Below, in pieces: positions 1-64,000 of a stretch of 64,000 bases of DNA. The stretch covers positions 248,001 to 312,000 of the forward strand of contig NZ_JAQQTF010000018.1 of assembly GCF_028561275.1 (NCBI RefSeq). The letters are read 5' to 3'. Under the pieces are notes generated by a model that saw nothing but the letters and a program-made list of their open reading frames with translations, was not told the DNA's origin and did not search any database. Within the stretch, counting starts at the first letter, position 1; the number at the start of each line of letters is the position of its first letter. The position numbers and the translations under genes are program-made. The DNA comes from Aureisphaera galaxeae (lineage in GTDB: Bacteria > Bacteroidota > Bacteroidia > Flavobacteriales > Flavobacteriaceae).

Positions 1-275
1 TTTCACTCTTCGCAGGCATAGGCTTTGGTATTATCGATTATATCTACACCACCGCTATTAATCCAGATTTTGCGGTAGAATACGAAACCAAAATGTTGGC
101 AGACATGAAAGCCACCTTGACCCCTGCCGAATATGAGACACAGAGCAAGGTACTGAAGGAACAGATGGCACAATACGGCGGGTCCGGATTCATGGCATTT
201 ATCATGTTCGCCACCGTACTTATCATGGGATTTGTTATTTCCCTCATTTCAGGACTTATCTTACAACGTAAATAA
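1..275 (+). CDS. DUF4199-type membrane protein, C-terminal part
   Basis: The reading frame is open from base 3 to the TAA at 273-275, so the 5' end lies outside the window. The visible ~90 residues begin inside a hydrophobic helix, continue with a charged loop containing NPDFAVEYETKM and TPAEYETQSK, and end in a second hydrophobic helix (FMAFIMFATVLIMGFVISLI) with a short basic tail. This layout of a helix, an acidic extracytoplasmic loop and a last helix is typical of the DUF4199 family of small Bacteroidota membrane proteins, whose function is unknown. It ends 7 bases before the DUF1801 gene and may be cotranscribed with it. The family call is by pattern only. Confidence 0.6.
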   Translation, partial: SLFAGIGFGIIDYIYTTAINPDFAVEYETKMLADMKATLTPAEYETQSKVLKEQMAQYGGSGFMAFIMFATVLIMGFVISLISGLILQRK

Positions 276-282
276 TAAAATC

Positions 283-741
283 ATGCAATACGACGCAGAC
301 ACTGTAGCAGAGTACATCGAGCAGCTACCCGAAGAACGAAAAGACCCCGTTGAGAAATTAAGACAAACCGTAAAGGAAAACCTCCCTAAAGGTTTCGAAG
401 AAGGAATCACTTATAAAATGATTGGGTTTTACGTACCCCATTCCATTTATCCGGCAGGGTATCATTGCAACCCGAAAGACCCACTTCCTTTCATCAATAT
501 TGCTTCACAAAAGAATTTTGTGGCGCTCTATCATAGCGGAATCTACGCTAAGCAAGAATTGTTGGATTGGTTTGTGGCAGAATTCCCTAAACATTCGAAA
601 TATAAATTGGATATGGGCAAGAGTTGTGTCCGTTTCAAAAAAGTGGAAGCCATTCCATACGATCTCATTGCCGAGCTATGCCAGAAGATGACCGTAGAAG
701 AATGGATCGACATTTACGATACCGCTAGACAAAAAAGATAA
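283..741 (+). CDS. DUF1801 domain protein
   Basis: A 152-residue soluble protein. I chose the ATG at 283 because it follows the previous stop directly and begins with the usual family start (MQYDADTVAEYI). The EERKDPVEKLRQTVKENLPKGFEE segment and the later 'NIASQKNFVALYHSGIYA' match the DUF1801 / YdhG-like fold, a small alpha-beta domain found in many stress-related proteins; a metal- or iron-chaperone-like role has been suggested for relatives but is not established. A C-terminal 'GKSCVRFKKVEAIPYDLIAEL' block is also typical. No signal peptide or membrane segment is seen. It probably forms a run with the VOC gene 20 bases downstream. Confidence 0.75.
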   Translation: MQYDADTVAEYIEQLPEERKDPVEKLRQTVKENLPKGFEEGITYKMIGFYVPHSIYPAGYHCNPKDPLPFINIASQKNFVALYHSGIYAKQELLDWFVAEFPKHSKYKLDMGKSCVRFKKVEAIPYDLIAELCQKMTVEEWIDIYDTARQKR

Positions 742-761
742 ACGATTAACCAAGACAAATA

Positions 762-1148
762 ATGAAAAATAGAGTTACAGGATTAGGAGGTTTCTTCTTT
801 AAAACAGAAAATCCCGACAAAATAAAAGATTGGTACAAAACCCATCTAGGTATTCCCACAGATCAATACGGCTGGACCTTTTGGTGGAAGGACGAAGCTG
901 GGAATAAATGCTCTACCCAATGGAGCCCTTTTGCCGCAGATACGAAGTATTTTAGTCCTAGTGAGAAACAATTTATGATGAACTTCCGGGTAGAGAACCT
1001 CAAGGAACTCTTAGAGGTCCTTAAAGAGGAAGGTGTTACCGTAGTGGGCGAAATGGAAGAATACGATTATGGGAAATTTGGTTGGATCATGGATCCCGAG
1101 GGAAATAAAATAGAGCTTTGGGAACCCGTAGACAGTGCTTTTTTATAA
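762..1148 (+). CDS. VOC family protein (glyoxalase/bleomycin resistance fold)
   Basis: A 128-residue protein with one vicinal-oxygen-chelate domain. The start (GLGGFFFKTENPDKIKDWY) and the end (YDYGKFGWIMDPEGNKIELW) are the classic first and last beta-alpha-beta modules; the terminal Glu in 'IELWEP' is a usual metal ligand. The substrate cannot be read from sequence: family members include glyoxalases, dioxygenases and antibiotic-binding proteins. It lies 20 bases after the DUF1801 gene on the same strand. Length is normal for a single-domain VOC protein. Confidence 0.8.
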   Translation: MKNRVTGLGGFFFKTENPDKIKDWYKTHLGIPTDQYGWTFWWKDEAGNKCSTQWSPFAADTKYFSPSEKQFMMNFRVENLKELLEVLKEEGVTVVGEMEEYDYGKFGWIMDPEGNKIELWEPVDSAFL

Positions 1149-1195
1149 ATAATTTTTTACATTTATAACTCACTAATGATCAAACCAAAAACATC

Positions 1196-1618
1196 ATGTC
1201 AGAAGAAGAAGACAAAAGCCTAGGGGATGACCTAAAGGACAAGGCCAACGAGGCCGCTAACGAAGCAAAAGAAACTGCCAAGGAATTTGCCGATGAGGCA
1301 AAAGAATCTGCTAAGGAATTCAAAGAAAGTTGGAACGAAGCGACCAACAGTGGAGAGAACAAGAAACTACTCGCTGGACTGCTCGCTTTATTTCTAGGAT
1401 CCTTCGGAATTCACAAATTTATTCTGGGATATCAAAAAGAAGGTATCATCCTTGCCGCTATTACTTTGGTAGGATACGTACTGCTGTGTTTCGGTATTGG
1501 GTTTCTTCTTGTTATGGCTACTTCCATTATTGGAGTTGTTGAAGGTATTATTTACCTCACCAAGAGTGACGAAGAATTCTACCAAACATATCAAGCGGGC
1601 CAAAAACCTTGGTTCTAA
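1196..1618 (+). CDS. TM2 domain membrane protein with charged N-terminal helix
   Basis: A 140-residue protein in two parts. Residues ~1-60 form a highly charged Ala/Glu/Lys helix with an 11-residue-like repeat (KDKANEAANEAKETAKEFAD), similar to LEA-type or YtxH-type amphipathic helices. Residues ~60-130 are a TM2 domain: a first membrane helix (LLAGLLALFLGSFGIHKFIL), a short turn with LGYQKEG, and a second helix. TM2 proteins are small two-helix membrane proteins of unknown function. The combination of an amphipathic repeat with TM2 is common in Bacteroidota. A strong terminator follows immediately, so transcription probably ends here. Confidence 0.8.
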   Translation: MSEEEDKSLGDDLKDKANEAANEAKETAKEFADEAKESAKEFKESWNEATNSGENKKLLAGLLALFLGSFGIHKFILGYQKEGIILAAITLVGYVLLCFGIGFLLVMATSIIGVVEGIIYLTKSDEEFYQTYQAGQKPWF

Positions 1619-1625
1619 AAACGTT

Positions 1626-1659
1626 AAAGTCTTTGAAAAATTCATCAAAGACTTTTTTT
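1626..1659 (+). terminator. Rho-independent terminator after the TM2 gene
   Basis: A perfect 11-bp stem (1626-1636 with 1645-1655), an 8-base loop, and a run of seven T (1653-1659). It lies 8 bases after the TM2 stop codon and separates it from the arsenic operon. Confidence 0.85.
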
Positions 1660-1670
1660 ATATGGTTTAT

Positions 1671-1688
1671 TATCGTAATATTGCGATA
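1671..1688 (+). promoter_or_regulatory. Palindromic operator upstream of arsR
   Basis: An 18-bp near-perfect palindrome, TATCGTAATATTGCGATA, with one mismatched pair. It sits 15 bases before the arsR ATG and is surrounded by AT-rich DNA. Its AT-rich core flanked by short CG-containing arms is the shape expected for an ArsR/SmtB-family operator, so autoregulation of the operon is the natural inference. Confidence 0.6.
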
Positions 1689-1703
1689 TATAAATTATAG
1701 ATC

Positions 1704-2027
1704 ATGGGAGTTTCCAAACGTTTTTTACATTCCGTACAAGTAAATCAGTTGGCCGATATGGCCAAGGTCCTTTCACATCCTGCTCGCATTTCCATCCTTA
1801 ATTACATAGGCGATTGCGAGGGATGTTCCTGCATGCAGATCGCAGGGAACATACGGCTTTCCCAGCCTACTACTTCCCAGCATCTTCAGGTGATTAAGAA
1901 ATCTGGATTGCTAAAAAGCCGATTTGTAGGGAAGAGCCAATTGTATACCATAAACAAGGATAAGCTCACGGCCTTAAAGGAACTTTTCCATGATTTTTTC
2001 GAAACCACAGAACAAAAATGTTGTTAA
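1704..2027 (+). CDS. arsR: ArsR/SmtB family transcriptional repressor
   Basis: A 107-residue winged-helix protein. It has the ArsR helix-turn-helix with recognition helix 'LSQPTTSQHLQVIKKSGLL' and a wing (RFVGKSQLYTINKDKL). Cys38, Cys41 and Cys43 (DCEGCSC) lie just before the HTH, and a Cys-Cys pair ends the protein; thiols of this kind bind As(III) or other soft metals in the family. It is the first gene of a run with DUF6428 and the GNAT-ArsC gene, which supports arsenic as the inducer. A palindrome lies directly upstream. The metal specificity is inferred from context. Confidence 0.85.
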   Translation: MGVSKRFLHSVQVNQLADMAKVLSHPARISILNYIGDCEGCSCMQIAGNIRLSQPTTSQHLQVIKKSGLLKSRFVGKSQLYTINKDKLTALKELFHDFFETTEQKCC

Positions 2028-2043
2028 CCCAAATAGTACAACT

Positions 2044-2535
2044 ATGAAAACACAAGAGTTATTAGAGCTACTGAAAACACATCAGGATAAATCATTATTA
2101 TTCGAATATACCTCTGGGCAATTGGTAGGAGCCAATTACCATATCACCGAAGTAAAACACATAAAGATCGACTCGGTAGACTGCGGAGCCAATTCCGATG
2201 CTTGGAATGAGACTGTCATTCAACTTTGGGAAAGCCCTTCAGAATTGGGAAAAACCGAATTCATGTCCACCTATAAGGCCTTGGGTATTCTCAACAAAGT
2301 AGGCCGGATGAAAGCCTATGACTTGGCCTCTGAAGTGAAGTTCGAATATGGCAATTCCCTCTTTCACACAGCGCAACTTTTTGTTAACGATTACGAAATA
2401 CACGGTACCAACCTACTCCTTAAATTAGCCGTGGAAAAAACCGACTGTAAGGCAAAGGAAACCTGTGGCGTAGAAGAACCCGTTGTGGCAGGAAATGTAG
2501 ATGCTGGTTGTGCTCCCGGAAGTGGTTGTTGTTAA
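2044..2535 (+). CDS. DUF6428 family protein, arsenic operon
   Basis: A 163-residue soluble protein. The ATG at 2044 was chosen because it lies 16 bases after the arsR stop and gives the common family start (MKTQELLELLKTHQDKSLLFEY). Proteins of this kind are found beside arsR and arsC in Flavobacteriia; their role is unknown. The C-terminal 35 residues are Cys-rich (DCKAKETCG, DAGCAPGSGCC), with five cysteines, which suggests soft-metal or arsenite binding, for example as a metallochaperone. That function is inference. It is followed after 3 bases by the GNAT-ArsC gene, so the three genes are almost certainly one operon. Confidence 0.7.
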   Translation: MKTQELLELLKTHQDKSLLFEYTSGQLVGANYHITEVKHIKIDSVDCGANSDAWNETVIQLWESPSELGKTEFMSTYKALGILNKVGRMKAYDLASEVKFEYGNSLFHTAQLFVNDYEIHGTNLLLKLAVEKTDCKAKETCGVEEPVVAGNVDAGCAPGSGCC

Positions 2536-2538
2536 ACC

Positions 2539-3441
2539 ATGAAAATCCTTCCGCTCACAAAAGAACATTTTCCTGAAGTAGCCGCTATCTACCAGGAAGG
2601 TTTGGATACAGGGATCGCCACGTTCGAAACGGAAGTACCCGGCTGGGAAACCTGGAACCAAAAGTTCCTCCCCGTATGTCGATACGTGGCTCTAGCCAAC
2701 GAAAGGGTGATCGGTTGGTGCGCTTTGAGCGCTACCTCCAAACGATACGTATATAGAGGGGTTGTTGAGGACACCATTTATATTTCGGAAGCGGCCCGCG
2801 GCCAAGGTTTGGGAAGAAAGTTGTTGGAGTACCTGGTTCGGGAAAGTGAGAAGGAAGGGTTTTGGACCTTGCAAGCAGCAATTTTCCCTCAAAATAAAAT
2901 AAGCATACAGCTACACGAAAAATGTGGATTCCGCATTATAGGCACCCGTGAAAAGGTGGCGAAACGAGACGGAATCTGGCATGACAACGTGTTGATGGAG
3001 CGAAGAAGTAAAAAAATAAATTATATGAAAAACATACTTGTGCTCTGCACGGGCAACAGTTGCCGAAGTCAAATGGCCCATGGGTACCTTAATCAAATAG
3101 CAGGAGACAAAGCCAATATTTACTCAGCTGGAATTGAAACCCATGGATTGAATCCAGGTGCTGTGGCTATCATGAAAGAAGATGGTATTGATATTACCGG
3201 GCATACCTCCAATCATGTGGACGAATACCAAGGAATTGCATGGGACTTTATCATCACCGTTTGCGACCATGCCAACGAAAACTGTCCCTTTATCCCCGCT
3301 CCAAACGCCCAACGATTGCATCACAATTTCTTCGATCCATCCAAAGTGGAGGGAACGGACGAAGAAAAACACACTGCTTTTGAAAAGGCCAGAAATGAGA
3401 TTAAAGATTACTGCGCCAGTTTTAGCGAAGAATTTCTTTAG
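2539..3441 (+). CDS. GNAT acetyltransferase (ArsN-like) fused to arsenate reductase (ArsC)
   Basis: The open frame encodes 300 residues. Residues 1-~157 are a GNAT N-acetyltransferase of the phosphinothricin/arsinothricin type, with the acetyl-CoA loop ARGQGLGRKLL and the late block LHEKCGFRIIGTREKVAKRDG. Residues 163-300 are a low-molecular-weight phosphatase-like, thioredoxin-coupled ArsC: the CX5R loop is CTGNSCR (Cys170-Arg176), followed by DFIITVCDHANENCPF with the two shuttle cysteines. ArsC reduces arsenate to arsenite; the GNAT would N-acetylate an arsenical amino acid. The two are joined across AGTAAAAAAATAA at 3007-3019, where one A fewer would stop the GNAT at TAA and leave ArsC starting at ATG 3025. 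They may therefore be separate genes in practice. No arsenite pump gene follows. Confidence 0.8.
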   Translation: MKILPLTKEHFPEVAAIYQEGLDTGIATFETEVPGWETWNQKFLPVCRYVALANERVIGWCALSATSKRYVYRGVVEDTIYISEAARGQGLGRKLLEYLVRESEKEGFWTLQAAIFPQNKISIQLHEKCGFRIIGTREKVAKRDGIWHDNVLMERRSKKINYMKNILVLCTGNSCRSQMAHGYLNQIAGDKANIYSAGIETHGLNPGAVAIMKEDGIDITGHTSNHVDEYQGIAWDFIITVCDHANENCPFIPAPNAQRLHHNFFDPSKVEGTDEEKHTAFEKARNEIKDYCASFSEEFL

Positions 3442-3665
3442 GATATAAAATTTCATCGCCTATTTCCGATGGCACAGAAGGGAGAGGTACGTACTTTTAC
3501 GTAGTGTGTATGTGATTAATTTTCATAACTTTACATTCACTAACTAACCAATGCCTAACCCGCACACCAAAACAGGTATGCATATGTAATATCTGTTTCT
3601 CCTCTCATTGGGTACCGTGGATTTCACCCCAAGAAATTTCATGAGCATTGTTAAACACTTGTTTC

Positions 3666-4703
3666 ATGAATTTACGAAAATCGTTTATCCTAGCCAGTGC
3701 ACTGGGTTTGCTAGCTGTTATTGGATGGGAATTCTATTGGCGTGCTCAAGACCGCCTTCCCAATATTGATGACAATAAGGATCTATGGGCCATACAAAGA
3801 TCCAAACTAAAGAACCCCTCGGACGATCAGGTAGTATTTATAGGTTCATCAAGAATCCTATTCGACATTCAAAATGATCTATGGAGAAAACATACGGGTA
3901 CCGATCCTGTAATGCTTGCCGTTCAAGGTTCCTCCCCATTGCCTGTACTTCGCGATATCGTAGAGAATACAGACTTTAAAGGAACTATGATTGTAGGGGT
4001 AACTTCGGGCTTGTTCTTTTCGACCACCTTTCCCGAAGCGCCGCCTTGGAAAAGGGCACAGAGCAAAGTCGAGTATTTCAATGACCGAACGTATGCGCAA
4101 CGACTTAATCATCAATTGTCGATCCCGCTTCAAAAGAATTTGGCATTTATAAGGGCTGGGGAAGAAAACTGGGATACAGATGTTGACCTCAAAACCTTGC
4201 TTTCGCACCAACGAAAGGGTGAGCGTGCTGGTCCCCTTCCGTCACCATTTAATCTTTTCGAGGAAGTATCGTTGGATAGAAACGTGCAAATGCTAGAGCG
4301 TGCAACAAACGATACTGCCTATGCCAATACCATTAAAGTGGCGTGGCAGGATATATTAAAAGGCGACCGTCCTCCGCCAGATAAGGCTTCCACCATGGCA
4401 TTCTTTCTTGAATATGCCACCAAATTTCAAGAAAAAGGCGGCCAGATTATTTTAGTTCGCTGCCCTTCAAACGGCTGGTTCAAGGAGATAGAAGCCAAAG
4501 CCTTTGCGAGAAGTGAATTTTGGGATTCCTTGGTTTTACAATCAAAACTTCCATCGTACCACTATGATGATTACCCCCAATTCAGGAATTTAAACTTACC
4601 GGAATGGTCGCATTTATCGAAGGAAGATGCTGATTTTTTCACCACAGAATTGATTTCTATTTTCAAGAATGATGGAGTATTAACGAATCCTAAAACCAAG
4701 TAA
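3666..4703 (+). CDS. SGNH-like accessory protein of an MBOAT O-acyltransferase
   Basis: A 345-residue protein with an N-terminal membrane anchor (residues ~5-22) and an exported domain. I prefer the ATG at 3666 over an upstream TTG because it starts the hydrophobic anchor. The domain has a block I-like VVFIGSSRILFDI (candidate nucleophilic Ser) and, near the end, LPEWSHLSKEDADFF, which takes the place of the catalytic DxxH block of SGNH hydrolases but with Glu instead of Asp. It sits 2 bases before an AlgI/DltB-type MBOAT gene; such pairs move acyl groups to an exported polymer, as in alginate O-acetylation. The acceptor here is unknown. It could also be a non-catalytic partner. Confidence 0.7.
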   Translation: MNLRKSFILASALGLLAVIGWEFYWRAQDRLPNIDDNKDLWAIQRSKLKNPSDDQVVFIGSSRILFDIQNDLWRKHTGTDPVMLAVQGSSPLPVLRDIVENTDFKGTMIVGVTSGLFFSTTFPEAPPWKRAQSKVEYFNDRTYAQRLNHQLSIPLQKNLAFIRAGEENWDTDVDLKTLLSHQRKGERAGPLPSPFNLFEEVSLDRNVQMLERATNDTAYANTIKVAWQDILKGDRPPPDKASTMAFFLEYATKFQEKGGQIILVRCPSNGWFKEIEAKAFARSEFWDSLVLQSKLPSYHYDDYPQFRNLNLPEWSHLSKEDADFFTTELISIFKNDGVLTNPKTK

Positions 4704-4705
4704 TT

Positions 4706-6121
4706 ATGCTGTTTAACTCGTTAAGCTTCGTCGTATTCCTAGCTATTGTATTAGGACTCTACTATTCTAGATTATTTGCTTGGACCAACAAAAAGCGCAT
4801 GCTGCTATTGGCTAGTTATGTGTTCTATGGACTTTGGAATCCCCCTCTGGTCGTACTTCTTTGGATATCGACTGTAGTAGATTGGACGGCAGGAAAGAAA
4901 TTGGCCGTTTTGGAGAACCAAAGGAAAAGAAAACTTTGGCTTTTGCTGAGCCTTTTCGTGAACCTCGGTTTTCTTGCATTTTTTAAATATGGAGACTTCC
5001 TTCTCGAAAATTTTACCGCGCTTTTAAACGCTATAGGAGTAGAATATACAGCGCGTCCCATGGATATTATCCTTCCTATGGGGATTTCTTTTTATACATT
5101 CCAAACCATGTCTTACACCATAGACATGTACAATAGAAGGATAGAGCGTGCACGAACTTTTCTTGATTTTGCCCTATATGTAACGTTCTTCCCACAACTT
5201 GTCGCAGGTCCTATTGTGAGGGCAAAAGAACTAATTACTCAATTTTACGAAGAAAAAAGGGCAACTACCCAACAGTTCCTTTGGGGTCTTTTTCTTTTGA
5301 CCATTGGGTTATTTCAAAAAGTAGTGCTAGCGGACACCCTACTATCTGGAACGGCCGATGACGTTTTTGGATCCAGGGATGTTTTACACAGCTTGGATGC
5401 CTGGACAGGAACATTGGCATTTTCCGGACAAATATTTTTCGACTTTGCTGGCTACTCAACATGTGCCATTGGGATTGCGTTATTGCTTGGAATTCACCTG
5501 CCCGACAACTTTCGATATCCCTATGCGGCCATCGGATTTTCAGATCTATGGCGTAGATGGCATATTTCCCTTTCCAGTTGGTTACGGGATTATCTATACA
5601 TTCCTTTGGGCGGAAACCGACATGGTATCACCCGAATGTACGTAGCCCTAACGCTCACCATGCTTTTGGGCGGCCTTTGGCACGGCGCGGCTTGGACTTT
5701 TGTGGTCTGGGGAGCACTACACGGAATTTACTTGATCGTGGAGCGCCTGCTTCGAGGTGCTATAAAAATAAAGATCAATGCGTGGAATGGTATCATCTTA
5801 GCCCTGCTCACATACACTTGTGTCAATATTACGTGGGTATTCTTTAGGGCAAGGGAATTCAGTACGGCCAAAAATATGATCCTATCCATGTTCTTTTTAA
5901 ACGAAGACGGTAAAAAGGTGCTGTACACCTTCGATATTATCAAGGTCATGCTGGTTATTTTAGGCCTATTTCTATGTCATTGGGTTATGAGAAACACCTC
6001 CATGAAAGCAGTGGCTGGAAAAACGAACCCATGGGTATTTGGCGTGTTTTGGGCTTTACTATTCTTTTTCATCGTCATCTCGCAAGGTAGTGGGGAACAA
6101 TTCATCTACTTCCAATTTTAG
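4706..6121 (+). CDS. MBOAT family membrane O-acyltransferase (AlgI/DltB-like)
   Basis: A 471-residue polytopic protein with about ten membrane helices. Core MBOAT motifs are clear: PMGISFYTFQTMSYTID, the WRRWHISLSSWLRDYLYIPL block followed by GGNRHG, and the catalytic His in LLGGLWHGAAWTFVVWG. These enzymes carry an acyl (usually acetyl) group across the inner membrane to a partner that transfers it to a cell-surface polysaccharide or lipid. The upstream gene, 2 bases away, is the SGNH-like partner. Length is normal for AlgI. No alginate or other polysaccharide genes are nearby, so the acceptor is unknown. Confidence 0.9.
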   Translation: MLFNSLSFVVFLAIVLGLYYSRLFAWTNKKRMLLLASYVFYGLWNPPLVVLLWISTVVDWTAGKKLAVLENQRKRKLWLLLSLFVNLGFLAFFKYGDFLLENFTALLNAIGVEYTARPMDIILPMGISFYTFQTMSYTIDMYNRRIERARTFLDFALYVTFFPQLVAGPIVRAKELITQFYEEKRATTQQFLWGLFLLTIGLFQKVVLADTLLSGTADDVFGSRDVLHSLDAWTGTLAFSGQIFFDFAGYSTCAIGIALLLGIHLPDNFRYPYAAIGFSDLWRRWHISLSSWLRDYLYIPLGGNRHGITRMYVALTLTMLLGGLWHGAAWTFVVWGALHGIYLIVERLLRGAIKIKINAWNGIILALLTYTCVNITWVFFRAREFSTAKNMILSMFFLNEDGKKVLYTFDIIKVMLVILGLFLCHWVMRNTSMKAVAGKTNPWVFGVFWALLFFFIVISQGSGEQFIYFQF

Positions 6122-6179
6122 AAGGCTGTCGCAACATAAAGAATATTATTGTAGCTTTATAGGGAACAATCTATAAACT

Positions 6180-6542
6180 ATGGAGCTAGCAGCCCAAGTT
6201 CTTATCGGCGTCGTAGCGGCATTGCATCTTTACTTCATGTATTTCGAGATGTTTGCCTGGACTACCATAGGACGGAGGATTTTCCGGGGATTCCCGAAGG
6301 AACTCTTCGAGCCTACCAAACCTCTAGCGGCCAATCAAGGACTTTACAACGGATTTCTTGCCGCAGGCTTAATATGGACCTATTTTATCCAGGATCCTAT
6401 CTGGAAAGTGAATGTTTCTCTATTCTTTTTAGGATGTGTTGCGGTAGCGGGTATTTATGGTGCCCTTACGGCCCATAAAAAGATTTTCTTTGTACAGGCA
6501 CTGCCTGCTATCATCGCTATAAGCCTACTCTTGCTTGCGTAA
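6180..6542 (+). CDS. DUF1304 family membrane protein
   Basis: A 120-residue protein with four predicted membrane helices. The motif HLYFMYFEMFAWTTIGRRIF and the second block AANQGLYNGFLAAGLIW are characteristic of DUF1304, a family of unknown function. A weak promoter-like TAGCTTTA lies about 27 bases upstream. It stands alone, with 58 bases to the MBOAT gene and 68 to the next gene. Length is typical. Confidence 0.85.
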   Translation: MELAAQVLIGVVAALHLYFMYFEMFAWTTIGRRIFRGFPKELFEPTKPLAANQGLYNGFLAAGLIWTYFIQDPIWKVNVSLFFLGCVAVAGIYGALTAHKKIFFVQALPAIIAISLLLLA

Positions 6543-6610
6543 CGTCCACATCATTTTCCTAACAAACAGACTAGCAACTATTTTTATATCTTTAAACCAA
6601 CTCGTTTGTC

Positions 6611-7369
6611 ATGATCCATTTTTTTCGTCGTATCCGGCAAAAGCTTCTGAAGGAAAACAGGCTTCCGAAATATTTACTATACGCCTTGGGTGAAATCGCC
6701 TTGGTCATGATTGGTATATTGCTAGCACTTCAGGTAAATAATTGGAATTCCCAAAGACTGGAAAACGACGAAATAGCCATCCGCTATTCCCGTATCCATG
6801 ATGAAATAACCTCTACTTTAGAGCAAGTGGGAAGAAAAGCTCTACTTATCGATTCCATCGTTGTCAGCAATAATAGAAAATCCCTCAGTGTCCTTAAATC
6901 GAGGGATCCGGATTCGGTTCAATCGCTTCACAACACACTATCTTCACTTTCGAGTGTTATAACTGTCACTTACGACATGCCTGCCACCACCGAATTTCTG
7001 GAAGAAGGGTACGCTTCTAAAATTGACAATCCCCTACTCAAGGATTTGTTGCTTAGATTAAAGCGATCATTGAGCTTTGCCAATACGGTAGACAATTACT
7101 CCAACACCCAATTAAATACACTCATTGAGCCTTATATGATGAAGCATCTGAACTATGCACAAATCATTAAAAGTTCACGAATGATTCCAATTAACAAAGT
7201 TGAAGATTTTACTCCATTTTTCGATGATTTGGAATTGGAGAACCTTATCAACCTAAAAATTGAAGCTGACAGAACTAAGGTAAATTACTTAACCGGTTTC
7301 AAGAATTTGTTGGAAGCAACGGCTGGGGAAATAGAAAAAGAGCTACAAGAACATAATGATAATTCGTGA
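6611..7369 (+). CDS. DUF6090 family membrane-anchored protein
   Basis: A 252-residue protein with the hallmark N-terminus of DUF6090: a basic stretch (FFRRIRQKLLKENRLPKYLL), then one membrane helix (LGEIALVMIGILLALQVNNW), then a helical, probably periplasmic domain of ~200 residues. The family is abundant in Flavobacteriia and has no known function. A TATCTTTA element lies at 6587-6594, a plausible -7 box for this gene. The stop overlaps the GTG start of the next gene by 4 bases, so the two are translationally coupled. Confidence 0.85.
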   Translation: MIHFFRRIRQKLLKENRLPKYLLYALGEIALVMIGILLALQVNNWNSQRLENDEIAIRYSRIHDEITSTLEQVGRKALLIDSIVVSNNRKSLSVLKSRDPDSVQSLHNTLSSLSSVITVTYDMPATTEFLEEGYASKIDNPLLKDLLLRLKRSLSFANTVDNYSNTQLNTLIEPYMMKHLNYAQIIKSSRMIPINKVEDFTPFFDDLELENLINLKIEADRTKVNYLTGFKNLLEATAGEIEKELQEHNDNS

Positions 7370-8544
7370 AGACGATCACCTCCCATAGAATCCAATCCAT
7401 AGACTTTCTTCGCGGGATTGTGATGGTTATTATGGCGTTGGATCATGTAAGGGATTATTATCATTTAGGTGCCTGGGCAAGCGACCCAACCAGTATGGAA
7501 ACTACCACTCCTTGGTTGTTTTTCACTCGATTCGTAACTCATTTCTGTGCACCGGTGTTTGTGTTCTTGGCAGGGACCTCAGCATTTCTATACGGACAAA
7601 AACGAACCAAAAAAGAGCTATCCCATTTCCTTTGGACCCGTGGTCTATGGCTCATCCTTATCGAGGTGACCATAAATACGTTTTTCTGGTGGTTCGATCC
7701 TTCTTTTGGCTTCATTAACCTTCAAGTACTCTGGGCGATTGGTATTTGCATGATTCTCTTGGCGGCACTCATTCACCTTCCAAAAAATATACTGATCGTA
7801 TTCGGGCTTTTATTGGTTTTTGGCCACAATCTTTTAGATGACATTACTGCTGAAAGCAGTGGTATAGGTGTTTTTTGGTCGCTACTCCATAAGTATTCTT
7901 TTACCACGATAGGCGATCGTTGGGTAGGCATTTCGTATCCCATCATTCCTTGGATCGGGGTCATGGTTCTGGGATATGTCTTCGGATACCTGTACAAGCG
8001 AGACTATAATCCTACTATTCGAAAAAAATGGCTCCTGCGACTGGGGGTAGGTTCGGTTTTGCTTTTCTTTCTATTGAGGGGGATCAATATATATGGGGAT
8101 TTGGTTCCTTGGTCCGTTCAGAAAAACACCACCTACACGATGTTGTCCTTCTTTAATGTGGCAAAATACCCGCCTTCTTTGGCTTTCTTACTTATTACCC
8201 TCGGGCCTTCCTTCCTATTCTTGTATGGAGTGGAAAAAGTACAGAACAAGGTTTCCCAGTTCTTTATCGTTTTTGGAAGGGTTCCTTTCTTCTACTATCT
8301 CCTTCATATCCTTGTGGTTCATTTGGGAGCGCTTCTCGGTCTTGTCCTTACTGGAAAGGATTGGAAACTAATGATCTTCACCCAAGAGAACTTTACCAAT
8401 CCCGAATTAGCGAATTACGGATACTCTTTGGGAGTGGTTTATCTCGTTTGGATCGCCGTGGTTCTTATCACCTATCCCTTCTGTAAAAAGTATATGTACT
8501 ACAAGCTGGCCAACAAACACAAAAAGTGGCTTAGCTATCTGTAA
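7366..8544 (+). CDS. DUF1624 / heparan-alpha-glucosaminide acetyltransferase-like membrane protein
   Basis: A 392-residue protein with about ten membrane helices. It begins at GTG 7366 in a GTGA overlap with the DUF6090 stop. The N-terminal signature RIQSIDFLRGIVMVIMALDH followed by VRDYYH is the classic DUF1624 start; the Asp-His pair is conserved in this acyltransferase-3/HGSNAT-like superfamily. Other conserved parts are THFCAPVFVFLAGTSAFLYG and FGRVPFFYYLLHI. Members are thought to move acetyl groups across the membrane, but the substrate is unknown. Why it is coupled to a DUF6090 protein is not known. Confidence 0.85.
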   Translation: MKTITSHRIQSIDFLRGIVMVIMALDHVRDYYHLGAWASDPTSMETTTPWLFFTRFVTHFCAPVFVFLAGTSAFLYGQKRTKKELSHFLWTRGLWLILIEVTINTFFWWFDPSFGFINLQVLWAIGICMILLAALIHLPKNILIVFGLLLVFGHNLLDDITAESSGIGVFWSLLHKYSFTTIGDRWVGISYPIIPWIGVMVLGYVFGYLYKRDYNPTIRKKWLLRLGVGSVLLFFLLRGINIYGDLVPWSVQKNTTYTMLSFFNVAKYPPSLAFLLITLGPSFLFLYGVEKVQNKVSQFFIVFGRVPFFYYLLHILVVHLGALLGLVLTGKDWKLMIFTQENFTNPELANYGYSLGVVYLVWIAVVLITYPFCKKYMYYKLANKHKKWLSYL

Positions 8545-8560
8545 GCCCTACAGAATATGC

Positions 8561-8568
8561 TATCTTTG
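8561..8568 (+). promoter_or_regulatory. -7 promoter element upstream of the cupin lipoprotein gene
   Basis: TATCTTTG matches the Bacteroidota -7 consensus TAnnTTTG exactly. It ends only 5 bases before the ATG at 8574, so the predicted transcription start falls at or next to the start codon, suggesting a leaderless or nearly leaderless mRNA. No convincing -33 TTG is seen. Confidence 0.45.
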
Positions 8569-8573
8569 GAAGT

Positions 8574-8954
8574 ATGCCTGCCAATTTCTTTAAAATATGG
8601 GTATCCGGGACTCTTTTAACCTGCATTATGGCCTGTGGCTCCAAGTCGACCTTACCCGATCCTTTGGAAGCTGGTTGGAAAGGAAGCCCAGTTTGCCAAA
8701 AGGTACTGGACAATGCAGACCTACGCATACTGAAATGCACTTTTCCTCCAGGAGTTGGACATGAAAAGCATTTCCATGCCAAGCATTTTGGATATACCCT
8801 AGTGGGAAGCACCTTTAGAATTGAAGACACCACGGGTATTCGGGAAGTGAACGTCCCTACAGGAACCGACTTTTATAATGACGGCATCGATTGGCATAGG
8901 GTGCTGAACATTGGCGACAGTACCGCTGTATTCCTTATTGTAGAACCAAAGTAA
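8574..8954 (+). CDS. Cupin domain lipoprotein
   Basis: A 126-residue protein with a lipoprotein signal peptide ending in a lipobox (CIMAC, Cys21). The rest is one small beta-barrel: 'HEKHFHAKHFGYTLVGSTF' carries a cupin motif 1-like set of His residues, and 'GTDFYNDGIDWHRVLNIGD' is like cupin motif 2. A metal-binding surface lipoprotein is likely; the substrate is unknown. The gene starts just after a TATCTTTG promoter element and lies 5 bases before the DinB gene, so the three genes 8574-10464 probably form an operon. Confidence 0.7.
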   Translation: MPANFFKIWVSGTLLTCIMACGSKSTLPDPLEAGWKGSPVCQKVLDNADLRILKCTFPPGVGHEKHFHAKHFGYTLVGSTFRIEDTTGIREVNVPTGTDFYNDGIDWHRVLNIGDSTAVFLIVEPK

Positions 8955-8959
8955 AAGAC

Positions 8960-9496
8960 ATGAAATACAACCTTAACGAAGCCATCTCGGTATTGGAACG
9001 GACGCCTTCCGTCATGCGATCCCTATTATCGGGTTTACCCGATGTTTGGACCCAACAAAATGAAGGAGGCGACAGTTGGAGCCCTTACGATGTTATTGGG
9101 CATTTGGTCCATGGGGAAAAAACAGACTGGATGCCTCGATTGGAAATTGTGTTAAGTGATGGCCCGAAGAAAACCTTCGATCCCTATGACCGTTTTGCGC
9201 AATTCAAAATGAGCGAGGGAAAGACCTTGGAAGATTTATTGGGCGAATTCGAATCCCTTCGCACCTCCAATCTAGATACCCTTCGTTCTAAAAATCTGAC
9301 CGAGCAAGACCTTTCCAAACAAGCCAACCATCCCGAATTAGGACCTGTGGAACTGCGTGAAATGCTGGCGGCTTGGGTGGTGCACGATCTTGGCCATATC
9401 GCTCAAATTTCCCGTGTTATGGCCAAACAATACAAGAACGAAGTAGGTCCTTGGCCTAAATACCTTACCATTCTAAACCACACTCCTAAAGAATGA
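8960..9496 (+). CDS. DinB family protein
   Basis: A 178-residue soluble four-helix-bundle protein. The metal-binding His pattern of the DinB/YfiT superfamily is visible: VIGHLVHGEKTDW early and AWVVHDLGHIAQISRVM late. Such proteins are metal-dependent, often thiol transferases or enzymes of unknown role, despite the name 'damage inducible'. The stop overlaps the next ATG by 4 bases. Length and order of the motifs are normal. Confidence 0.85.
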   Translation: MKYNLNEAISVLERTPSVMRSLLSGLPDVWTQQNEGGDSWSPYDVIGHLVHGEKTDWMPRLEIVLSDGPKKTFDPYDRFAQFKMSEGKTLEDLLGEFESLRTSNLDTLRSKNLTEQDLSKQANHPELGPVELREMLAAWVVHDLGHIAQISRVMAKQYKNEVGPWPKYLTILNHTPKE

Positions 9497-10464
9497 GATT
9501 CGTATCCTTTTTGCTTATTATAGTTCTTTGGGGTTGCCAATCCGGTTCGGAGAAAGAACCGTCGCCTGCTACTGAGCCAGCTAATGATATGATAATCACC
9601 GACCCTGCGCATCTTGTGGTTTTGGGGACCCTCCAAGATGCTGGATCACCTCACATAGGTTGCAAAAAGGAATGTTGTAAAGCTTTGTTCGAAAATCCAG
9701 ATCCCTTACGAAAAGTGGTCTCGTTGGGGCTTATTGATCCCAATACTGACAAATACTATCTTTTTGAAGCCACCCCTGATATTTCGACCCAAACCAAAAA
9801 ACTGAAATTCATAGCGCAGAACGAAAGCGAACTCCCCCATGGCGTATTTCTTACCCATGCGCATATAGGACATTACTCCGGACTCATGTATCTGGGAAAA
9901 GAAGCAACCAATGCTCAAAAAGTCCCCGTGTATGCCATGCCCCGAATGAAAAGTTTCTTGGAAACCAATGGCCCTTGGGATCAATTGGTGAAGAATGACA
10001 ATATCGAAATTACTGAAATGCAACACCAACAACCCGTACAACTATCCGATGCTGTTTCGGTAACGCCCTTCTTGGTACCACATCGCGACGAATATTCGGA
10101 AACTGTGGGTTATATCATAGAAGGACCTGTAAAAAAGGCGCTATTTATTCCGGATATCGACAAATGGGAAAAGTGGGGAACATCGATCATAGATGTTATT
10201 TCTGAAGTCGATTACGCCTTCTTAGACGCTACCTTTTACCATGGAGAAGAGATCAACACCCGTGACATTTCGCAGATTCCCCATCCTTTTATCATTGAAA
10301 GCATGGAACTTTTTGGTTCGCTACCTCCAGAAGAAAAACAAAAGGTGTACTTCATTCATTTCAATCATACCAATCCCGTACTGAATCCTGAAAGTGATGC
10401 GTATCAATCTGTGATTGAAAATGGCTTCAAAATAGCCCTTCCCCACACGCTCTTTGCTCTTTAG
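9493..10464 (+). CDS. PqqB-like MBL-fold lipoprotein
   Basis: A 323-residue protein with a lipobox (VLWGC, Cys15). The mature part follows the PqqB pattern: LVVLGTLQDAGSPHIGCKKE with paired cysteines, EATPDI, the metal motif THAHIGHYSGLMYLG (HxHxGH, with Gly where classic metallo-beta-lactamases have Asp), VPHRDEYSETVGYIIEG, and a late IHFNHTNP. PqqB acts in PQQ cofactor maturation, but no other pqq gene is present and this copy is a lipoprotein, so a periplasmic or surface hydrolase of the same fold is more likely. It is coupled to DinB by an ATGA overlap and converges on 10466. Confidence 0.75.
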   Translation: MRFVSFLLIIVLWGCQSGSEKEPSPATEPANDMIITDPAHLVVLGTLQDAGSPHIGCKKECCKALFENPDPLRKVVSLGLIDPNTDKYYLFEATPDISTQTKKLKFIAQNESELPHGVFLTHAHIGHYSGLMYLGKEATNAQKVPVYAMPRMKSFLETNGPWDQLVKNDNIEITEMQHQQPVQLSDAVSVTPFLVPHRDEYSETVGYIIEGPVKKALFIPDIDKWEKWGTSIIDVISEVDYAFLDATFYHGEEINTRDISQIPHPFIIESMELFGSLPPEEKQKVYFIHFNHTNPVLNPESDAYQSVIENGFKIALPHTLFAL

Positions 10465-10465
10465 A

Positions 10466-10939
10466 CTATACTTTCAATCGCAGTTGTCGGTTGCCTTTAT
10501 CTAAAAGGTACCGCTGCCCTTCAATCTTTACGATGTTTTGGGTCCGTCTATAGATTTCAGTATAACTATCCAGGGTCAAAGCAATGGAGTTCCAATCATT
10601 TCCAGCGGTAAGATCAAATTTTACATAAGCATCGTGTTGATCTAGCGCAGCTTCTTTCAAATTTAAGGAAACATCTTTGTCGTTAATCTGAAGCTGTATT
10701 TCTGAATTGAAGTAAGCATCAATGTCTTGATAATACTCTGAAAGTTGGATCATGTTTCCATCTGCAGTTTCCGGGCAGAGACGCTTTACCAAATCCAAAG
10801 CAGAGCGTAATGTGAAATGTACGGTTAGTGACTGTTCTTCTTCGTTGAAATCATATCCAATCTGATTGGGATTATGCCCACAAACTGTGGACACCATCCC
10901 AATACAAACAACCAACAAATGTATCTTCAATTTCTTCAT
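10466..10939 (-). CDS. Exported protein of unknown function
   Basis: A 157-residue protein with a signal peptide (KIHLLVVCIGMVSTVCG, no clear lipobox) and a mature domain predicted to be all beta: alternating hydrophobic strands such as SLTVHFTLRSALDLV and EIQLQINDKDVSL. I do not recognise the family. It lies 2 bases downstream of the YHYH lipoprotein gene on the same strand, so the two are expressed together and may work together at the envelope. It ends one base from the convergent PqqB-like gene. Confidence 0.6.
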   Translation of the reverse strand: MKKLKIHLLVVCIGMVSTVCGHNPNQIGYDFNEEEQSLTVHFTLRSALDLVKRLCPETADGNMIQLSEYYQDIDAYFNSEIQLQINDKDVSLNLKEAALDQHDAYVKFDLTAGNDWNSIALTLDSYTEIYRRTQNIVKIEGQRYLLDKGNRQLRLKV

Positions 10940-10941
10940 GA

Positions 10942-11880
10942 TTAAAAGAATCTAAAATCATTACTAGGCGTTCCCGAAAAGCACAATGGAGAAGATGGAA
11001 AATTATCCGTTATCACATAATAATACTCATCATCGCTTTCTGGTGTTTTTCCAAAGCGTCCGTTGCATTCATCCAATAAAGAAGTGCCATTCACATATTC
11101 ATAATCCTGAAAGTACGTACCATCGTAACAACCATCGGGAGCTGTGAGGCCATCGCCAGGGCGTGCTCCTTCGAGCAGTTGATAACCACTTTCCAAAGCC
11201 ATAATCGTATTGCCATCATCATCGTATCCGTACTTATAATAGATGGGGAAACCATCGGCCGCATATCCTACCTTCACCATCTCACTGCCATCTATACCCA
11301 AATCGGCCACATAGGCACTTGGCGTCCCATGGTAGTGATACTTCCCGGTAGGTTGTACATGAGCATTGTTGCAATCCAATCCGAGGTTCACCGAATTGGT
11401 AAGCGTGGTAATGTTCCAATCCATGTTCACTCCATTGGTGCCAATAAAAAACTCCGCAGTAAAGGGATCCATGGAAACCCCACTATAGAGCACCCCGAAC
11501 TCATAACCCTGTGCCCTCGTGGTGGTACTTGCTAACGACGGGGTTAAATCTAAACTATAACTAAAATTCTGTTCGCTAATGGTATTGGGGTTTCCTGCAT
11601 TGGGAAATGAACCTACCAAATGCTCCGGAATACTATTAATCGTAATAACCCGAGTATCCGAACCTGTATTTACAACTTCCGAGTAGATACTATTGGTGCT
11701 TATAGCTGTTGTACAGGTGGAAGCATCCAAGTTAATGGAGAAGGTGCTCGATGTATTGGAACAATCGGTAGTCGTCCCTTGGTCGTCATTGTCGTTTGCT
11801 GTAGTGTTGGTGTCGTCATCGCCCGTAGAGCAGTTGAGTAATGCTGGAAGTAGCAGTAGGATAAACAGAAGCTTCTTCAT
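10942..11880 (-). CDS. YHYH domain lipoprotein
   Basis: A 312-residue lipoprotein (lipobox LLNC, Cys17) with a Thr/Asp/Asn-rich linker (residues ~20-45). The mature part is a YHYH domain: the name motif appears in PTGKYHYHGTPSAY, followed by 'GYAADGFPIYYKYGYDDDG' and, late, a Cys/Asp-rich block ('PDGCYDGTYFQDYEYVNG', LDECNGRFGKTPE). The role of YHYH proteins is unknown; the many His, Asp and Cys residues suggest metal binding. First gene of a two-gene unit with 10466-10939. Upstream DNA 11881-12023 is AT-rich and should hold divergent promoters for this and the gene at 12024. Confidence 0.8.
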   Translation of the reverse strand: MKKLLFILLLLPALLNCSTGDDDTNTTANDNDDQGTTTDCSNTSSTFSINLDASTCTTAISTNSIYSEVVNTGSDTRVITINSIPEHLVGSFPNAGNPNTISEQNFSYSLDLTPSLASTTTRAQGYEFGVLYSGVSMDPFTAEFFIGTNGVNMDWNITTLTNSVNLGLDCNNAHVQPTGKYHYHGTPSAYVADLGIDGSEMVKVGYAADGFPIYYKYGYDDDGNTIMALESGYQLLEGARPGDGLTAPDGCYDGTYFQDYEYVNGTSLLDECNGRFGKTPESDDEYYYVITDNFPSSPLCFSGTPSNDFRFF

Positions 11881-12023
11881 AATATATGGTTTTAGTTTGT
11901 TCTTTAGGTCTGACTTACAAAAACCGGGAAGGTTTTTATGTTAGGAAGATTTTAACACGGTGATGACATCTGTATGGTTTTCCGATGAAGGATTAACTCC
12001 CCATAACTAAAACACTTTTAAAA

Positions 12024-12755
12024 ATGAAATTACTGGAAGATGTAATCGATAGTCTGGCAGACCCAAAAAGTCGTTATGACGTAAAAACATTAAAGGAAAT
12101 GGGAGTCCCAGAAAAAACCATTTCAAAAATTCAAATGATCGAAAGCCCCAATGTAGCCCTACAATTGGCCATGAATGCCTCGGGAGTTGAAACCCTCAAC
12201 CTTGCCAGCAAGCTCAAGTTATCCTTGGAAGCGGCCTTAAAGGAAAGTCAACAGGTGCAAAACATCATAAAAATCATGTTCTCGTTAACCTTCGCTTTGG
12301 GTTACATTCTTATAGGAATTGCCATTTATTTTGGTTGGAAAGGAGAAACATTTTTGGCGGCTGCCTTTGGGGGATTTGGTATGTTGAGCATTGTTACTTT
12401 ATTACTGAAAGACCCTCCTCTTAAAATGCAGGATAGCCGATCCAACTATGCCCAGCTTACCCTTGGAATTCTGGCATGGCTCAATGATCTCAACGATAAG
12501 GGGGCCATGGCCAGTCTTAATCAAAATTTTGTAACGGAAATATTAAAATCCAAGGACGAATCTACGGACCAAAAACTGAAGGCACACAAGGAATGCATTG
12601 AAAATTATCTATCCATTTCGAACACCCAAGTGTCTAATACAGTAAGGTTAATCAATCTTATAGAAGATGTTGCTGAGCCTTCGAACAAACATCGATTTAG
12701 TCTTGAAGATCTTTTGAAAGCGGAAAAAGGAATGCAGCAAGGAGTGAAAGAATAA
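12024..12755 (+). CDS. Membrane protein of unknown function
   Basis: A 243-residue protein that I do not recognise. Residues ~1-80 are helical and charged; two adjacent membrane helices follow (IMFSLTFALGYILIGIAIYF and TFLAAAFGGFGMLSIVTLLL), then a ~110-residue helical cytoplasmic tail. The tail contains SRSNYAQLTLGILAWLNDLN, a segment resembling coiled-coil or helical-bundle sensor tails. No catalytic motif is apparent. It stands alone and its stop abuts the end of the convergent olsF-like gene with no terminator hairpin between them. Confidence 0.65.
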   Translation: MKLLEDVIDSLADPKSRYDVKTLKEMGVPEKTISKIQMIESPNVALQLAMNASGVETLNLASKLKLSLEAALKESQQVQNIIKIMFSLTFALGYILIGIAIYFGWKGETFLAAAFGGFGMLSIVTLLLKDPPLKMQDSRSNYAQLTLGILAWLNDLNDKGAMASLNQNFVTEILKSKDESTDQKLKAHKECIENYLSISNTQVSNTVRLINLIEDVAEPSNKHRFSLEDLLKAEKGMQQGVKE

Positions 12756-14567
12756 TTATTCCTCCTCGCTTCTATTTAGGTATTTTTTCTCGAGTTCGGC
12801 CTGGAACTCCTCCATTACCGGTTTTACGGTACTTTCGGGAAGATCGGCAATACGGATGTACATAAGCCCGTCGACTGCGTTATTGAACATAGGGTCCACG
12901 TTGAATGCCACTACCTTGGCATTCTGCTTAATATATTTTTTGATAAGTACGGGTAGTCGAAGGCTTCCCGGTTCTACCTCATCGATGAGCTTGTCGAATT
13001 TATTGAGATCGGCAGCACTTTCATCGAAAATGAAATCCTTGTCGGCATCCTTCAACTTCACCTTGTATTCCTTTTTTGGGTGAATGTACTGGGCTACATA
13101 AGGATCGTAGTAATTGGATTTCATGAACTCTATCATCAAGGATTTTGAAAACTCTGAAAACTGATTGCTAATGCTTACTCCACCAATGAGGAACTTATGC
13201 CTTGGGAAGCGAAGTGTTGTGTGTACAATCCCCTTCCAAAGTAAAAACAAAGGCATTGGACGTTGCTGGTATTCCTTCACGATAAAGGCACGTCCCATCT
13301 CGATAGACTTGCTCATCATATCATGGAGTTCTTCATCGAATCTGAAAAGGCTTTGCAGGTAAAATCCATCAATACCATGCTTCTCATAAATCTTTTGCCC
13401 CAATCCCATGCGATAGGCTCCCACCAACCGTTTAGCATCATTGTCCCAAAGGAACATGTGATGATAATAGGTATCATAATGATCTAAATCCGTGGCATTG
13501 TTGGTTCCTTCCCCAACTTCCCTAAAGGTAATCTCACGTAGACGCCCTACTTCTTGAAGAATATTGGGAATAGCCACCGCCGGTGCCAAATACACCTCAT
13601 AGTTTTTACTCTTAAGTAAACGCTTGCCATCTTCTTCCAAGGCTTTGATCTCTTCCTGCATGGATTCTATGGAAACTGGACCCGCTATTTGCTTGGGTGG
13701 CTTATTTATTTTGATGGTCTTGGGAATGGTTTCCAATAATTTCTTCTTTTCGAACGGATTGGAAAGCACATAGGTTTTCTTCCGTAAGAACTCGGTAAAT
13801 TCTTCCAAGTTTTCATATTCCGCCTGATCCTTAGCCGAAATGGGATTCCCAATCCTCACCTTGATCACCCGCTCTTTTTGGGTAAGCAATTCTGATGGTA
13901 ATTTTGCGGTTCGCAAGGTATCGCTCAATTTGGCCAACCGATAGAACAACTTGCTGTTCTTGGCATGAAAATAAATAGGCACCACAGGTACCTCAGCTTT
14001 TTTCACCAATTTCATAGCGGCTACCTCCCAAGGTTTGTCCACAACCAATTTTCCATCGCGATAGGTAGATACTTCCCCTGCCGGAAAAATCCCTAGGGGA
14101 TGTCCTTCCCGCAAATGCATGATCGCGCTTTTAAAACCCATAACGCTGCTCTTGGCATCCCTATGTCCTTCGAAGGGATTCACCGGCATTACATACGGTT
14201 TTAAGGGTTCAATTCTATGCAACAGGAAGTTGGCAATGATCTTAAAATCGGGGCGATGCTCCAATAACAATTTCAACAGCAAGATACCATCTATTCCTCC
14301 CAAGGGATGATTGGAAATGGTAATGAACGATCCGTTTTTGGGAATTCGCTTTAGGTCTTCTTCCGGAATTTCGAACTTGATTTCAAATTCGTCCAACAAG
14401 GCATTCATAAACTCGAGATCGCTTCTGTGCTTGTGCTTGTTATAGATCTTGTTCATGGTAGAAATCTTCAAGATCTTCATTAATAACCACCCCATAGAAG
14501 TACCCAAAAAGCCGAACTTTTCGACTTTAATGGCCTTAGCTACTTCTTTGGCATTAACAAGTCCCAT
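12756..14567 (-). CDS. olsF: Bifunctional aminolipid acyltransferase, OlsF-like
   Basis: A 603-residue two-domain protein. Residues ~1-290 are a PlsC-like lysophospholipid acyltransferase with the acceptor motif SNHPLGGIDG (His87, Asp93), GIFPAGEVSTYRDG and VPIYFHAKNS. Residues ~320-570 are a GNAT/OlsB-like N-acyltransferase with EVGRLREITFREVGEGTNN, YRMGLG, and EMGRAFIVKEYQQRPMPLFL. This arrangement matches OlsF, which makes ornithine lipids (and related glycine lipids in Bacteroidota) by N-acylation and then O-acylation, using both domains. Length is right for the family. No signal peptide; a peripheral membrane enzyme. It converges with 12024-12755. The substrate (ornithine, glycine or other) is not readable from sequence. 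Confidence 0.75.
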   Translation of the reverse strand: MGLVNAKEVAKAIKVEKFGFLGTSMGWLLMKILKISTMNKIYNKHKHRSDLEFMNALLDEFEIKFEIPEEDLKRIPKNGSFITISNHPLGGIDGILLLKLLLEHRPDFKIIANFLLHRIEPLKPYVMPVNPFEGHRDAKSSVMGFKSAIMHLREGHPLGIFPAGEVSTYRDGKLVVDKPWEVAAMKLVKKAEVPVVPIYFHAKNSKLFYRLAKLSDTLRTAKLPSELLTQKERVIKVRIGNPISAKDQAEYENLEEFTEFLRKKTYVLSNPFEKKKLLETIPKTIKINKPPKQIAGPVSIESMQEEIKALEEDGKRLLKSKNYEVYLAPAVAIPNILQEVGRLREITFREVGEGTNNATDLDHYDTYYHHMFLWDNDAKRLVGAYRMGLGQKIYEKHGIDGFYLQSLFRFDEELHDMMSKSIEMGRAFIVKEYQQRPMPLFLLWKGIVHTTLRFPRHKFLIGGVSISNQFSEFSKSLMIEFMKSNYYDPYVAQYIHPKKEYKVKLKDADKDFIFDESAADLNKFDKLIDEVEPGSLRLPVLIKKYIKQNAKVVAFNVDPMFNNAVDGLMYIRIADLPESTVKPVMEEFQAELEKKYLNRSEEE

Positions 14568-14640
14568 AATAGGTGGTTAGGATTAGCGATCCCTTCATTG
14601 CGAAGGAGAACAAATATAGGGAAACCCCCGAAATATTAAT

Positions 14641-15897
14641 TTACTCGTTTACTACTACTTGCACCGTTTCGGCACTTTCTTGCTTAAGAAGAACTTCCTT
14701 CTCTTCGGTTAACGATTTAATCTCCACAGGCTTAGAATGGCGAATCGTATATAACGTAACCCCGTAGTAACAGGTTACCTTAAATTTCTCCCTTAGTTTG
14801 GTGAGTAACGCCTCCAGATTGTTGTATTTATTGTCCACACATACCGAAAAGCTAATGGCCGAGTTCTGAATAAGCTCCACCTTCATTTTGTATTGGTGTA
14901 GCAAATTGAACACATCGCTAAAGTTGTCTTCCATCATAAAACTAAAGTCCAAAGAAGACAGTGAAATAAGCACCTGGTTTTTCTTCAGGATAAAACAGGA
15001 AGTCATAGGATCCAAGGTAACTCCTTTCCCAACGCAGGTACCTTGGTTCTGCGGATTTTCGAAGGATTTTACGAACAATGGAATCTCCTTTCGCTGTAAA
15101 GGCTGCAATGTTTTTGGGTGAATTACCGAAGCTCCATAAAAGGCCAATTCTATGGCTTCACGATACGAAATATGTTTGAGCAGTTGGGTGTTGTTGAAAT
15201 ACCTCGGATCTGCGTTCAAAACCCCAGGAACATCCTTCCAAATGGTTACACTTTCAGCATTGAGACAATAGGCAAATATGGCCGCGGTATAATCACTTCC
15301 TTCCCGCCCCAAAGTAGTAGTGAAATTATTCTCGGCTTCTGCTCCCAAAAATCCTTGGGTAATGGTAATTCCTTTCTTCTGAACCGTCTCGGTAATACGG
15401 GCTTGCGTTCGTTGCCAGTCCACTTTGGCGTCACGGTAATAATCGTTGGTCCTAATGCAGGTTCTTACGTCCAACCAAGTATTGTCCATTCCTATTTCGT
15501 TGAGATAGGTAGACACAATGGTTGTGGATACCAACTCACCGTAAGAAACCACTTGATCGTATACAAAAGCATGGTTTATGGATTTGTTCCCTTCCAAAAA
15601 CTGACCCATATCGGCAAACAGTGCATTAATCTTTTCGAAGATGGGATGCGATTCGTTCGGAAAAAGATCCTTTAGAATGGTCTGATGGTACTGATAGATT
15701 TCACTTTTGGAAGCTTTATAATCCTTGGAATCCGAAAAATAATCCCTGACCATCGCTTCGAAGGCATTGGTCATTTTACCCATGGCCGAAACAACGACAA
15801 CCAGGTCTTTCTCCCCGGTTGTTTTTAGTACTGAAACCATGTTTTTGACTCCATTGGCATCTTTTACCGACGCCCCACCAAATTTGAAAACTTTCAT
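14641..15897 (-). CDS. lysC: Aspartate kinase (monofunctional)
   Basis: A 418-residue enzyme for the first step of the aspartate pathway (aspartate to aspartyl-phosphate) leading to lysine, threonine and methionine. The N-terminus MKVFKFGGASVKDANGV is the K-F-G-G amino-acid-kinase start; TTLGREGSDYTAAIFAYCLN and WKDVPGVLNADPRYF are aspartokinase signatures. The region from ~residue 300 (VLISLSSLDFSFM) is the regulatory ACT segment. No homoserine dehydrogenase domain follows, so this is the monofunctional form. The symbol lysC is by family; feedback specificity cannot be read. The GNAT gene lies just upstream. Confidence 0.85.
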   Translation of the reverse strand: MKVFKFGGASVKDANGVKNMVSVLKTTGEKDLVVVVSAMGKMTNAFEAMVRDYFSDSKDYKASKSEIYQYHQTILKDLFPNESHPIFEKINALFADMGQFLEGNKSINHAFVYDQVVSYGELVSTTIVSTYLNEIGMDNTWLDVRTCIRTNDYYRDAKVDWQRTQARITETVQKKGITITQGFLGAEAENNFTTTLGREGSDYTAAIFAYCLNAESVTIWKDVPGVLNADPRYFNNTQLLKHISYREAIELAFYGASVIHPKTLQPLQRKEIPLFVKSFENPQNQGTCVGKGVTLDPMTSCFILKKNQVLISLSSLDFSFMMEDNFSDVFNLLHQYKMKVELIQNSAISFSVCVDNKYNNLEALLTKLREKFKVTCYYGVTLYTIRHSKPVEIKSLTEEKEVLLKQESAETVQVVVNE

Positions 15898-15916
15898 TTG
15901 CTTTTGTGTATGCGTA

Positions 15917-16396
15917 TTAGTTATTATCTACAAAATTTTTGATCCCTTCTTCGTCCATCTCTACTTGCCACCAATCGTCCTGCACTTTTGCCCCGGTGCG
16001 TTCGTAAAACTTGATGGCACCTTTGTTCCATCCCAACACCATCCAATTGACCCGTTTTACGCCTTCTTCCCGTGCAAATTTCATGACCTCCTTGTACAGT
16101 AGGTTCCCTACACCTTTTCCACGCATCTTCTCACGAACTACCAAATCTTCAAGGTGTACTGTTTTGCCTACCCAAGTGGAGAATCGGAAATAGATCAAGG
16201 CCATTCCCATAATTTCATTTTCAAACTCAGCCACGAAGCAAGTATACATGGGGTTTTCACCAAATCCAGCGACTTCCAAATCTTCTACAGAAATCTTTAC
16301 CCCATCCGGCTCTTTCTCAAAGATGGCCAGTTCGGTAATGAGGTCGAGTACATCGCCCATATCCTTGGGGGTCGCTTTACGAATCTGAATGTCCAT
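15917..16396 (-). CDS. GNAT family N-acetyltransferase
   Basis: A 159-residue single-domain GNAT. The ATG at 16396 is preferred because the frame upstream encodes no domain and would overlap the fbp promoter region. The acetyl-CoA loop is [38 protein letters not shown] is the usual C-terminal block. The LEDLVVRE segment resembles the polyamine (SSAT-like) subgroup, which makes spermidine or a thialysine a possible substrate, but this is only a hint. Divergent from fbp with 87 bases between the starts. Confidence 0.85.
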
Positions 16397-16483
16397 AGGC
16401 AAGAGATTTTCCAGAGCAAATATCGGTTCAATTTTCCTAAAAATCCCGATATTTGGCCCAAATTCACAACAACCTACGCTATA

Positions 16484-17488
16484 ATGCCACAAAAAAACAA
16501 GACCCTAGGAGAATTCATTATCGAAAACCAGGGTGAATTCAAGTATTCTTCAGGGGAACTGTCCAGATTAATCAACTCCATTCGTCTTGCCGCCAAGGTA
16601 GTTAACCACGAAGTGAACAAAGCCGGTTTGGTCGACATTTTAGGTGCTGCTGGCGACACCAATGTGCAAGGGGAGGATCAACAAAAACTGGATGTGTTTG
16701 CCAATGAAGCATTCATCAAAACCCTGACCAACCGAGAAATTGTGTGTGGTATTGCCAGTGAAGAGGAGGATGATTTCATCACCATTAAGGGACGAAACGA
16801 AAAGAATGACAACAAATATGTGGTATTGATAGACCCGCTGGATGGTTCTTCAAACATTGACGTAAACGTTTCTGTGGGAACTATTTTTTCCATCTACCGT
16901 AGAATCACCCCAGAAGGAACCCCTGTTACTTTAGAAGACTTCCTTCAACCAGGGAAAAATCAGGTAGCAGCTGGATATATCATTTATGGAACCTCAACCA
17001 TGATTGTATATACCACAGGTCATGGTGTAAATGGTTTTACATTGAACCCTGCTATTGGAACGTACTATCTTTCCCACCCAAATATGAAGTTTCCGGAAAC
17101 CGGTAAAATCTATTCGGTAAACGAAGGAAACTATGTACACTTCCCACAAGGGGTAAAAGACTACATCAAATACTGTCAGGCTGAGGGGGGCGATCGCCCT
17201 TACACCTCTCGTTATATTGGTTCATTGGTCAGCGATTTTCACCGTAACATGATCAAGGGAGGTATTTATATCTATCCAAATACCGCCAAAGATCCGAACG
17301 GTAAATTACGCTTATTATACGAGTGCAATCCTATGGCATTTATTGCCGAGCAGGCAGGTGCAAAAGCCAGTAATGGTTTTGAACGTATTATGGATATTCA
17401 ACCTACTGAACTTCACCAACGTGTGCCTTTTTTCTGTGGCAGTAAGAAGATGGTAGAAAAGGCCGAGTCCTTTATGCAAGGGGCATAA
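16484..17488 (+). CDS. fbp: Class I fructose-1,6-bisphosphatase
   Basis: A 334-residue cytosolic enzyme that dephosphorylates fructose-1,6-bisphosphate in gluconeogenesis. The active-site metal motif is [13 protein letters not shown], with the Glu pair in ASEEEDDFI upstream; [25 protein letters not shown] and [20 protein letters not shown] complete the class I core. The ATG at 16484 gives the usual family start; upstream extension overlaps the divergent gene. It directly precedes the coiled-coil/GTPase cluster, from which it is separated by 72 bases. Confidence 0.95.
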
Positions 17489-17560
17489 ATACTATAGTTG
17501 GCTGGTGGATTATTCGTTTTTTTAGTACTTTTATAAGAACTAAAGTAACCAAATCCGTCA

Positions 17561-17911
17561 ATGGCCAAGAAAAACACACCTCAAGACCCTCAACCCTCAT
17601 TGGATTCTTCTTCTAAAATCGAGGCGATTAAGAACCTCATTTTTGGTGAAAACATAGAACAGTATGACAGTCAGTTCGACACCTTAAAAAAGGAGATTGA
17701 CAAGCGAAAGAAGGAACTGGAACACTATATAGACGAAGTTCGTAACGAGCTCATGCAGTCCATCGATTCATTAAGCACCGATGTGAATATTAGAATTACC
17801 GATCTAGAGGATAACCTTCAAGCAAAAACCAATGCCCTTTCCGAAGAAAAATTGGATCGGAAAACGTTGGGGAAACTTCTTATCGATTTGGGCGAAAAAA
17901 TAAGCTCTTAA
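17561..17911 (+). CDS. Small coiled-coil protein, first gene of the GTPase cluster
   Basis: A 116-residue soluble protein. After a short Pro/Ser-rich start, residues ~20-70 and ~70-110 are long charged helices with heptad character (FDTLKKEIDKRKKELEHYID, IRITDLEDNLQAKTNAL). No signal peptide. I do not recognise a named family. It lies 13 bases before the next coiled-coil gene and appears to be the first member of a six-gene same-strand cluster containing two Ras-like GTPases. A scaffold or adaptor role is plausible but inferred from context only. A short inverted repeat (17522-17543, arms of 9 with one mismatch) lies just upstream. Confidence 0.65.
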   Translation: MAKKNTPQDPQPSLDSSSKIEAIKNLIFGENIEQYDSQFDTLKKEIDKRKKELEHYIDEVRNELMQSIDSLSTDVNIRITDLEDNLQAKTNALSEEKLDRKTLGKLLIDLGEKISS

Positions 17912-17924
17912 AATACATTCTACC

Positions 17925-18746
17925 ATGGTAGAGGAGGAAGAAGACAAGCTAAAATTGCTTCGTGAAATCCTGTTGATGGACGACAGGGAAGTCGCGAGTG
18001 CGGTAAGCCAGCGTCTGGACAAGATTTCCGACACCATTGAAAAAAGGGAAAAGCTAACCCAAAAGATCGATCCCATTTTAGAAGATCGATTGCAGGAATT
18101 TGTAGAAAGTATCCCATCCCGTTTGGGTCCGGTCATCACGGAAACCCTTCAGAAACAAATACAAGAATCCAAAGATGAAGTTGTGGAAGCGCTCTATCCC
18201 ATCATGGGTAAAATGATAAAACGCTATGTGCAGAACGAAATCGCCCGTCTTTCAGAAAACATCAACAAAAAAGTTAACAACACCTTTTCCTTCCAGGCTT
18301 TGAAGCGAAAGCTTCAGGCTATGTTTACGGGGGTAAAGGAAAGCGATCTCATTCTTAGTGAAGCCAATCCCCCTATTTTGAATGAGATATTTGTCATTGA
18401 AAAAGGTTCGGGCATTTTGCTGGGTAATTTCAGTAAAACAGAAACCTTGGACAAAGACATGGTCTCGGGCATGCTAACAGCCATTAAAAGCTTCGTAGAA
18501 GATGCTTTTTCCGCCGGCGCCCAAAACCTAGAGGCCATAGAATACGAACTCTACACCATTCACATCCAAAACTTTTTCAGCTATTACATTGCGGCGGTGG
18601 TTTCTGGAAATTACACCCGCAGTTTTGAAAGTAAGATCGAAAACAAATTATTAACCCTTTCCAAAAAACTATCCCCTAAGGTTTCTACCCTCACACGGGA
18701 GGAAATCGACTCGTTTTTGCGTGAATTTTTCAAAAAATGGAAATAA
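17925..18746 (+). CDS. Coiled-coil protein with longin/roadblock-like C-terminal domain
   Basis: A 273-residue protein without a signal peptide. Residues 1-~135 are helical: an acidic start, then DEVVEALYPIMGKMIKRYV and a Phe-rich segment (NTFSFQALKRKLQAMFTGV). Such segments also occur in proteins annotated as OmpA-related, but no OmpA domain is present here. Residues ~150-250 read as a mixed alpha-beta domain: strand pair (LNEIFVIEKGSGILLGNFS), helix (DKDMVSGMLTAIKSFVED), strands (NLEAIEYELYTIHIQ, YYIAAVVSG), helix (FESKIENKLLTLSKKL). This order fits the roadblock/longin fold of small-GTPase partners such as MglB. It overlaps the first GTPase by 10 bases. Likely a GTPase regulator or effector (inference). 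Confidence 0.6.
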   Translation: MVEEEEDKLKLLREILLMDDREVASAVSQRLDKISDTIEKREKLTQKIDPILEDRLQEFVESIPSRLGPVITETLQKQIQESKDEVVEALYPIMGKMIKRYVQNEIARLSENINKKVNNTFSFQALKRKLQAMFTGVKESDLILSEANPPILNEIFVIEKGSGILLGNFSKTETLDKDMVSGMLTAIKSFVEDAFSAGAQNLEAIEYELYTIHIQNFFSYYIAAVVSGNYTRSFESKIENKLLTLSKKLSPKVSTLTREEIDSFLREFFKKWK

Positions 18747-19228
18747 CAAAAAAGGTTGTCCTTTTGGGACAATTTGGTGTTGGAAAAACATCGATTGCAA
18801 GACGTTATTTAATGGATATTTTTGAACAGGACTATGTCCCCACCTTGGGCGTTCAAATACGAAAGAAGGTCTTGGAATTGCCTTCGGGAAGAAAACTATC
18901 CATGATCATTTGGGACTTGGAAGGATTTTCGTCTGTGTCCAAAACCCGAGGGTCTTATTTATTGGGTTCGCATGCATTCATCTATGTGTTCGATGTAACG
19001 CGGCCTTACACCTATCAAGGAATTAACAAGGATATCGAGTTTATAAAAGAACGCTATCCCAAGGTAATCCTCGAAATTGTTGGGAACAAAATAGATTTGG
19101 AAGAAGAAGAAAACATAAACCCTATTATGAAGAAAAAGAAGATCGATGTCACAGGCTATGTGAGTGCCAAAACCGGAGAAGGAATAGCAGCGCTATTTAC
19201 ACGACTTACCAAAAAACTGGAGTCATGA
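18737..19228 (+). CDS. Ras-like small GTPase 1
   Basis: A 163-residue single-domain GTPase of the Ras/Rab type. G1 is GQFGVGKTS (11-19), G2 Thr36 in VPTLGV, G3 WDLEG (Asp60-Gly63), G4 NKID (117-120), G5 SAK (143-145). The residue after the DxxG Gly is Phe64, where Ras and Rab have the catalytic Gln. No lipidation motif or signal is seen. It starts inside the previous gene (10-base overlap) and overlaps the next by ATGA, so the genes are translationally coupled. It is clearly paralogous to the GTPase at 19898. The role is unknown; a spatial or signalling switch like MglA is inference. Confidence 0.8.
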   Translation: MEITKKVVLLGQFGVGKTSIARRYLMDIFEQDYVPTLGVQIRKKVLELPSGRKLSMIIWDLEGFSSVSKTRGSYLLGSHAFIYVFDVTRPYTYQGINKDIEFIKERYPKVILEIVGNKIDLEEEENINPIMKKKKIDVTGYVSAKTGEGIAALFTRLTKKLES

Positions 19229-19827
19229 ACAAGCAAAGCACATTCTTTTCGAAGAAGATCCAAGAAATCCATGCCAAGCCCTCAGGCGAGATTTTCTTTA
19301 GCAGCAATACCATTTTCGATATTTCCGAAAATGAAGACCTCTACTCCCTACACCCTTTTTTCGAAAGTCTGAAACACGAGTTGGAAAAGGAAGGCATCAT
19401 GGAAAACAGCCTAGCGTTCCCCTGTGTTCAGTTAGAAGTGCATGGCAAAGAAGCCATTTGCGATGTCACCATAAAAAAGGAGTTGGATTTCCTGGCTATA
19501 TTATTATTCGACTATTCGCAGCATTACGAACATTTGCACGAGGCGGCCCAGGAGAAGAAAAGCGCTATGCTTTTAGAGAAAGAGCATGAACTTAAATTGA
19601 AGTATTCTTCAGAAAAAGCGGCTTATTTGGACTTCATCCGTGAACGGCTAGATACCAAGCTTATTTCGGAAATGGAAGAGGCAGTTCGCAAAATCGAACA
19701 GCTGAAACGCACGTCCCTTACCCCAGAGCAACGCCAAAACCTTCAGGAAATAGAAGAGATCATTGGAGGATTTCACCTTAAGGCCATTCAAGTGCGGGAA
19801 GGTTTGGATTTCGATTTTGATACATAA
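19225..19827 (+). CDS. Sensor-like protein paired with GTPase 1
   Basis: A 200-residue soluble protein. Residues ~1-105 form a PAS-like alpha-beta domain: SLHPFFESLKHELEKEG, FPCVQLEVHGKEAICDVTI, and a final strand LAILLFDYSQHYEHLHE. Residues ~105-200 are coiled-coil and helical. The N-terminal domain is clearly homologous to that of the histidine kinase at 20385 (FHPFFEGLQAFLPTLEED, FPCVNLEIEGSRKIVDIEI, TILLFDFTEHYDASH), so this protein looks like the kinase with its catalytic part replaced by a coiled coil. It overlaps GTPase 1 by 4 bases. A 70-base gap and a new promoter-like element follow. Confidence 0.65.
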   Translation: MNKQSTFFSKKIQEIHAKPSGEIFFSSNTIFDISENEDLYSLHPFFESLKHELEKEGIMENSLAFPCVQLEVHGKEAICDVTIKKELDFLAILLFDYSQHYEHLHEAAQEKKSAMLLEKEHELKLKYSSEKAAYLDFIRERLDTKLISEMEEAVRKIEQLKRTSLTPEQRQNLQEIEEIIGGFHLKAIQVREGLDFDFDT

Positions 19828-19866
19828 TTAATCGACATAGTTTCTTTTAAACTCTAATGATTTAAA

Positions 19867-19874
19867 TATCTTTA
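19867..19874 (+). promoter_or_regulatory. -7-like element upstream of GTPase 2
   Basis: TATCTTTA resembles the Bacteroidota -7 box TAnnTTTG with one mismatch and lies 23 bases before the ATG at 19898, inside the only sizeable gap (70 bases) of the GTPase cluster. It may give the GTPase 2-kinase pair its own promoter. Confidence 0.4.
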
Positions 19875-19897
19875 CAACCATAATTTTTCAATTTTAA

Positions 19898-20383
19898 ATG
19901 GCCCAAACCAAAAAAATAGTACTCCTCGGGCATTTTGGGGTTGGTAAAACCAGTTTACTGCGTCGTTATGTAGACGATGCCTTTAACGAAGACTATCTCG
20001 TAACCGTAGGTGTACACGTAAAGAAAAAAGACATCTCCTTGGAGAATGAAACCGTCACCCTGATCATCTGGGATATAGAAGGAAATACGTCTATAGACAA
20101 AGCCCGGAAATCCTATTTGTTGGGTACGCACGGTTTCGTGTATGTGTTCGATGTGACCCGGCCAGAGACCTACGAACAGTTGGAGAGCGAGTTTTCCTAT
20201 TTAACGGAAAAATTCCCGAACGTTCCGGTGAGCTTGGCGGGAAATAAAGCAGATTTGTTTGATAGTGAGTTTACCAAATCCTTTTTCAAGGATCCTATTT
20301 TCGAGAATTGCTTTTTCACCAGTGCGAAAACCGGGAATACGGTAGAAGACCTCTTCAAGGATATTGCGGTTAAAACCACCTAA
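19898..20383 (+). CDS. Ras-like small GTPase 2
   Basis: A 161-residue GTPase paralogous to GTPase 1: G1 GHFGVGKTS (11-19), G2 Thr36 in LVTVGV, G3 WDIEG (Asp59-Gly62), G4 NKAD (116-119), G5 SAK (142-144). Both copies share a distinct stretch, SYLLGTHGFVYVFDVTRP here and SYLLGSHAFIYVFDVTRP in the first. The position of the Ras catalytic Gln is Asn63. No lipid anchor motif. It ends 1 base before the histidine kinase gene, so the two are coupled. The pairing GTPase plus sensor-domain protein is thus repeated twice in the cluster. Confidence 0.8.
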   Translation: MAQTKKIVLLGHFGVGKTSLLRRYVDDAFNEDYLVTVGVHVKKKDISLENETVTLIIWDIEGNTSIDKARKSYLLGTHGFVYVFDVTRPETYEQLESEFSYLTEKFPNVPVSLAGNKADLFDSEFTKSFFKDPIFENCFFTSAKTGNTVEDLFKDIAVKTT

Positions 20384-20384
20384 C

Positions 20385-21896
20385 ATGAGCCTAAGCAGTT
20401 TAAAATCTGAAATTGCCCACAAACGTATACAGGAAATATCGGTTGCCAAAGACGGCACCATCATAGATAGCGATGAGGCTCTTTTTCCCTTTCCCAAAGG
20501 AAAAACCATCGCAGCATTTCATCCCTTTTTTGAAGGATTACAAGCATTTCTCCCTACCCTAGAAGAGGACACCAATTTCCCTTGTGTAAATCTAGAAATA
20601 GAGGGTTCCCGGAAAATTGTGGACATCGAAATTCTGAATAAGGGCAACGATGTCACCATTCTTTTGTTCGATTTTACAGAACATTACGACGCTTCCCATC
20701 CCTTGGTGCAGGAAAAGAACGAAGTTTCCATTGCAAAGAGTAAGTTGGAGTTTGACAAGCGATTGCTGGAAGCCAAGGAAAATTTTAAAAATGGATTCTT
20801 GTCCAACCTCAACCACGAAATCCGAAACCCGCTGAATAGCATGCTCGGGTTCTTGGAACTTTTGGGAGAAACAAAGTTGGACTACGAACAATATGAAACG
20901 CTTAAGGTAATTCGCAAAGCCGGAACACATGTAAAGACATTGATGGAAGATATGCTGGATATTTCTAAAATCGAAAGAGGTATCATTACCAAAAAACATG
21001 TCAATTTCCACTTGGGATATATCCTAGCCAACATTCAGAATCATTACGATCTAAAATATGGAGGCAAAAAGATAGAGTTTATCATTGCCACCGAAGAACA
21101 GATGCCCAAGACCTTTATTGGGGATCCCATTAGGTTGAACCAGATACTTTTCAATTTATTGGAAAATGCCTTCAGAAATACAGAACAAGGAGCTGTAACG
21201 CTGGATGTCTCTCATGAAAATGTAGACAAGAAAATGGCCAAAGTCGTTTTCACCGTAAGTGATACGGGCCGAGGCATTGCGGAAGAGGATCTATCGAAAG
21301 TATTCGACTCCTATTTCCAACTTAAACTGAAAAAGGATAAGCCCTTGGGCGAAGGATTGGGTCTTAAGATTGTTAAGGATCTCGTAGCGCTACTAGAAGG
21401 ATCCGTTTCCGTAAGTAGCGAGGAAGGCAAAGGAACTACCTTTGTTTGTGAAATCCCGTTCGAAAAACGTGTGTCTAAGAGGGAAAAGAAAACCGTAAAA
21501 AAAGGGACGGGTATTTTCCAGAGCCGACGTATTCTTATTGTTGAAAATGACCCTACGGCACAAATGCTCTTCATGAAAACCTTTTTGAACAATGAAAAAG
21601 GATATGTGATCGAAATGGCCAATAATGCAGAACATATGTTCTCAATTTTGGCAAAGAAGAAATACGATCTTATTATCCTGAAAAAGGCACTCCCCGATGT
21701 AAAGGCGGCCGAATTGCTGAAGGTTTTGAAAGGGGATTTCGAAAATCAGAAAAGAAAGATTCCGGTATTAATGGCCAGTGGAAGTACGCTCATAAATGAG
21801 CAGCAGGAAATGCTAGACGCTGGTGTCGATGCCTTTTTGGCAAAACCGTACACAAAAAAAGAGCTTTTCAAAGTCATTGAAAAGCTCATGGGATAA
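20385..21896 (+). CDS. Hybrid histidine kinase with GTPase-cluster sensor domain and degenerate receiver
   Basis: A 503-residue cytosolic kinase. Residues 1-~105 are the PAS-like domain shared with 19225-19827; 105-135 is a helical linker. The H-box is NLNHEIRNPLNSMLGFLELL (His144), followed by N-box LFNLLENAFRNT, G1 DTGRGI and G2 GEGLGLKIV. A linker rich in Lys (361-375) leads to a receiver domain at ~382-503. In the receiver the phospho-acceptor Asp is replaced by Lys433 (YDLIILKKALPD), and one of the acidic pair is Asn388 (VENDP), while Lys487 in LAKPY and Ser465 remain. The kinase should autophosphorylate His144, but the receiver cannot accept phosphate normally. The ATG at 20385 is chosen because it follows GTPase 2 by 1 base. 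Confidence 0.85.
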   Translation: MSLSSLKSEIAHKRIQEISVAKDGTIIDSDEALFPFPKGKTIAAFHPFFEGLQAFLPTLEEDTNFPCVNLEIEGSRKIVDIEILNKGNDVTILLFDFTEHYDASHPLVQEKNEVSIAKSKLEFDKRLLEAKENFKNGFLSNLNHEIRNPLNSMLGFLELLGETKLDYEQYETLKVIRKAGTHVKTLMEDMLDISKIERGIITKKHVNFHLGYILANIQNHYDLKYGGKKIEFIIATEEQMPKTFIGDPIRLNQILFNLLENAFRNTEQGAVTLDVSHENVDKKMAKVVFTVSDTGRGIAEEDLSKVFDSYFQLKLKKDKPLGEGLGLKIVKDLVALLEGSVSVSSEEGKGTTFVCEIPFEKRVSKREKKTVKKGTGIFQSRRILIVENDPTAQMLFMKTFLNNEKGYVIEMANNAEHMFSILAKKKYDLIILKKALPDVKAAELLKVLKGDFENQKRKIPVLMASGSTLINEQQEMLDAGVDAFLAKPYTKKELFKVIEKLMG

Positions 21897-21914
21897 CAAA
21901 AAGGTATCTCCTTA

Positions 21915-22340
21915 TTATTTTTTGTTCAATAAGTATCTGTAGTCTTCCAAATCCAAACCTCCGTTGAAGATTTCGATAGAGCGCTTTATTAATTTAGCAG
22001 CCAACTCCTCGGTATATCCTAATCCGATGGCATAACGCTCCAAAAGATCACGTTCTTCGTCGTCCAACACTTGATCGGCATAAATCATCTTGAACAAATC
22101 CAACATACGCTCCAAGCGCTTATCGGCCGAGTTGGGCGGATTAAGCGGGTATCCCGTAGGGTTTTTTAGGATTTCGACATACTTGGATTCGCTAATGTTC
22201 AACTTCGTAGCAAAGCGTTTTAGCAATTCCTCTTCGGGTTCACTAATTACCCCATTTGCTGACGCAATATTTACGATGGAAGCAAAATGCCCTATATTAC
22301 TATTGCGTTCTCCGCTCTTAAATAAATCTGTGAATGACAT
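21915..22340 (-). CDS. TerB family protein
   Basis: A 141-residue soluble, all-helical protein with the repeat organisation of TerB/DjlA-type domains. NIGHFASIVNIASANGVISE and 'LDLFKMIYADQVLDDEERDLL' carry the acidic metal-binding patterns (Asp/Glu after each helix). TerB was named from tellurite resistance, but these domains are widespread in metal- and stress-related membrane-linked complexes. It converges on the histidine kinase with 18 bases between the stops and is not part of that cluster by orientation. Confidence 0.8.
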   Translation of the reverse strand: MSFTDLFKSGERNSNIGHFASIVNIASANGVISEPEEELLKRFATKLNISESKYVEILKNPTGYPLNPPNSADKRLERMLDLFKMIYADQVLDDEERDLLERYAIGLGYTEELAAKLIKRSIEIFNGGLDLEDYRYLLNKK

Positions 22341-22457
22341 AGTGTAATTTTATACTGCAAATATAAAATTATTGCTACGGATTTGATTCAATTTTGTTGG
22401 GAAAAAAACCTATAAATCTCAAAAAACAAGCGAACAAAACAATACCTTTAAAGTTCC

Positions 22458-23483
22458 ATGACAAAACCTCTCCTCGTTTTCAATTCCAAAGGGATTTATT
22501 GCAAACAGGCCGATGTGTATATAGACGCGTGGCGACCTGTGGAGAAGTGCATAGTTACCCATGGTCATTCCGACCATAGTAGAAGGGGACATAAACAATA
22601 TATTACCCACCATAACAACATCCCCATCATTAAACATCGGTTGGGAGACATTACCGTTTCGGGGAAGGAATGGGGAGAAACTTTTACCATAAATGGAGTC
22701 ACCTTTTCCTTGCATCCCGCAGGACACATCGTAGCATCCTCCCAAGTACGGGTGGAATACAAAGGAGAAGTTTGGGTTTTTACTGGCGACTACAAAATTG
22801 AAAATGATGGATTGTCCACGCCCTATGAACCCATTAAGTGTCATACCTTCATTACCGAGTGCACCTTTGGTCTCCCCGCATTTAAATGGGAACCTCAGGA
22901 TGATGTCTTCAATGAAATCAATGGCTGGTGGGCGAGAAACAAGGATGAGGGTCGCACCTCTTTACTTTTCGGATACAGTTTGGGAAAGGCCCAACGCCTC
23001 CTGAAACATCTGGACACTTCCATTGGCAAGATCTATACCCATGGAGCGGTGGAACAAATGACCCAAGTGCTTCGCGAACACTATGACTTACCTCCTACCG
23101 AACTTATCACAGCAAACACGAAAAAAGAGGATATCCTTGGCAATATCGTAGTGGCACCGCCTAGCGCACAGGGCAGTTCCCTCATGAGGAAAATAGGACC
23201 CAATGTAACAGCTAGTGCTAGTGGATGGATGACCTTTCGTGGGGCACGGAGAAGAAGGGCTTTGGATCGTGGATTTGTACTCAGCGATCATGCCGATTGG
23301 GATGGGCTCTTGCAGGCGGTTAAAGAAACGGGATGTGAAAAGGTGATCGCCACCCATGGTTATACCGAAATATTCTCACGCTATCTGCGGGAAGAAATGG
23401 CGTTGGACGCCCGTACCGAAAGCACCCAATACGAAGCAGAACAAAACGAAGCCGAATCGAAAAAAGAGGAGGGCGCATCATGA
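22458..23483 (+). CDS. Ligase-associated DNA exonuclease (MBL fold)
   Basis: A 341-residue metallo-beta-lactamase/beta-CASP-like nuclease. Metal residues are visible in THGHSDHSRRGHKQYITHHN (HxHxDH), HPAGHIVASSQV and TGDYKIE; 'DRGFVLSDHADWDGLL' and the late ATHGYTE are the usual C-terminal block. It overlaps the ligase gene by 4 bases and is first of a four-gene operon (exonuclease, ligase, helicase, PdeM) known in many bacteria as a DNA repair set. The C-terminus is a short Glu-rich tail. Function is by family and operon order. Confidence 0.85.
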   Translation: MTKPLLVFNSKGIYCKQADVYIDAWRPVEKCIVTHGHSDHSRRGHKQYITHHNNIPIIKHRLGDITVSGKEWGETFTINGVTFSLHPAGHIVASSQVRVEYKGEVWVFTGDYKIENDGLSTPYEPIKCHTFITECTFGLPAFKWEPQDDVFNEINGWWARNKDEGRTSLLFGYSLGKAQRLLKHLDTSIGKIYTHGAVEQMTQVLREHYDLPPTELITANTKKEDILGNIVVAPPSAQGSSLMRKIGPNVTASASGWMTFRGARRRRALDRGFVLSDHADWDGLLQAVKETGCEKVIATHGYTEIFSRYLREEMALDARTESTQYEAEQNEAESKKEEGAS

Positions 23484-25072
23484 AACGCTTTGCCGAACTC
23501 ATAAAGCAATTGGACAGTACCAACAAAACGAATGAAAAAGTAGGTGCCCTTACCGAATATTTCTTGAATGCTCCTGACCCTGACAAACTTTGGACCATTG
23601 CTATCCTCTCTCATCGACGTCCAAAACGTCCTGTAAATACCACTTTGCTTCGTGAATGGGCCACCGAACTGAGCCATATTCCATTATGGTTATTCGAAGA
23701 GAGTTATCACATTGTCGGGGATCTGGCCGAAACCATTGCCTTGATTGTTCCCTCCTCAAAGGGAAAGACCGACAAGTCCCTTTCTGAGTTCATTGCCGAA
23801 ATCATCGAACTACGGGAACTTCCTGAATCAGCCAAAAAAGCCTACCTGCATGAAAATTGGCTTTCACTGAATTACTACGAACGTTTTGTATTCAATAAGA
23901 TCATCACCGGGGGATTCCGTATTGGTGTGAGCCAAAAACTTATGACACGAGCCCTGTCCAAAGCCACGGGAATAGACGAAGATATTTTGGCCTATAAACT
24001 CATGGGGAGTTGGACGCCACCTACGACCACTTTTCAGCAACTTATTTTGGAGGAACACGAGAGCGATTACCTCAGTAAGCCCTATCCCTTTTACTTGGCG
24101 TATGCGGTAGAAGACGATTTCCAGGAGCAACTGGGAGACATTCAAGATTGGAGTTTCGAACACAAATGGGACGGTATTAGAGCGCAAGTCATTATACGAA
24201 ATGATGAAGTCTTTGTTTGGTCACGAGGCGAAGAATTGGTGACCGATAAGTATCCTGAATTCCAAAAGTTCTTGGAAGTGGTTCCCAACGGAACCGTATT
24301 GGACGGCGAAATACTGCCTTTTCCTGAAGGAAGGATTGGCGATTTCAATCAGTTACAAACCCGAATTGGCCGAAAGAATGTATCCAAAAGCCTCCTGCAG
24401 AAAATTCCTGTGATCCTCACTGCCTATGACCTATTGGAATGGAATGGTGAGGATATTCGTTCGTGCCCTTTTGCGGAAAGAAGAAAATTGTTGGAGCAGC
24501 TTATTTCCAAAGTCAATTCAAAAGAAAACCATCTATACCTTAGCGGTAGTATGCAGTTCGAAACCTGGGAAGCGGCTGCTTCCGAACGAGAACGTGCTCG
24601 CGAAAAACGAAGTGAGGGCTTAATGATAAAACGAAAAGACTCCCCTTATTTAGTGGGTCGAAAAAAGGGTGATTGGTGGAAATGGAAGACCAATCCCTTT
24701 ACCATAGATGCTGTACTCACCTATGCTATGCGCGGACATGGAAGAAGGGCCAATCTCTTTACCGATTACACTTTTGGCCTGTGGCATGAAGGGCAATTGG
24801 TGACCTTTGCCAAGGCTTATTCTGGGTTAACGGATGCAGAATTGAAGGAAGTAGATGCTTGGATTAAAAAGAACACTTTGGAACGTTTTGGACCGGTTCG
24901 AAGTGTAACTCCTTTCCATGTTTTCGAAATTGCTTTTGAAGGCATCGCCAAAAGTAGCCGTCATAAGAGTGGAGTCGCTACTCGATTTCCCAGAATTTTA
25001 CGCTGGCGAAAGGACAAGCCTATTGAAGAAGCCAACACCCTACAAGACCTCAAAAACCTCATCCCAGAATGA
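23480..25072 (+). CDS. ATP-dependent DNA ligase
   Basis: A 530-residue ligase. The catalytic lysine is Lys229 in FEHKWDGIRAQV (motif I, KxDG); GTVLDGEILPF is motif III-like, SEGLMIKRKDSPY motif IV-like, and RKKGDWWKWKTNP motif V. Residues 1-~200 are the N-terminal DNA-binding domain and the end is an OB fold. It joins nicks with ATP, unlike the NAD-dependent LigA, and belongs to the type associated with an Lhr-like helicase and the exonuclease upstream. Overlaps both neighbours by 4 bases. Confidence 0.9.
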   Translation: MKRFAELIKQLDSTNKTNEKVGALTEYFLNAPDPDKLWTIAILSHRRPKRPVNTTLLREWATELSHIPLWLFEESYHIVGDLAETIALIVPSSKGKTDKSLSEFIAEIIELRELPESAKKAYLHENWLSLNYYERFVFNKIITGGFRIGVSQKLMTRALSKATGIDEDILAYKLMGSWTPPTTTFQQLILEEHESDYLSKPYPFYLAYAVEDDFQEQLGDIQDWSFEHKWDGIRAQVIIRNDEVFVWSRGEELVTDKYPEFQKFLEVVPNGTVLDGEILPFPEGRIGDFNQLQTRIGRKNVSKSLLQKIPVILTAYDLLEWNGEDIRSCPFAERRKLLEQLISKVNSKENHLYLSGSMQFETWEAAASERERAREKRSEGLMIKRKDSPYLVGRKKGDWWKWKTNPFTIDAVLTYAMRGHGRRANLFTDYTFGLWHEGQLVTFAKAYSGLTDAELKEVDAWIKKNTLERFGPVRSVTPFHVFEIAFEGIAKSSRHKSGVATRFPRILRWRKDKPIEEANTLQDLKNLIPE

Positions 25073-27522
25073 ATCAGACCGAACTCATACAATGGGCGGA
25101 AGGCTGGTTTCAACAGCAGGAATGGCAGGCATTCCCTTTTCAGAAAAAGACCTGGAAAGCCTTTTTACAGGGAAAGCATGGATTACTAAACGCTCCCACG
25201 GGAAGTGGAAAAACCTATGCCCTATGGGTTCCTATTGTACTTAATTACATCAAGAAAAATCCGGAATACGCTACAAAAAAGCCCAAAGGGCTCAAAGCCA
25301 TTTGGATTACTCCCCTTAGGGCCTTGTCAGTAGAAATTAAACAGGCCGCCCAGCGCTTTGCGGATGAAATGGGTACTGGCCTAACGGTAGGGATACGTAC
25401 TGGCGATACTTCGCAAGCAGAACGAGCAAAGCAAAAAAGGCAAATGCCCGACCTGCTTATCACAACACCAGAGAGTCTTATGCTATTACTTGCTTCTAAG
25501 GGATATGATAAGATGTTTAAAACACTCACGGCCGTGGTGGTGGACGAATGGCACGAACTTTTGGGAAGCAAGCGTGGCGTACAAATGGAATTGGCCTTAT
25601 CCCGTCTAAAAACCATCTCTACCGATTTACGCATATGGGGAATTTCCGCTACCATTGGGAATTTGGAAGAAGCCCAACAAGTACTTTTCGGAATGGACGA
25701 TCCTATTCAGAAGCAATCTGTCCTCATACGGGCGAGACATAAGAAAAAGGTGCGGGTACACTCTATGATTCCGAAGGAAATGGAGACCTTCCCTTGGAGG
25801 GGGCATATCGGATTGCATCTATTAGAGGATTTAGTAAAAATCATCGAGAAAAGTAAGACGACAATTATTTTCACCAATACGCGCGGACAATGCGAAATCT
25901 GGTTTCAGAAATTACTGGAAAAACATCCCGAATTGGCAGGAGAAATAGCCATGCACCATGGCAGTATTTCCAAGGAAACCCGATTGTGGGTAGAACAGGC
26001 CATTCGCAACGAATCACTTAAGGCAGTGGTAGCCACTTCCAGTTTGGATTTAGGAGTCGATTTTGCTCCTGTAGAAACCATTGTCCAGATAGGAGGCCCT
26101 AAAGGAATTGCCAAATTCTTACAACGCGCCGGACGAAGCAATCACCGCCCTGGAGAAACCTCGGTCATTCATTTTTTACCCACCCATGCGTTGGAATTGG
26201 TAGAAGCTTCGGCCTTGAAACGAGCCGTTAAAGAAAACGTGATGGAAGCACGAACCCCTTTCTTGCTTAGTTTCGATGTGCTCATTCAGTATTTGGTGAC
26301 ACTTGCTGTGAGTGATGGTTTTATCCCAGACGAAATTTTTAAAGAAGTAAAAAACACCTTTTGCTACCAAGGTATTACCGAAGAGCAATGGCAATGGTGC
26401 CTCAACTTCATCACATTGGGAAGTCAAAGTCTCAAGGCCTATGACGAATACAAACGGGTAGAAGTGAAAGCGGGGCTTTTCAAGGTGGAAAGCAGAAGAA
26501 TTGCCATGATGCATCGATTATCCATCGGCACAATTGTAAGCGACGCCATGATGATGGTGAAATATGTAACGGGTGGATTTATAGGAACCATAGAAGAATG
26601 GTTCATTGGAAAAATGAAGCCAGGCGACAGTTTTGTCTTTGCAGGACGTACCCTCGAATTGGTTCGTCTTCGACAAATGGTAGCACAGGTTCGAAGATCG
26701 AGTAAGCGCACTTCTAAAGTGGTAAGTTTTATGGGTGGCCGATTGCCCCTTTCTTCCCAAATGAGTAAGATCCTAAGGGAAGAGCTGCAAAACGAAGTGG
26801 AGGCCCTTAGAACTAGAGAATTGAAAGCCATGGATCCCATTTTCGAAAGACAGCAATGGGAATCTGTAGTGCCGAGAGCTCATGAATTTTTGATCGAAAC
26901 CTTTGCCACTAGAGAAGGATATCACGCGCTTTTCTATCCGTTTGAAGGAAGAAAAGTACACGAGGCCATGAGTAATTTATTGGCTTATAGAATGAGTCTC
27001 CTATCACCCATTAGTTTCAGTTTGGCCTATAACGATTATGGGTTTGAGCTGTTAAGCGATCAGGAGATTGACATTCAATCGTTGCTGGATAATGATCTGC
27101 TCACGACCCAAGATGCCCTTTCCGATTTGGCCAAAGGAGTAAACTCAAGTGAGCTGGCCCGACGGAAGTTTCGCGATGTAGCCGTAATTAGTGGACTTGT
27201 ATTTCAAGGGTATCCCAACAAGATCATAAAGACCAAACATTTGCAAAGCAATAGCCAATTGTTGTTCGATGTATTTCGGGATTACGAGCCCGACAATTTA
27301 TTATACCAGCAAGCCTATACCGAAATGTATGAGCACGAGTTGGAGGTAGGGCGATTGCAAAAAGTTCTAGAACGTATTGCCACTCAAGACATTCTCTGGA
27401 AACAATGCGATAAACCGACACCGTTTAGCTTTCCCATCATTACCGATCGACTGCGAAGCAAATTAACCTCCGAAAAGTTGAGTGATCGTATTAAAAAGAT
27501 GAAATTGCAGTTCGATAAATGA
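25069..27522 (+). CDS. Ligase-associated DExH-box helicase (Lhr-like)
   Basis: An 817-residue superfamily 2 helicase. Walker A is NAPTGSGKTYA, motif Ia TPLRALSVEI, motif II VVDEWHELL (DEWH), motif III SATIGN, and motif VI FLQRAGRSNHRPGE. The Lhr core follows (winged helix and beta-barrel region). Lhr proteins unwind RNA:DNA and DNA and load in the 3'-5' direction. It is the third gene of the exonuclease-ligase-helicase-PdeM operon, overlapping both neighbours by 4 bases, so the four products probably act together in repair of DNA damage. Confidence 0.9.
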   Translation: MNQTELIQWAEGWFQQQEWQAFPFQKKTWKAFLQGKHGLLNAPTGSGKTYALWVPIVLNYIKKNPEYATKKPKGLKAIWITPLRALSVEIKQAAQRFADEMGTGLTVGIRTGDTSQAERAKQKRQMPDLLITTPESLMLLLASKGYDKMFKTLTAVVVDEWHELLGSKRGVQMELALSRLKTISTDLRIWGISATIGNLEEAQQVLFGMDDPIQKQSVLIRARHKKKVRVHSMIPKEMETFPWRGHIGLHLLEDLVKIIEKSKTTIIFTNTRGQCEIWFQKLLEKHPELAGEIAMHHGSISKETRLWVEQAIRNESLKAVVATSSLDLGVDFAPVETIVQIGGPKGIAKFLQRAGRSNHRPGETSVIHFLPTHALELVEASALKRAVKENVMEARTPFLLSFDVLIQYLVTLAVSDGFIPDEIFKEVKNTFCYQGITEEQWQWCLNFITLGSQSLKAYDEYKRVEVKAGLFKVESRRIAMMHRLSIGTIVSDAMMMVKYVTGGFIGTIEEWFIGKMKPGDSFVFAGRTLELVRLRQMVAQVRRSSKRTSKVVSFMGGRLPLSSQMSKILREELQNEVEALRTRELKAMDPIFERQQWESVVPRAHEFLIETFATREGYHALFYPFEGRKVHEAMSNLLAYRMSLLSPISFSLAYNDYGFELLSDQEIDIQSLLDNDLLTTQDALSDLAKGVNSSELARRKFRDVAVISGLVFQGYPNKIIKTKHLQSNSQLLFDVFRDYEPDNLLYQQAYTEMYEHELEVGRLQKVLERIATQDILWKQCDKPTPFSFPIITDRLRSKLTSEKLSDRIKKMKLQFDK

Positions 27523-28163
27523 CCGAGAACGTTCAAATAGCCAATCAGAATTTTGTGTTGCATCCTTCGGGCGCTGCCCTTTGGAAGGAGAAATCTACCT
27601 TGCTTATTGCCGACGTCCATTTGGGAAAGATTGCCCATTTCAGAAAAAATGGACTGGCGGTTCCCCCTCATATTGCGGACACCAATTTTGAAAGATTGAA
27701 TACAGTTATTTCGCAATTACAACCCAAATCCATCTACTTTTTGGGTGATCTATTTCACAGTTATCTCAATGCCGAATGGTTCGTTTTTGAAGAGTGGGTG
27801 CAGCAAACACCTTGCGATATGATTTTAGTGCAGGGCAATCACGATATCATTGCGGATCATAAATTTGAAGCCTTGGGGATCCCTGTGAAAGAAGAGCTGG
27901 AAGAAGGACCTTTTTGCTTTACACATCATCCCGAGGATATAGAATCGGCCTTCAATATTTGCGGTCATATTCATCCTGCCGTTCGTATGCGCGGTGGTGG
28001 CGGACAAGCGGCTACTTTATCCTGTTTCTTTATTTCGGAAAATCAACTTATCCTTCCCGCTTTTGGTATCTTTACAGGGAAGCACCGACTCACCCCAACG
28101 AAGGAGGATCGTGTGTACGCCATCGTAGAAAACGAAGTGGTCTGTGTTTCGAATACCCGATAA
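27519..28163 (+). CDS. pdeM: Ligase-associated endonuclease PdeM
   Basis: A 214-residue calcineurin-like phosphoesterase. The metal motifs are IADVHLGKIAHFRKNG (D-x-H), YFLGDLFHS (GD), LVQGNHD (GNHD), and FNICGHIHPAVRMRG (GHxH). PdeM is the metallophosphoesterase partner of the Lhr/ligase repair operon. The start overlaps the helicase stop by 4 bases. The stop is 4 bases before the aminotransferase start, so that gene may also be cotranscribed. Length is normal. Confidence 0.85.
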   Translation: MTENVQIANQNFVLHPSGAALWKEKSTLLIADVHLGKIAHFRKNGLAVPPHIADTNFERLNTVISQLQPKSIYFLGDLFHSYLNAEWFVFEEWVQQTPCDMILVQGNHDIIADHKFEALGIPVKEELEEGPFCFTHHPEDIESAFNICGHIHPAVRMRGGGGQAATLSCFFISENQLILPAFGIFTGKHRLTPTKEDRVYAIVENEVVCVSNTR

Positions 28164-28167
28164 AACT

Positions 28168-29313
28168 ATGCTAGAAAACCAGAAACACCTTTTTAATCTT
28201 CCCGAAAACCCTATTTACTTAAACAATGCCTATATGGGACCGCAATTGAAGTCGGTCGAGCAGATTGGTATTGAGAACTTAAAACGCAAATCAAGGCCTT
28301 TTGAGATTACGGCAGCAGATTTCTTTACCGAAAAAGAAGTGCTTCGTTCCCATTTTGCGGAATTGATCCATGCAGACGATCCTAAAAGTATCGCCATTAT
28401 CCCTTCGGTTTCCTACGGTATTGCCAATGCGTTGGCTAATATTCCCTTTGATGAAGGAGACGGCATTGTGGTTTTGGAAGAACAATTTCCCAGTAACTTT
28501 TATGCTTGGAAAGCTTTGGAAGAAGATAAAGGCGTGGTCATTCATACCATTGCTGCACCCCCCATAGCAGCAGGCCGAGGGCGGCGGTGGAATGACCTCA
28601 TTTTGGAGGCTATTCAACGCACCACCAAAGTCGTAGCCCTGCCCCACGCCCATTGGGCCGATGGAACCCGATTCGATCTGGAAAAGATTCGAGAAAAGAC
28701 GGATGAAGTAGGTGCCTACCTCATCATTGATGGTACACAAAGTGTGGGTGTACTGCCTTTTTCCGTAGAAAAAATACGCCCCGATGCCCTCATTTGTGGT
28801 GGATATAAATGGCTCTTGGGGCCTTATTCTTTGGGCGTGGCTTACTATGGGGAACGTTTCTACGAAGGAACGCCGATTGAAAATAATTGGATGAACCATG
28901 TTGGGAGCGAAGATTTCAGGAATCTGGTCAATTACAATTACGCCATGAAACCCAAAGCGGTGCGCTACGATGTAGGGGAGTCGAGCAACTTTATCCTTAC
29001 CCCTATGCTTATTGAAGGGATTCGACAGTTATTGGAATGGCAACCCGAACGCATTCAGGAATATTGCAAAAGCATTAGTGAAGGCCCTTTACAGCAGTTA
29101 CAAGACGCAGGCTATTTCGTAGAGGATGCGGCGTATAGAACGCATCATTTGTTTGGTATTTATTTGCCGGATGTATCGCAAATGGAAGCCCTTCAGCAAA
29201 TAATTCAAGAAGCTGGGATCTTTGTTTCCTATCGCGGAAATGCCGTTCGCGTGTCCTGTCATTTATACAACACCCAATCCGAATTAGAAAAATTGGTTTC
29301 CTGTTTTATATAA
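28168..29313 (+). CDS. Class V aminotransferase (cysteine desulfurase/epimerase-like)
   Basis: A 381-residue PLP enzyme. The ATG at 28168 avoids overlap with pdeM. Fold type I marks include SVSYGIANALANIPFDEGDG, LIIDGTQSVGVLPF (PLP aspartate), and the PLP lysine in ICGGYKWLLGPYSLG. The isopenicillin-N-epimerase and kynureninase groups have similar patterns; the actual substrate is unknown. It follows the repair operon by 4 bases and precedes mfd after 28 bases. Why an aminotransferase is attached here is unknown. Confidence 0.85.
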   Translation: MLENQKHLFNLPENPIYLNNAYMGPQLKSVEQIGIENLKRKSRPFEITAADFFTEKEVLRSHFAELIHADDPKSIAIIPSVSYGIANALANIPFDEGDGIVVLEEQFPSNFYAWKALEEDKGVVIHTIAAPPIAAGRGRRWNDLILEAIQRTTKVVALPHAHWADGTRFDLEKIREKTDEVGAYLIIDGTQSVGVLPFSVEKIRPDALICGGYKWLLGPYSLGVAYYGERFYEGTPIENNWMNHVGSEDFRNLVNYNYAMKPKAVRYDVGESSNFILTPMLIEGIRQLLEWQPERIQEYCKSISEGPLQQLQDAGYFVEDAAYRTHHLFGIYLPDVSQMEALQQIIQEAGIFVSYRGNAVRVSCHLYNTQSELEKLVSCFI

Positions 29314-29326
29314 TGATTGACTCCAT

Positions 29327-29334
29327 TATCTTTG
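29327..29334 (+). promoter_or_regulatory. -7 promoter element upstream of mfd
   Basis: TATCTTTG matches the TAnnTTTG consensus exactly and lies 7 bases before the mfd ATG at 29342, giving a very short leader. A T-rich stretch (29297-29307) about 20 bases upstream could serve as the -33 region. Confidence 0.5.
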
Positions 29335-29341
29335 CCGGGCT

Positions 29342-32300
29342 ATGAGCAAAGCCCTTGTTCGATCGCTTTTTGATCAGTCTTCGGAAGTCCGAAAACTAGG
29401 GGACGCTATTGCCCAAAAAGAAAAAAACATTCCCGTTTCCGGCTTAGTAGGGTCTTCCCTTCCCCTCAGTATTGCCGAAGTTTATAAGCAAGCCGAATTG
29501 CCTTTTCTGTTCATCCTGAACGATAAGGAAGAAGCGGCCTATCACTTGAACGACTTAGAAAATCTGTTGGGAGACCAAAACGTGCTTTTTTATCCAGGAA
29601 GTTATCGTAGGCCCTACCAAATTGAGGAAACCGACAACGCCAATGTGTTGCTTCGATCGGAAGTACTGAACCGAATCAACTCGCGCAAGAAACCAGCGCT
29701 TATTGTAACCTATCCCGAAGCATTATTCGAAAAGGTGGTGACACGAAAGGAGTTGGAACGAAACACCTTGAAGATTGCCGTAGGAGATGAAGTTTCCATC
29801 GACTTTGTGAATGAGGTGATGTTCGAATATCAGTTTAAACGCACGGACTTTGTTACCGAGCCCGGGGAATTTTCCGTTCGTGGGGGAATTCTGGATGTAT
29901 TCAGTTTCAGTAATGACGAGCCGTACCGTATTGAATTCTTTGGGGACGAGGTAGAAAGTATCCGCACCTTCGATGTGGAGACTCAGCTTTCGTTGGAAAC
30001 CTTGAAGAAAATTTCGATCATCCCCAATGTGGAAAACAAGTTTTTGGATGAAAAACGAGCCAGCTTTCTAAAATACATAGCCGGTAAGACGGTCATCGTA
30101 CTAAAAAACGAAGAATTGTTGAGCGGAAGTATCGACAAGCTTTTCCAAAAAGCTATCGATGCCTATCATGAGAATCAAGGGGAAGTGAAAGTAAGTCCGC
30201 CGGAAGATTTGTTCTGTACTTCCACCTTATTAAAAGACCAACTTTCAGAATTCACCTCTGTTTATCTCAACAATAAAAAGGATTCATCGTTACAAAGCAA
30301 TATTACATTTAATATAGCGCCTCAGCCTTCTTTCAATAAGCAATTCAACTTGTTGATTGAAGATTTGAACTCCAATACGGAGAAGGGTTATACCAATTAT
30401 ATCTTCTGTAGTAGTGAGGCGCAGGCAAAGCGTTTTCACGACATTTTTGAAGACGCAGAACAACATGTAGATGCCTTCGAGACCGTTGTTTTTCCATTAT
30501 ACCAAGGATTTATAGATCACCATGGGAAGAACGTTTGTTATACCGATCACCAAATCTTTGAACGCTACCATAAATTCCAACTCAAAAACGGATACGCCAA
30601 GAAGCAGGCCATTACCTTAAAGGAACTTACCAATTTGGAAGTGGGTGATTATGTTACGCATATAGATCATGGGATTGGGAAATTTGGAGGACTTCAAAAA
30701 ATAGAAGTGGAAGGAAAGACCCAAGAGGCCATTAAATTGGTTTACGGGGAGCGGGACATTTTGTACCTCAGCATTCACTCCTTGCACAAGATTTCCAAGT
30801 ACAACGGAAAGGACGGCACCACTCCCAAAATCTACAAGTTAGGGAGTGCTGCCTGGAAAAAACTCAAGCAGAAAACCAAAAAACGGGTTAAGGAAATTGC
30901 CTTTAACCTTATCGAATTATACGCCAAAAGGCGTCTGCAGAAAGGATTTCAATATGATCCAGACAGTTATCTACAGCATGAGTTGGAATCTTCCTTCATT
31001 TACGAAGATACCCCCGATCAGATTTCATCTACAGCCGATGTTAAACGGGACATGGAAAGCGAGCGCCCTATGGATCGACTGGTTTGCGGAGACGTTGGTT
31101 TTGGAAAAACTGAAGTCGCCATTCGCGCTGCTTTTAAGGCAGTGGACAACGGTAAACAGGTTGCCGTATTGGTGCCAACTACTATTTTGGCCTTCCAGCA
31201 TTTTAAAACCTTTAGCGAGCGATTAAAGGAAATGCCGGTGAATGTGGACTACCTGAATCGTTTCCGATCGACCAAGCAACGGCGAGAGGTGTTGGAAAAT
31301 CTAAAAAGTGGCCGATTGGATATTGTCATAGGCACACATCAATTGGTAAATAAGGCGGTAGAGTTTAAAGACCTCGGACTTTTAATTATTGATGAAGAGC
31401 AAAAGTTTGGTGTTGCGGTAAAGGACAAATTGAAGACCATAAAGGAAAATGTAGATACCCTTACGCTTACGGCTACGCCGATCCCAAGAACATTACAGTT
31501 CAGTTTAATGGCCGCTAGGGATTTGAGTGTCATCACCACCCCGCCTCCCAACCGTTATCCTGTAGAAACACAAGTGATCCGGTTTAGTGAAGAAATCATC
31601 CGGGATGCCATTCGCTACGAGATTTCACGTGGCGGACAAGTATACTTTGTGCATAACCGGATCGAGAACATAAAAGAAGTGGCGGGAATGCTACAACGTC
31701 TGCTTCCCGATGCGAAAATTGGAATTGGCCATGGACAAATGGAAGGGAAAAAGCTAGAGTCGCTCATGCTCAGTTTCATGAACAATGAGTTCGATGTGCT
31801 AGTATCTACCACTATTATTGAAAGCGGTTTGGATGTTCCCAATGCCAATACGATTTTCATTAACAATGCAAATAACTTCGGGTTAAGTGACCTACACCAA
31901 ATGCGGGGCCGTGTGGGAAGGAGCAACAAAAAGGCCTTCTGTTTCTTTATAACACCGCCTTACTCCGCCATGACGGAGGAGGCCCGTAAGCGAATCACGG
32001 CTTTGGAGCAATTTACAGAATTGGGTAGTGGATTCAATATTGCTATGAAGGACTTGGAAATACGTGGTGCCGGAGATCTTCTAGGAGGTGAACAAAGTGG
32101 ATTTATTAATGAAATCGGGTTCGAAACCTACCAAAAAATACTTTCGGAAGCGATTGATGAGCTGAAGGAGAAAGAATTTAAAGATCTCTATGCCGGAACG
32201 GAACATGAAAAGAAAAGCTTCTTGAAGGAAACGACTTTGGATACCGATTTCGAATTGCTGTTCCCGGACGACTATGTAAACAATATTACAGAGCGCCTTA

Positions 32301-32686
32301 ATCTCTACAACCGATTGGGTGAATTGAAAGAGGAAGCCGAGCTACAAAAGTTTGAAGCCGATCTAATAGACCGTTTTGGGGCCTTACCTCAGCCCGTTAC
32401 CGACTTATTGAACAGTGTCCGCATAAAGTGGTTGGCCATTACCATGGGACTGGAACGCGTGGTAATGAAAAAGGGACGTTTTGTAGGGTATTTTATTAGC
32501 GATCAGCAGAGTGATTTCTATCAGACAGATACCTTCGGAAAGATTCTGAATGTGGTACAACGCTATCCTCAATTGGTAAAAATGAAGGAAAAACAGACCC
32601 GAAATGGGCTTCGATTATTACTCACTATAGAAAATGCAACAAAGGTGGATGAAATATTGCACCGCCTGCGCCAGTTTTTGGCATAA
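29342..32686 (+). CDS. mfd: Transcription-repair coupling factor Mfd
   Basis: A 1114-residue ATPase that removes RNA polymerase stalled at DNA lesions and recruits UvrA. Residues ~1-370 contain the UvrB-like region (ETDNANVLLRSEVLNRI, 'EPGEFSVRGGILDVFSFS'). The RNA polymerase-interacting domain follows (LEVGDYVTHIDHGIGKFGGL). The translocase has Walker A VCGDVGFGKTEVAIRAAFK, DEEQ box LIIDEEQKFGV, TATPIPRTLQFS and motif VI LHQMRGRVGRSNK. The C-terminal TRCF domain is present (DDYVNNITERLNLYNRLGEL). Length and domain order are normal. It has its own promoter and follows the ligase-associated repair operon, a location that fits a repair neighbourhood. Confidence 0.95.
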   Translation: MSKALVRSLFDQSSEVRKLGDAIAQKEKNIPVSGLVGSSLPLSIAEVYKQAELPFLFILNDKEEAAYHLNDLENLLGDQNVLFYPGSYRRPYQIEETDNANVLLRSEVLNRINSRKKPALIVTYPEALFEKVVTRKELERNTLKIAVGDEVSIDFVNEVMFEYQFKRTDFVTEPGEFSVRGGILDVFSFSNDEPYRIEFFGDEVESIRTFDVETQLSLETLKKISIIPNVENKFLDEKRASFLKYIAGKTVIVLKNEELLSGSIDKLFQKAIDAYHENQGEVKVSPPEDLFCTSTLLKDQLSEFTSVYLNNKKDSSLQSNITFNIAPQPSFNKQFNLLIEDLNSNTEKGYTNYIFCSSEAQAKRFHDIFEDAEQHVDAFETVVFPLYQGFIDHHGKNVCYTDHQIFERYHKFQLKNGYAKKQAITLKELTNLEVGDYVTHIDHGIGKFGGLQKIEVEGKTQEAIKLVYGERDILYLSIHSLHKISKYNGKDGTTPKIYKLGSAAWKKLKQKTKKRVKEIAFNLIELYAKRRLQKGFQYDPDSYLQHELESSFIYEDTPDQISSTADVKRDMESERPMDRLVCGDVGFGKTEVAIRAAFKAVDNGKQVAVLVPTTILAFQHFKTFSERLKEMPVNVDYLNRFRSTKQRREVLENLKSGRLDIVIGTHQLVNKAVEFKDLGLLIIDEEQKFGVAVKDKLKTIKENVDTLTLTATPIPRTLQFSLMAARDLSVITTPPPNRYPVETQVIRFSEEIIRDAIRYEISRGGQVYFVHNRIENIKEVAGMLQRLLPDAKIGIGHGQMEGKKLESLMLSFMNNEFDVLVSTTIIESGLDVPNANTIFINNANNFGLSDLHQMRGRVGRSNKKAFCFFITPPYSAMTEEARKRITALEQFTELGSGFNIAMKDLEIRGAGDLLGGEQSGFINEIGFETYQKILSEAIDELKEKEFKDLYAGTEHEKKSFLKETTLDTDFELLFPDDYVNNITERLNLYNRLGELKEEAELQKFEADLIDRFGALPQPVTDLLNSVRIKWLAITMGLERVVMKKGRFVGYFISDQQSDFYQTDTFGKILNVVQRYPQLVKMKEKQTRNGLRLLLTIENATKVDEILHRLRQFLA

Positions 32687-32723
32687 CCATTGTTACTAAG
32701 AGTTTGCTATATTTACGATTACG

Positions 32724-34037
32724 ATGAAGAAAATTTTACTTGTTCTACTATTAATTCCGACCTTAAATTTTGCACAACACACCATTTCCGGGACTTTTAC
32801 CCCGGCCGATGAATTTTCTTGGTGCATATTGTATAAGGTAAATTCCGACAGTTTTAGATATGTTGTCGATGGCAAGGTGACCGATGGAAAATTCTCCCTA
32901 ACACTCGATTCGACCGTGACCAAAGGAGTGTACAAGTTGGTATACGGTATCCCACAGGAGGAACTCAATTTTGATGTGATCTACAACGGAGAAGAAGACA
33001 TTGAGTTGACTTTTTCCAAAGGAAAGCGTCTTTCCTTTACAGCTCCCGAAGAGAACAAAGTCTTCCAGGAGTATTTGTTCAATAAATTCCTTTTGGATCA
33101 GGAAATTTCGGACGCCTACGCTTCGGAACCGGTTGATGAAACAAAAATCATGGAGCTTTTCGCGCGAAAAACCCAACTTCAAAATACTGCCGAAGAGGCC
33201 TTGAAGGGGACCTATTCGGAAAGTTTTATAGTAGCCTCCCGAACGTACATACCTTCGGCATTTGAATCCAAGGAAAGTTACGAGGAGAATAGAAGGCAGA
33301 CTTATTTCAAGTTTTTGGACCCTAACAATCCGGTCCTTCAAAATTCAAGTTTTGTACTCAATCGATTCATGAAGTACATCGGAACCTTTTCCTTGGAAAC
33401 GGAAATAGCCTCCTATCGTGAATTGGATGCCATTATCAATTTGGTTCAGAACAGTGATCAGACCTTTCAGAAAAACATATTGTATCAGCTTTGGGGAAAA
33501 TTGGTACTTCAGGAAATGCCAAGAAGCGCGAATTACCTCACCGAAAAATACCTACTGCAATTGTGTAATACCTTGGGCGAAACCGAAATTGTTTCGAAGT
33601 TGGAAAACTATAGACGAACTTCTATAGGTATTAAAGTGCCGGATTTTTCTTGGGAAGTAGAGAATAACGGTAAGATAAAAATGCAGCATTTGTACGAATA
33701 TGATGTGGCAGAAAACTACATTCTGGTCTTTTGGAGTAGCACCTGTTCTCACTGTTTAAAGGAGTTGCCAAAGCTGCAAAAATTTGTCAATACCCTAGAT
33801 CAAAAGAAATATAAGGTGATCGCTGTGGGAATTGAAGACAACAAATTCGATTGGAAAAACGAAACGCTGCGTTATCCCGAATTTCAACACGTTCTCGGTT
33901 TGGGTAAGTGGGAGAATACCATTGCAAAGTCATTTAGCATATCCCAAACACCTACTTTCTTCTTGTTGGATGAAAACAAAATCCTGACAGCAAAGCCATC
34001 AGGATTATCCGAACTTGTTGAAATGATTGCTCAGTAA
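32724..34037 (+). CDS. TlpA-like thioredoxin family exported protein
   Basis: A 437-residue exported protein. Signal peptide at ~1-18 (KKILLVLLLIPTLNFAQ), then an N-terminal DUF4369-like beta-sandwich (TISGTFTPADEFSWCILYKV), a helical middle and a C-terminal thioredoxin domain from ~residue 300. The redox motif is CSHC in LVFWSSTCSHCLKELPKL; the cis-Pro context SQTPTFFLLDENK is present. Such proteins act in periplasmic disulphide reduction or cytochrome maturation in Bacteroidota; the target is unknown. It stands alone after mfd. Confidence 0.85.
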   Translation: MKKILLVLLLIPTLNFAQHTISGTFTPADEFSWCILYKVNSDSFRYVVDGKVTDGKFSLTLDSTVTKGVYKLVYGIPQEELNFDVIYNGEEDIELTFSKGKRLSFTAPEENKVFQEYLFNKFLLDQEISDAYASEPVDETKIMELFARKTQLQNTAEEALKGTYSESFIVASRTYIPSAFESKESYEENRRQTYFKFLDPNNPVLQNSSFVLNRFMKYIGTFSLETEIASYRELDAIINLVQNSDQTFQKNILYQLWGKLVLQEMPRSANYLTEKYLLQLCNTLGETEIVSKLENYRRTSIGIKVPDFSWEVENNGKIKMQHLYEYDVAENYILVFWSSTCSHCLKELPKLQKFVNTLDQKKYKVIAVGIEDNKFDWKNETLRYPEFQHVLGLGKWENTIAKSFSISQTPTFFLLDENKILTAKPSGLSELVEMIAQ

Positions 34038-34086
34038 ATGACCGTGAAGTAACCCTAAATCTACGGTCTCATTTGTGGTTCGGAAT

Positions 34087-35211
34087 TTATTTCACGAATT
34101 TCTTTGAAATGGCAATGTTCCCTTTCGATAGTTCCAATACGTAGGTTCCTGAAGGCAATCGGGAAACATCTATCTCTGAATATATCTGACCTTGCAATAC
34201 GTCCATCTTTTGAGAGAGTAAACGACTTCCAAGGGTATCGTACACAAATACTTGATACGCCCCAGCAGGTAACTTTCCTTGCAACATGAGCGCATCTTGG
34301 GGCGGGTTTGGAAATAATTTCAGTTCGTTTATTATAATTCGATTGTCATTGGCCCCTAAGGTTACCCCATCTATGATGCGAAGGTTCTTAGGCTGAGCAT
34401 CACTAATGTACAAGCGGTCGTTGGCTTCATCGGCCAATATTCCGTTGGGAAGATTGAATGTGGCATCTTCTAATGGGCCGTCATCACCGCCAGCAACACT
34501 CCCAGCAAAAAGAACTACCTCACCAGAAACAGGATCGATTCGGTATATTTTGTGTTCACCCAATTGTGTGGCAAATAGAAATCCTCCTTTGGCCGTGAGA
34601 AATCCTAAAAAGTTACTACCTGCAGCCGTCGCTGGAAGCTGAGCGATTTCAACAAGGGTATCATAATTATCGAGTCTAAAGATCTTGCGATCATTAAAAT
34701 TTCCAATATAAGGAGTGTTCCCAATATAAGCAATACCCGCTGGACCGTTGAGCGGCGATCCAGAGACCAAAACCTCCACGTCTCCAATATCTGCATCCAA
34801 CAGTTTAATTCTATTGGCTTGGTATTCTACCACCAACATATAGCCATCCATATCTGGCGTTTCCTTAATACCCGTGGGAGTAGTGAATCCCGTGAAAGTG
34901 TCCAATAAATTCCCTGAAGTATCGTACATGTATATCGTATTACCCGTATGATCGCAAACAAACACCTCATCGTCGGAGTTCACCCCAATTCCATTGGGAT
35001 TGGAAAACCCTGTTTGAAAAACGCTTACCTCTCCGGTGGTGGGATTGTATTTATATACGGTATCCCCTCCGAAATCCGAGCCATAGATATTCCCTTGGGA
35101 GTCGATCCCCAAGCCATCGGTTATCGTTCCCTCGGTTACGGTAGAAACGGTTTGGGCTTTTAGCCAGCTAATGGATACGAATGAAATTAGTAGTATCAAT
35201 TTTGAAGTCAT
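34087..35211 (-). CDS. T9SS-secreted NHL/SMP-30-type beta-propeller protein, copy 1
   Basis: A 374-residue secreted protein. Signal peptide ~1-19 (LILLISFVSISWLKAQ); a six-bladed propeller with NHL/SMP-30-like repeats (GLGIDSQGNIYGSDFGGDTV, SNPNGIGVNSDDEVFVCDHT, 'NLPNGILADEANDRLYISDA'); and a C-terminal type A sorting domain (LFPNPPQDALMLQGKL to NIAISKKFVK) for type IX secretion. It is paralogous to 36494-37618 (same length, same repeats). Such propellers bind carbohydrate, peptide or lactone ligands; the real target is unknown. The downstream gene in each copy of the unit is a regulator with an N-terminal membrane domain, so a signal from the secreted protein to the regulator is conceivable. 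Confidence 0.85.
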   Translation of the reverse strand: MTSKLILLISFVSISWLKAQTVSTVTEGTITDGLGIDSQGNIYGSDFGGDTVYKYNPTTGEVSVFQTGFSNPNGIGVNSDDEVFVCDHTGNTIYMYDTSGNLLDTFTGFTTPTGIKETPDMDGYMLVVEYQANRIKLLDADIGDVEVLVSGSPLNGPAGIAYIGNTPYIGNFNDRKIFRLDNYDTLVEIAQLPATAAGSNFLGFLTAKGGFLFATQLGEHKIYRIDPVSGEVVLFAGSVAGGDDGPLEDATFNLPNGILADEANDRLYISDAQPKNLRIIDGVTLGANDNRIIINELKLFPNPPQDALMLQGKLPAGAYQVFVYDTLGSRLLSQKMDVLQGQIYSEIDVSRLPSGTYVLELSKGNIAISKKFVK

Positions 35212-35288
35212 AGTCTCTATTTTTAAAAATTTTAAACGAAACTATGACCGGACACCCTTCCAATCGACACATTGTACACAATGGCACC

Positions 35289-36404
35289 TTATGCGACGCT
35301 TTTTTTCTTAATGTAAGAAGAAGGAGGTTCCCCTTTTTGGGCTTTGAAGACTTTATTGAAATTGGATTTGGAATTAAAACCTACTTCCATGGCTAAAGCC
35401 AGTAGGGTTTTCTTGAGGTGTTCGCCGTTGGCTACTTTTTCCAAAAACCGTTCAATGCGCATTTTGTTGATGTAATCACTAAAACTACTGTGATAGACAT
35501 TATTGAGGAACCACGAAAGATTATTGGGGGTGGTATGGAGTTTTTCCGAAAGAGTTTTTAGGGTAATCGCAGGATCCAAAAACACAGATTCTTCGTGCAT
35601 AAAATACTGGAGTCGTTTCTTGAGCTGTTGAATTTCCTCCGGTTTTAAACGGGCCCTGACCTCTTTGGGTTTTGGTAAGGGAATCCTGAAAATTTCTGGC
35701 TGACGTAAGCTGTAGTATCCCACGGCATAGATGAATACGGGTATGGAAATCCATAGGGATAAGTAACTTAGATAAGGAATGTCATAAAAGAAAAAGTTAC
35801 TGTTCAAAAAACTGAAAACCCAGAACAATAGGCACAATCCCAAACTCCCCAGAAATACCTTTAGAAACTTAGATACTTGTTGGGGATTGGAAAACTCATC
35901 GGTTTTTAGTCGATTGAATTTTTTGAAAACACCAGCGGAAATGATCCAATAATAGGCAAAGGAAAGTAATCCTAACAACTCAAAACCGAAATAGAAATAA
36001 TTGATCCTTCCCGTCTGGTGCCATTCTTGCAACGTTTCCCTTGAAAGACTGAAATACCAGAAAAAGTAAATAACATGTATAATGGTGGGAATGTAATGTG
36101 GCCATGAAACCGTGAATGCAGGATTTTCCTGAAATGTCAACCGCCGTACATACATATAGATGAGTGGGCCAATTAGGAAAATGACCGAGTCCACAAAAAG
36201 TGCCACATACCATATCCATTCCACTTTAAAACGGAATAAGGATAGCTTTCCTAAGAGCATTAGGACAGAGATGCTCAATATCCAAACCAAAACAGCATTC
36301 GCTTGCTTATTCCGTTCTTTCAGCAATCGGAGGGATAGTGCCAAAAATATCCCTTGGGAGAGTCCCGCAATTAAAACAACATCCAAAAAAGTAAACTCGT
36401 ACAC
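35289..36404 (-). CDS. 7TM-AraC family transcriptional regulator, copy 1
   Basis: A 371-residue membrane-bound transcription factor. About seven membrane helices in residues ~1-230 (VVLIAGLSQGIFLALSLRLL, FSYYWIISAGVF region) are followed by a cytoplasmic AraC/HTH_18 domain at ~270-371 with EKLHTTPNNLSWFLNNVYHS and GFNSKSNFNKVFKAQKGEPP. Such regulators sense an extracellular or membrane signal. The gene lies upstream of T9SS protein copy 1 on the same strand (77 bases), and both may be cotranscribed. It is paralogous to 37701-38816, with identical length. Two short palindromes lie upstream. Confidence 0.85.
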   Translation of the reverse strand: MYEFTFLDVVLIAGLSQGIFLALSLRLLKERNKQANAVLVWILSISVLMLLGKLSLFRFKVEWIWYVALFVDSVIFLIGPLIYMYVRRLTFQENPAFTVSWPHYIPTIIHVIYFFWYFSLSRETLQEWHQTGRINYFYFGFELLGLLSFAYYWIISAGVFKKFNRLKTDEFSNPQQVSKFLKVFLGSLGLCLLFWVFSFLNSNFFFYDIPYLSYLSLWISIPVFIYAVGYYSLRQPEIFRIPLPKPKEVRARLKPEEIQQLKKRLQYFMHEESVFLDPAITLKTLSEKLHTTPNNLSWFLNNVYHSSFSDYINKMRIERFLEKVANGEHLKKTLLALAMEVGFNSKSNFNKVFKAQKGEPPSSYIKKKSVA

Positions 36405-36435
36405 ACGCTATGGATTAATACCGCAAAAGTAGTAT

Positions 36436-36474
36436 TTACCTTTGGAGGTAAGGTGTAATTGTATACAAGTATAC
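36436..36474. promoter_or_regulatory. Two palindromes upstream of AraC regulator copy 1
   Basis: TTACCTTTGGAGGTAA (36436-36451) is a perfect 6-4-6 inverted repeat. GTATACAAGTATAC (36461-36474) is a perfect palindrome built of two GTATAC units. Both lie 32-70 bases before the start of the regulator (minus strand). They could be operators for its autoregulation or parts of the promoter. No long T-run follows, so they do not read as a terminator. Confidence 0.45.
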
Positions 36475-36493
36475 TTTTTAAGGACGTCGATTT

Positions 36494-37618
36494 TTACTTT
36501 TTGATCATTCTTTGGGTCACAGTGCTTGCCCCATCAGAAATCTTTACCAAATACACGCCCGCTTGCAAATTGGAAATATTCAATTCTTCAGAAATCCGGT
36601 TTCCAAAAGAACTAATCGACATTTCAGACAGCAACTGGCCAGAAATCGTATACATTGATACTGTATAGGTTCCTTCATTCAGATCGCCTTCCAATACCAA
36701 ACGATCTTGGGCTGGATTGGGAGACAATCTCAATATGCTGTTCTGCAATTGGGATTCTTCCGTGCTTAATATTCCTGAAATAATCCGAAGGTTTTTCGGC
36801 CCGAAATCCGTGACATACATGGTATCCCCAGCATCATTAAATGCGATTCCGTTGGGCAAAGAAAATGTGGCTTCAGAAATATCACCGTCCATACTCCCTT
36901 GAGTACTTCCCGTAAATACGGTGTATACATCAACAAGATCGGGATCTACACAATAGATTTTGTGACTTCCTAAAACCGTACCCCATATTTTCCCTTGGGC
37001 ATAGGTAATAAAGCCAAGATTGGGGAAAGCCCCTGCTTCTGAAGGTAGTTGTGCGATATACTCCAAATCCCCATTACCCAAAACCCTGAAAATCTTTCGA
37101 TCCGTGTAATTCCCAACGTACAGGGTGCCGTTTCCATCCATGGCCAATCCCACAGGTCCATTAAGGTCTGCATCACTGGAGAAAGTGGTAATGGTGCCAT
37201 CGGTTTCCAAAATATTGATAGTATTACCAATGAATCTTGTAAAATACATGGTTTCTTCATCCAGGAACTTAATGATTCCCGAAGGATGCCCACTAATGGG
37301 GTAGGAATCGATTTCAGTACCGCTACTATCGAATCTGTAAATCGTATTGCCTTGACCATCGCATACGTACAATTCGTCGTTGGAATTAAACTCTAGTCCG
37401 TTTGGGGTATTGAGACCTGTTACAAAAGATTCTACATCGCCCGCGGGGGTAAACTTAAAAACGGTATCTCCCGTATATTGGGAGCAATAAATGTTCCCGT
37501 TGCTATCCAAGACAATAGCATCATCGGGCGTCCCCTGTGAAAAAGTGGTTACGGTCTGTGCATGGGCCCATAGGGAAGCCAACGCACACATACAAAAAGT
37601 GATAATTTTTAATTTCAT
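36494..37618 (-). CDS. T9SS-secreted NHL/SMP-30-type beta-propeller protein, copy 2
   Basis: A 374-residue paralogue of 34087-35211. It has a signal peptide (MKLKIITFCMCALASLWAHA), propeller blades (AIVLDSNGNIYCSQYTGDTV, NTPNGLEFNSNDELYVCDGQ, 'FSLPNGIAFNDAGDTMYVTD') and a type A C-terminal sorting domain (LRLSPNPAQDRLVLEGDL to STVTQRMIKK). Blades and order correspond one to one with copy 1, but the residues have diverged widely, so the duplication is not recent. The AraC regulator copy 2 lies directly upstream on the same strand (82 bases). Confidence 0.85.
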   Translation of the reverse strand: MKLKIITFCMCALASLWAHAQTVTTFSQGTPDDAIVLDSNGNIYCSQYTGDTVFKFTPAGDVESFVTGLNTPNGLEFNSNDELYVCDGQGNTIYRFDSSGTEIDSYPISGHPSGIIKFLDEETMYFTRFIGNTINILETDGTITTFSSDADLNGPVGLAMDGNGTLYVGNYTDRKIFRVLGNGDLEYIAQLPSEAGAFPNLGFITYAQGKIWGTVLGSHKIYCVDPDLVDVYTVFTGSTQGSMDGDISEATFSLPNGIAFNDAGDTMYVTDFGPKNLRIISGILSTEESQLQNSILRLSPNPAQDRLVLEGDLNEGTYTVSMYTISGQLLSEMSISSFGNRISEELNISNLQAGVYLVKISDGASTVTQRMIKK

Positions 37619-37700
37619 AATCCTGAAAGTTTAATGTTTCTACAAACCTACTTTCAGGAAGGGTGCGAATCGACCGTGTGGATACAGACAAACGTAAAGA

Positions 37701-38816
37701 TTAAGCCGCCCGATGTTTTTTTATGTAGTTGCTAGGGGTATCGTTCATGGTAAGCTTAAATGCTTTGTTGAACGTGGACTTGGATTTAAATCCTACATCG
37801 AACGATAAGGCCAAAATAGTATGCTGAAGATGTTCTTGGTTTTCTACCTTTTTAATGAACTCATTTATTCTGTGGGTATTGATAAAATCATAGAAAGTGG
37901 TTTGATAGACGTTGTTGAGCAACCAAGAAAGATTGTTACTCGAGGTTTGCAATCTTTTGGAAACTTCGGTCAAGGTAAGCTCGCTTTCCAAATAGATCTT
38001 CTCGTCCTTCATTAATTGATCAAGCCTCTTCTGAAGTAAGGACGACTCCGTTTCTGTTAGTCTCTTTTTCTGAACCTTGGTCTCCTTTTCTTGAATTACG
38101 CGAAACAGATCGGGTTGTTTTAAACTGTAATATCCAATCACGAAGATGAAGGCTGGAATCACAGCCCAGACCAAATCGTAGCTGAAAAAATTGAAAAAAC
38201 GATCGAACAGCGAATTGTTCACAAAACCAAGGGCCCATATCACGATGATAAGTAGAATGGCCGATAAGAAATAGGTAAGGTAACTCACCGGATTCTGGTC
38301 GAAGGAAAAGGATTCTTTGGATGCTTTTTTAAACTTTCTGAGCATTCCGAAGGACTTTATTAAATAGATTAGATTGGATCCTATGGCCGAAACGAAAATT
38401 AAATTAAAGAGCGTTTTAAAGGTCCCTTTCAAATAGGCTTCATAATAGGTATCTGGATTATATACTATAAAAAGGGTTAAGGTCAATACCAAAAAAGAGG
38501 CTCCCGGTAAAAAATGCCAGAGTGGAAATCGTTTGTTCTCCTTATTCTGAAATAACAATCGCGAGGTATACAGAAAAAGAAGTGGGCCAAATAGATACAG
38601 GGGAATATCGAATATCCAAGAATAAAAGAATGTGGCTTTGGTAAGGAAACGTACCATCAATACCCTTCCAATAAGCATGTGGGTAGCGATCCCGATAAGT
38701 AATGCCAGAATGGAATTGGCTCTTTTATTAGCCTGCGGAATCCGTAAAATGGTAAGCATAAGGAAGATTCCTTGGCTAATTCCGATGAGTATAATGACGT
38801 CGATCAGCTCAAACAT
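37701..38816 (-). CDS. 7TM-AraC family transcriptional regulator, copy 2
   Basis: A 371-residue paralogue of 35289-36404. The ATG at 38816 was chosen because it gives MFELIDVIILIGISQGIF, matching the start of copy 1 (MYEFTFLDVVLIAGLSQGIF) and the same length. Seven membrane helices (residues ~1-230) precede the HTH_18 domain (SKRLQTSSNNLSWLLNNVYQ, GFKSKSTFNKAFKLTMNDTP). The unit regulator plus T9SS propeller is therefore present twice in tandem. Each regulator may control its own downstream propeller gene, but that is inference. Confidence 0.85.
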   Translation of the reverse strand: MFELIDVIILIGISQGIFLMLTILRIPQANKRANSILALLIGIATHMLIGRVLMVRFLTKATFFYSWIFDIPLYLFGPLLFLYTSRLLFQNKENKRFPLWHFLPGASFLVLTLTLFIVYNPDTYYEAYLKGTFKTLFNLIFVSAIGSNLIYLIKSFGMLRKFKKASKESFSFDQNPVSYLTYFLSAILLIIVIWALGFVNNSLFDRFFNFFSYDLVWAVIPAFIFVIGYYSLKQPDLFRVIQEKETKVQKKRLTETESSLLQKRLDQLMKDEKIYLESELTLTEVSKRLQTSSNNLSWLLNNVYQTTFYDFINTHRINEFIKKVENQEHLQHTILALSFDVGFKSKSTFNKAFKLTMNDTPSNYIKKHRAA

Positions 38817-38924
38817 TCGTGGCAGGATTGTTTCCTGTAAAAGTACCAGTTTTAACGAAATTGAACGTACGTCTGGGTACAAACACACGCTATAAACATA
38901 AATGAAGGGGACTTTAACATACCT

Positions 38925-39284
38925 TTAAAAATGATAGAAGGCGTTGGGATAGTGCTCCACTTTTTCTGTGGTTTTATTTTTTAGCACGGCGATAATATCG
39001 AACCGAACTTCCTTATCCAAATGCTGAGAGACCATATACTCATTGGCAGCCTTCACCAGTAATTTTATTTTCGAAGCGGTTACGAATTCTTGTGGATTTC
39101 CGAAGGCAGCGCTATTTCTTGTTTTCACCTCAACGATGACAATTTCATCTCCCTTTGCTGCAATGATATCTATTTCGGCTTTGTCGTAGCGGAAATTACG
39201 TTCCAAAATGGCGTAATCCTGCTTCAGTAAATATTGCACCGCAAGTTCCTCCCCCAATTTCCCCAATTCATTATGATATGCCAT
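38925..39284 (-). CDS. YraN family (UPF0102) nuclease-like protein
   Basis: A 119-residue protein with the restriction-endonuclease-like core of YraN: LGKLGEELAVQYLLKQ, then RYDKAEIDIIAAKGDEIVIV and EVKTRN. Asp and the EVK pair are the PD-(D/E)XK metal residues. The family is linked to DNA repair or recombination through gene neighbours, with no clear activity. Ends 108 bases from the AraC regulator; the LD-carboxypeptidase gene lies 11 bases upstream and probably precedes it in the same mRNA. Confidence 0.9.
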   Translation of the reverse strand: MAYHNELGKLGEELAVQYLLKQDYAILERNFRYDKAEIDIIAAKGDEIVIVEVKTRNSAAFGNPQEFVTASKIKLLVKAANEYMVSQHLDKEVRFDIIAVLKNKTTEKVEHYPNAFYHF

Positions 39285-39295
39285 GCTTCTTCGTA

Positions 39296-40192
39296 TTAAA
39301 ATTGAAGGGATACTCCAGAATCTTCTACCTGCAAACGAACCGTTCGCCCTAAAACCAAGGGTTGGTTATCTTGAATATGACCTGCAGGAAATCCGAAACA
39401 GATGGGATAATCGTATTCGTTAACGGCTTCCCAGATGATCTCTTCGGCCGTTTTCCCAAAAGGAATGGTATTGTCTTTCATATCGTTCATTCCCCCCACA
39501 ATCAAGGCTTTTATATGCTTCAGTTTTCCGTTTCGTTTTAGGTTTTGAATCATTCGGTCGATATGATAGAGCATCTCGTCCAAATCTTCAATGAACAGGA
39601 TTTTTCCATCCGTTTCAATATCCGAAGGACTCCCCAATAATGCATACAGGAGTGATAGATTACCTCCTACCAACTTACCATCTGCCATACCCTTCCGATG
39701 AAAATCGGATTTCATTTCATATTGAATCCTATGGCTTTGGCCAAACAGCACATTACGAATTCCACTACGGGTAGCCTCGGTTTTAGCATCTATTTCTATG
39801 GCCATATTGGCATGTAGGGTCTCTATTCCCAAATTGTGAACATGACTATGAAGTACGGTCACATCACTATACCCAATGATCCATTTTGGATGCTGTTCGA
39901 AGTTGGAGAAATCCAAAGCATCGATGATACGAACCGTTCCGTAACCCCCACGAGCGCACCAAATGGCATGAATGGAAGGATCGTCCATCATTTCTTGAAA
40001 ATCCCTTGCTCGCAACGCATCATTGCCCGCATATTGATGATCTTCGGCATCTATGGTATTGCCCAATCTATAGTGTAATCCCCAATCGGTAAGGAGTTGT
40101 AATAATGGCGCCAGTTCTAGTTTGGAAATCTTTCGGGCTGTGGATACGATTCCAACGGTGTTACCCTTAGCCAATAATGGTGGTGTAATCAT
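39296..40192 (-). CDS. LD-carboxypeptidase (S66 family)
   Basis: A 298-residue cytosolic serine peptidase that removes the terminal D-Ala from the tetrapeptide in peptidoglycan recycling. The family motifs are WCARGGYGTVRIIDAL, the nucleophile in IIGYSDVTVLHSH, the Glu region ILFIEDLDEMLYHIDRMI, and the His in FGFPAGHIQDNQPLVLG. The Ser-Glu-His triad is therefore present. Length normal. It precedes yraN with 11 bases between them. Confidence 0.85.
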   Translation of the reverse strand: MITPPLLAKGNTVGIVSTARKISKLELAPLLQLLTDWGLHYRLGNTIDAEDHQYAGNDALRARDFQEMMDDPSIHAIWCARGGYGTVRIIDALDFSNFEQHPKWIIGYSDVTVLHSHVHNLGIETLHANMAIEIDAKTEATRSGIRNVLFGQSHRIQYEMKSDFHRKGMADGKLVGGNLSLLYALLGSPSDIETDGKILFIEDLDEMLYHIDRMIQNLKRNGKLKHIKALIVGGMNDMKDNTIPFGKTAEEIIWEAVNEYDYPICFGFPAGHIQDNQPLVLGRTVRLQVEDSGVSLQF

Positions 40193-40251
40193 GCTTCAAA
40201 ATAATCTTCGAACTAAGATAAAGGTACTTTTTTTGTTGGATAAAAAATAGC

Positions 40252-40283
40252 GAAAAGCAAAGTCTAATGACTTTGCTTTTCGT
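40252..40283 (-). terminator. Strong terminator at the end of the lysis-like operon
   Basis: A perfect 14-bp stem (40252-40265 with 40270-40283) and a 4-base loop (TAAT). On the minus strand it is followed by TATTTTTTAT, so it ends transcription from the gene at 40306-40629. It separates the accessory region from the LD-carboxypeptidase. Confidence 0.9.
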
Positions 40284-40305
40284 CTTTTCCCAAGCTATAT
40301 AGACC

Positions 40306-40629
40306 TTACTCTCTAGGATTCCTATTAAAGCTTTTCGGTATTGCGGTAGCTAAAGACCGAATAAGTAACGGGGCAGTGATGCCTACATGTACAGCGAGTA
40401 AGCGATCGTTGACCCCAAAATTGGTTTTACCATTAAAATAGATATAACCTACCACAGTAGCCAAGAAGAAATAGATGAAGAGCGAAATATAAAAAGAGGA
40501 ATCCTTAAGGTCTATCTTCTTTGCTTTGGGTTGTTGCATACGCTCCAACAATGTTAGCAAGGGATACGCCAACCCGCCAACGGCGGATAGGACAACTCCC
40601 TCCGAAAATATGGTCGTTAAAAATTCCAT
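40306..40629 (-). CDS. Small multi-helix membrane protein (holin-like)
   Basis: A 107-residue protein with two or three hydrophobic segments: residues ~8-28 (SEGVVLSAVGGLAYPLLTLL), 47-66 (YISLFIYFFLATVVGYIYFN) and a weaker one at ~75-92 (LAVHVGITAPLLIRSLATAI). A basic loop (QQPKAKKIDLK) lies between the first two. The ATG at 40629 is the first after the upstream stop. Size and topology fit a phage holin, but also many small membrane proteins. It is the last gene of an operon with an amidase without signal peptide, a lipoprotein and two small soluble proteins. Function is a hypothesis from context. Confidence 0.5.
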   Translation of the reverse strand: MEFLTTIFSEGVVLSAVGGLAYPLLTLLERMQQPKAKKIDLKDSSFYISLFIYFFLATVVGYIYFNGKTNFGVNDRLLAVHVGITAPLLIRSLATAIPKSFNRNPRE

Positions 40630-40630
40630 T

Positions 40631-40918
40631 TTAATCAATTCTGTTTTTAAAAATATCCATAAGCCTCCCAATAAAAGGAGTGCGTTCCTTGTATAATTGT
40701 CTCGTGGTCAGCTGTCCCTGACCGTTGATCAACACCTTGTTCGATTGGACAGCAATTTGCTCTACCTCCTGGACAGATACTTCGAGGCATTCGGCAATAC
40801 GATCTGCCGTGATCCAATAATTGTTTCCTTCCAAACAGTTTGCAATACTATCTGCAATGTCCTGTTCCTTGATGGATTTTACGATGGTCTTTGGCTTTTT
40901 AACGGTCGCATTTTCCAT
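40631..40918 (-). CDS. Small winged-helix-like protein
   Basis: A 95-residue soluble protein. After a basic start, 'KEQDIADSIANCLEGNNYWITADRIAECL' and EVSVQEVEQIAVQSNKVLIN have the spacing of a helix-turn-helix with a wing-like end. The tail (YKERTPFIGRLMDIFKNRID) is amphipathic. I do not recognise a named family. It may regulate the operon or serve in a complex. It lies 13 bases downstream of the 109-residue protein gene and 1 base before the start of the membrane protein gene. Confidence 0.5.
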   Translation of the reverse strand: MENATVKKPKTIVKSIKEQDIADSIANCLEGNNYWITADRIAECLEVSVQEVEQIAVQSNKVLINGQGQLTTRQLYKERTPFIGRLMDIFKNRID

Positions 40919-40931
40919 AATAACCAAAGAA

Positions 40932-41261
40932 TTAAGGAATTCTCGTCTCTATCGTATCGAAAATCGTCTGGATGACACTGTTCTTGAAATGGCCTAGGCT
41001 TATTTTCGACACTCCCGCCCTTTCCAAGGCTTTCAGCGCTATTAGATCCTTTTGGCTCTTTACCAGCCACTGAAAATCGTCCGAGGACAGACCTCCGTTG
41101 GCAAGCAGTAACGTCCATCGTTCCAGTTTTTCCTGAGAAGCGGCTAGAAAGGCTTCAATATCCTTTTTGGATTCCCGGCCAAACTCCCCATACTTTTCTC
41201 CGAAGAGCTGGCTAAGTCGCTCTTTCAGCTCGTTTAATATATCTTCAAATTCCATATCCAT
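40932..41261 (-). CDS. Small helical protein of unknown function
   Basis: A 109-residue acidic, wholly helical protein (EDILNELKERLSQLFGEKYG, KKDIEAFLAASQEKLERWTL, SDDFQWLVKSQKDLIALKAL). No signal peptide or motif I can name. A second in-frame ATG at 41255 would shorten it by two residues. It follows the lipoprotein gene by 4 bases. The Ser/Leu/Glu-rich helices suggest oligomerisation. Confidence 0.5.
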   Translation of the reverse strand: MDMEFEDILNELKERLSQLFGEKYGEFGRESKKDIEAFLAASQEKLERWTLLLANGGLSSDDFQWLVKSQKDLIALKALERAGVSKISLGHFKNSVIQTIFDTIETRIP

Positions 41262-41265
41262 TTTT

Positions 41266-41736
41266 TTAATTGTTTGCTATTAAATCCAACAGTTTCTCTT
41301 TGGCTTCTTTGTCCTTTTGCCCTTCGTACCGAATCAAAAGATCCATGGCTTCCATTACCTGGGCTTTTGCTTCGGTAACGAAAATGCCAGAAAGGGTTTC
41401 CTTTTCTTTCCATCGTTTAAAGAAGCCCGAAAGCAGGTTCTTTTCCTCGTCCGACAAGATTTGCCACATGGTATAGGTAATGCCATTATTGGGTTTGTTC
41501 TTTTCGTACGCTACGATCTTCTCAATCTCCAGTGAGAGGGATTCGATCTCCTCCAAATGATCGGAGTAAGGCAGGGTTGCCTTATCCATAAGTCTTGAAG
41601 CTTCGACCTTTATCTCTACCGATTTTTGATAGGAATATTGGTCGTAGGGTGCTGTTTGTAATGCTGTGCATGAGGAAAAAAACATCCCCGAACCTACAAT
41701 GAGAACAGCTATAACCACTTTTTTTATCTTTTTCAT
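41266..41736 (-). CDS. Lipoprotein of the lysis-like operon
   Basis: A 156-residue protein with a lipoprotein signal (VVIAVLIVGSGMFFSSC, Cys23) and a helical mature domain (KSVEIKVEASRLMDKATLPY, HLEEIESLSLEIEKIVAYEK, NLLSGFFKRWKEKETLSGIF). No catalytic motif. It follows the amidase gene after 20 bases and precedes the 109-residue protein by 4 bases. In lysis cassettes of phages, a small outer-membrane lipoprotein (spanin) plays the final role; whether this one does so is not shown. It may instead be a structural or regulatory lipoprotein. Confidence 0.6.
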   Translation of the reverse strand: MKKIKKVVIAVLIVGSGMFFSSCTALQTAPYDQYSYQKSVEIKVEASRLMDKATLPYSDHLEEIESLSLEIEKIVAYEKNKPNNGITYTMWQILSDEEKNLLSGFFKRWKEKETLSGIFVTEAKAQVMEAMDLLIRYEGQKDKEAKEKLLDLIANN

Positions 41737-41756
41737 TTGTGTCTAAATTTTGTTCT

Positions 41757-42353
41757 TTAATTAAATAATTCTTGTCTGGCCCTAACGATGGCCTTTACGT
41801 GATAATCTACAATCCTGCTGCGCCCTTCTCGGGTCATAAGGATATGGTCGAATTCTTCCCGATTGTCCATAAAAAAGTTCTCCGTAAGTACTGCCGGCAT
41901 TTTGGTTTTGGTGAGCACATAGAACCTTCGCTCTTTGTCCAAGTCACCATCGCTAAAGTCCGTTCTCAATTTCCTATTGGGAAACTCCTTTTTGTATTCC
42001 TCGCCAAAAATGGTGGCAATCTTATCGCTCTTGGTATTTCCGGGTGAGGTAAAAAACTCACATCCGTTGCCCCCTCCGGCATTGGAATGAACACTTAGGT
42101 AAAAGCTCTTACTAGCGGGATATTTATTGGCCCTTTTCACTCGGGTTTCGAGGCGAACATCCCAATATTCTGGGGCCAAGTTGACATAGGCGATATCGAG
42201 ACGGGTTAACTGCTCGATAATGCCGTTTACAATGGCGCGGTTAAATTCCCCTTCGTAAATGACATTTCCGTTACCCCAATCTTGTCGTTTGCCTGGGGTT
42301 TGGTAATCTCCGTTAATAAGGCCACCGTGGCCATTGTCTAGCAGTACGATCAT
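41757..42353 (-). CDS. N-acetylmuramoyl-L-alanine amidase, no signal peptide
   Basis: A 198-residue Zn amidase of the Amidase_3 (AmiA/CwlV) type that cleaves the bond between MurNAc and L-Ala in peptidoglycan. Metal and catalytic residues: His9 in DNGHGG, Glu34 or Glu36 in YEGEFNRAIV, His89 in FYLSVHSNAGGG, Glu158 in VLTENFFMD. There is no signal peptide or transmembrane segment, unlike housekeeping amidases, which are exported. This is the pattern of a phage endolysin, which needs a holin or other export. It is the first gene of the 42353-40306 operon. An AT-rich gap of 276 bases lies upstream. Confidence 0.85.
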   Translation of the reverse strand: MIVLLDNGHGGLINGDYQTPGKRQDWGNGNVIYEGEFNRAIVNGIIEQLTRLDIAYVNLAPEYWDVRLETRVKRANKYPASKSFYLSVHSNAGGGNGCEFFTSPGNTKSDKIATIFGEEYKKEFPNRKLRTDFSDGDLDKERRFYVLTKTKMPAVLTENFFMDNREEFDHILMTREGRSRIVDYHVKAIVRARQELFN

Positions 42354-42629
42354 AATTTTAAATATTTGATTATCAGTGTATTAAATTTTGAATAATTCCA
42401 TTACACGTCTGACATCCCTATGTTACCATAGGATGTTTTATCACACTTTTACGTGCAATTGCTGTAATAAATCAATATGCCATGTCTGTTATCTGTGATG
42501 GGAAGTAACATTCCCATCCTGGGGAGAGATAGTGATAACAGGACTACTATATCGTATATTTTAATTCCTCTTGAGCATCTTCATCTGCCTGAAAAACTTC
42601 ATAAGCATAAGCCCACTCAACTCACCCGA

Positions 42630-43133
42630 TCATTTCTTTCTTGTCCACTGGTCCAGTGTTTTTAAAATGTCTGGAATCCTATAGATCCCTTTCATATTCT
42701 GAACCCTTTGCACGGTAAGATCGAGCTCCATTCCGACGCAGGAAACGAACAAGGGATTCTTGCTCTTTCCCCTGACAATCGGAATGCTTACTTTCTCTGT
42801 ATTGTGAAACGACTTTTTCGCCACTCCAATTACCGGGATCTTCTTATTGAGCGATTCCCAAAGATGACCTCCAAGTCCGAGTTTTTCGTCATTGTCGACA
42901 AAAACATGTCCATCGACTAGAATACCCTCCAACGAATCCAAATCTACCCGATCCAGCAGTTTGAGGATACAGGGCAGTTCCCGTTTGTAAAACTGCCCTG
43001 GAATATATGCTGCCACCTGTAAAAAGGTTTCCTCGTATATCTCTAGAGGTTCGGTATCGTCCCAATTAAAGAGGACACCAACTGTTTTGGCTGTGCCGTC
43101 TTCCCTGTAATATACGTCTATGGCGAGTATCAT
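42630..43133 (-). CDS. Short endonuclease V-like protein
   Basis: A 167-residue protein, shorter than the usual ~220 residues of endonuclease V because the N-terminal ~35 residues are absent. Catalytic residues are kept: Asp6 in MILAIDVYY, Glu52 in YKRELPCI, Asp74 in ILVDGHVF and Lys106 in IGVAKKSFH. Endonuclease V cuts DNA (or RNA) next to deoxyinosine. Here it is the last gene of the operon with the large protein and toxin-like protein, 20 bases downstream of the Imm35 gene, so a role in that system or simple hitchhiking are both possible. Confidence 0.7.
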   Translation of the reverse strand: MILAIDVYYREDGTAKTVGVLFNWDDTEPLEIYEETFLQVAAYIPGQFYKRELPCILKLLDRVDLDSLEGILVDGHVFVDNDEKLGLGGHLWESLNKKIPVIGVAKKSFHNTEKVSIPIVRGKSKNPLFVSCVGMELDLTVQRVQNMKGIYRIPDILKTLDQWTRKK

Positions 43134-43153
43134 TTAATAAGGATACTTTGTAT

Positions 43154-43477
43154 CTATTCTTCAGGTACCCAAATACCATTTTCACTAGGTTCCCAAGTAC
43201 CATTCTCGTAGCCATTTATATAGTATTCGAGGGGTCTTGCTGTTCCAAAGACAATAACTCTTCCTGTTTCTTTCTCTACCAAAAAAGGAGCATTTCCTAC
43301 AATGGCATATTGAAAGTCCTCTGTTTCGTGATACTTTTTGTTCGTATAATGAAACACATAACCATAGGCTTTCTCCACTGTATATTTATGTAATATGATC
43401 ATCTCAATACCTGACTCCGTTTCATCTTCTTTCACATACTTTTTCGCTACTTCTATCGCTTTTTCTTTTGTTAACAT
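43154..43477 (-). CDS. Imm35/YrhB-type immunity domain protein
   Basis: A 107-residue soluble protein. The pattern 'YGYVFHYTNKKYHETEDFQY', AIVGNAPFLVEKETGRVIV and FGTARPLEYYINGYE is the Imm35 / YrhB fold, which occurs as an immunity protein next to polymorphic toxins. No signal. It lies 61 bases downstream of the unknown 43539 gene and 20 bases upstream of the endonuclease V gene. It is a likely antidote to the toxin-like protein encoded upstream, but this is inferred from gene order. Confidence 0.75.
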   Translation of the reverse strand: MLTKEKAIEVAKKYVKEDETESGIEMIILHKYTVEKAYGYVFHYTNKKYHETEDFQYAIVGNAPFLVEKETGRVIVFGTARPLEYYINGYENGTWEPSENGIWVPEE

Positions 43478-43538
43478 GTGTATTACCCATTGGAACTAAA
43501 ACTCGTAATTACAAAGCCGGAACGACCCATAGCTATGC

Positions 43539-44096
43539 TTAATATCCTAGATAAACATAATAGTCTTCATTTACAATAATCTTAAAACTTCTCGGGGTAA
43601 CCTCTAATTGCGATATAGGACTTTCTTCAACTGTATAAACCACGGTATCTCCCAACGTACTCTTACTAAAGTCTTTTCCTTCCAATACCTTTTCTATAGG
43701 TACGGTAAGATCCCGTCCTTCTATAAACTCTATCTTTATTTCAGAAGAATACTCAAATTCCCCATCGGTTATTTTCTCCTTATCGGCAAAAGAGATGACA
43801 TCATGACGAAGCATGTAGTCTTTCCCATAGATTTTGAATCCGTTTTCGTCCTCTTCTACATCAGTTTGTCGAATCTTTTCATTCAAAAAATTGGAAGACC
43901 AATAATCTCTAGGGAACTTATCCTTATAAGCAATCACCATTAATTCCACTATTTTGTGAATGGGCTCAGTTTTCATAAAACTATAAAACTTCACTTTATC
44001 CTCTCTCCACTTTTCCCAGAAAGGATCTGGAGCATCTAATATAGGCCCTCCTCTTTCTTCCCACAAAAATCCTAAATTAATATCTCTAATTTCCAT
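43539..44096 (-). CDS. Unknown protein adjacent to toxin, possible immunity protein
   Basis: A 185-residue acidic, soluble protein from the ATG at 44096. An in-frame ATG at 44123 would overlap the toxin stop by 8 bases; both are possible. The sequence has an N-terminal helical part ('FWEKWREDKVKFYSFMKTEP') and a beta-rich end (SEIKIEFIEGRDLTVPIEKV, ISQLEVTPRSFKIIVNEDYY). I recognise no family. Because it directly follows the JAB-like toxin gene (19 bases) and precedes the Imm35 gene, it is probably the cognate immunity protein. AT-rich compared with flanking genes. Confidence 0.6.
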   Translation of the reverse strand: MEIRDINLGFLWEERGGPILDAPDPFWEKWREDKVKFYSFMKTEPIHKIVELMVIAYKDKFPRDYWSSNFLNEKIRQTDVEEDENGFKIYGKDYMLRHDVISFADKEKITDGEFEYSSEIKIEFIEGRDLTVPIEKVLEGKDFSKSTLGDTVVYTVEESPISQLEVTPRSFKIIVNEDYYVYLGY

Positions 44097-44115
44097 ATTT
44101 CTATATTTTAAAAGG

Positions 44116-46386
44116 TTATTCAATATATTTCACATAATCTACACTTCCCTTCATCGCATCATAGACCTGTCTGAACACATAAGCCTCCTGGAAATAAGTC
44201 CCTGCATCTGTAAAGGTTTGCCTTGCAAATGCCTCTTGAGAATCGATTAGATCAAGTAAATCCTTCCTTCTTTTGGTAGTAATTCCAACATTTATCATAC
44301 TAAAGATAGTGCCATTTTTTCCAATGGCCCTTATTTCTCTCAATTCAAAATTCAAAAACACTTTTACATCAGCTAAACTCAATCCTGAACTATTGGGATG
44401 ATTATGAGTTAATGTAGATCCTTTGAATTTAGAACTTGGCACATGACTCCAGTCAATATAGTCTGGATATTTCTTCCCTTGGTGCTTGATTTCAATTTTT
44501 CTTGCATTATTAAGAATCATTCCGTCTTCAACATCAAGATTCCTAATCTTGTCTTCAAACTTTTTAATTTTTGCACTTACCTTGTCTACAGCTTTACTAA
44601 AGGTCCGAGCAAAACGGGAACTATAATCTGCTGACTCCTCAACTATCTGGGCCAAGTGGTATAAAGTCTGTTCAAGTTCCTTTTTCTTAACATTGTTCGG
44701 AGAGCTATATAATAAATCCTCCCCAACATCCAACGTCTCCCTAGCAGATTTCCTTAACAATCTTTCTACCAGCACATCACTGCCTAAACTCACCATCTCC
44801 AGCCAAAATAGATATTCTCGTAACTTATTTGCAAATGGGCTATCACTATCCGCCAGCGTCAACATAGCATTTAAGGTTCCGCTTGTAATCTCGGCTATAC
44901 TTACTGCAGTTTTTATATTAAACAGTATCCTATTGGGTTTAATGAGTCCAAGTTTCGTAAGATGCCTGAGGTGCCTCAACTTTAGCAAGTTCCCAAAACC
45001 TGTTATTGTGGTTACCACATCTACCCCTAACCAGATACCTTTATCAACATTACTCCAACGCTGTTTATCATCGAAGGCTTTAAGGTAAAAAGCAGGTATG
45101 ACATTGGTTGGAATTTTAATTTCTCCTTCTTTAGGTACATTTGCAAGGGTAATGGGATGAAAGATATTATACTTCCCTATATCCTTTATCTCCTTTTCCA
45201 ATTTAGGCCCACCTTTTCCAGGGTTCGTCTTTGTATTGTCTAATCGGGTTTCCTCCTTGGTTACCTTAATCTTAAGCCGAGATTTATCTGTTACAAAATC
45301 GAAGCTATAATCGTTATTGTAAAATCCAAGGACTTTATTTGTATCGTAAAGAAGAACCTCAGGACCACCAGTGTATTGCTTTTGGTTTTTTGTGTAGTTC
45401 GGATTGGCAAAATCACTTAATGACCAAAACTTATAAAGTTCCTGAATAAAAAGTGTAAAGTTGTCATCGCCAATTCCATAGTCATTAATCTTTTTATAGA
45501 GTTTTTCGAAAAGACTACCGTTTTGTCCCTTCAGCGATAACCTATAAAAAAAGTTATTGATTCTATTCCTTAAACGATTTTCACTCACCTCATCCTTTTT
45601 TACAACCAGCGAATAATCTATTGCCAATGATCTTAATAAACGAATAATAGCTTTCTCTTTATTATTAGTTACCAAACCATCCAAAATAAGGTATAAGTCT
45701 CCCCATTTTAAGTCATCATCTCGGTTCTGCAATACAAATTCGGGTGCCTCCCTGTAAAGAAAAGCCAATTGCGACACCTTCTGTTCCGCTTTTAAGAAGG
45801 CAGTAGTGTATTTCTTGAGAACCTCCTGCTCTACTTGGCTTCGTTTGTAGGCCAAATAATCGTAGGCTGCATGGTAGTCATCATATGAGTTTGTGGAAAT
45901 GGCTAAAGCCACCCGGTTGATATCTGATTTGTCTGTATTATTTTTTCTTTGGTCAAATCCCTCATATACAAAAAGGATGTTATAGGAGACTTTCTTCTTT
46001 TCCAAATCTATAGACGTCCGCGCCACATAAATATCAGTTCGGACATTCGCATCCTTCTTATTAAGAGCTCCATAGAGCCTAAGTGCGCGTTCCTTTTGAT
46101 TACTGTCTATGAATTTAAATGGAACATCCACTAGAAAAGTGGAGGAATGCACTTCCAAAGTTTCCCTATCCGTAACCTCTACGGTTGAAGTGGTATTGCT
46201 TACATAATCCTTATAGCTATACCCCTGTAGTAGTCCCACTGTCTTCGAAACTTTAATGTCCTCAACTAAGGTTTCAAAATTAATCTTCCCATTATAAAAC
46301 CCGGTTATGTCTTTTTTGTCAGAAGTAGATATTGTGAGCGGGGATTCAATCCCGAACAACTCTCCAAATTCAAATGTATTATTCAT
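44116..46386 (-). CDS. Large protein with C-terminal JAB/JAMM-like toxin-type domain
   Basis: A 756-residue protein without a signal peptide. The ATG at 46386 is preferred since the upstream in-frame ATG (46425) only adds a Gly/Trp/Phe stretch. Residues ~1-400 are a probably delivery- or assembly-related module (LFGIESPLTIS, RALRLYGALNKKDAN, YRLSLKGQNGSLFEKLYKKI). Two weakly hydrophobic helical segments lie near residues ~450-550. The end carries GSTLTHNHPNSSGLSLADVK (His661, His663, Ser670, Asp673), a variant of the JAMM metal motif, then FLNFELREIRAIGKNGTIFS. This resembles toxin C-termini of Muf- or polymorphic-toxin type. It lies between the large protein and two likely immunity genes. 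Confidence 0.65.
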   Translation of the reverse strand: MNNTFEFGELFGIESPLTISTSDKKDITGFYNGKINFETLVEDIKVSKTVGLLQGYSYKDYVSNTTSTVEVTDRETLEVHSSTFLVDVPFKFIDSNQKERALRLYGALNKKDANVRTDIYVARTSIDLEKKKVSYNILFVYEGFDQRKNNTDKSDINRVALAISTNSYDDYHAAYDYLAYKRSQVEQEVLKKYTTAFLKAEQKVSQLAFLYREAPEFVLQNRDDDLKWGDLYLILDGLVTNNKEKAIIRLLRSLAIDYSLVVKKDEVSENRLRNRINNFFYRLSLKGQNGSLFEKLYKKINDYGIGDDNFTLFIQELYKFWSLSDFANPNYTKNQKQYTGGPEVLLYDTNKVLGFYNNDYSFDFVTDKSRLKIKVTKEETRLDNTKTNPGKGGPKLEKEIKDIGKYNIFHPITLANVPKEGEIKIPTNVIPAFYLKAFDDKQRWSNVDKGIWLGVDVVTTITGFGNLLKLRHLRHLTKLGLIKPNRILFNIKTAVSIAEITSGTLNAMLTLADSDSPFANKLREYLFWLEMVSLGSDVLVERLLRKSARETLDVGEDLLYSSPNNVKKKELEQTLYHLAQIVEESADYSSRFARTFSKAVDKVSAKIKKFEDKIRNLDVEDGMILNNARKIEIKHQGKKYPDYIDWSHVPSSKFKGSTLTHNHPNSSGLSLADVKVFLNFELREIRAIGKNGTIFSMINVGITTKRRKDLLDLIDSQEAFARQTFTDAGTYFQEAYVFRQVYDAMKGSVDYVKYIE

Positions 46387-46466
46387 GTTTTCTAATTTTT
46401 TAAAGAACCACCCCCCAGGTCTCAACTCCCCAGATTCGACCCAGAGAGCGGTTCAATAATTATTGA

Positions 46467-49400
46467 TTATACTCCAGACGTCGTACCGCCGACCATAATG
46501 CTACTTCCATATGCCAGATTTTGGGTGGCATCGTCATTATGACAGCATGGTAAACCGTTCTCCGTAAGTGGGCCCGAATCGGACTGTACAATGGTAAGTG
46601 CCGTAGGTACACGGGTTTCCCATTCTTTTTCCACTTTTCCTTCGGTCTGCTCCATTTCTTCTGCAATGGACAGATACAGGTCGTCTTCACGTTCTACCGC
46701 CAATTGGTCTCCCATCATAACATCCCCTGTTTCCATGAAATAGGCCACAGCCTTTTCAAAACCAGGACGTACCGGTACGACCATGCGAGCCATTCCACTT
46801 TGTAAAAAGGCTTGGAAAATAGGATCAATACCGTTACTCTCTAGGATAAGACTATCCCAACGCCAACGGTTGGAGTAGAAATACGGATAGAAAATATAGG
46901 CCATGATCTCCCAATCGAACGCTTGCTCAAAGAACTTTACATACTCCGCATGTCTTTCTAAAGACAAGGTTAAGTGTGGGTGTGTAAGTTTCGTGAGATA
47001 ATGATTCCTCGCCGTCGAAATACCAAAAGGTCGAGCCAACATATCTATAGCCAATCGCTTCAACTCGCGCTTCTCCAATGCGCGGTTAAGCAATGGATTG
47101 AACTCATGCTTCTTGGTAGTGTTCTCCACCTCTGGAAGTGTAGGCTCAAAATTGGCGTACAACCAGTCGTTATACTCATTTACACGATCTTGATAGGCCG
47201 CTACAATGGCATCGTAGGTTTCGTTACGCCATTTCTCCATAGCTTCTGGAAGTAATCGTAGTTTAACAGAAACCGAGGAGTTCCCTGCAATATGTCCCAC
47301 CTGCGAGAACGAGGCCGGAATCTTTTCTACATGTGGAAGGATATCAACAAGTTCACCCCTGTCCATCATTTTTCTGCCTCCAACGAGAACAACTGTATCA
47401 CTATACTCGTTACCACCATCCTCACTATCACGCCAATTAGCAGAGGCCTTATATGCCTCATAGCCTTCGGGTATTTCCAGATCTACTTTCTCTGCATTAC
47501 GCTCGTTAAGTCCTGGGAAATCCCCTCCAATCTCGGCTGCCGTGTAGGCAAAGGAATGCCCTATATACATCTCCTCTACAGGTGGAGCTGTTACAACCGC
47601 TTTGTAAAGCGCAGCTTTCACATGGTAATCTTCCGGTTGAATATCCGTGGCATCAAAATCTATTGGTGGCGGCTCCGGCGGTGCCAACAATCCTCCAGGG
47701 ATACCAGAAATCTGCTCTGGGTTCTCCCCTTCGATAGTCTCTATAATGGCATGTTTAAAATAGCGACTGGGCTCTGGCACGTTGAACTCATACATTAAGC
47801 GTTTTCCGTAATTTACAAGCCTGTTCGTGTAGATTTTATCAACCCAACGATACACACCGGTTACATGACTAATTCCCTCTCGGTTATCGAATCCATGCTT
47901 GTTACTGTCCTCAAACTCTCGAATGATTCTTGAAGTACGCTTCTTGGTCACTTTCTGCACTACACGCTCCAAGGCACGTTGTGTAACCTCCTCTGCATAA
48001 TTCTGATAAGTATTGTTCGAGTTGGAAGAAGAGGACGAAGATGCTCCGTTATAGTAGGCATCTGCACTGAACTGAGTCTTAGCTGGTCCTGCACCAAAGC
48101 TACCACTCACACCAGCAGAAGCGCCATAGCTATAAGCTTTATCCTCATTGACAATAGACGAGACCTCGGTAGCAAGTTCATTCCTTTCGGAAGTAGTAGT
48201 ATCTGTAAGGTTTTCTACCTCGTTTTCTTCCGTTACTTCGGTCGTATTTTCCGTACTTAAAAGACGTCGGGTAGAGCGCTCCTTATACTCCTTGGCCAAG
48301 ATATTCTCAATATGAGATACCTCCCCTGGAACATAACAGCATACTTCCTGTTCAACCCTGCGGAAATCGGCCACCCCAATCTTTTTGATACCGTGGTGCT
48401 CCACTTTCTTAGATTCCTGAGCATGTTTTTGATTCGTCATTTCACCATTGCTCTTTTGTCCACCTATAATAAGCTCGGTATCTACTTCAAGGATTTCATC
48501 GCCATCCAAAGTAATCGTACCTGTTAAGGTAAGGCTCTTGGCCCCTGATGGAATGGTGATCTCTTGTTCATTGTTCGACAAAATCATGGCCCCTGGAGCA
48601 GCATCCACTTGCAGGACATCCAATTTATTGGCCGAAACCTCTGATTCGAAAACAATACTAAGATCTGTTTCAGTAATTCTTAAATCGGAGTTTCCTGTGA
48701 CAAGGTTAATACTCACCATCACCATGTCCAGATTCTTGGGATTTTGGATAGCACTTGCCGAGTAGCTATTTACCGGAATGGCAGGTGCCCCCACCTTTAT
48801 CATACTTCCATTGAATAATATGCTTCGAGTGCTTTTTTTGGTTCCCTTTCGGTACAATTCACTCTGCCTTTGCACTTCCTCGTTCAACTTCTTGAACAGT
48901 AACTCCTCATTATTAACACCTTCTGCTACAATTTTATTGAAGATATTGAGGGTCGTATCCCCTACCTTGCCCTGAAGGTTGTTGCTATCGAAAATACTAG
49001 CCGGAGTGTAATTGAGAGTGGGTAGTACAAGATTTGTATACGTGATCTCTCCTGTCTGACTGTCTACCGACTTGGTAGCATTGTCATAGGCCGTTTTTAA
49101 AGCACTATCATAGGTTGTTACTGCCTGTGCATACGCATCACGGTTTTCCTGCTCATTTACTTCCACACGCCCTTTCAACTCTTTCTTTACCTCTCGCAAC
49201 GTGTCCAACTTCTGTTTGGCCTCAAAAGACTCAAGTTGCTTGTTCAACGTTCCGAATTGTTTTTGCGTTGTGGTTTGTCCAATAGGGGCATTGTTTCGAG
49301 ATGCATGATTGTTCAGCACCCCGTCCTCAATGACCACATAGGCATGTGCCAGACGTTGCAATTCCTCATCGCTATTAATAAGCTTTTCTGCTAACGCGGT

Positions 49401-49877
49401 TCGCGAATCGTCCTTTTTCAGGAAGTTGTCGGCTACAATCATACGAATAATAGCCTCTCGCACTGCAGCGGATTTCTTGGTCAATATCTGATAATGCAGG
49501 TTGTCCCAAAGAGTAATAAGTTGGCTCGTTGTTAAGGTCGGCAACGTAGGTGCCGCAAGTCGACTCCCTACCTGATCGATAGTGAGCGTGTTCTTGTTTT
49601 CCATGAGCCAATGAGAAAACTCATAAAGGTCCGGTTTAACGGCCTCGACAGTACTTCGCTTGCTCAAGCCGTTGTACGTTGCGGTTCTGCCCTCCAGCAT
49701 TGTCCTTCGGGTGTCGGGATCCTTCTCATCCTCTAAGTCAATTAAAAAATGACTGTTCGATTTTTCATTTGAAGGATAATAAACGAATCCCCTCTCTCTT
49801 TCTGTTTTTGATAACAATTTCGGGTTCCGGGTCGTGACGAACCGGAACAAAGTAGAAACAATAGGTTCCTTTGCCAT
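46467..49877 (-). CDS. Large protein (1136 residues) of unknown function
   Basis: I recognise no named family. No signal peptide or T9SS domain. Visible parts: N-terminal TTRNPKLLSKTERERGFVYY; heptad-like helices at ~215-260; a Thr/Glu-rich middle (residues ~540-580, ENTTEVTEENEVENLTDTTT); a Gly/Ser/Ala-rich stretch (ASAGVSGSFGAGPAKTQFSA, YYNGASSSSSSNSNNTYQ); and a conserved-looking end with FDWEIMAYIFYPYFYSNRWR and MARMVVPVRPGFEKAVAYFM. The pair of Cys in EVCCYVPGEVSHIENILAKE and a late LPCCHNDD stand out. It is the first gene of the operon with the toxin-like protein, so a carrier, scaffold or delivery role is plausible. Start: first ATG after AT-rich DNA, with no in-frame alternative nearby. 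Confidence 0.65.
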   Translation of the reverse strand: MAKEPIVSTLFRFVTTRNPKLLSKTERERGFVYYPSNEKSNSHFLIDLEDEKDPDTRRTMLEGRTATYNGLSKRSTVEAVKPDLYEFSHWLMENKNTLTIDQVGSRLAAPTLPTLTTSQLITLWDNLHYQILTKKSAAVREAIIRMIVADNFLKKDDSRTALAEKLINSDEELQRLAHAYVVIEDGVLNNHASRNNAPIGQTTTQKQFGTLNKQLESFEAKQKLDTLREVKKELKGRVEVNEQENRDAYAQAVTTYDSALKTAYDNATKSVDSQTGEITYTNLVLPTLNYTPASIFDSNNLQGKVGDTTLNIFNKIVAEGVNNEELLFKKLNEEVQRQSELYRKGTKKSTRSILFNGSMIKVGAPAIPVNSYSASAIQNPKNLDMVMVSINLVTGNSDLRITETDLSIVFESEVSANKLDVLQVDAAPGAMILSNNEQEITIPSGAKSLTLTGTITLDGDEILEVDTELIIGGQKSNGEMTNQKHAQESKKVEHHGIKKIGVADFRRVEQEVCCYVPGEVSHIENILAKEYKERSTRRLLSTENTTEVTEENEVENLTDTTTSERNELATEVSSIVNEDKAYSYGASAGVSGSFGAGPAKTQFSADAYYNGASSSSSSNSNNTYQNYAEEVTQRALERVVQKVTKKRTSRIIREFEDSNKHGFDNREGISHVTGVYRWVDKIYTNRLVNYGKRLMYEFNVPEPSRYFKHAIIETIEGENPEQISGIPGGLLAPPEPPPIDFDATDIQPEDYHVKAALYKAVVTAPPVEEMYIGHSFAYTAAEIGGDFPGLNERNAEKVDLEIPEGYEAYKASANWRDSEDGGNEYSDTVVLVGGRKMMDRGELVDILPHVEKIPASFSQVGHIAGNSSVSVKLRLLPEAMEKWRNETYDAIVAAYQDRVNEYNDWLYANFEPTLPEVENTTKKHEFNPLLNRALEKRELKRLAIDMLARPFGISTARNHYLTKLTHPHLTLSLERHAEYVKFFEQAFDWEIMAYIFYPYFYSNRWRWDSLILESNGIDPIFQAFLQSGMARMVVPVRPGFEKAVAYFMETGDVMMGDQLAVEREDDLYLSIAEEMEQTEGKVEKEWETRVPTALTIVQSDSGPLTENGLPCCHNDDATQNLAYGSSIMVGGTTSGV

Positions 49878-50185
49878 AACTAAAATGGTTTAAAAATTAA
49901 TAAAAAAATGTGTGGGCCAATGGCCCTTTTTGAAGGGGAGATTTACTACCTAATGAGGGAGGGATGGCCTAGTCCGGACGGACATAGACACTACTAGGTA
50001 TTTTGAACAATCGTTCGCTTATATAACAGCAAAATCCAGACCAATAGTACGTGAATGAAGCTTTAAATATTTGTTAATCTGACCATACATTTATTCAATT
50101 CACTGAAAATCAGTAAGATGTATTGGTGTTAATTTCAAGAATCCAGAGCAGTGGTTTAAATTCATGGATGCAGACGACATCTTGG

Positions 50186-50395
50186 CACTGACATTTTTCT
50201 TTCCTTATTGCCACTGTCACTGACAGGAAGGTCCAATATAAAGGACCAAAATTTCCAAATGCGCCGCAAACCCTTATAAAGAAAAGGAACGCTACACTTA
50301 ACACTTTTATCAAGGAATTGTAAACCTGACAAACACAAATTTTTGGACCTGACATACATCTCATTTTTTCGTTTCTGACACATTTGCAGTGTCAG
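50186..50395. repeat. Cluster of CTGACA/TGTCAG motifs
   Basis: Six copies in 210 bases: CACTGACA (50186-50193); CTGTCACTGACAG (50214-50226), a perfect 6-1-6 inverted repeat; CCTGACA at 50325-50331 and 50348-50354; and CTGACAC(7 bases)GTGTCAG at 50375-50395, a perfect 7-7-7 inverted repeat. Clustering of one short motif, partly in inverted pairs, suggests binding sites for one dimeric regulator. The regulator is unknown. Confidence 0.5.
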
Positions 50396-50418
50396 TTCTA
50401 ACCATATAATTTTATATA

Positions 50419-50448
50419 AAAAGAGCCTGAAGATTTTCAGGCTCTTTT
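50419..50448 (-). terminator. Terminator after the crystallin-domain gene
   Basis: A 13-bp perfect stem (50419-50431 with 50436-50448), 4-base loop, with AAAA at the low-coordinate side that reads as TTTT on the minus strand. It lies 9 bases after the stop of 50457-51221. Confidence 0.8.
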
Positions 50449-50456
50449 CTTGAATG

Positions 50457-51221
50457 TTAGGCTTTACTCCAACGAACACTGGTGAGTTCGTCACCTAGTT
50501 TGTGAATCTTCAGATCCCGTATGAAGTGGCTTCCGCAGCCAAATTCAATCTTGTCACCTTTAAAATTGTCGTGCTTAAACACCTCCAATTTCATGCCTTT
50601 TGGCACAAGGGCTTTTAAAGAAGACGCTCTGTCATTCCAACCGGAAGACTTAAGGTGGGTAATGTTCTGGCCTACCTTAATGGCTTTCGTTTTTCCTTTG
50701 AACATGTGATGCTGAAACAAGGTTAAGCCTTGCTTTCGCAATGGTCTTGGCGAACCTATACGCTTGCTCAATACGGCTAAGTAATTGCGTACAGCACTTT
50801 CCCATCCCGAATCCATATCCACAAACGAAAGTTTGTCGGCATGCTTATCGAGCATATCAAAGTACTTACTAACATCCTGCCCAAAGTAGGCCCCTACTGC
50901 GATGCCGATGGGCTTTAAGGGACCGGTAATGGTTTTTACCAATCCACCGTCTTTCTTCTCTACGATCATCTTATTAGGTGAGGACGGTGTTACTGCAGTC
51001 CTCTTCTTTTTGAAAAGGAAATAACATTGATCGTCCTTACGGAATTTAAGACAATGCGAAATCTGTCCGTATACAATAAATTCGCCGTCACAATTCACGG
51101 ACATGGATACGGGTTTTACATTAAACTCATGTTTTTTGGAACTTCCAACTTCGCTAATCTTTAGCTTCTTGGCTTCCGGGCCATCTATGGCCGCTTTCAT
51201 TGCTTTTTCGGGTACTCCCAT
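50457..51221 (-). CDS. Beta/gamma-crystallin domain protein
   Basis: A 254-residue protein. The ATG at 51221 is preferred because the frame upstream (to 51305) encodes nothing domain-like. Residues ~1-150 are a unique N-terminal region (ISEVGSSKKHEFNVKPVSMS, PIGIAVGAYFGQDVSKYFDM). Residues ~170-254 form two Greek-key crystallin motifs: LTLFQHHMFKGKTKAIKVGQ with NDRASSLKALVPKGMKLEVF, and KHDNFKGDKIEFGCGSHFIR ending in GDELTSVRW. Such domains bind calcium and stabilise proteins, often outside the cell. No signal peptide is visible, as with the other large proteins of the region. It has its own terminator, so it is a separate unit. Confidence 0.75.
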   Translation of the reverse strand: MGVPEKAMKAAIDGPEAKKLKISEVGSSKKHEFNVKPVSMSVNCDGEFIVYGQISHCLKFRKDDQCYFLFKKKRTAVTPSSPNKMIVEKKDGGLVKTITGPLKPIGIAVGAYFGQDVSKYFDMLDKHADKLSFVDMDSGWESAVRNYLAVLSKRIGSPRPLRKQGLTLFQHHMFKGKTKAIKVGQNITHLKSSGWNDRASSLKALVPKGMKLEVFKHDNFKGDKIEFGCGSHFIRDLKIHKLGDELTSVRWSKA

Positions 51222-51543
51222 GACTAAAAAATTTAAATTAATAATGGAAGCAAGGTAGTTTCGGGACCCTCCGAATCTAGGGGAATGAGCACGGGTATTC
51301 AGCACGTATTTTTATCTCAAATGCCGATATCCTTACCAAAAAATGACAGGAAAAGAACTGGGGATTTAAGTGGTCATTTTAAAGCCTTATTCCGAAGGAA
51401 GCTGTTTTTTTCCCCAACCTCGTGTGGTACATTTCCCGAATCCCACGTGAAAAAGACCCGAATATGACTCTAGGTGTACTATTCCTCCCAGTTTAGTCGT
51501 ACATTTATTTGAAAATCAGTTATTTAATTTTAAATCCAATACT
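51222..51543. other. 322-base divergent intergenic region
   Basis: AT-rich DNA between divergent genes at 51221 and 51544. The part nearest 51544 includes TACATTTATTTGAAAATCAG, which resembles the DNA at 50089-50113 upstream of the large protein gene (TACATTTATT, then TGAAAATCAGT), so the two may share a regulator. I see no RNA gene, repeat or terminator in it. Confidence 0.4.
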
Positions 51544-52044
51544 ATGTCCGATTTAAATTTCAGCATTATTGCACATAAAGGAGAGAAAAGGGACGGCACT
51601 AGAATAGAGGGTGAAATCGCCATTCCCTTCGAAGACTTTAGCCAAAATCACGGCAAACCCATTACCAAGGAATTTGCCCTAAAGCTTATTAAAGAAAATG
51701 TTTGGGACGATCCCAATTTAAGACAGGACGAAATCGTATCCATTACCTTCGATGCTCGCCCTATTCTCTTTTTATTATCCCAAAAGGATTGTACAGGAAT
51801 CCGGTTTTATTTTGCCAAACATGGAAGGGATACCAGTGGTAGACGATCCAACACCTTAGTAATGGTGGGCACGGATAAAGACAGGAACGACCTTATCGTT
51901 TGGGATAAGGATATTGAACCTCCAGAAGAACGGTTCAAAAGTGTTTTAGACGATCGTTCCCCTTCAGAACCTTCCTTAATGATTCAAGTGGGAGGAGGGG
52001 AAACCCTAAAGGAAATTTCGGATAGAAAAGTTCCGATCACCTAG
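51544..52044 (+). CDS. Protein of unknown function
   Basis: A 166-residue soluble, acidic protein that I do not recognise. The pattern FSIIAHKGEKRDGTRIEGEI, 'NHGKPITKEFALKLIKENVW' and 'CTGIRFYFAKHGRDTSGRRS' suggests an alpha-beta domain. The end (SLMIQVGGGETLKEISDRKV) is Gly-rich. No signal peptide or membrane helix. It is the first gene of the cluster 51544-54145 and precedes the membrane protein by 24 bases, so it may be linked to the two-component system. Confidence 0.5.
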   Translation: MSDLNFSIIAHKGEKRDGTRIEGEIAIPFEDFSQNHGKPITKEFALKLIKENVWDDPNLRQDEIVSITFDARPILFLLSQKDCTGIRFYFAKHGRDTSGRRSNTLVMVGTDKDRNDLIVWDKDIEPPEERFKSVLDDRSPSEPSLMIQVGGGETLKEISDRKVPIT

Positions 52045-52068
52045 GATGAAAAAGTTTAGCCAATAAAT

Positions 52069-52710
52069 ATGTCCACCGAACGATTCATTTACCTAACTGT
52101 TTTTACCCTTGCGTTTCTTATAGGAATCTTTTCCTATAAGTACCATAAAGCCTTGAAAATCCTTTTAGGAGTCATGGGATTAGGTTTGTTTGTAGAGTAC
52201 TTGGTCGAAATTAACAAATACTGGGGACTTGCCACCGAGCCATACCTTTATAATATATACATCCCCTTGGAGTATTTCTTATACGCTTCATTCTTTTATG
52301 TGCTGAATACAGGAAGACGGTATCTAAGAAAAGGCATCCTAATTTCCGTACCAGTATTCCTTTTGGTCATCCTGTTATCGCTCGAAATACCTTTGTTGAA
52401 TGACAAACTCATCACATTTGTCTACACCGTAAGTGGAATTTTAATCTGTACTTGGAGTATTTGGACTTTGTTTGTTATAAAACCGTTGGAAGGCAGGAAA
52501 TTCGTGGCGCACCCGTTGATCTGGATCTGTGGGGGACTCATTATTTTCTATTCAGGAATCACCCCCTTCAATATTGCCTATAACATTCTCTTGGTTCGGC
52601 CAGAATCCTTGGAGTTGCTTTCAACGATCATTCAGAAGGGATTCAACATCTTTTTATACACCTCAATTGGAATTGGATTTGTATGTTCTCATCGGATGAA
52701 GATATCATAA
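52069..52710 (+). CDS. Polytopic membrane protein, putative sensor
   Basis: A 213-residue protein with about six or seven hydrophobic helices (FIYLTVFTLAFLIGIFSYKY, GILISVPVFLLVILLSLEIP, FVAHPLIWICGGLIIFYSGI) and short loops. There is no soluble domain. Its 3' end overlaps the start of the next gene (52683) by 28 bases, so the two are translationally linked. It may be the membrane sensing partner of the histidine kinase. Family not recognised. Confidence 0.65.
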   Translation: MSTERFIYLTVFTLAFLIGIFSYKYHKALKILLGVMGLGLFVEYLVEINKYWGLATEPYLYNIYIPLEYFLYASFFYVLNTGRRYLRKGILISVPVFLLVILLSLEIPLLNDKLITFVYTVSGILICTWSIWTLFVIKPLEGRKFVAHPLIWICGGLIIFYSGITPFNIAYNILLVRPESLELLSTIIQKGFNIFLYTSIGIGFVCSHRMKIS

Positions 52711-53453
52711 CCGTAATCATTATAAGCTCTGCTTTGATATTCATTTTCGCCATTGTGGTGGTCATTGCCATTGCCCAGTACCGAGCCAAACAACGACAAC
52801 TTGCAGAACGGGAAAACACCATTTCGCAAGAACTTACCAAGGCTATACTCGAAGCTAAGGAAGAAACCTTGAAAACCTTTGCAGAGCGTATCCACGGGGA
52901 TATTCAACAGAGTCTTTCCCTTATAAAATTGAACTTGAATAAGGTACTGATTCAAAAAGACGATCTCGATTTGGATCGAATTGAACAAAGCAAGGAATTG
53001 GTTGCCAATACCATAGCTGAGGTAAAAGACCTTTCTAAAGAAATGGATCCCAAATACATTTCGGGCCATACGTTGGAAGAGAACATTGAGCGCCAGTTGG
53101 AACGGGTACGAAAGCAAACAGATCTAAAGACCATTTTTCACACGAGCGACATTGAAGTGGTATTGGATGACAAATCCCAAATCTTCTTGCATCGTATAAT
53201 TCAAGAAGCCATTAATAATATACTGTCGCATGCGGAAGCAAGCAACGTCACTATTGCCATAGTGCATTTGGGTTCCCATTTTCAACTCTCCATACAAGAT
53301 GATGGCAAGGGTTTCCATCATTCTTCTCCTATTGAAGAAGGAATCGGCATTATTAGCATGCGCAATCGTACCGAACTCATGAACGGCACTTTTCTTATGA
53401 AGAGTGACGAGAAAGAAGGCACCCTCATAGAACTTAAAATTCCATTGAAATGA
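52683..53453 (+). CDS. NarL-type sensor histidine kinase (HisKA_3)
   Basis: A 256-residue kinase with one membrane helix (~8-30: IITVIIISSALIFIFAIVVV) and a charged coiled-coil linker. The HisKA_3-like phospho-His is in TFAERIHGDIQQSLSLIKLN; the ATPase domain has QEAINNILSHAEASNVTI and QDDGKGFHH. No separate sensor domain is present, which fits sensing by the polytopic neighbour. It begins inside the previous gene and its stop overlaps the response regulator start by 4 bases. Confidence 0.85.
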   Translation: MFSSDEDIITVIIISSALIFIFAIVVVIAIAQYRAKQRQLAERENTISQELTKAILEAKEETLKTFAERIHGDIQQSLSLIKLNLNKVLIQKDDLDLDRIEQSKELVANTIAEVKDLSKEMDPKYISGHTLEENIERQLERVRKQTDLKTIFHTSDIEVVLDDKSQIFLHRIIQEAINNILSHAEASNVTIAIVHLGSHFQLSIQDDGKGFHHSSPIEEGIGIISMRNRTELMNGTFLMKSDEKEGTLIELKIPLK

Positions 53454-54145
53454 ATCCTGAAACACCTACCCGAATTGGCCTTGTAGACGATCATAAACTG
53501 ATGCGGCACGGCATTGCCGAACTTATTGAGGATTTTGAGGGCTTTACCATCTGCCTTGAAGCCGATCATGGCAAAGACCTAAAAAAGAAGCTTCACTTCT
53601 GCAAGGAAAGTGAATTGCCCCATATCATTTTAATGGACATTGAAATGAAGGAAATGAATGGTTTTGAGACCACCAAGTGGTTATTGGGACATCTTCCCGA
53701 CACCCACAAAGAACTGTACAAGCACAAGGAAATCTACAAAAACATAAAGGTGGCAGCCCTTTCTATGAATGAAAAGGATTTTTCCATTATCGAAATGCTG
53801 AAATGTGGTGCTACGGGATATATTTTCAAAGATGCCGAGCCTCATGAACTGTTCGATGCCATTCGAGACATGCGTGACAAAGGATATTACTATTCCCAAG
53901 AAGCCAATAAAGTAATTTTGAGCAACCTAAATACCCTAACCTATCATCCTAACCAACAGGAAACCCAATTGCTGCAATGGGCCTGTACGGAATTGACCTA
54001 CAAAGAAATCGCGGATAGAATGAACCTCAGCAAACGAAGGGTAGATGGCATTCGAGAAGCGCTGTTCGACAAGCTGAACGTTAAAAGCCGTATTGGTTTG
54101 GTGATCTATGCCATTCAACGGGGAATCTACAAAGTAGGTTCCTAA
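53450..54145 (+). CDS. LuxR-type response regulator
   Basis: A 231-residue two-domain regulator. Receiver (~5-135): LVDDHKLMRHGI, phospho-acceptor in IILMDIEMKEMNG, ALSMNEKDF, and GATGYIFKDAEP. C-terminal HTH (~165-228): LTYKEIADRMNLSKRRVDGI followed by 'REALFDKLNVKSRIGLVIYA'. It is the partner of the kinase coded directly upstream (4-base overlap). The length of the receiver is slightly increased by an insertion around PDTHKELYKHKEIYKNI. Its target genes are unknown. Confidence 0.9.
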   Translation: MNPETPTRIGLVDDHKLMRHGIAELIEDFEGFTICLEADHGKDLKKKLHFCKESELPHIILMDIEMKEMNGFETTKWLLGHLPDTHKELYKHKEIYKNIKVAALSMNEKDFSIIEMLKCGATGYIFKDAEPHELFDAIRDMRDKGYYYSQEANKVILSNLNTLTYHPNQQETQLLQWACTELTYKEIADRMNLSKRRVDGIREALFDKLNVKSRIGLVIYAIQRGIYKVGS

Positions 54146-54174
54146 TTTCCCATCAATTTCCAGTACAAAAACAA

Positions 54175-54200
54175 AAAGTAAAGCCTTTCGACTTTACTTT
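54175..54200. terminator. Bidirectional terminator between the response regulator and the metzincin gene
   Basis: A 9-bp perfect stem (AAAGTAAAG 54175-54183 with CTTTACTTT 54192-54200), 8-base loop. A-run on one side and T-run on the other suit both the + strand operon ending at 54145 and the minus-strand gene ending at 54228. Confidence 0.65.
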
Positions 54201-54227
54201 CTGTTCTTAAACTTACGGTACTATTTC

Positions 54228-56384
54228 TTACTTCTTCAGAAGTAATTTTTTAATTTCTGAAGAACCGTCGGCAAAGATGATCTCCACAATATACATTCCT
54301 GCCTGTTGCTTGGATAGATCGAATTCTTGCTCCAATTGAGAAGCCCGGGACTCCACGGTAATCCCCTGTAGGTTTTTCACTATGATCCGATCTACTTTCA
54401 CTTTAGAACCTTTAACAATCGTAAAGGAATTTGCGGTCGGATTAGGCACTAGCGCAATCAATTTACTATCACCCGAAGAACAGCTCAACAAAATGCTCTG
54501 GCTCTTCTCACATATTTGACCATTGGTAAGGTTAATATCTGCATGTACCCATAGATAGCAGTTGTCATAATCATTGCCGGACGGCAAGGTAAAATAAGTA
54601 GCGTGGTTAGGGCCCGTAGTATTTCCTATAGGTTGTTCCCCGCTTAATCCGCAGATAGCATAACTCCAATCGATAGAAGCGACCCCCGAATTGGTGGACA
54701 TGGTGATCTGATAATCCAAACAGTTCTCCACTTCATTGATCACAAAATTATTGGTTGGGCAGGTAGGATTGTTGTTAATTCCACAGGTAAGTGTAAAAGG
54801 AATCACTACGGTTTCCTCGGCAAAAGAACAGCCACGCGCTGTACTTTCATAATATGTCATGGTTAGCGTGATGTCATATGTGCCATTGTCCCAATTGGAA
54901 AAATCGAAAACAAATTCTTTATCATTGCTCGCGGGGGGAATTAATCCTTGGATACGCCATTCGTAATCATAAATGGCATCGCACATGGGACTAGCCGCAT
55001 TGCTACCAATAAACTTATAACTACATGGGGTGGAATTGGTAAACCAATTCACATATTCGATTTCTGGGTCAATGGTACACGGTTCGTCACATTCAATGTT
55101 GCACGTTGTAATGCAGTTTGAATTAGCTACTGTATCACGAATGAGATTCCCTGGTTGCGCTCCAAACCCATTGGCAAAGGTAATATTACCACAATATGAC
55201 ATGATAGAACCTGTGAGTGGTATTCCAGGATTTACACAAAACCCTTCTACACCTCCACAACCGTCTATGGCCGAGCCAGTGCCATACCAAGCACAAGCTC
55301 TCGTGTGTGGAGACCCAAATAAATGACCCAATTCGTGGGTAACCAATGCAAGTGTAGGACTCAGGGAAATTCCGTTATGGGCGTAATTGTCGAGGATTTT
55401 CGCTACAGATTTGCGTTCCTCAATTTCATTATTACACGGAAGTCCGCCTGCCGCAGCTCCTTCGAGATTAATCCCATCGCCCCGAAAGGTAAGGAGTTGG
55501 GCAATATCTCCATTAAATGACCCCGTTTCGGCTGCATATTGGATCAATAAATCGTGTGCAGAATTGAACGTATAAGGATCGGTAACCGTCCATATCATCA
55601 CATCACTCAGCCTAATGGCAATGTCTTCATTATAATACACAATGGCCGCTTGGTGAAATAAGCCCCTCACAAAATTGTCCACTGCATTTTCGGTTCCAAG
55701 AACATTGTACATATCTACTTCGGTTTCAAAATACACATCCACGCATTTCGATACACTAGGAGCTGTGGGAGACTTTCCCAAGAGAACATCCGCATCGATT
55801 GGCTTTATTTGGGAATCGTCGAAGGAGCAATCGAAACTACTCTGGTTTTTTACATTGGACGCATCATATATGAGAACGGCATCGTGCTCTTTCGATTTGG
55901 TAATTTCATAATTGGTCGTTTCATCCGAAATAATACCCATGATATTATCTTCAAAAAAACTGATGGCCACCAAGCTATTATGGTTGCCTTCGATGATACC
56001 GCTGTAATGGCGTTGTTTTGAATTATTCACCACCATTTTCCCAGATTCGGTTTTCGCTACGTAATCGAATCTATCTTCCCATTCCATCAAATTGAGTTTC
56101 AAGGTGCCTTTCTTAAAGGGAATTTCTAGGGTAATGACTTTCCTTCCTGTAGGGAGTTTGGAAAAATCATAGTTCAGATAAGTTACTCCGGTGGGATCTA
56201 CAAACTTGTTGTCCAGACTCGCTACACGCGCTGTATTTTCAGTAAGTACATCACTTACCGCTTGAAACGTTACTCCTTTGGTCTTCTCGTTTACAATATC
56301 CCGGGCAACGGGCTTCAGTTGCTGTGCTTGTAGGGATAAAATTCCTAGAAGGCAAACGCAAATAATGGTAATGATTCTCTTCAT
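54228..56384 (-). CDS. T9SS-secreted metzincin metalloprotease (reprolysin-like)
   Basis: A 718-residue secreted protease. The ATG at 56384 gives the signal peptide (MKRIITIICVCLLGILSLQA); the upstream frame only adds non-signal residues. A pro-region spans ~20-210. The catalytic motif is THELGHLFGSPH (His350, Glu351, His354, His360; HExxHxxGxxH) with Met-turn Met395 in GSIMSYCGN, so it is a metzincin of the reprolysin/ADAM-like type. Many paired Cys follow. The C-terminus has a beta-sandwich region and a type A sorting domain (LVPNPTANSFTIVKGSKV to SSEIKKLLLKK), so it is exported by the T9SS. The substrate is unknown. Confidence 0.9.
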   Translation of the reverse strand: MKRIITIICVCLLGILSLQAQQLKPVARDIVNEKTKGVTFQAVSDVLTENTARVASLDNKFVDPTGVTYLNYDFSKLPTGRKVITLEIPFKKGTLKLNLMEWEDRFDYVAKTESGKMVVNNSKQRHYSGIIEGNHNSLVAISFFEDNIMGIISDETTNYEITKSKEHDAVLIYDASNVKNQSSFDCSFDDSQIKPIDADVLLGKSPTAPSVSKCVDVYFETEVDMYNVLGTENAVDNFVRGLFHQAAIVYYNEDIAIRLSDVMIWTVTDPYTFNSAHDLLIQYAAETGSFNGDIAQLLTFRGDGINLEGAAAGGLPCNNEIEERKSVAKILDNYAHNGISLSPTLALVTHELGHLFGSPHTRACAWYGTGSAIDGCGGVEGFCVNPGIPLTGSIMSYCGNITFANGFGAQPGNLIRDTVANSNCITTCNIECDEPCTIDPEIEYVNWFTNSTPCSYKFIGSNAASPMCDAIYDYEWRIQGLIPPASNDKEFVFDFSNWDNGTYDITLTMTYYESTARGCSFAEETVVIPFTLTCGINNNPTCPTNNFVINEVENCLDYQITMSTNSGVASIDWSYAICGLSGEQPIGNTTGPNHATYFTLPSGNDYDNCYLWVHADINLTNGQICEKSQSILLSCSSGDSKLIALVPNPTANSFTIVKGSKVKVDRIIVKNLQGITVESRASQLEQEFDLSKQQAGMYIVEIIFADGSSEIKKLLLKK

Positions 56385-56596
56385 GATAAAATCGGTATTC
56401 GTTACTAAGTCATTTTTTAGGATATACAAGAGACATCCTATTAGCATCCTAATTTATAGCACGATTTTATGGTTTTAAAGCAAAAAATGACGAGCGTATG
56501 TCATATAGGAACAAGCGTTTCCAATTCTTGGGTTAACGATAAAGTGGGGAAGGATGTATTGGCTGTGAAGAGAAGGATAGAATACTAAGTAAAAAA

Positions 56597-56619
56597 GAAC
56601 CCCGCATTAAGCGGGGTTC
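56597..56619 (-). terminator. Terminator after lipoprotein copy 1
   Basis: A GC-rich stem GAACCCCGC (56597-56605) with GCGGGGTTC (56611-56619), 5-base loop, and an A-run at 56591-56596 that reads as a T-run on the minus strand. It ends transcription from the lipoprotein gene 17 bases away. Confidence 0.9.
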
Positions 56620-56636
56620 CATGATATTATGCAGAT

Positions 56637-57401
56637 TTAATGTTGATTATAGAAATTAGTGAATTCGGCAACTGGATATTCCAAATAATTACAGTTACTA
56701 TCGGACAAATCCCTAATAGGTCTGGCAATAAGAATATTATTGGTCTCAATATCGGTTGGGAAGGTTATTGCCGTAAAAGTACAATATTCAGCACTTCGGC
56801 AAATTATATGTCTAAATCCATCGTTGGTTGAAACTCTACTTAATGGATGCGCTGTCGACACAATTCTATCAAAATCTGTTATATCAAATAGGGTATTTGG
56901 AACATAAATCTCGATACAGTTTTCGGTTAGGATGTAGTCGAAGAATATATCCACTCTTTCAGCTACGGTCAAGGGACTAAACTGGTTTCCACCCCCTGGA
57001 ACAACTGGAAAACCCGGTGTATCCTCCTGGCTATCCGGATGACCATCACCATACTCAATATAGTGACTTAGATAATCTGTAAACTTATTTCTGAAGTGGT
57101 TTTCCTCACCAATATCCACAGCGAAAAGTGCCTTGAGACTCACCCTTCCCTTGCCATCTATATGGGTTTCAAATTCATCTCGTAGTTGATGATTGTGCAA
57201 TAATACTTGTGCGCACAAAAATGAGGTCCATTGAAGTCTATGTTGAAGTGTATCCGATGCAGAAAACCTATTCTCTTTCTTGGTTGTTAGGTCAACATTT
57301 TTACTAGTCAAACTATTTGTCTCTGTTTCTAAGGTTTCGGATTCACAGGAAACAAATACTGCAAAAAAGGCAAGTAGTACTAGGGGAAATAATTTTTTCA
57401 T
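56637..57401 (-). CDS. Lipoprotein of unknown function, copy 1
   Basis: A 254-residue lipoprotein (lipobox VFVSC, Cys19; signal MKKLFPLVLLAFFAVF). Mature part is helical and beta mixed: ASDTLQHRLQWTSFLCAQVL, then LRDEFETHIDGKGRVSLKAL, a DGHPDSQEDTPGFPVVPGGG stretch, ENCIEIYVPNTLFDI, and the end ILIARPIRDLSDSNCNYLEY. I do not recognise the family. It is paralogous to 58856-59614 along its whole length, with a near-identical signal peptide and upstream DNA. Downstream is a strong terminator; upstream lies the Kelch gene end. Confidence 0.7.
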   Translation of the reverse strand: MKKLFPLVLLAFFAVFVSCESETLETETNSLTSKNVDLTTKKENRFSASDTLQHRLQWTSFLCAQVLLHNHQLRDEFETHIDGKGRVSLKALFAVDIGEENHFRNKFTDYLSHYIEYGDGHPDSQEDTPGFPVVPGGGNQFSPLTVAERVDIFFDYILTENCIEIYVPNTLFDITDFDRIVSTAHPLSRVSTNDGFRHIICRSAEYCTFTAITFPTDIETNNILIARPIRDLSDSNCNYLEYPVAEFTNFYNQH

Positions 57402-57519
57402 TAATTCAATTTTTAAATTTTAAAGGGTAAAATAATGGGTTTACAATGAAATTTCCTTAGGGGTTTTGATAGTCGTTGGTTGCTAATTTGTAGGTGCACG
57501 AATCTGTTTGGCAGATGTG
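57402..57519 (-). repeat. Duplicated upstream region, copy 1
   Basis: About 118 bases directly upstream of lipoprotein copy 1 that match 59615-59731 upstream of copy 2 almost base for base, including AAAGGGTAAAATAATGGGTT, GGGTTTTGATAGTCGTTGGT and TTGGCAGATGTG, with a few substitutions. The region holds the promoter of each lipoprotein gene. The match ends where the neighbouring genes end. Confidence 0.85.
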
Positions 57520-57540
57520 GTGTATGCGCTTTGTAAATGA

Positions 57541-58767
57541 TTAATTCTTTATAATAAATTTACCTGAATAGGTTTTATTTTCCTTAGTAGTAACTTTACA
57601 AAAATATAATCCAGGCGCATATGAGCCCATCGGAATTCCCAAGGAAAAATCCCTGTTCGCAAGAGTGGCAACTTTTTTACCACTAGCCGTAAAAATGTGG
57701 ATGTTTTTTATTTCTGAACCGTTTGACGGGTTAACATTAAAATAAGCTATGTCCGAAACCGGATTTGGAAAAACGGTCACTTCACTAGATTTCCCATACT
57801 CTTCTATCGACAATACATCCGGCAAAAAAGTATAAACGTTATTATAATACTGATTCAAATCATAATTCCTCCCCGTTCCAAGTATCGCTTTGTTACCCAC
57901 GACATCACAAAACCCCATACCTCTTATTTCTCCCGGAAACATGACCTCTTCACTCCAGTTATCAGTATTAGGATCATACACATACATTTGGTTTCCGTAT
58001 ATTGAAGTTGCTTCTGTCGAGCCTTCCACGTAATATCCTTTATCCTGAATTGAGAATGAGAACCCTCCTGTTGTTTTGTCGGAAGGGCAGGGTTCTTTCT
58101 CCTCCCAAACTCCCGTTGTTAAGTCATAAGCATATAGATCGTCAAAGGCACAGGTGTCAAGATCACAACCGGCCCCTATATAGATCGTATCTTCTATCAT
58201 CCATCCATAGGCCAGCCATCTTACTGGACCAGGAAAATTGTCGAGCATTGTCCAAGTTTCCGATCCAGCATCAAATACCCAAAGGTCGTTATAATGAACA
58301 GCATTGTTTAATCTACCAGACATAACATAAGCGCGATTTTCTCCCGATATGGAAACGGCAAAGTTCCTGCCACCTCCAGGGAAATTGCCTAAATAAGTCC
58401 AAGAGTCACTTTGTGGGTCGTATCTCCAAAAATCGGATAATGTTTCGGTTCCATTGTATCCAGAGCCCATATAACCATTGCCTCCAGCCCGAAACGAAAA
58501 AGCGTTTCTCCTTGCTTGTCCAGGAAAATCTGCTTTTTGACTCCAGTTGTCGGTTTCAATATCATATGCCCAAACTTCGTTTGAATTTATATTGTTTGAT
58601 GCTCTCCCTCCACCTACATATAGTATTTCGTCTATTACAAAACTAAATGAGCGCTCTATTCCATTCGATGGATGATCAGTAATTTGTGTCCATTCGGATT
58701 GCCCTAAACTTTGATGAACGGGTAAATAAAGAGCCAGTAGAATTAAAAATGTGAAAAATTTATTCAT
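57541..58767 (-). CDS. Kelch-repeat T9SS-secreted protein
   Basis: A 408-residue secreted protein with a signal peptide (FFTFLILLALYLPVHQSLGQ) and a Kelch propeller: repeated WxxxxxFPGxxR patterns (WSQKADFPGQARRNAFSF, WTYLGNFPGGGRNFAVSI, WTMLDNFPGPVRWLAYGW) with G-G pairs and aromatic residues. The end (VTVFPNPVSDIAYFNVNPSN to TYSGKFIIKN) is a type A T9SS sorting domain. The ligand is unknown. It lies between the two lipoprotein copies; whether it is part of the duplicated unit is unclear because no second Kelch gene is seen. Confidence 0.85.
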   Translation of the reverse strand: MNKFFTFLILLALYLPVHQSLGQSEWTQITDHPSNGIERSFSFVIDEILYVGGGRASNNINSNEVWAYDIETDNWSQKADFPGQARRNAFSFRAGGNGYMGSGYNGTETLSDFWRYDPQSDSWTYLGNFPGGGRNFAVSISGENRAYVMSGRLNNAVHYNDLWVFDAGSETWTMLDNFPGPVRWLAYGWMIEDTIYIGAGCDLDTCAFDDLYAYDLTTGVWEEKEPCPSDKTTGGFSFSIQDKGYYVEGSTEATSIYGNQMYVYDPNTDNWSEEVMFPGEIRGMGFCDVVGNKAILGTGRNYDLNQYYNNVYTFLPDVLSIEEYGKSSEVTVFPNPVSDIAYFNVNPSNGSEIKNIHIFTASGKKVATLANRDFSLGIPMGSYAPGLYFCKVTTKENKTYSGKFIIKN

Positions 58768-58855
58768 AAGAAAATTCCTTAGGGACCATCTAAATAGATC
58801 CCTTTGTTTTTATTTTATTAAGTAAGATTGGTTAATTATTCTATACGATCCAGAT

Positions 58856-59614
58856 TTAATGCTGATTGTAGAAATTTCTAAAGTTGATACGGGAATATTC
58901 CGAATAATCGCAATTGCTATCTGACAAATCCCTAACTGGTCTTGCTATTAAAATATTGTCTGTTTCAAGGTTTCTAGGGAAAGAGATTCTGGTCGCACAG
59001 AATTCAGTTCCGATACATGTTATACGCATTAGTCCAACACTAAATTGACTTGTAGTTAATGGATGCGCTGTAGAGATTATTTTATCTGTATCCCCAGCAG
59101 AAAACAATGCATTTGGAACATAAATCTCGACACAGTTTTCATTTAGAACATAATCCATGAATATATCGATTTTTTCTTCTAACGTTAAACTGACGAATTG
59201 ATTTCCACCCGTTGGAATAACTGGAAATCCAGGTGAATCTTCTTGTGTGTCCGGGTGGCCATCACCGATATTGATGTAGAGAGAAAGGTAGTATATAAAT
59301 TTATCCCTAAAGGGGTTTGTCCAACCAATACCTTCTTCAAGGAGTTCTTCCAAGACGACATTTCCGTTGGCATCTATATGGGTTTCAAGATCACCGCGCA
59401 GTTCAGGGTGATCCAATAACACTCTTGCACAAAGAAAAGAGGTCCATTGAAGTCTATGTTGAAGCAGGTCCGATGCCGTTCTATTCTGTGAGTCGCTGGA
59501 TAATTCATAAACCATATCGACTTGTTGCGACTCGGGTGTTTCTAGGGTTTCGGATTCACAGGAAATAAATACTGCAAAAAAAGCGAGTAGTACTAGGGGA
59601 AATAATTTTTTCAT
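58856..59614 (-). CDS. Lipoprotein of unknown function, copy 2
   Basis: A 252-residue paralogue of 56637-57401. Lipobox VFISC (Cys19). Corresponding segments: ASDLLQHRLQWTSFLCARVL, LRGDLETHIDANGNVVLEEL, GDGHPDTQEDSPGFPVIPTG, ENCVEIYVPNALFSAGDTDK, and the end ILIARPVRDLSDSNCDYSEY. The conserved Cys and His residues match. It lies between the Kelch gene and the LytTR regulator gene. Divergence in the middle and identity at the ends suggest either recent duplication with uneven change or selection on these ends. Confidence 0.7.
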   Translation of the reverse strand: MKKLFPLVLLAFFAVFISCESETLETPESQQVDMVYELSSDSQNRTASDLLQHRLQWTSFLCARVLLDHPELRGDLETHIDANGNVVLEELLEEGIGWTNPFRDKFIYYLSLYINIGDGHPDTQEDSPGFPVIPTGGNQFVSLTLEEKIDIFMDYVLNENCVEIYVPNALFSAGDTDKIISTAHPLTTSQFSVGLMRITCIGTEFCATRISFPRNLETDNILIARPVRDLSDSNCDYSEYSRINFRNFYNQH

Positions 59615-59731
59615 TAATTCAATTTTAAATTTTAAAGGGTAAAATAATGGGTTTACAATGAAATTTGTATACGGGTTTTGATAGTCGTTGGTTTCTAATT
59701 TGTAGGTGCACGTATTTATTTGGCAGATGTG
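59615..59731 (-). repeat. Duplicated upstream region, copy 2
   Basis: 117 bases matching 57402-57519 almost base for base. It starts at the lipoprotein ATG and ends 1 base before the end of the LytTR regulator gene. Confidence 0.85.
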
Positions 59732-59732
59732 T

Positions 59733-60473
59733 TTAACCGAAGATTCTTTTTATAAATGAGTCTTTTTTTCTACTGGAAACAGGAATTTTATCCCCAGAGC
59801 TAGTTATAAGGGTACCATTCACCTTGTACTTTACAATATGGTCTTTGTTCACAATATAGGAGTTGTGACAACGTACAAACTGTCCTTCCGAAAGAAGTTC
59901 TTCGACCATCTTCAGCGTTTTGGACACCATAATGCTTTCCTCGTTTACCGCATACACGTGGGTATAACTTCCATCCGCCTTGCAATAGATAATATCATCT
60001 TCTAAAAGCGTATAGTACGTTGAGGTCGTTTTAAGAACAATCCTTTTTCGCTCCAATCCCTTAAAATGAATCTGAGAAGCTTCGATATGATCGTGCATTT
60101 CTATTGTCGATCTGTGTTCCTGAATGGTTTTCCCTATAGCGGCGATAAAATCATCGTCATCAATAGGCTTCAATACATAATCTAAAGCTCCTACTTTAAT
60201 GGCCTTTATGGCTTCATGATCGAAAGCCGTAATGAAAATAAGTTGGAAATCTTTATGCCCCAGTTGCGATAGGATATCGAACCCCGTTCCATCGGCAAGT
60301 TGGATATCCAAAAGCAACAAATCCGGTTTCATAGATTGAATGATCTTCACCCCGTTTTTTACCGTCGCCGCTTCGCCAATTACAAGGATTTCCTCGCCAA
60401 AATGTTTTTCTAATTTCTCGCGAATCTGTACTCGCAGATATTCTTCGTCGTCTATAATAATTGCTCTCTTCAT
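59733..60473 (-). CDS. LytTR response regulator
   Basis: A 246-residue regulator. Receiver (~1-120): IIDDEEYLRVQI, phospho-acceptor in PDLLLLDIQLADGTGFDIL, VGALDYVLKPIDDDDFI. LytTR DNA-binding domain (~150-246): KRIVLKTTSTYYTLLEDDII, 'SYTHVYAVNEESIMVSKTLK', and the late FVRCHNSYIVNKDHIVKYKV. It is the partner of the TPR-kinase gene directly upstream (6-base gap). Regulators of this type bind direct repeats upstream of cell-surface or stress genes; the nearest targets may be the lipoprotein or RHS genes, which is a guess. Confidence 0.9.
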   Translation of the reverse strand: MKRAIIIDDEEYLRVQIREKLEKHFGEEILVIGEAATVKNGVKIIQSMKPDLLLLDIQLADGTGFDILSQLGHKDFQLIFITAFDHEAIKAIKVGALDYVLKPIDDDDFIAAIGKTIQEHRSTIEMHDHIEASQIHFKGLERKRIVLKTTSTYYTLLEDDIIYCKADGSYTHVYAVNEESIMVSKTLKMVEELLSEGQFVRCHNSYIVNKDHIVKYKVNGTLITSSGDKIPVSSRKKDSFIKRIFG

Positions 60474-60479
60474 AGCGAA

Positions 60480-62342
60480 TTAATTGATTTTATAAGGAAT
60501 GAGAAATGAAACAACAACTCCAGGGCCGCCTAAATTATCCCCATTTTTCGGGCTTATTTCAACGTTAGCACCTGTCGTTTTCTCCAAAAACTCTGAGATA
60601 AGTTCAGTAGAAATGGACCTCTTGCTGGTATCTTTACTGTCCTGAATGCCCCTCCCATTGTCTTCGATAACACACTGCAGATATTTATTCTTTTTCGTCA
60701 TTGAAATTTGAATTTTTCCAGGATAATCGATTCCTGAAAACCCGTGCTCAATCGCATTTTCAACAAAGGGTTGTAAAAGCATGGGAGGAATGGAGTAATT
60801 ACTTTCCGGAGAAAGGTCATGCGTGGCAATTTCATAGGTAAACCTATCGGGAAATCTAAGTAACTGCAATTCTAGATATTGTTTTATGGAATCCAATTCA
60901 CTATCAATATCAACATAGTTCACCAGCGAATTTTCCAAAACCAAGCGCAACAGTCCCGAAAACTTCAAAAGGTATTTGGAGGCTTTTTCGGTATTGGCCG
61001 ACATCAGATTGTGAATAGAAGACAACGTGTTGAACATAAAATGTGGACTCATTTGGGCCCGCAACAACCGTTGTTGTAAATAAAGATGCTTTTTCTCGGT
61101 CCTGTACTTTCTAATAAAAAAGAACATGGTCCCAATGGTTATGATTAAGAGCAATAGGATTGAAAGCACGATCATTCGGTTCCTCAGTTGGATATTCCTG
61201 ATCTCCGTCGCTTGCCGTTCGGCCGCTATTTTTTCTTTCTTTTCAGTTTCAATCTTAAGGGCAATGAGTTCTTCATTGTACTTTTTCTGATACAATCGGT
61301 CCTGATAGTTAAAAATGGAATCCAAAAGTCTGTTATTGGACATATCAATTTTTCCACTTAGGGATTGCAGGCGCAATTGATAATTTAATGTGCTGCGCAC
61401 AATTTTTCTACTGATCTTTTCGAAACCAATACGGTATATGGAGTCAATATATTTTTGGGCGAGTTCATAATTTTTAAGTTCAATATGTATTTCGGCTATA
61501 TTGGCGTAAGCAGTAGCAAGGGACGTATTCTTTTCGAAATCAGGTGCCGCATGAGCCCTTATATTCTCTAGCGCTTTTTGATTGAATCGAAGTGATTCTT
61601 CAAATTGGTTATCGAAATACATGTAAACGGCGTAATTCCCGTAGAGCTGCCTTTTAAAATTCCTGTCTAATTTTTGCTCCTGTAAAATGAGGGAGTCTAA
61701 AATGGCGTAGGTTCTTTCTTTCTTCTTTAGGTAGTAATAAATATCGGCCCTGGAGATTAAGGCAGATCCATGAATTTTGGTTTCATCTATTTTATTCAGA
61801 AATCCTAGTCTGTCTTTATTGTGATTCAGTGCTATTTCGAACTTCTTTTCGCTTTTTGCAATGTTTTCCCGGAAGAATGATGCATACACAAAATATTTCC
61901 AGCTTCTAGGTGGAATCTTCTTTTCAAATTCGGATGCGAGGGCATAACAATCGCCAAATTTTGATAGGGCTTTTAATTTGTAGTAGGTAGCATAATATAT
62001 ATCCACTTCCCTTTGATTCGAAATGGTATCGATCGCTTGAGTACTCTTAAAATAATAATAGAATGCGCTATCATTCTTTTGTTTTGTGCTGAAATGCTCT
62101 CCCAATAAAAAATAGTTCTCCATGCTAAGGGAATCCATTTCAAACTGAGCGTCTTTCCTCATTAGTAGCTCGGCTTGTTTCAAGTATTGGTAAATGGAAT
62201 CGCCCTGCGCTTTTTGAGCCTTATTGTGCAATGTAACAACCTGGTTCGCAGTAGTTACATTTTCTGTAATAGGATTGCAGCCTATAATTAGTAGACAGAT
62301 AAGAGAACACACAAAAGCTCTAAGCATGCGCGAATTTAACAA
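60480..62342 (-). CDS. LytS-type histidine kinase with TPR sensor
   Basis: A 620-residue membrane kinase. The N-terminus (SLICLLIIGCNP, Cys22) is a lipoprotein-like signal. Residues ~40-360 are TPR-like helical repeats (AYANIAEIHIELKNYELAQK). One membrane helix lies at ~385-405 (RMIVLSILLLLIITIGTMFF), then the His_kinase domain with MSPHFMFNTLSSIHNLMSAN (phospho-His), a linker, and the ATPase domain (VENAIEHGFSG, EDNGRGIQD). Pairs with the LytTR regulator. The TPR part would lie in the periplasm and sense protein or peptide ligands. An alternative start at 62327 also exists. Confidence 0.85.
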   Translation of the reverse strand: MLNSRMLRAFVCSLICLLIIGCNPITENVTTANQVVTLHNKAQKAQGDSIYQYLKQAELLMRKDAQFEMDSLSMENYFLLGEHFSTKQKNDSAFYYYFKSTQAIDTISNQREVDIYYATYYKLKALSKFGDCYALASEFEKKIPPRSWKYFVYASFFRENIAKSEKKFEIALNHNKDRLGFLNKIDETKIHGSALISRADIYYYLKKKERTYAILDSLILQEQKLDRNFKRQLYGNYAVYMYFDNQFEESLRFNQKALENIRAHAAPDFEKNTSLATAYANIAEIHIELKNYELAQKYIDSIYRIGFEKISRKIVRSTLNYQLRLQSLSGKIDMSNNRLLDSIFNYQDRLYQKKYNEELIALKIETEKKEKIAAERQATEIRNIQLRNRMIVLSILLLLIITIGTMFFFIRKYRTEKKHLYLQQRLLRAQMSPHFMFNTLSSIHNLMSANTEKASKYLLKFSGLLRLVLENSLVNYVDIDSELDSIKQYLELQLLRFPDRFTYEIATHDLSPESNYSIPPMLLQPFVENAIEHGFSGIDYPGKIQISMTKKNKYLQCVIEDNGRGIQDSKDTSKRSISTELISEFLEKTTGANVEISPKNGDNLGGPGVVVSFLIPYKIN

Positions 62343-62548
62343 TTATGGGGGTAGGAATTAAGGGAAATATATGGGTATTCATGAATGGTGTACAAGTTAT
62401 CGTTCTTTCGTGGTCCAAAAAACACTTACTGAATCGTCACGTACGTCTATCAAATGAATCCTTTCGGCTATTTAGAACCTATTGTGGGGTTTCAGTTTTA
62501 GGTCAACATTTGTCTTTGAAATTTTAATTGATGTAAAAAGAAATCTTT

Positions 62549-64000
62549 ATGAAAAAGATCCTCCTGCTATTTTTAGTACTGCCCTGTGTTTTCTACGCAC
62601 AGATTCCCAATGACGGGCCAGAAACCTATTACATAGACCACAACAATCTAGAGCTTCCAGAGACTCCCAATGCTGCAAGCTTTACGCAATATGGAAATAT
62701 TCCCGTAAGCACAGCTACGGGATTGCCTACTATATCCATTCCTATTTATACTATTGAAGAAGATGGAGTTTCGATCCCAATTGGGCTCTCCTATCATGCA
62801 TCGGGTGTACAGGTGGACGAACTGGCTTCCTCTGTGGGTCTTAAATGGACCCTTTCTGCCGGTGGCGGGATCTTCAGAACCGTAAAAAACAAACCAGACG
62901 ATGTAGATGGATGGCTCAGTAATGATTATGGACCTCTTCCCGACAGTTGGTATTTTGACAATGCAATTACCGACTGGTGGTGGCAACAGGCAATGAGTGG
63001 CGGAGAAGGGTCAAATGTAGGAGAAGTGAGAAGACGTGATCATAATCCAGACGAATTCTCATATAATTTTGCCGGACATGCAGGAGATTTCATCCTGAAA
63101 CCCGACGGAACCACCTTAAAAGCCTATAAGGACAATGTGACCATTAACTTCGGATCCACCAGCATGGATGCTACAGACATACATGGAAACTCATACAGTT
63201 TTACGGGTTATTTGGAAAAAAGCGGGAACATGAACACCTATGTAAGCACCTCAGCATCTGGAGCCGTAAACTATGATGGTTATGACTGGGATCGAAACAC
63301 TATTACGGGATGGATGCTTTCCAGCATTACCACCAAAAACAATAAAACCATTTCTTTTGAATACGAAGAGGTAAACGTAACTTATAGCTCTACCCAACCT
63401 GTATCACATCATCTAACGGCCTATGGTAATTGTGTTCCTCAAGCTCCTACCATTACCGATGCTAAAATAAGTTCAACAAATACTGCATATGATTATACCT
63501 CGCAGCTTATTAAGAAAATCACGACCGATGCTATAATCGTAGATTTTTTCTATAGCGGGACTAATGTGGAAGACAGCCCTTTTTGGAAGCGACAATTGGA
63601 TAAAATCGTAATAAATGATCGTCTTACCGGTAACCAAAAAGAATACCGTTTCTCCTACGGTATTTTCAATGGAGATGCTCGGCTACGACTACAGGAAATC
63701 CAAGAGTATGGACATAATGGAGTCGCAAAACCACCTCATAAATTCTATTATGACTCGGGGGACTTACCTGCAAAATTCTCATATGGGAAAGATTTTTTTG
63801 GATACAACAATGGTAAGGTAAATAACCACTCCTTGGTTCCCTACTCGGGATCCATGCAAACATTTTTTGATAACATCAACCAAGGTTCATACCCTGCCAA
63901 CCATACGGGAGACCGTACTTTGGATACGGCCTTTATACAAAACGGAGTCCTTAATAAAATAGAATACCCATTAGGCGGGAGCACCGAGTTTACCTATGAG
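62549..64000 (+). CDS. RHS-type large surface protein, N-terminal part
   Basis: The frame is open from ATG 62549 to the window edge (484 residues so far). A signal peptide (MKKILLLFLVLPCVFYAQ) is followed by the N-terminal block usual in Bacteroidota RHS proteins: NAASFTQYGNIPVSTATGLP, 'SIPIYTIEEDGVSIPIGLSY', HASGVQVDELASSVGLKWTL and AGGGIFRTV. The visible end LGGSTEFTYE is like the start of YD-repeat units. Such proteins enclose a C-terminal toxin or adhesin. The C-terminus and any immunity gene lie outside the window. It diverges from the TPR-kinase gene, 206 bases away. Confidence 0.8.
   Translation, partial: MKKILLLFLVLPCVFYAQIPNDGPETYYIDHNNLELPETPNAASFTQYGNIPVSTATGLPTISIPIYTIEEDGVSIPIGLSYHASGVQVDELASSVGLKWTLSAGGGIFRTVKNKPDDVDGWLSNDYGPLPDSWYFDNAITDWWWQQAMSGGEGSNVGEVRRRDHNPDEFSYNFAGHAGDFILKPDGTTLKAYKDNVTINFGSTSMDATDIHGNSYSFTGYLEKSGNMNTYVSTSASGAVNYDGYDWDRNTITGWMLSSITTKNNKTISFEYEEVNVTYSSTQPVSHHLTAYGNCVPQAPTITDAKISSTNTAYDYTSQLIKKITTDAIIVDFFYSGTNVEDSPFWKRQLDKIVINDRLTGNQKEYRFSYGIFNGDARLRLQEIQEYGHNGVAKPPHKFYYDSGDLPAKFSYGKDFFGYNNGKVNNHSLVPYSGSMQTFFDNINQGSYPANHTGDRTLDTAFIQNGVLNKIEYPLGGSTEFTYE

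Follow-up and report, generated by a model that had tools for sequence, protein, structure and literature searches.

A Group 1 Rup-type small-GTPase operon in Aureisphaera galaxeae with a predicted longin protein, two Rab-like GTPases and a PAS-histidine kinase

Genes at the locus

The window analysed here is a stretch of 64,000 nucleotides from contig NZ_JAQQTF010000018.1 of the marine bacterium Aureisphaera galaxeae, in which six open reading frames, all on the + strand, occupy positions 17561-21896. The spacings between successive genes, taken from the coordinates, are +13, -10, -4, +70 and +1 nt, in agreement with a first-pass annotation made from the sequence alone, which had described six adjacent, co-directional genes that overlap or lie close together. 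For the last gene we prefer the ATG at 20385, which gives a protein of 503 aa starting 1 nt past GT2, over the TTG at 20364 of the mechanical reading frame. The features are as follows.

17561..17911, + strand: CC, coiled-coil protein of 116 aa, first gene of the core operon (ORF; homologues 5' of UNC)
17925..18746, + strand: UNC, 273 aa, long N-terminal helices and a predicted longin-like domain at about residues 151-273 (window 18375-18743; AlphaFold)
18737..19228, + strand: GT1, Rab-like (Rup) GTPase, clade-specific extra copy, G3 motif WDLEGF, catalytic Gln absent (Pfam Ras, 3.2e-26)
19225..19827, + strand: N1, 200 aa, PAS domain (about 1-110) and degenerate DHp helical hairpin (about 112-200), phospho-acceptor His absent
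19898..20383, + strand: GT2, Rab-like (Rup) GTPase of the conserved core, G3 motif WDIEGN, catalytic Gln absent (Pfam Ras, 5.1e-31)
20385..21896, + strand: HK, PAS, HisKA, HATPase_c and receiver, His144 kept, receiver Asp replaced by Lys433 (pseudo-receiver; Pfam, residue census of 85 kinases)
20709..20711, + strand: codon of HK Gln109 (QEKNE), a glutamine conserved among the Rup-linked outputs examined (alignments)
21915..22340, - strand: TerB-like gene, convergent with the operon (Pfam TerB, 6.2e-7)

The TerB-like cluster is present at 67 of 81 loci, and we treat it as a conserved neighbour without claiming it as a component. The Pfam matches of CC all fall below cut-off and are mostly to helical or coiled-coil families.

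A conserved core and a clade-specific arm

The order CC-UNC-GTPase-HK is intact at 79 of the 81 loci, and the remaining two run off their contigs. A CC homologue lies 5' of UNC at every one of the 81 loci, and the two genes are no more than 50 nt apart at 76 of the 79 loci that are complete. The gene order is thus kept outside the source genome, the point on which the first-pass annotation had itself staked its reading. In nine locus pairs compared, nonsynonymous change is lower than synonymous change for every gene, most weakly so for the N1 tail. Because the core order recurs in this way and all genes show this constraint, the six-gene arrangement is not a product of chance. As far as gene order and sequence comparison go, the operon consists of a conserved core of CC, UNC, GTPase and PAS-histidine kinase into which a second GTPase and a putative pseudo-kinase have been inserted. 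Among the 81 loci, this additional GT1-N1 arm is confined to one clade, where it occurs at 12 of 24 loci and is broken at one of them. Its distribution was followed on a tree of 38 of the 81 loci; elsewhere, one selection step retained 80 of 420 relatives, one comparison used 56 chosen rows, and one tree of the collected loci set aside 8 that were mostly near-duplicates.

Two Rab-like GTPases

GT1 and GT2, the two Ras-like paralogues that had been noticed from the sequence, both match the Pfam Ras model and are 45% identical to each other. The solved structures closest to GT2 are those of Rab1. The tree and motif census covered the 90 of 92 GTPase rows with at least 140 aa, shorter rows being left out; in it the P-loop Lys, the NKxD and SAK positions examined and the G3 Asp are kept in 90 of 90. 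The G3 Gln, on the other hand, is missing from 85 of the 90, including GT1 and GT2, which have F and N there. The five that carry their own Gln belong to loci L073, L093, L103, L111 and L113.

UNC and its predicted longin domain

With a mean pLDDT of 64.7, the AlphaFold model of the UNC C-terminus has middling confidence; it shows the longin topology b1-b2-a1-b3-b4-b5-a2-a3. Its top structural matches are longin domains, the highest being adaptor sigma chains and the longin domain of Sec22b, with a best Foldseek E-value of just 1e-3. UNC is therefore predicted to end in a longin domain, and the roadblock/longin-type C-terminus first proposed for the 273-aa protein appears sound on this fold check as well. 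No Pfam longin model reaches its cut-off. The best match is that of Fuz_longin_1 to the homologue at L116 (E 9e-4, 19.9 bits against a cut-off of 26.1); two of 45 UNC members in one scan and two of 19 in another show the signal, and the window UNC is not one of them. Competing matches below cut-off, which equal this signal in strength or cover the same residues, are DUF445 in the helical part of the window UNC (E 5e-4), CheD at residues 188-245 (E 0.058) and GLTP in the homologue at L132 (E 0.017).

In other Bacteroidota families, a candidate transmembrane helix is present in 12 of 12 UNC proteins, and an OmpA domain in all six of these 12 that were scanned; in the window UNC we found neither a transmembrane candidate nor OmpA.

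PAS domains of the kinase and of N1

The N-termini of N1 and HK are 35% identical (E 1.2e-17) and adopt a PAS fold in the AlphaFold model, which bears out the suggestion of a shared PAS-like domain. The output proteins are thus predicted to begin with a PAS domain. In HK this is followed by the Pfam domains HisKA, HATPase_c and Response_reg, and no clear transmembrane helix was found. A census of the 85 of 87 kinases with at least 450 aa finds the phospho-acceptor His in 83 and the N-box Asn in all 85, HK having both. The acceptor Asp of the receiver is missing from HK and from the clade as a whole, with Lys in its place in 24 of 24 clade kinases.

N1 had been described as a coiled-coil protein; this we correct to a PAS domain joined to a degenerate kinase DHp. 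Neither the length of its 200-aa reading frame nor Pfam leaves a catalytic domain. The phospho-acceptor column, compared for 11 of the 17 loci with N1 and for the 52 of 79 kinases with a regular DHp motif, holds T, S, N, G, D, E or A and no His in 11 of 11 full-length N1 proteins; in N1 of L039 a His lies one position beyond it.

Gln109, which the model places in the helix after the last PAS strand, stands in every one of the 87 kinase rows. A broader selection of 25 N domains, 14 flavobacterial from the 81 loci and 11 from further loci, keeps the Gln in 24 of 24 ungapped rows spanning HK and sigma-54 outputs. The column is Ser in two stand-alone N domains, that of L059 and the second one of L043.

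Assignment to the Group 1 Rup systems

Rup is a GTPase family from the 2014 genome analysis of Wuichet and Sogaard-Andersen (PMC4316618). The parts of that paper available to us describe the Group 1 neighbourhood as a cytoplasmic coiled-coil protein, an 'Unc' protein often with a transmembrane helix and OmpA, the Rup GTPase, and an output protein, a kinase or a cyclic-di-GMP enzyme, with a conserved N-terminal Gln. They state that no member was experimentally characterised as of 2014, and propose that the eukaryotic Ras superfamily came from ancestral Rup GTPases. In the literature as accessible to us we found no later paper centred on Rup, and two that name it once or twice.

The present locus has a GTPase without the G3 Gln, a coiled-coil neighbour, an Unc-like neighbour and an output with an invariant N-terminal Gln. 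By these sequence features, the operon fits a Group 1 Rup system and not an MglA system. Gene order and the OmpA fusion point to UNC being the 2014 'Unc' domain, and we infer that Gln109 is the invariant Gln of the Rup output logo. Beyond the 2014 account, we propose folds for the unknown domain (longin) and for the output N-terminus (PAS). Also new are N1 as a PAS domain with a degenerate DHp and the HK receiver that is without its Asp throughout the clade.

Proposed mechanism and significance

We favour, with a probability of about 0.55, a Group 1 Rup signalling operon in which longin-controlled GTPases would tune a PAS-kinase. UNC and CC may make up a longin platform to which the GTPases bind and by which their nucleotide state is governed, with UNC most likely an exchange factor or a scaffold. 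The GTP-loaded GTPase would dock on the PAS domain and the linker helix with its conserved Gln, and so set the activity of HK. Since its own receiver has no Asp in the clade, HK would phosphorylate an unlinked partner. N1 is most likely a GT1-controlled antagonist or adaptor, because its PAS domain, the one shared with HK, sits on a dimerisation hairpin that has no phospho-His; it may pair with the DHp of HK or compete for the GTPase. Five loci with a stand-alone N domain and neither GT1 nor DHp are in tension with such pairing. The ancestral input was probably the state of the envelope, since UNC in other Bacteroidota families runs through a likely transmembrane helix into OmpA; this anchor is missing from the window UNC. 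A GTPase switch encoded together with a histidine kinase, as the first-pass annotation had put forward, is supported. Its scheme of two inputs feeding a single output is plausible, but the second arm is lineage-specific and the sensor in it is a pseudo-kinase, not a kinase in its own right.

More broadly, and at somewhat less than even odds, the operon may be a bacterial counterpart of a Rab with its longin regulator. A longin protein, in other lineages spanning the inner membrane so as to connect cytosol and cell wall, would load Rab-like GTPases that switch PAS-gated kinases or sigma-54 activators, and the clade's second GTPase would drive a counteracting pseudo-kinase. In yeasts and animals, folds of the longin type handle the Rab switches. 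If UNC truly loads GT1 and GT2, the longin-Rab partnership exists in bacteria, and the pairing would be older than eukaryotes and not confined to archaea. The operon extends a little-studied family of bacterial signalling systems and allows a possible connection with the control of membrane traffic in eukaryotes to be put to the test. Under the longin and PAS proposals, parts that were so far unexplained become a circuit that can be tested, made up of exchange factor or scaffold, switch and PAS-gated output.

Alternative explanations

Other readings assign these parts differently. UNC may be a structural scaffold or effector like the adaptor sigma subunits, with no exchange role and with the input arriving at the GTPase itself or at the PAS domain of HK; its highest matches, the adaptor sigma chains and the longin domain of Sec22b, are to our knowledge not exchange factors, and we consider this somewhat unlikely rather than remote. 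The PAS domain might instead be a GAP whose conserved Gln acts in trans in place of the catalytic Gln that the GTPases lack, kinase docking then ending the GTP signal. The absence of the G3 Gln from most of the GTPases beside a Gln109 invariant in the kinases would suit this idea, and a Gln provided in trans was speculated upon in the 2014 paper (PMC4316618, in the parts available). We disfavour it as unlikely because the kinases adjoining the five Gln-bearing GTPases keep Gln109 all the same; moreover, the helix after the last PAS strand suits a signalling switch equally well. A functionless GT1-N1 arm, left over from duplication and now decaying, might be suspected from GT1 being broken in L050 and missing from 12 more of the 24 clade loci, seven of which have no N domain outside HK, and from the fast-evolving N1 tail (pN 0.37 against pS 0.53, L043-L053). 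This reading is nevertheless very unlikely: in 9 of 9 pairs GT1 and N1 both change less at nonsynonymous than at synonymous sites, the PAS domain of N1 evolves more slowly than that of HK in 8 of 9 (L038-L039 being the exception), the G motifs are intact in all 11 full-length GT1 proteins, and GT1 sequences form one clade with a support of 100/99 in the tree of collected loci.

The first-pass annotation had taken the GTPases to be MglA-type, with a possible role in polarity or gliding. An MglA/MglB-like module of this kind, in which UNC would be a roadblock GAP and the operon would set polarity or gliding, could draw on the presence of MglB (6h5b, rank 30) and MglC (7ct3, rank 44) in the Foldseek list for UNC, on the relatedness of longin and roadblock folds (PMC10933270 and PMC3521125, in the parts available), and on the GldJ gene of the host genome. 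MglA and its homologues, however, have Thr where the G3 Asp is conserved (PMC3000849, in the portion available), and that Asp is present in every GTPase of our census. Among solved structures Rab1 is nearest to GT2, the surrounding genes match a Group 1 Rup neighbourhood, and a genome search for Robl_LC7 (PF03259) gave no match at E <=0.001, though it could miss a very divergent copy. Of 60 family genomes, 59 have GldJ above its cut-off, whereas UNC and its system occur in 10 of those 60, the source genome being in both sets. The MglA-type assignment is not supported, nor is a role in polarity or gliding, and we regard such a module as highly improbable.

Comparison with known systems

The Group 1 Rup systems are closest to the favoured Rup-PAS-kinase operon: they share the Ras-like GTPase without G3 Gln, the coiled-coil partner, the partner of unknown domain that is often fused to OmpA, and the output Gln. 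The operon differs from them in its second GTPase, its protein of PAS and pseudo-DHp, its pseudo-receiver and an UNC without transmembrane helix or OmpA, and its relatives in having sigma-54 outputs. The MglA-MglB pair of Myxococcus likewise joins a bacterial Ras-like GTPase to a partner of the roadblock/longin class, but here the GTPase family is another, the partner is predicted to be longin and not roadblock, a histidine kinase lies in the operon and a link to gliding is not seen. The actinobacterial conservons (CvnA-D) co-encode a GTPase, a kinase and a roadblock/longin-class protein, namely an MglA Group 2 GTPase, a membrane kinase and MglB (PMC4316618, in the parts available), whereas the present operon has a Rup GTPase, a predicted longin protein and a kinase without a clear transmembrane helix. 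The longin-Rab partnership has been treated for eukaryotes and archaea in the available parts of PMC10933270 and PMC3521125. As in TRAPP-Ypt1, Mon1-Ccz1-Ypt7 and Fuzzy-Inturned, a Rab-like GTPase stands here beside a longin-fold protein, in our case a predicted one, and UNC has structural and weak sequence matches to the longin domains of the TRAPP, Mon1-Ccz1 and Fuzzy-Inturned complexes. In contrast to these, the system described here is a bacterial operon with a kinase as its output, known from its genes and predicted folds.

The operon and its conservation

The six plus-strand ORFs picked out by the first-pass annotation are all present, with small gaps and overlaps between them, and that observation was right. 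They encode a 116-residue coiled-coil protein (CC), a 273-residue protein (UNC), the Rab-like GTPase GT1, the 200-residue protein N1, a second such GTPase (GT2) and a PAS-histidine kinase (HK). Both GTPases match Pfam Ras far over the cut-off, and HK, which most likely starts at ATG 20385, carries HisKA, HATPase_c and receiver domains (Pfam). In the 4.59 Mb A. galaxeae assembly UNC is single-copy, and the N-domain of N1, used as a query, finds two places, both inside the operon.

A scan of the UNC alignment against a collection of 84,980 species gave 420 relatives, and 80 loci were retained; the named loci carrying the most similar UNC belong to Flavobacteriaceae. With the window included, CC, UNC, GTPase and PAS-kinase stand in the same order on one strand in 79 of 81 loci, and in the other two the gene set reaches the contig end. 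The genomic place of the operon is fixed: a fructose-bisphosphatase cluster lies upstream in 73 of the 81 loci, an aspartate/amino-acid kinase is a neighbour in 74 and a TerB-like gene lies downstream in 67, on the opposite strand in 66 of these (neighbour clusters are named after the Pfam matches of the window copies). The window's TerB-like gene (21915-22340) immediately follows the operon in convergent orientation, and a functional link is possible. In even samples that include the A. galaxeae genome, 10 of 60 family genomes and 14 of 395 from the phylum have UNC. Three relative loci (L121, L122 and L126) have CC and UNC, and a GTPase was not detected within the 14 kb examined; the L121 UNC carries OmpA.

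A probable Group 1 Rup system

The family is already known from genome analysis. In the part of their 2014 study cited here, Wuichet and Sogaard-Andersen describe Group 1 Rup GTPases without the G3 glutamine, encoded beside a coiled-coil protein and a protein with an unknown domain, this domain often being followed by a transmembrane helix and OmpA. The third partner is the output protein, in typical cases a kinase or cyclic-di-GMP enzyme, bearing an invariant N-terminal glutamine (PMC4316618). These features match the window operon. The G3 glutamine is absent from 85 of 90 aligned GTPases, and the G3 aspartate, P-loop lysine and the NKxD and SAK positions tested are kept in all 90. MglA and its homologues, the type first proposed, have threonine where the G3 aspartate stands, according to the part of PMC3000849 cited here, whereas all 90 GTPases have aspartate. 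A search of the A. galaxeae genome for Robl_LC7 turned up no match at E 0.001 or better, and the closest solved structures to GT2 are Rab1 proteins (best E 3.3e-23).

UNC was modelled on a 45-homologue alignment (mean pLDDT 64.7; about 75 for the C-terminal domain, residues 151-273, by block means), and its predicted C-terminal strand and helix order is that of longin domains. UNC is a predicted longin protein. Foldseek (best E 1e-3) ranks adaptor sigma subunits, Sec22b and the Rag and Mon1-Ccz1 complexes high, with MglB at rank 30 and MglC at rank 44.

Structural comparison of the UNC model by VIA-align; all five alignments cover about residues 148-273
Adaptor sigma chain, 4p6z_S: Z 14.2, rmsd 2.3, aligned 115
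Sec22b, 1ifq_A: Z 14.1, rmsd 2.6, aligned 118
TRAPPIII-Ypt1 chain, 7kmt_K: Z 12.2, rmsd 2.9, aligned 116
Lokiarchaeota longin domain, 8yqg_A: Z 11.8, rmsd 3.0, aligned 122
Mon1-Ccz1 with Ypt7, 9rs7_B: Z 11.6, rmsd 3.2, aligned 125

Pfam lends the putative longin assignment weak support. On the homologue at locus L116, Fuz_longin_1 (FUZ, MON1, HPS1; E 9e-4) and Intu_longin_1 (INTU, CCZ1, HPS4; E 0.051) match below cut-off over the central helix, the former being seen in two UNC members of 45 and in two of 19. Unrelated below-cut-off matches of comparable strength also occur among UNC proteins, including DUF445 on the helices of the window UNC (E 5e-4), CheD at its residues 188-245 (E 0.058) and GLTP on the homologue at locus L132 (E 0.017). 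A hydrophobic helix follows the domain in all 12 UNC proteins from other families and is absent from the window UNC; OmpA ends all six such proteins scanned, two of them also with BON domains.

Degenerate kinase and receiver domains

The N1 tail aligns to the DHp of the kinase with an hhalign probability of 77%; the score of 31.7 compares with a maximum of 15.3 over 30 column shuffles, and neither the coiled-coil protein nor the UNC helices gave a match. At the phospho-histidine position the 11 full-length N1 proteins have T, S, N, G, D, E or A, and N1 of locus L039 has a histidine one position beyond it; in the kinases themselves the histidine is retained in 83 of 85. The receiver aspartate is still present in 43 of 85 kinases, is lysine in all 24 of the window clade, serine in seven and alanine in three. 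Eight loci (L069, L077, L087, L102, L104, L106, L109 and L114) have a tandem second PAS-kinase, with asparagine there in all eight. Because the replacements differ between kinase groups, the sequences suggest several separate losses.

Of the 24 loci of this clade, 12 have GT1 together with N1 (one of them broken), five have a stand-alone N domain but lack GT1, and seven have neither. GT1 forms one clade (support 100/99), as do N1 and the stand-alone N domains jointly (96/95), which suggests a single gain of the arm followed by repeated loss. A topology test on GT1 arising from GT2 in place gave p-AU 0.102. Nonsynonymous differences are fewer than synonymous ones in all six genes across nine locus pairs, with the smallest contrast in the N1 tail, which argues that the arm, where intact, is under selection.

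Other features of the window

A gene run at 22458-28163 comprises a metallo-beta-lactamase-like protein (Pfam, below cut-off), an ATP-dependent DNA ligase (Pfam) and, judged by eye, a helicase and a phosphoesterase; it is reminiscent of Lhr-type DNA repair operons. At 34087-38888 a gene pair judged by eye from translations occurs in two copies: a 374-residue secreted repeat protein and, upstream of it, a membrane protein whose C-terminus is AraC-like. Two large adjacent minus-strand ORFs (44116-49877; 769 and 1136 residues) have zero Pfam matches at E 0.001.

Proposed mechanism and comparison with known systems

Alongside the observed gene order, motifs and losses of histidine and aspartate stand the predicted longin and PAS folds. 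We propose that UNC would hold the GTPases and probably load them; a GTP-bound GTPase would dock on the PAS domain and so set kinase activity, and HK may pass its phosphate to an unlinked partner. N1 could be an antagonist or adaptor under GT1 control, and an older form of the system may have read the envelope through OmpA. A role in gliding had also been suggested. The gliding gene GldJ is over cut-off in 59 of the 60 family genomes, against UNC in 10, and is thus present with or without the UNC system, so distribution gives no ground for that link.

In another Bacteroidota family, loci L117, L118 and L119 have a Rup GTPase followed by a protein with a glutamine-bearing N-domain; in L118 and L119 Pfam identifies this protein as a sigma-54 activator that also carries PAS and Fis HTH domains. 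Sigma-54 activators are not among the output kinds named in the cited part of PMC4316618. Longin domains are treated as eukaryotic or archaeal, and as related to roadblock, in the cited parts of PMC10933270 and PMC3521125. Relative to the cited part of PMC4316618, the additions made here are the predicted longin and PAS assignments, the outputs of sigma-54 type, the pseudo-kinase and the pseudo-receiver.
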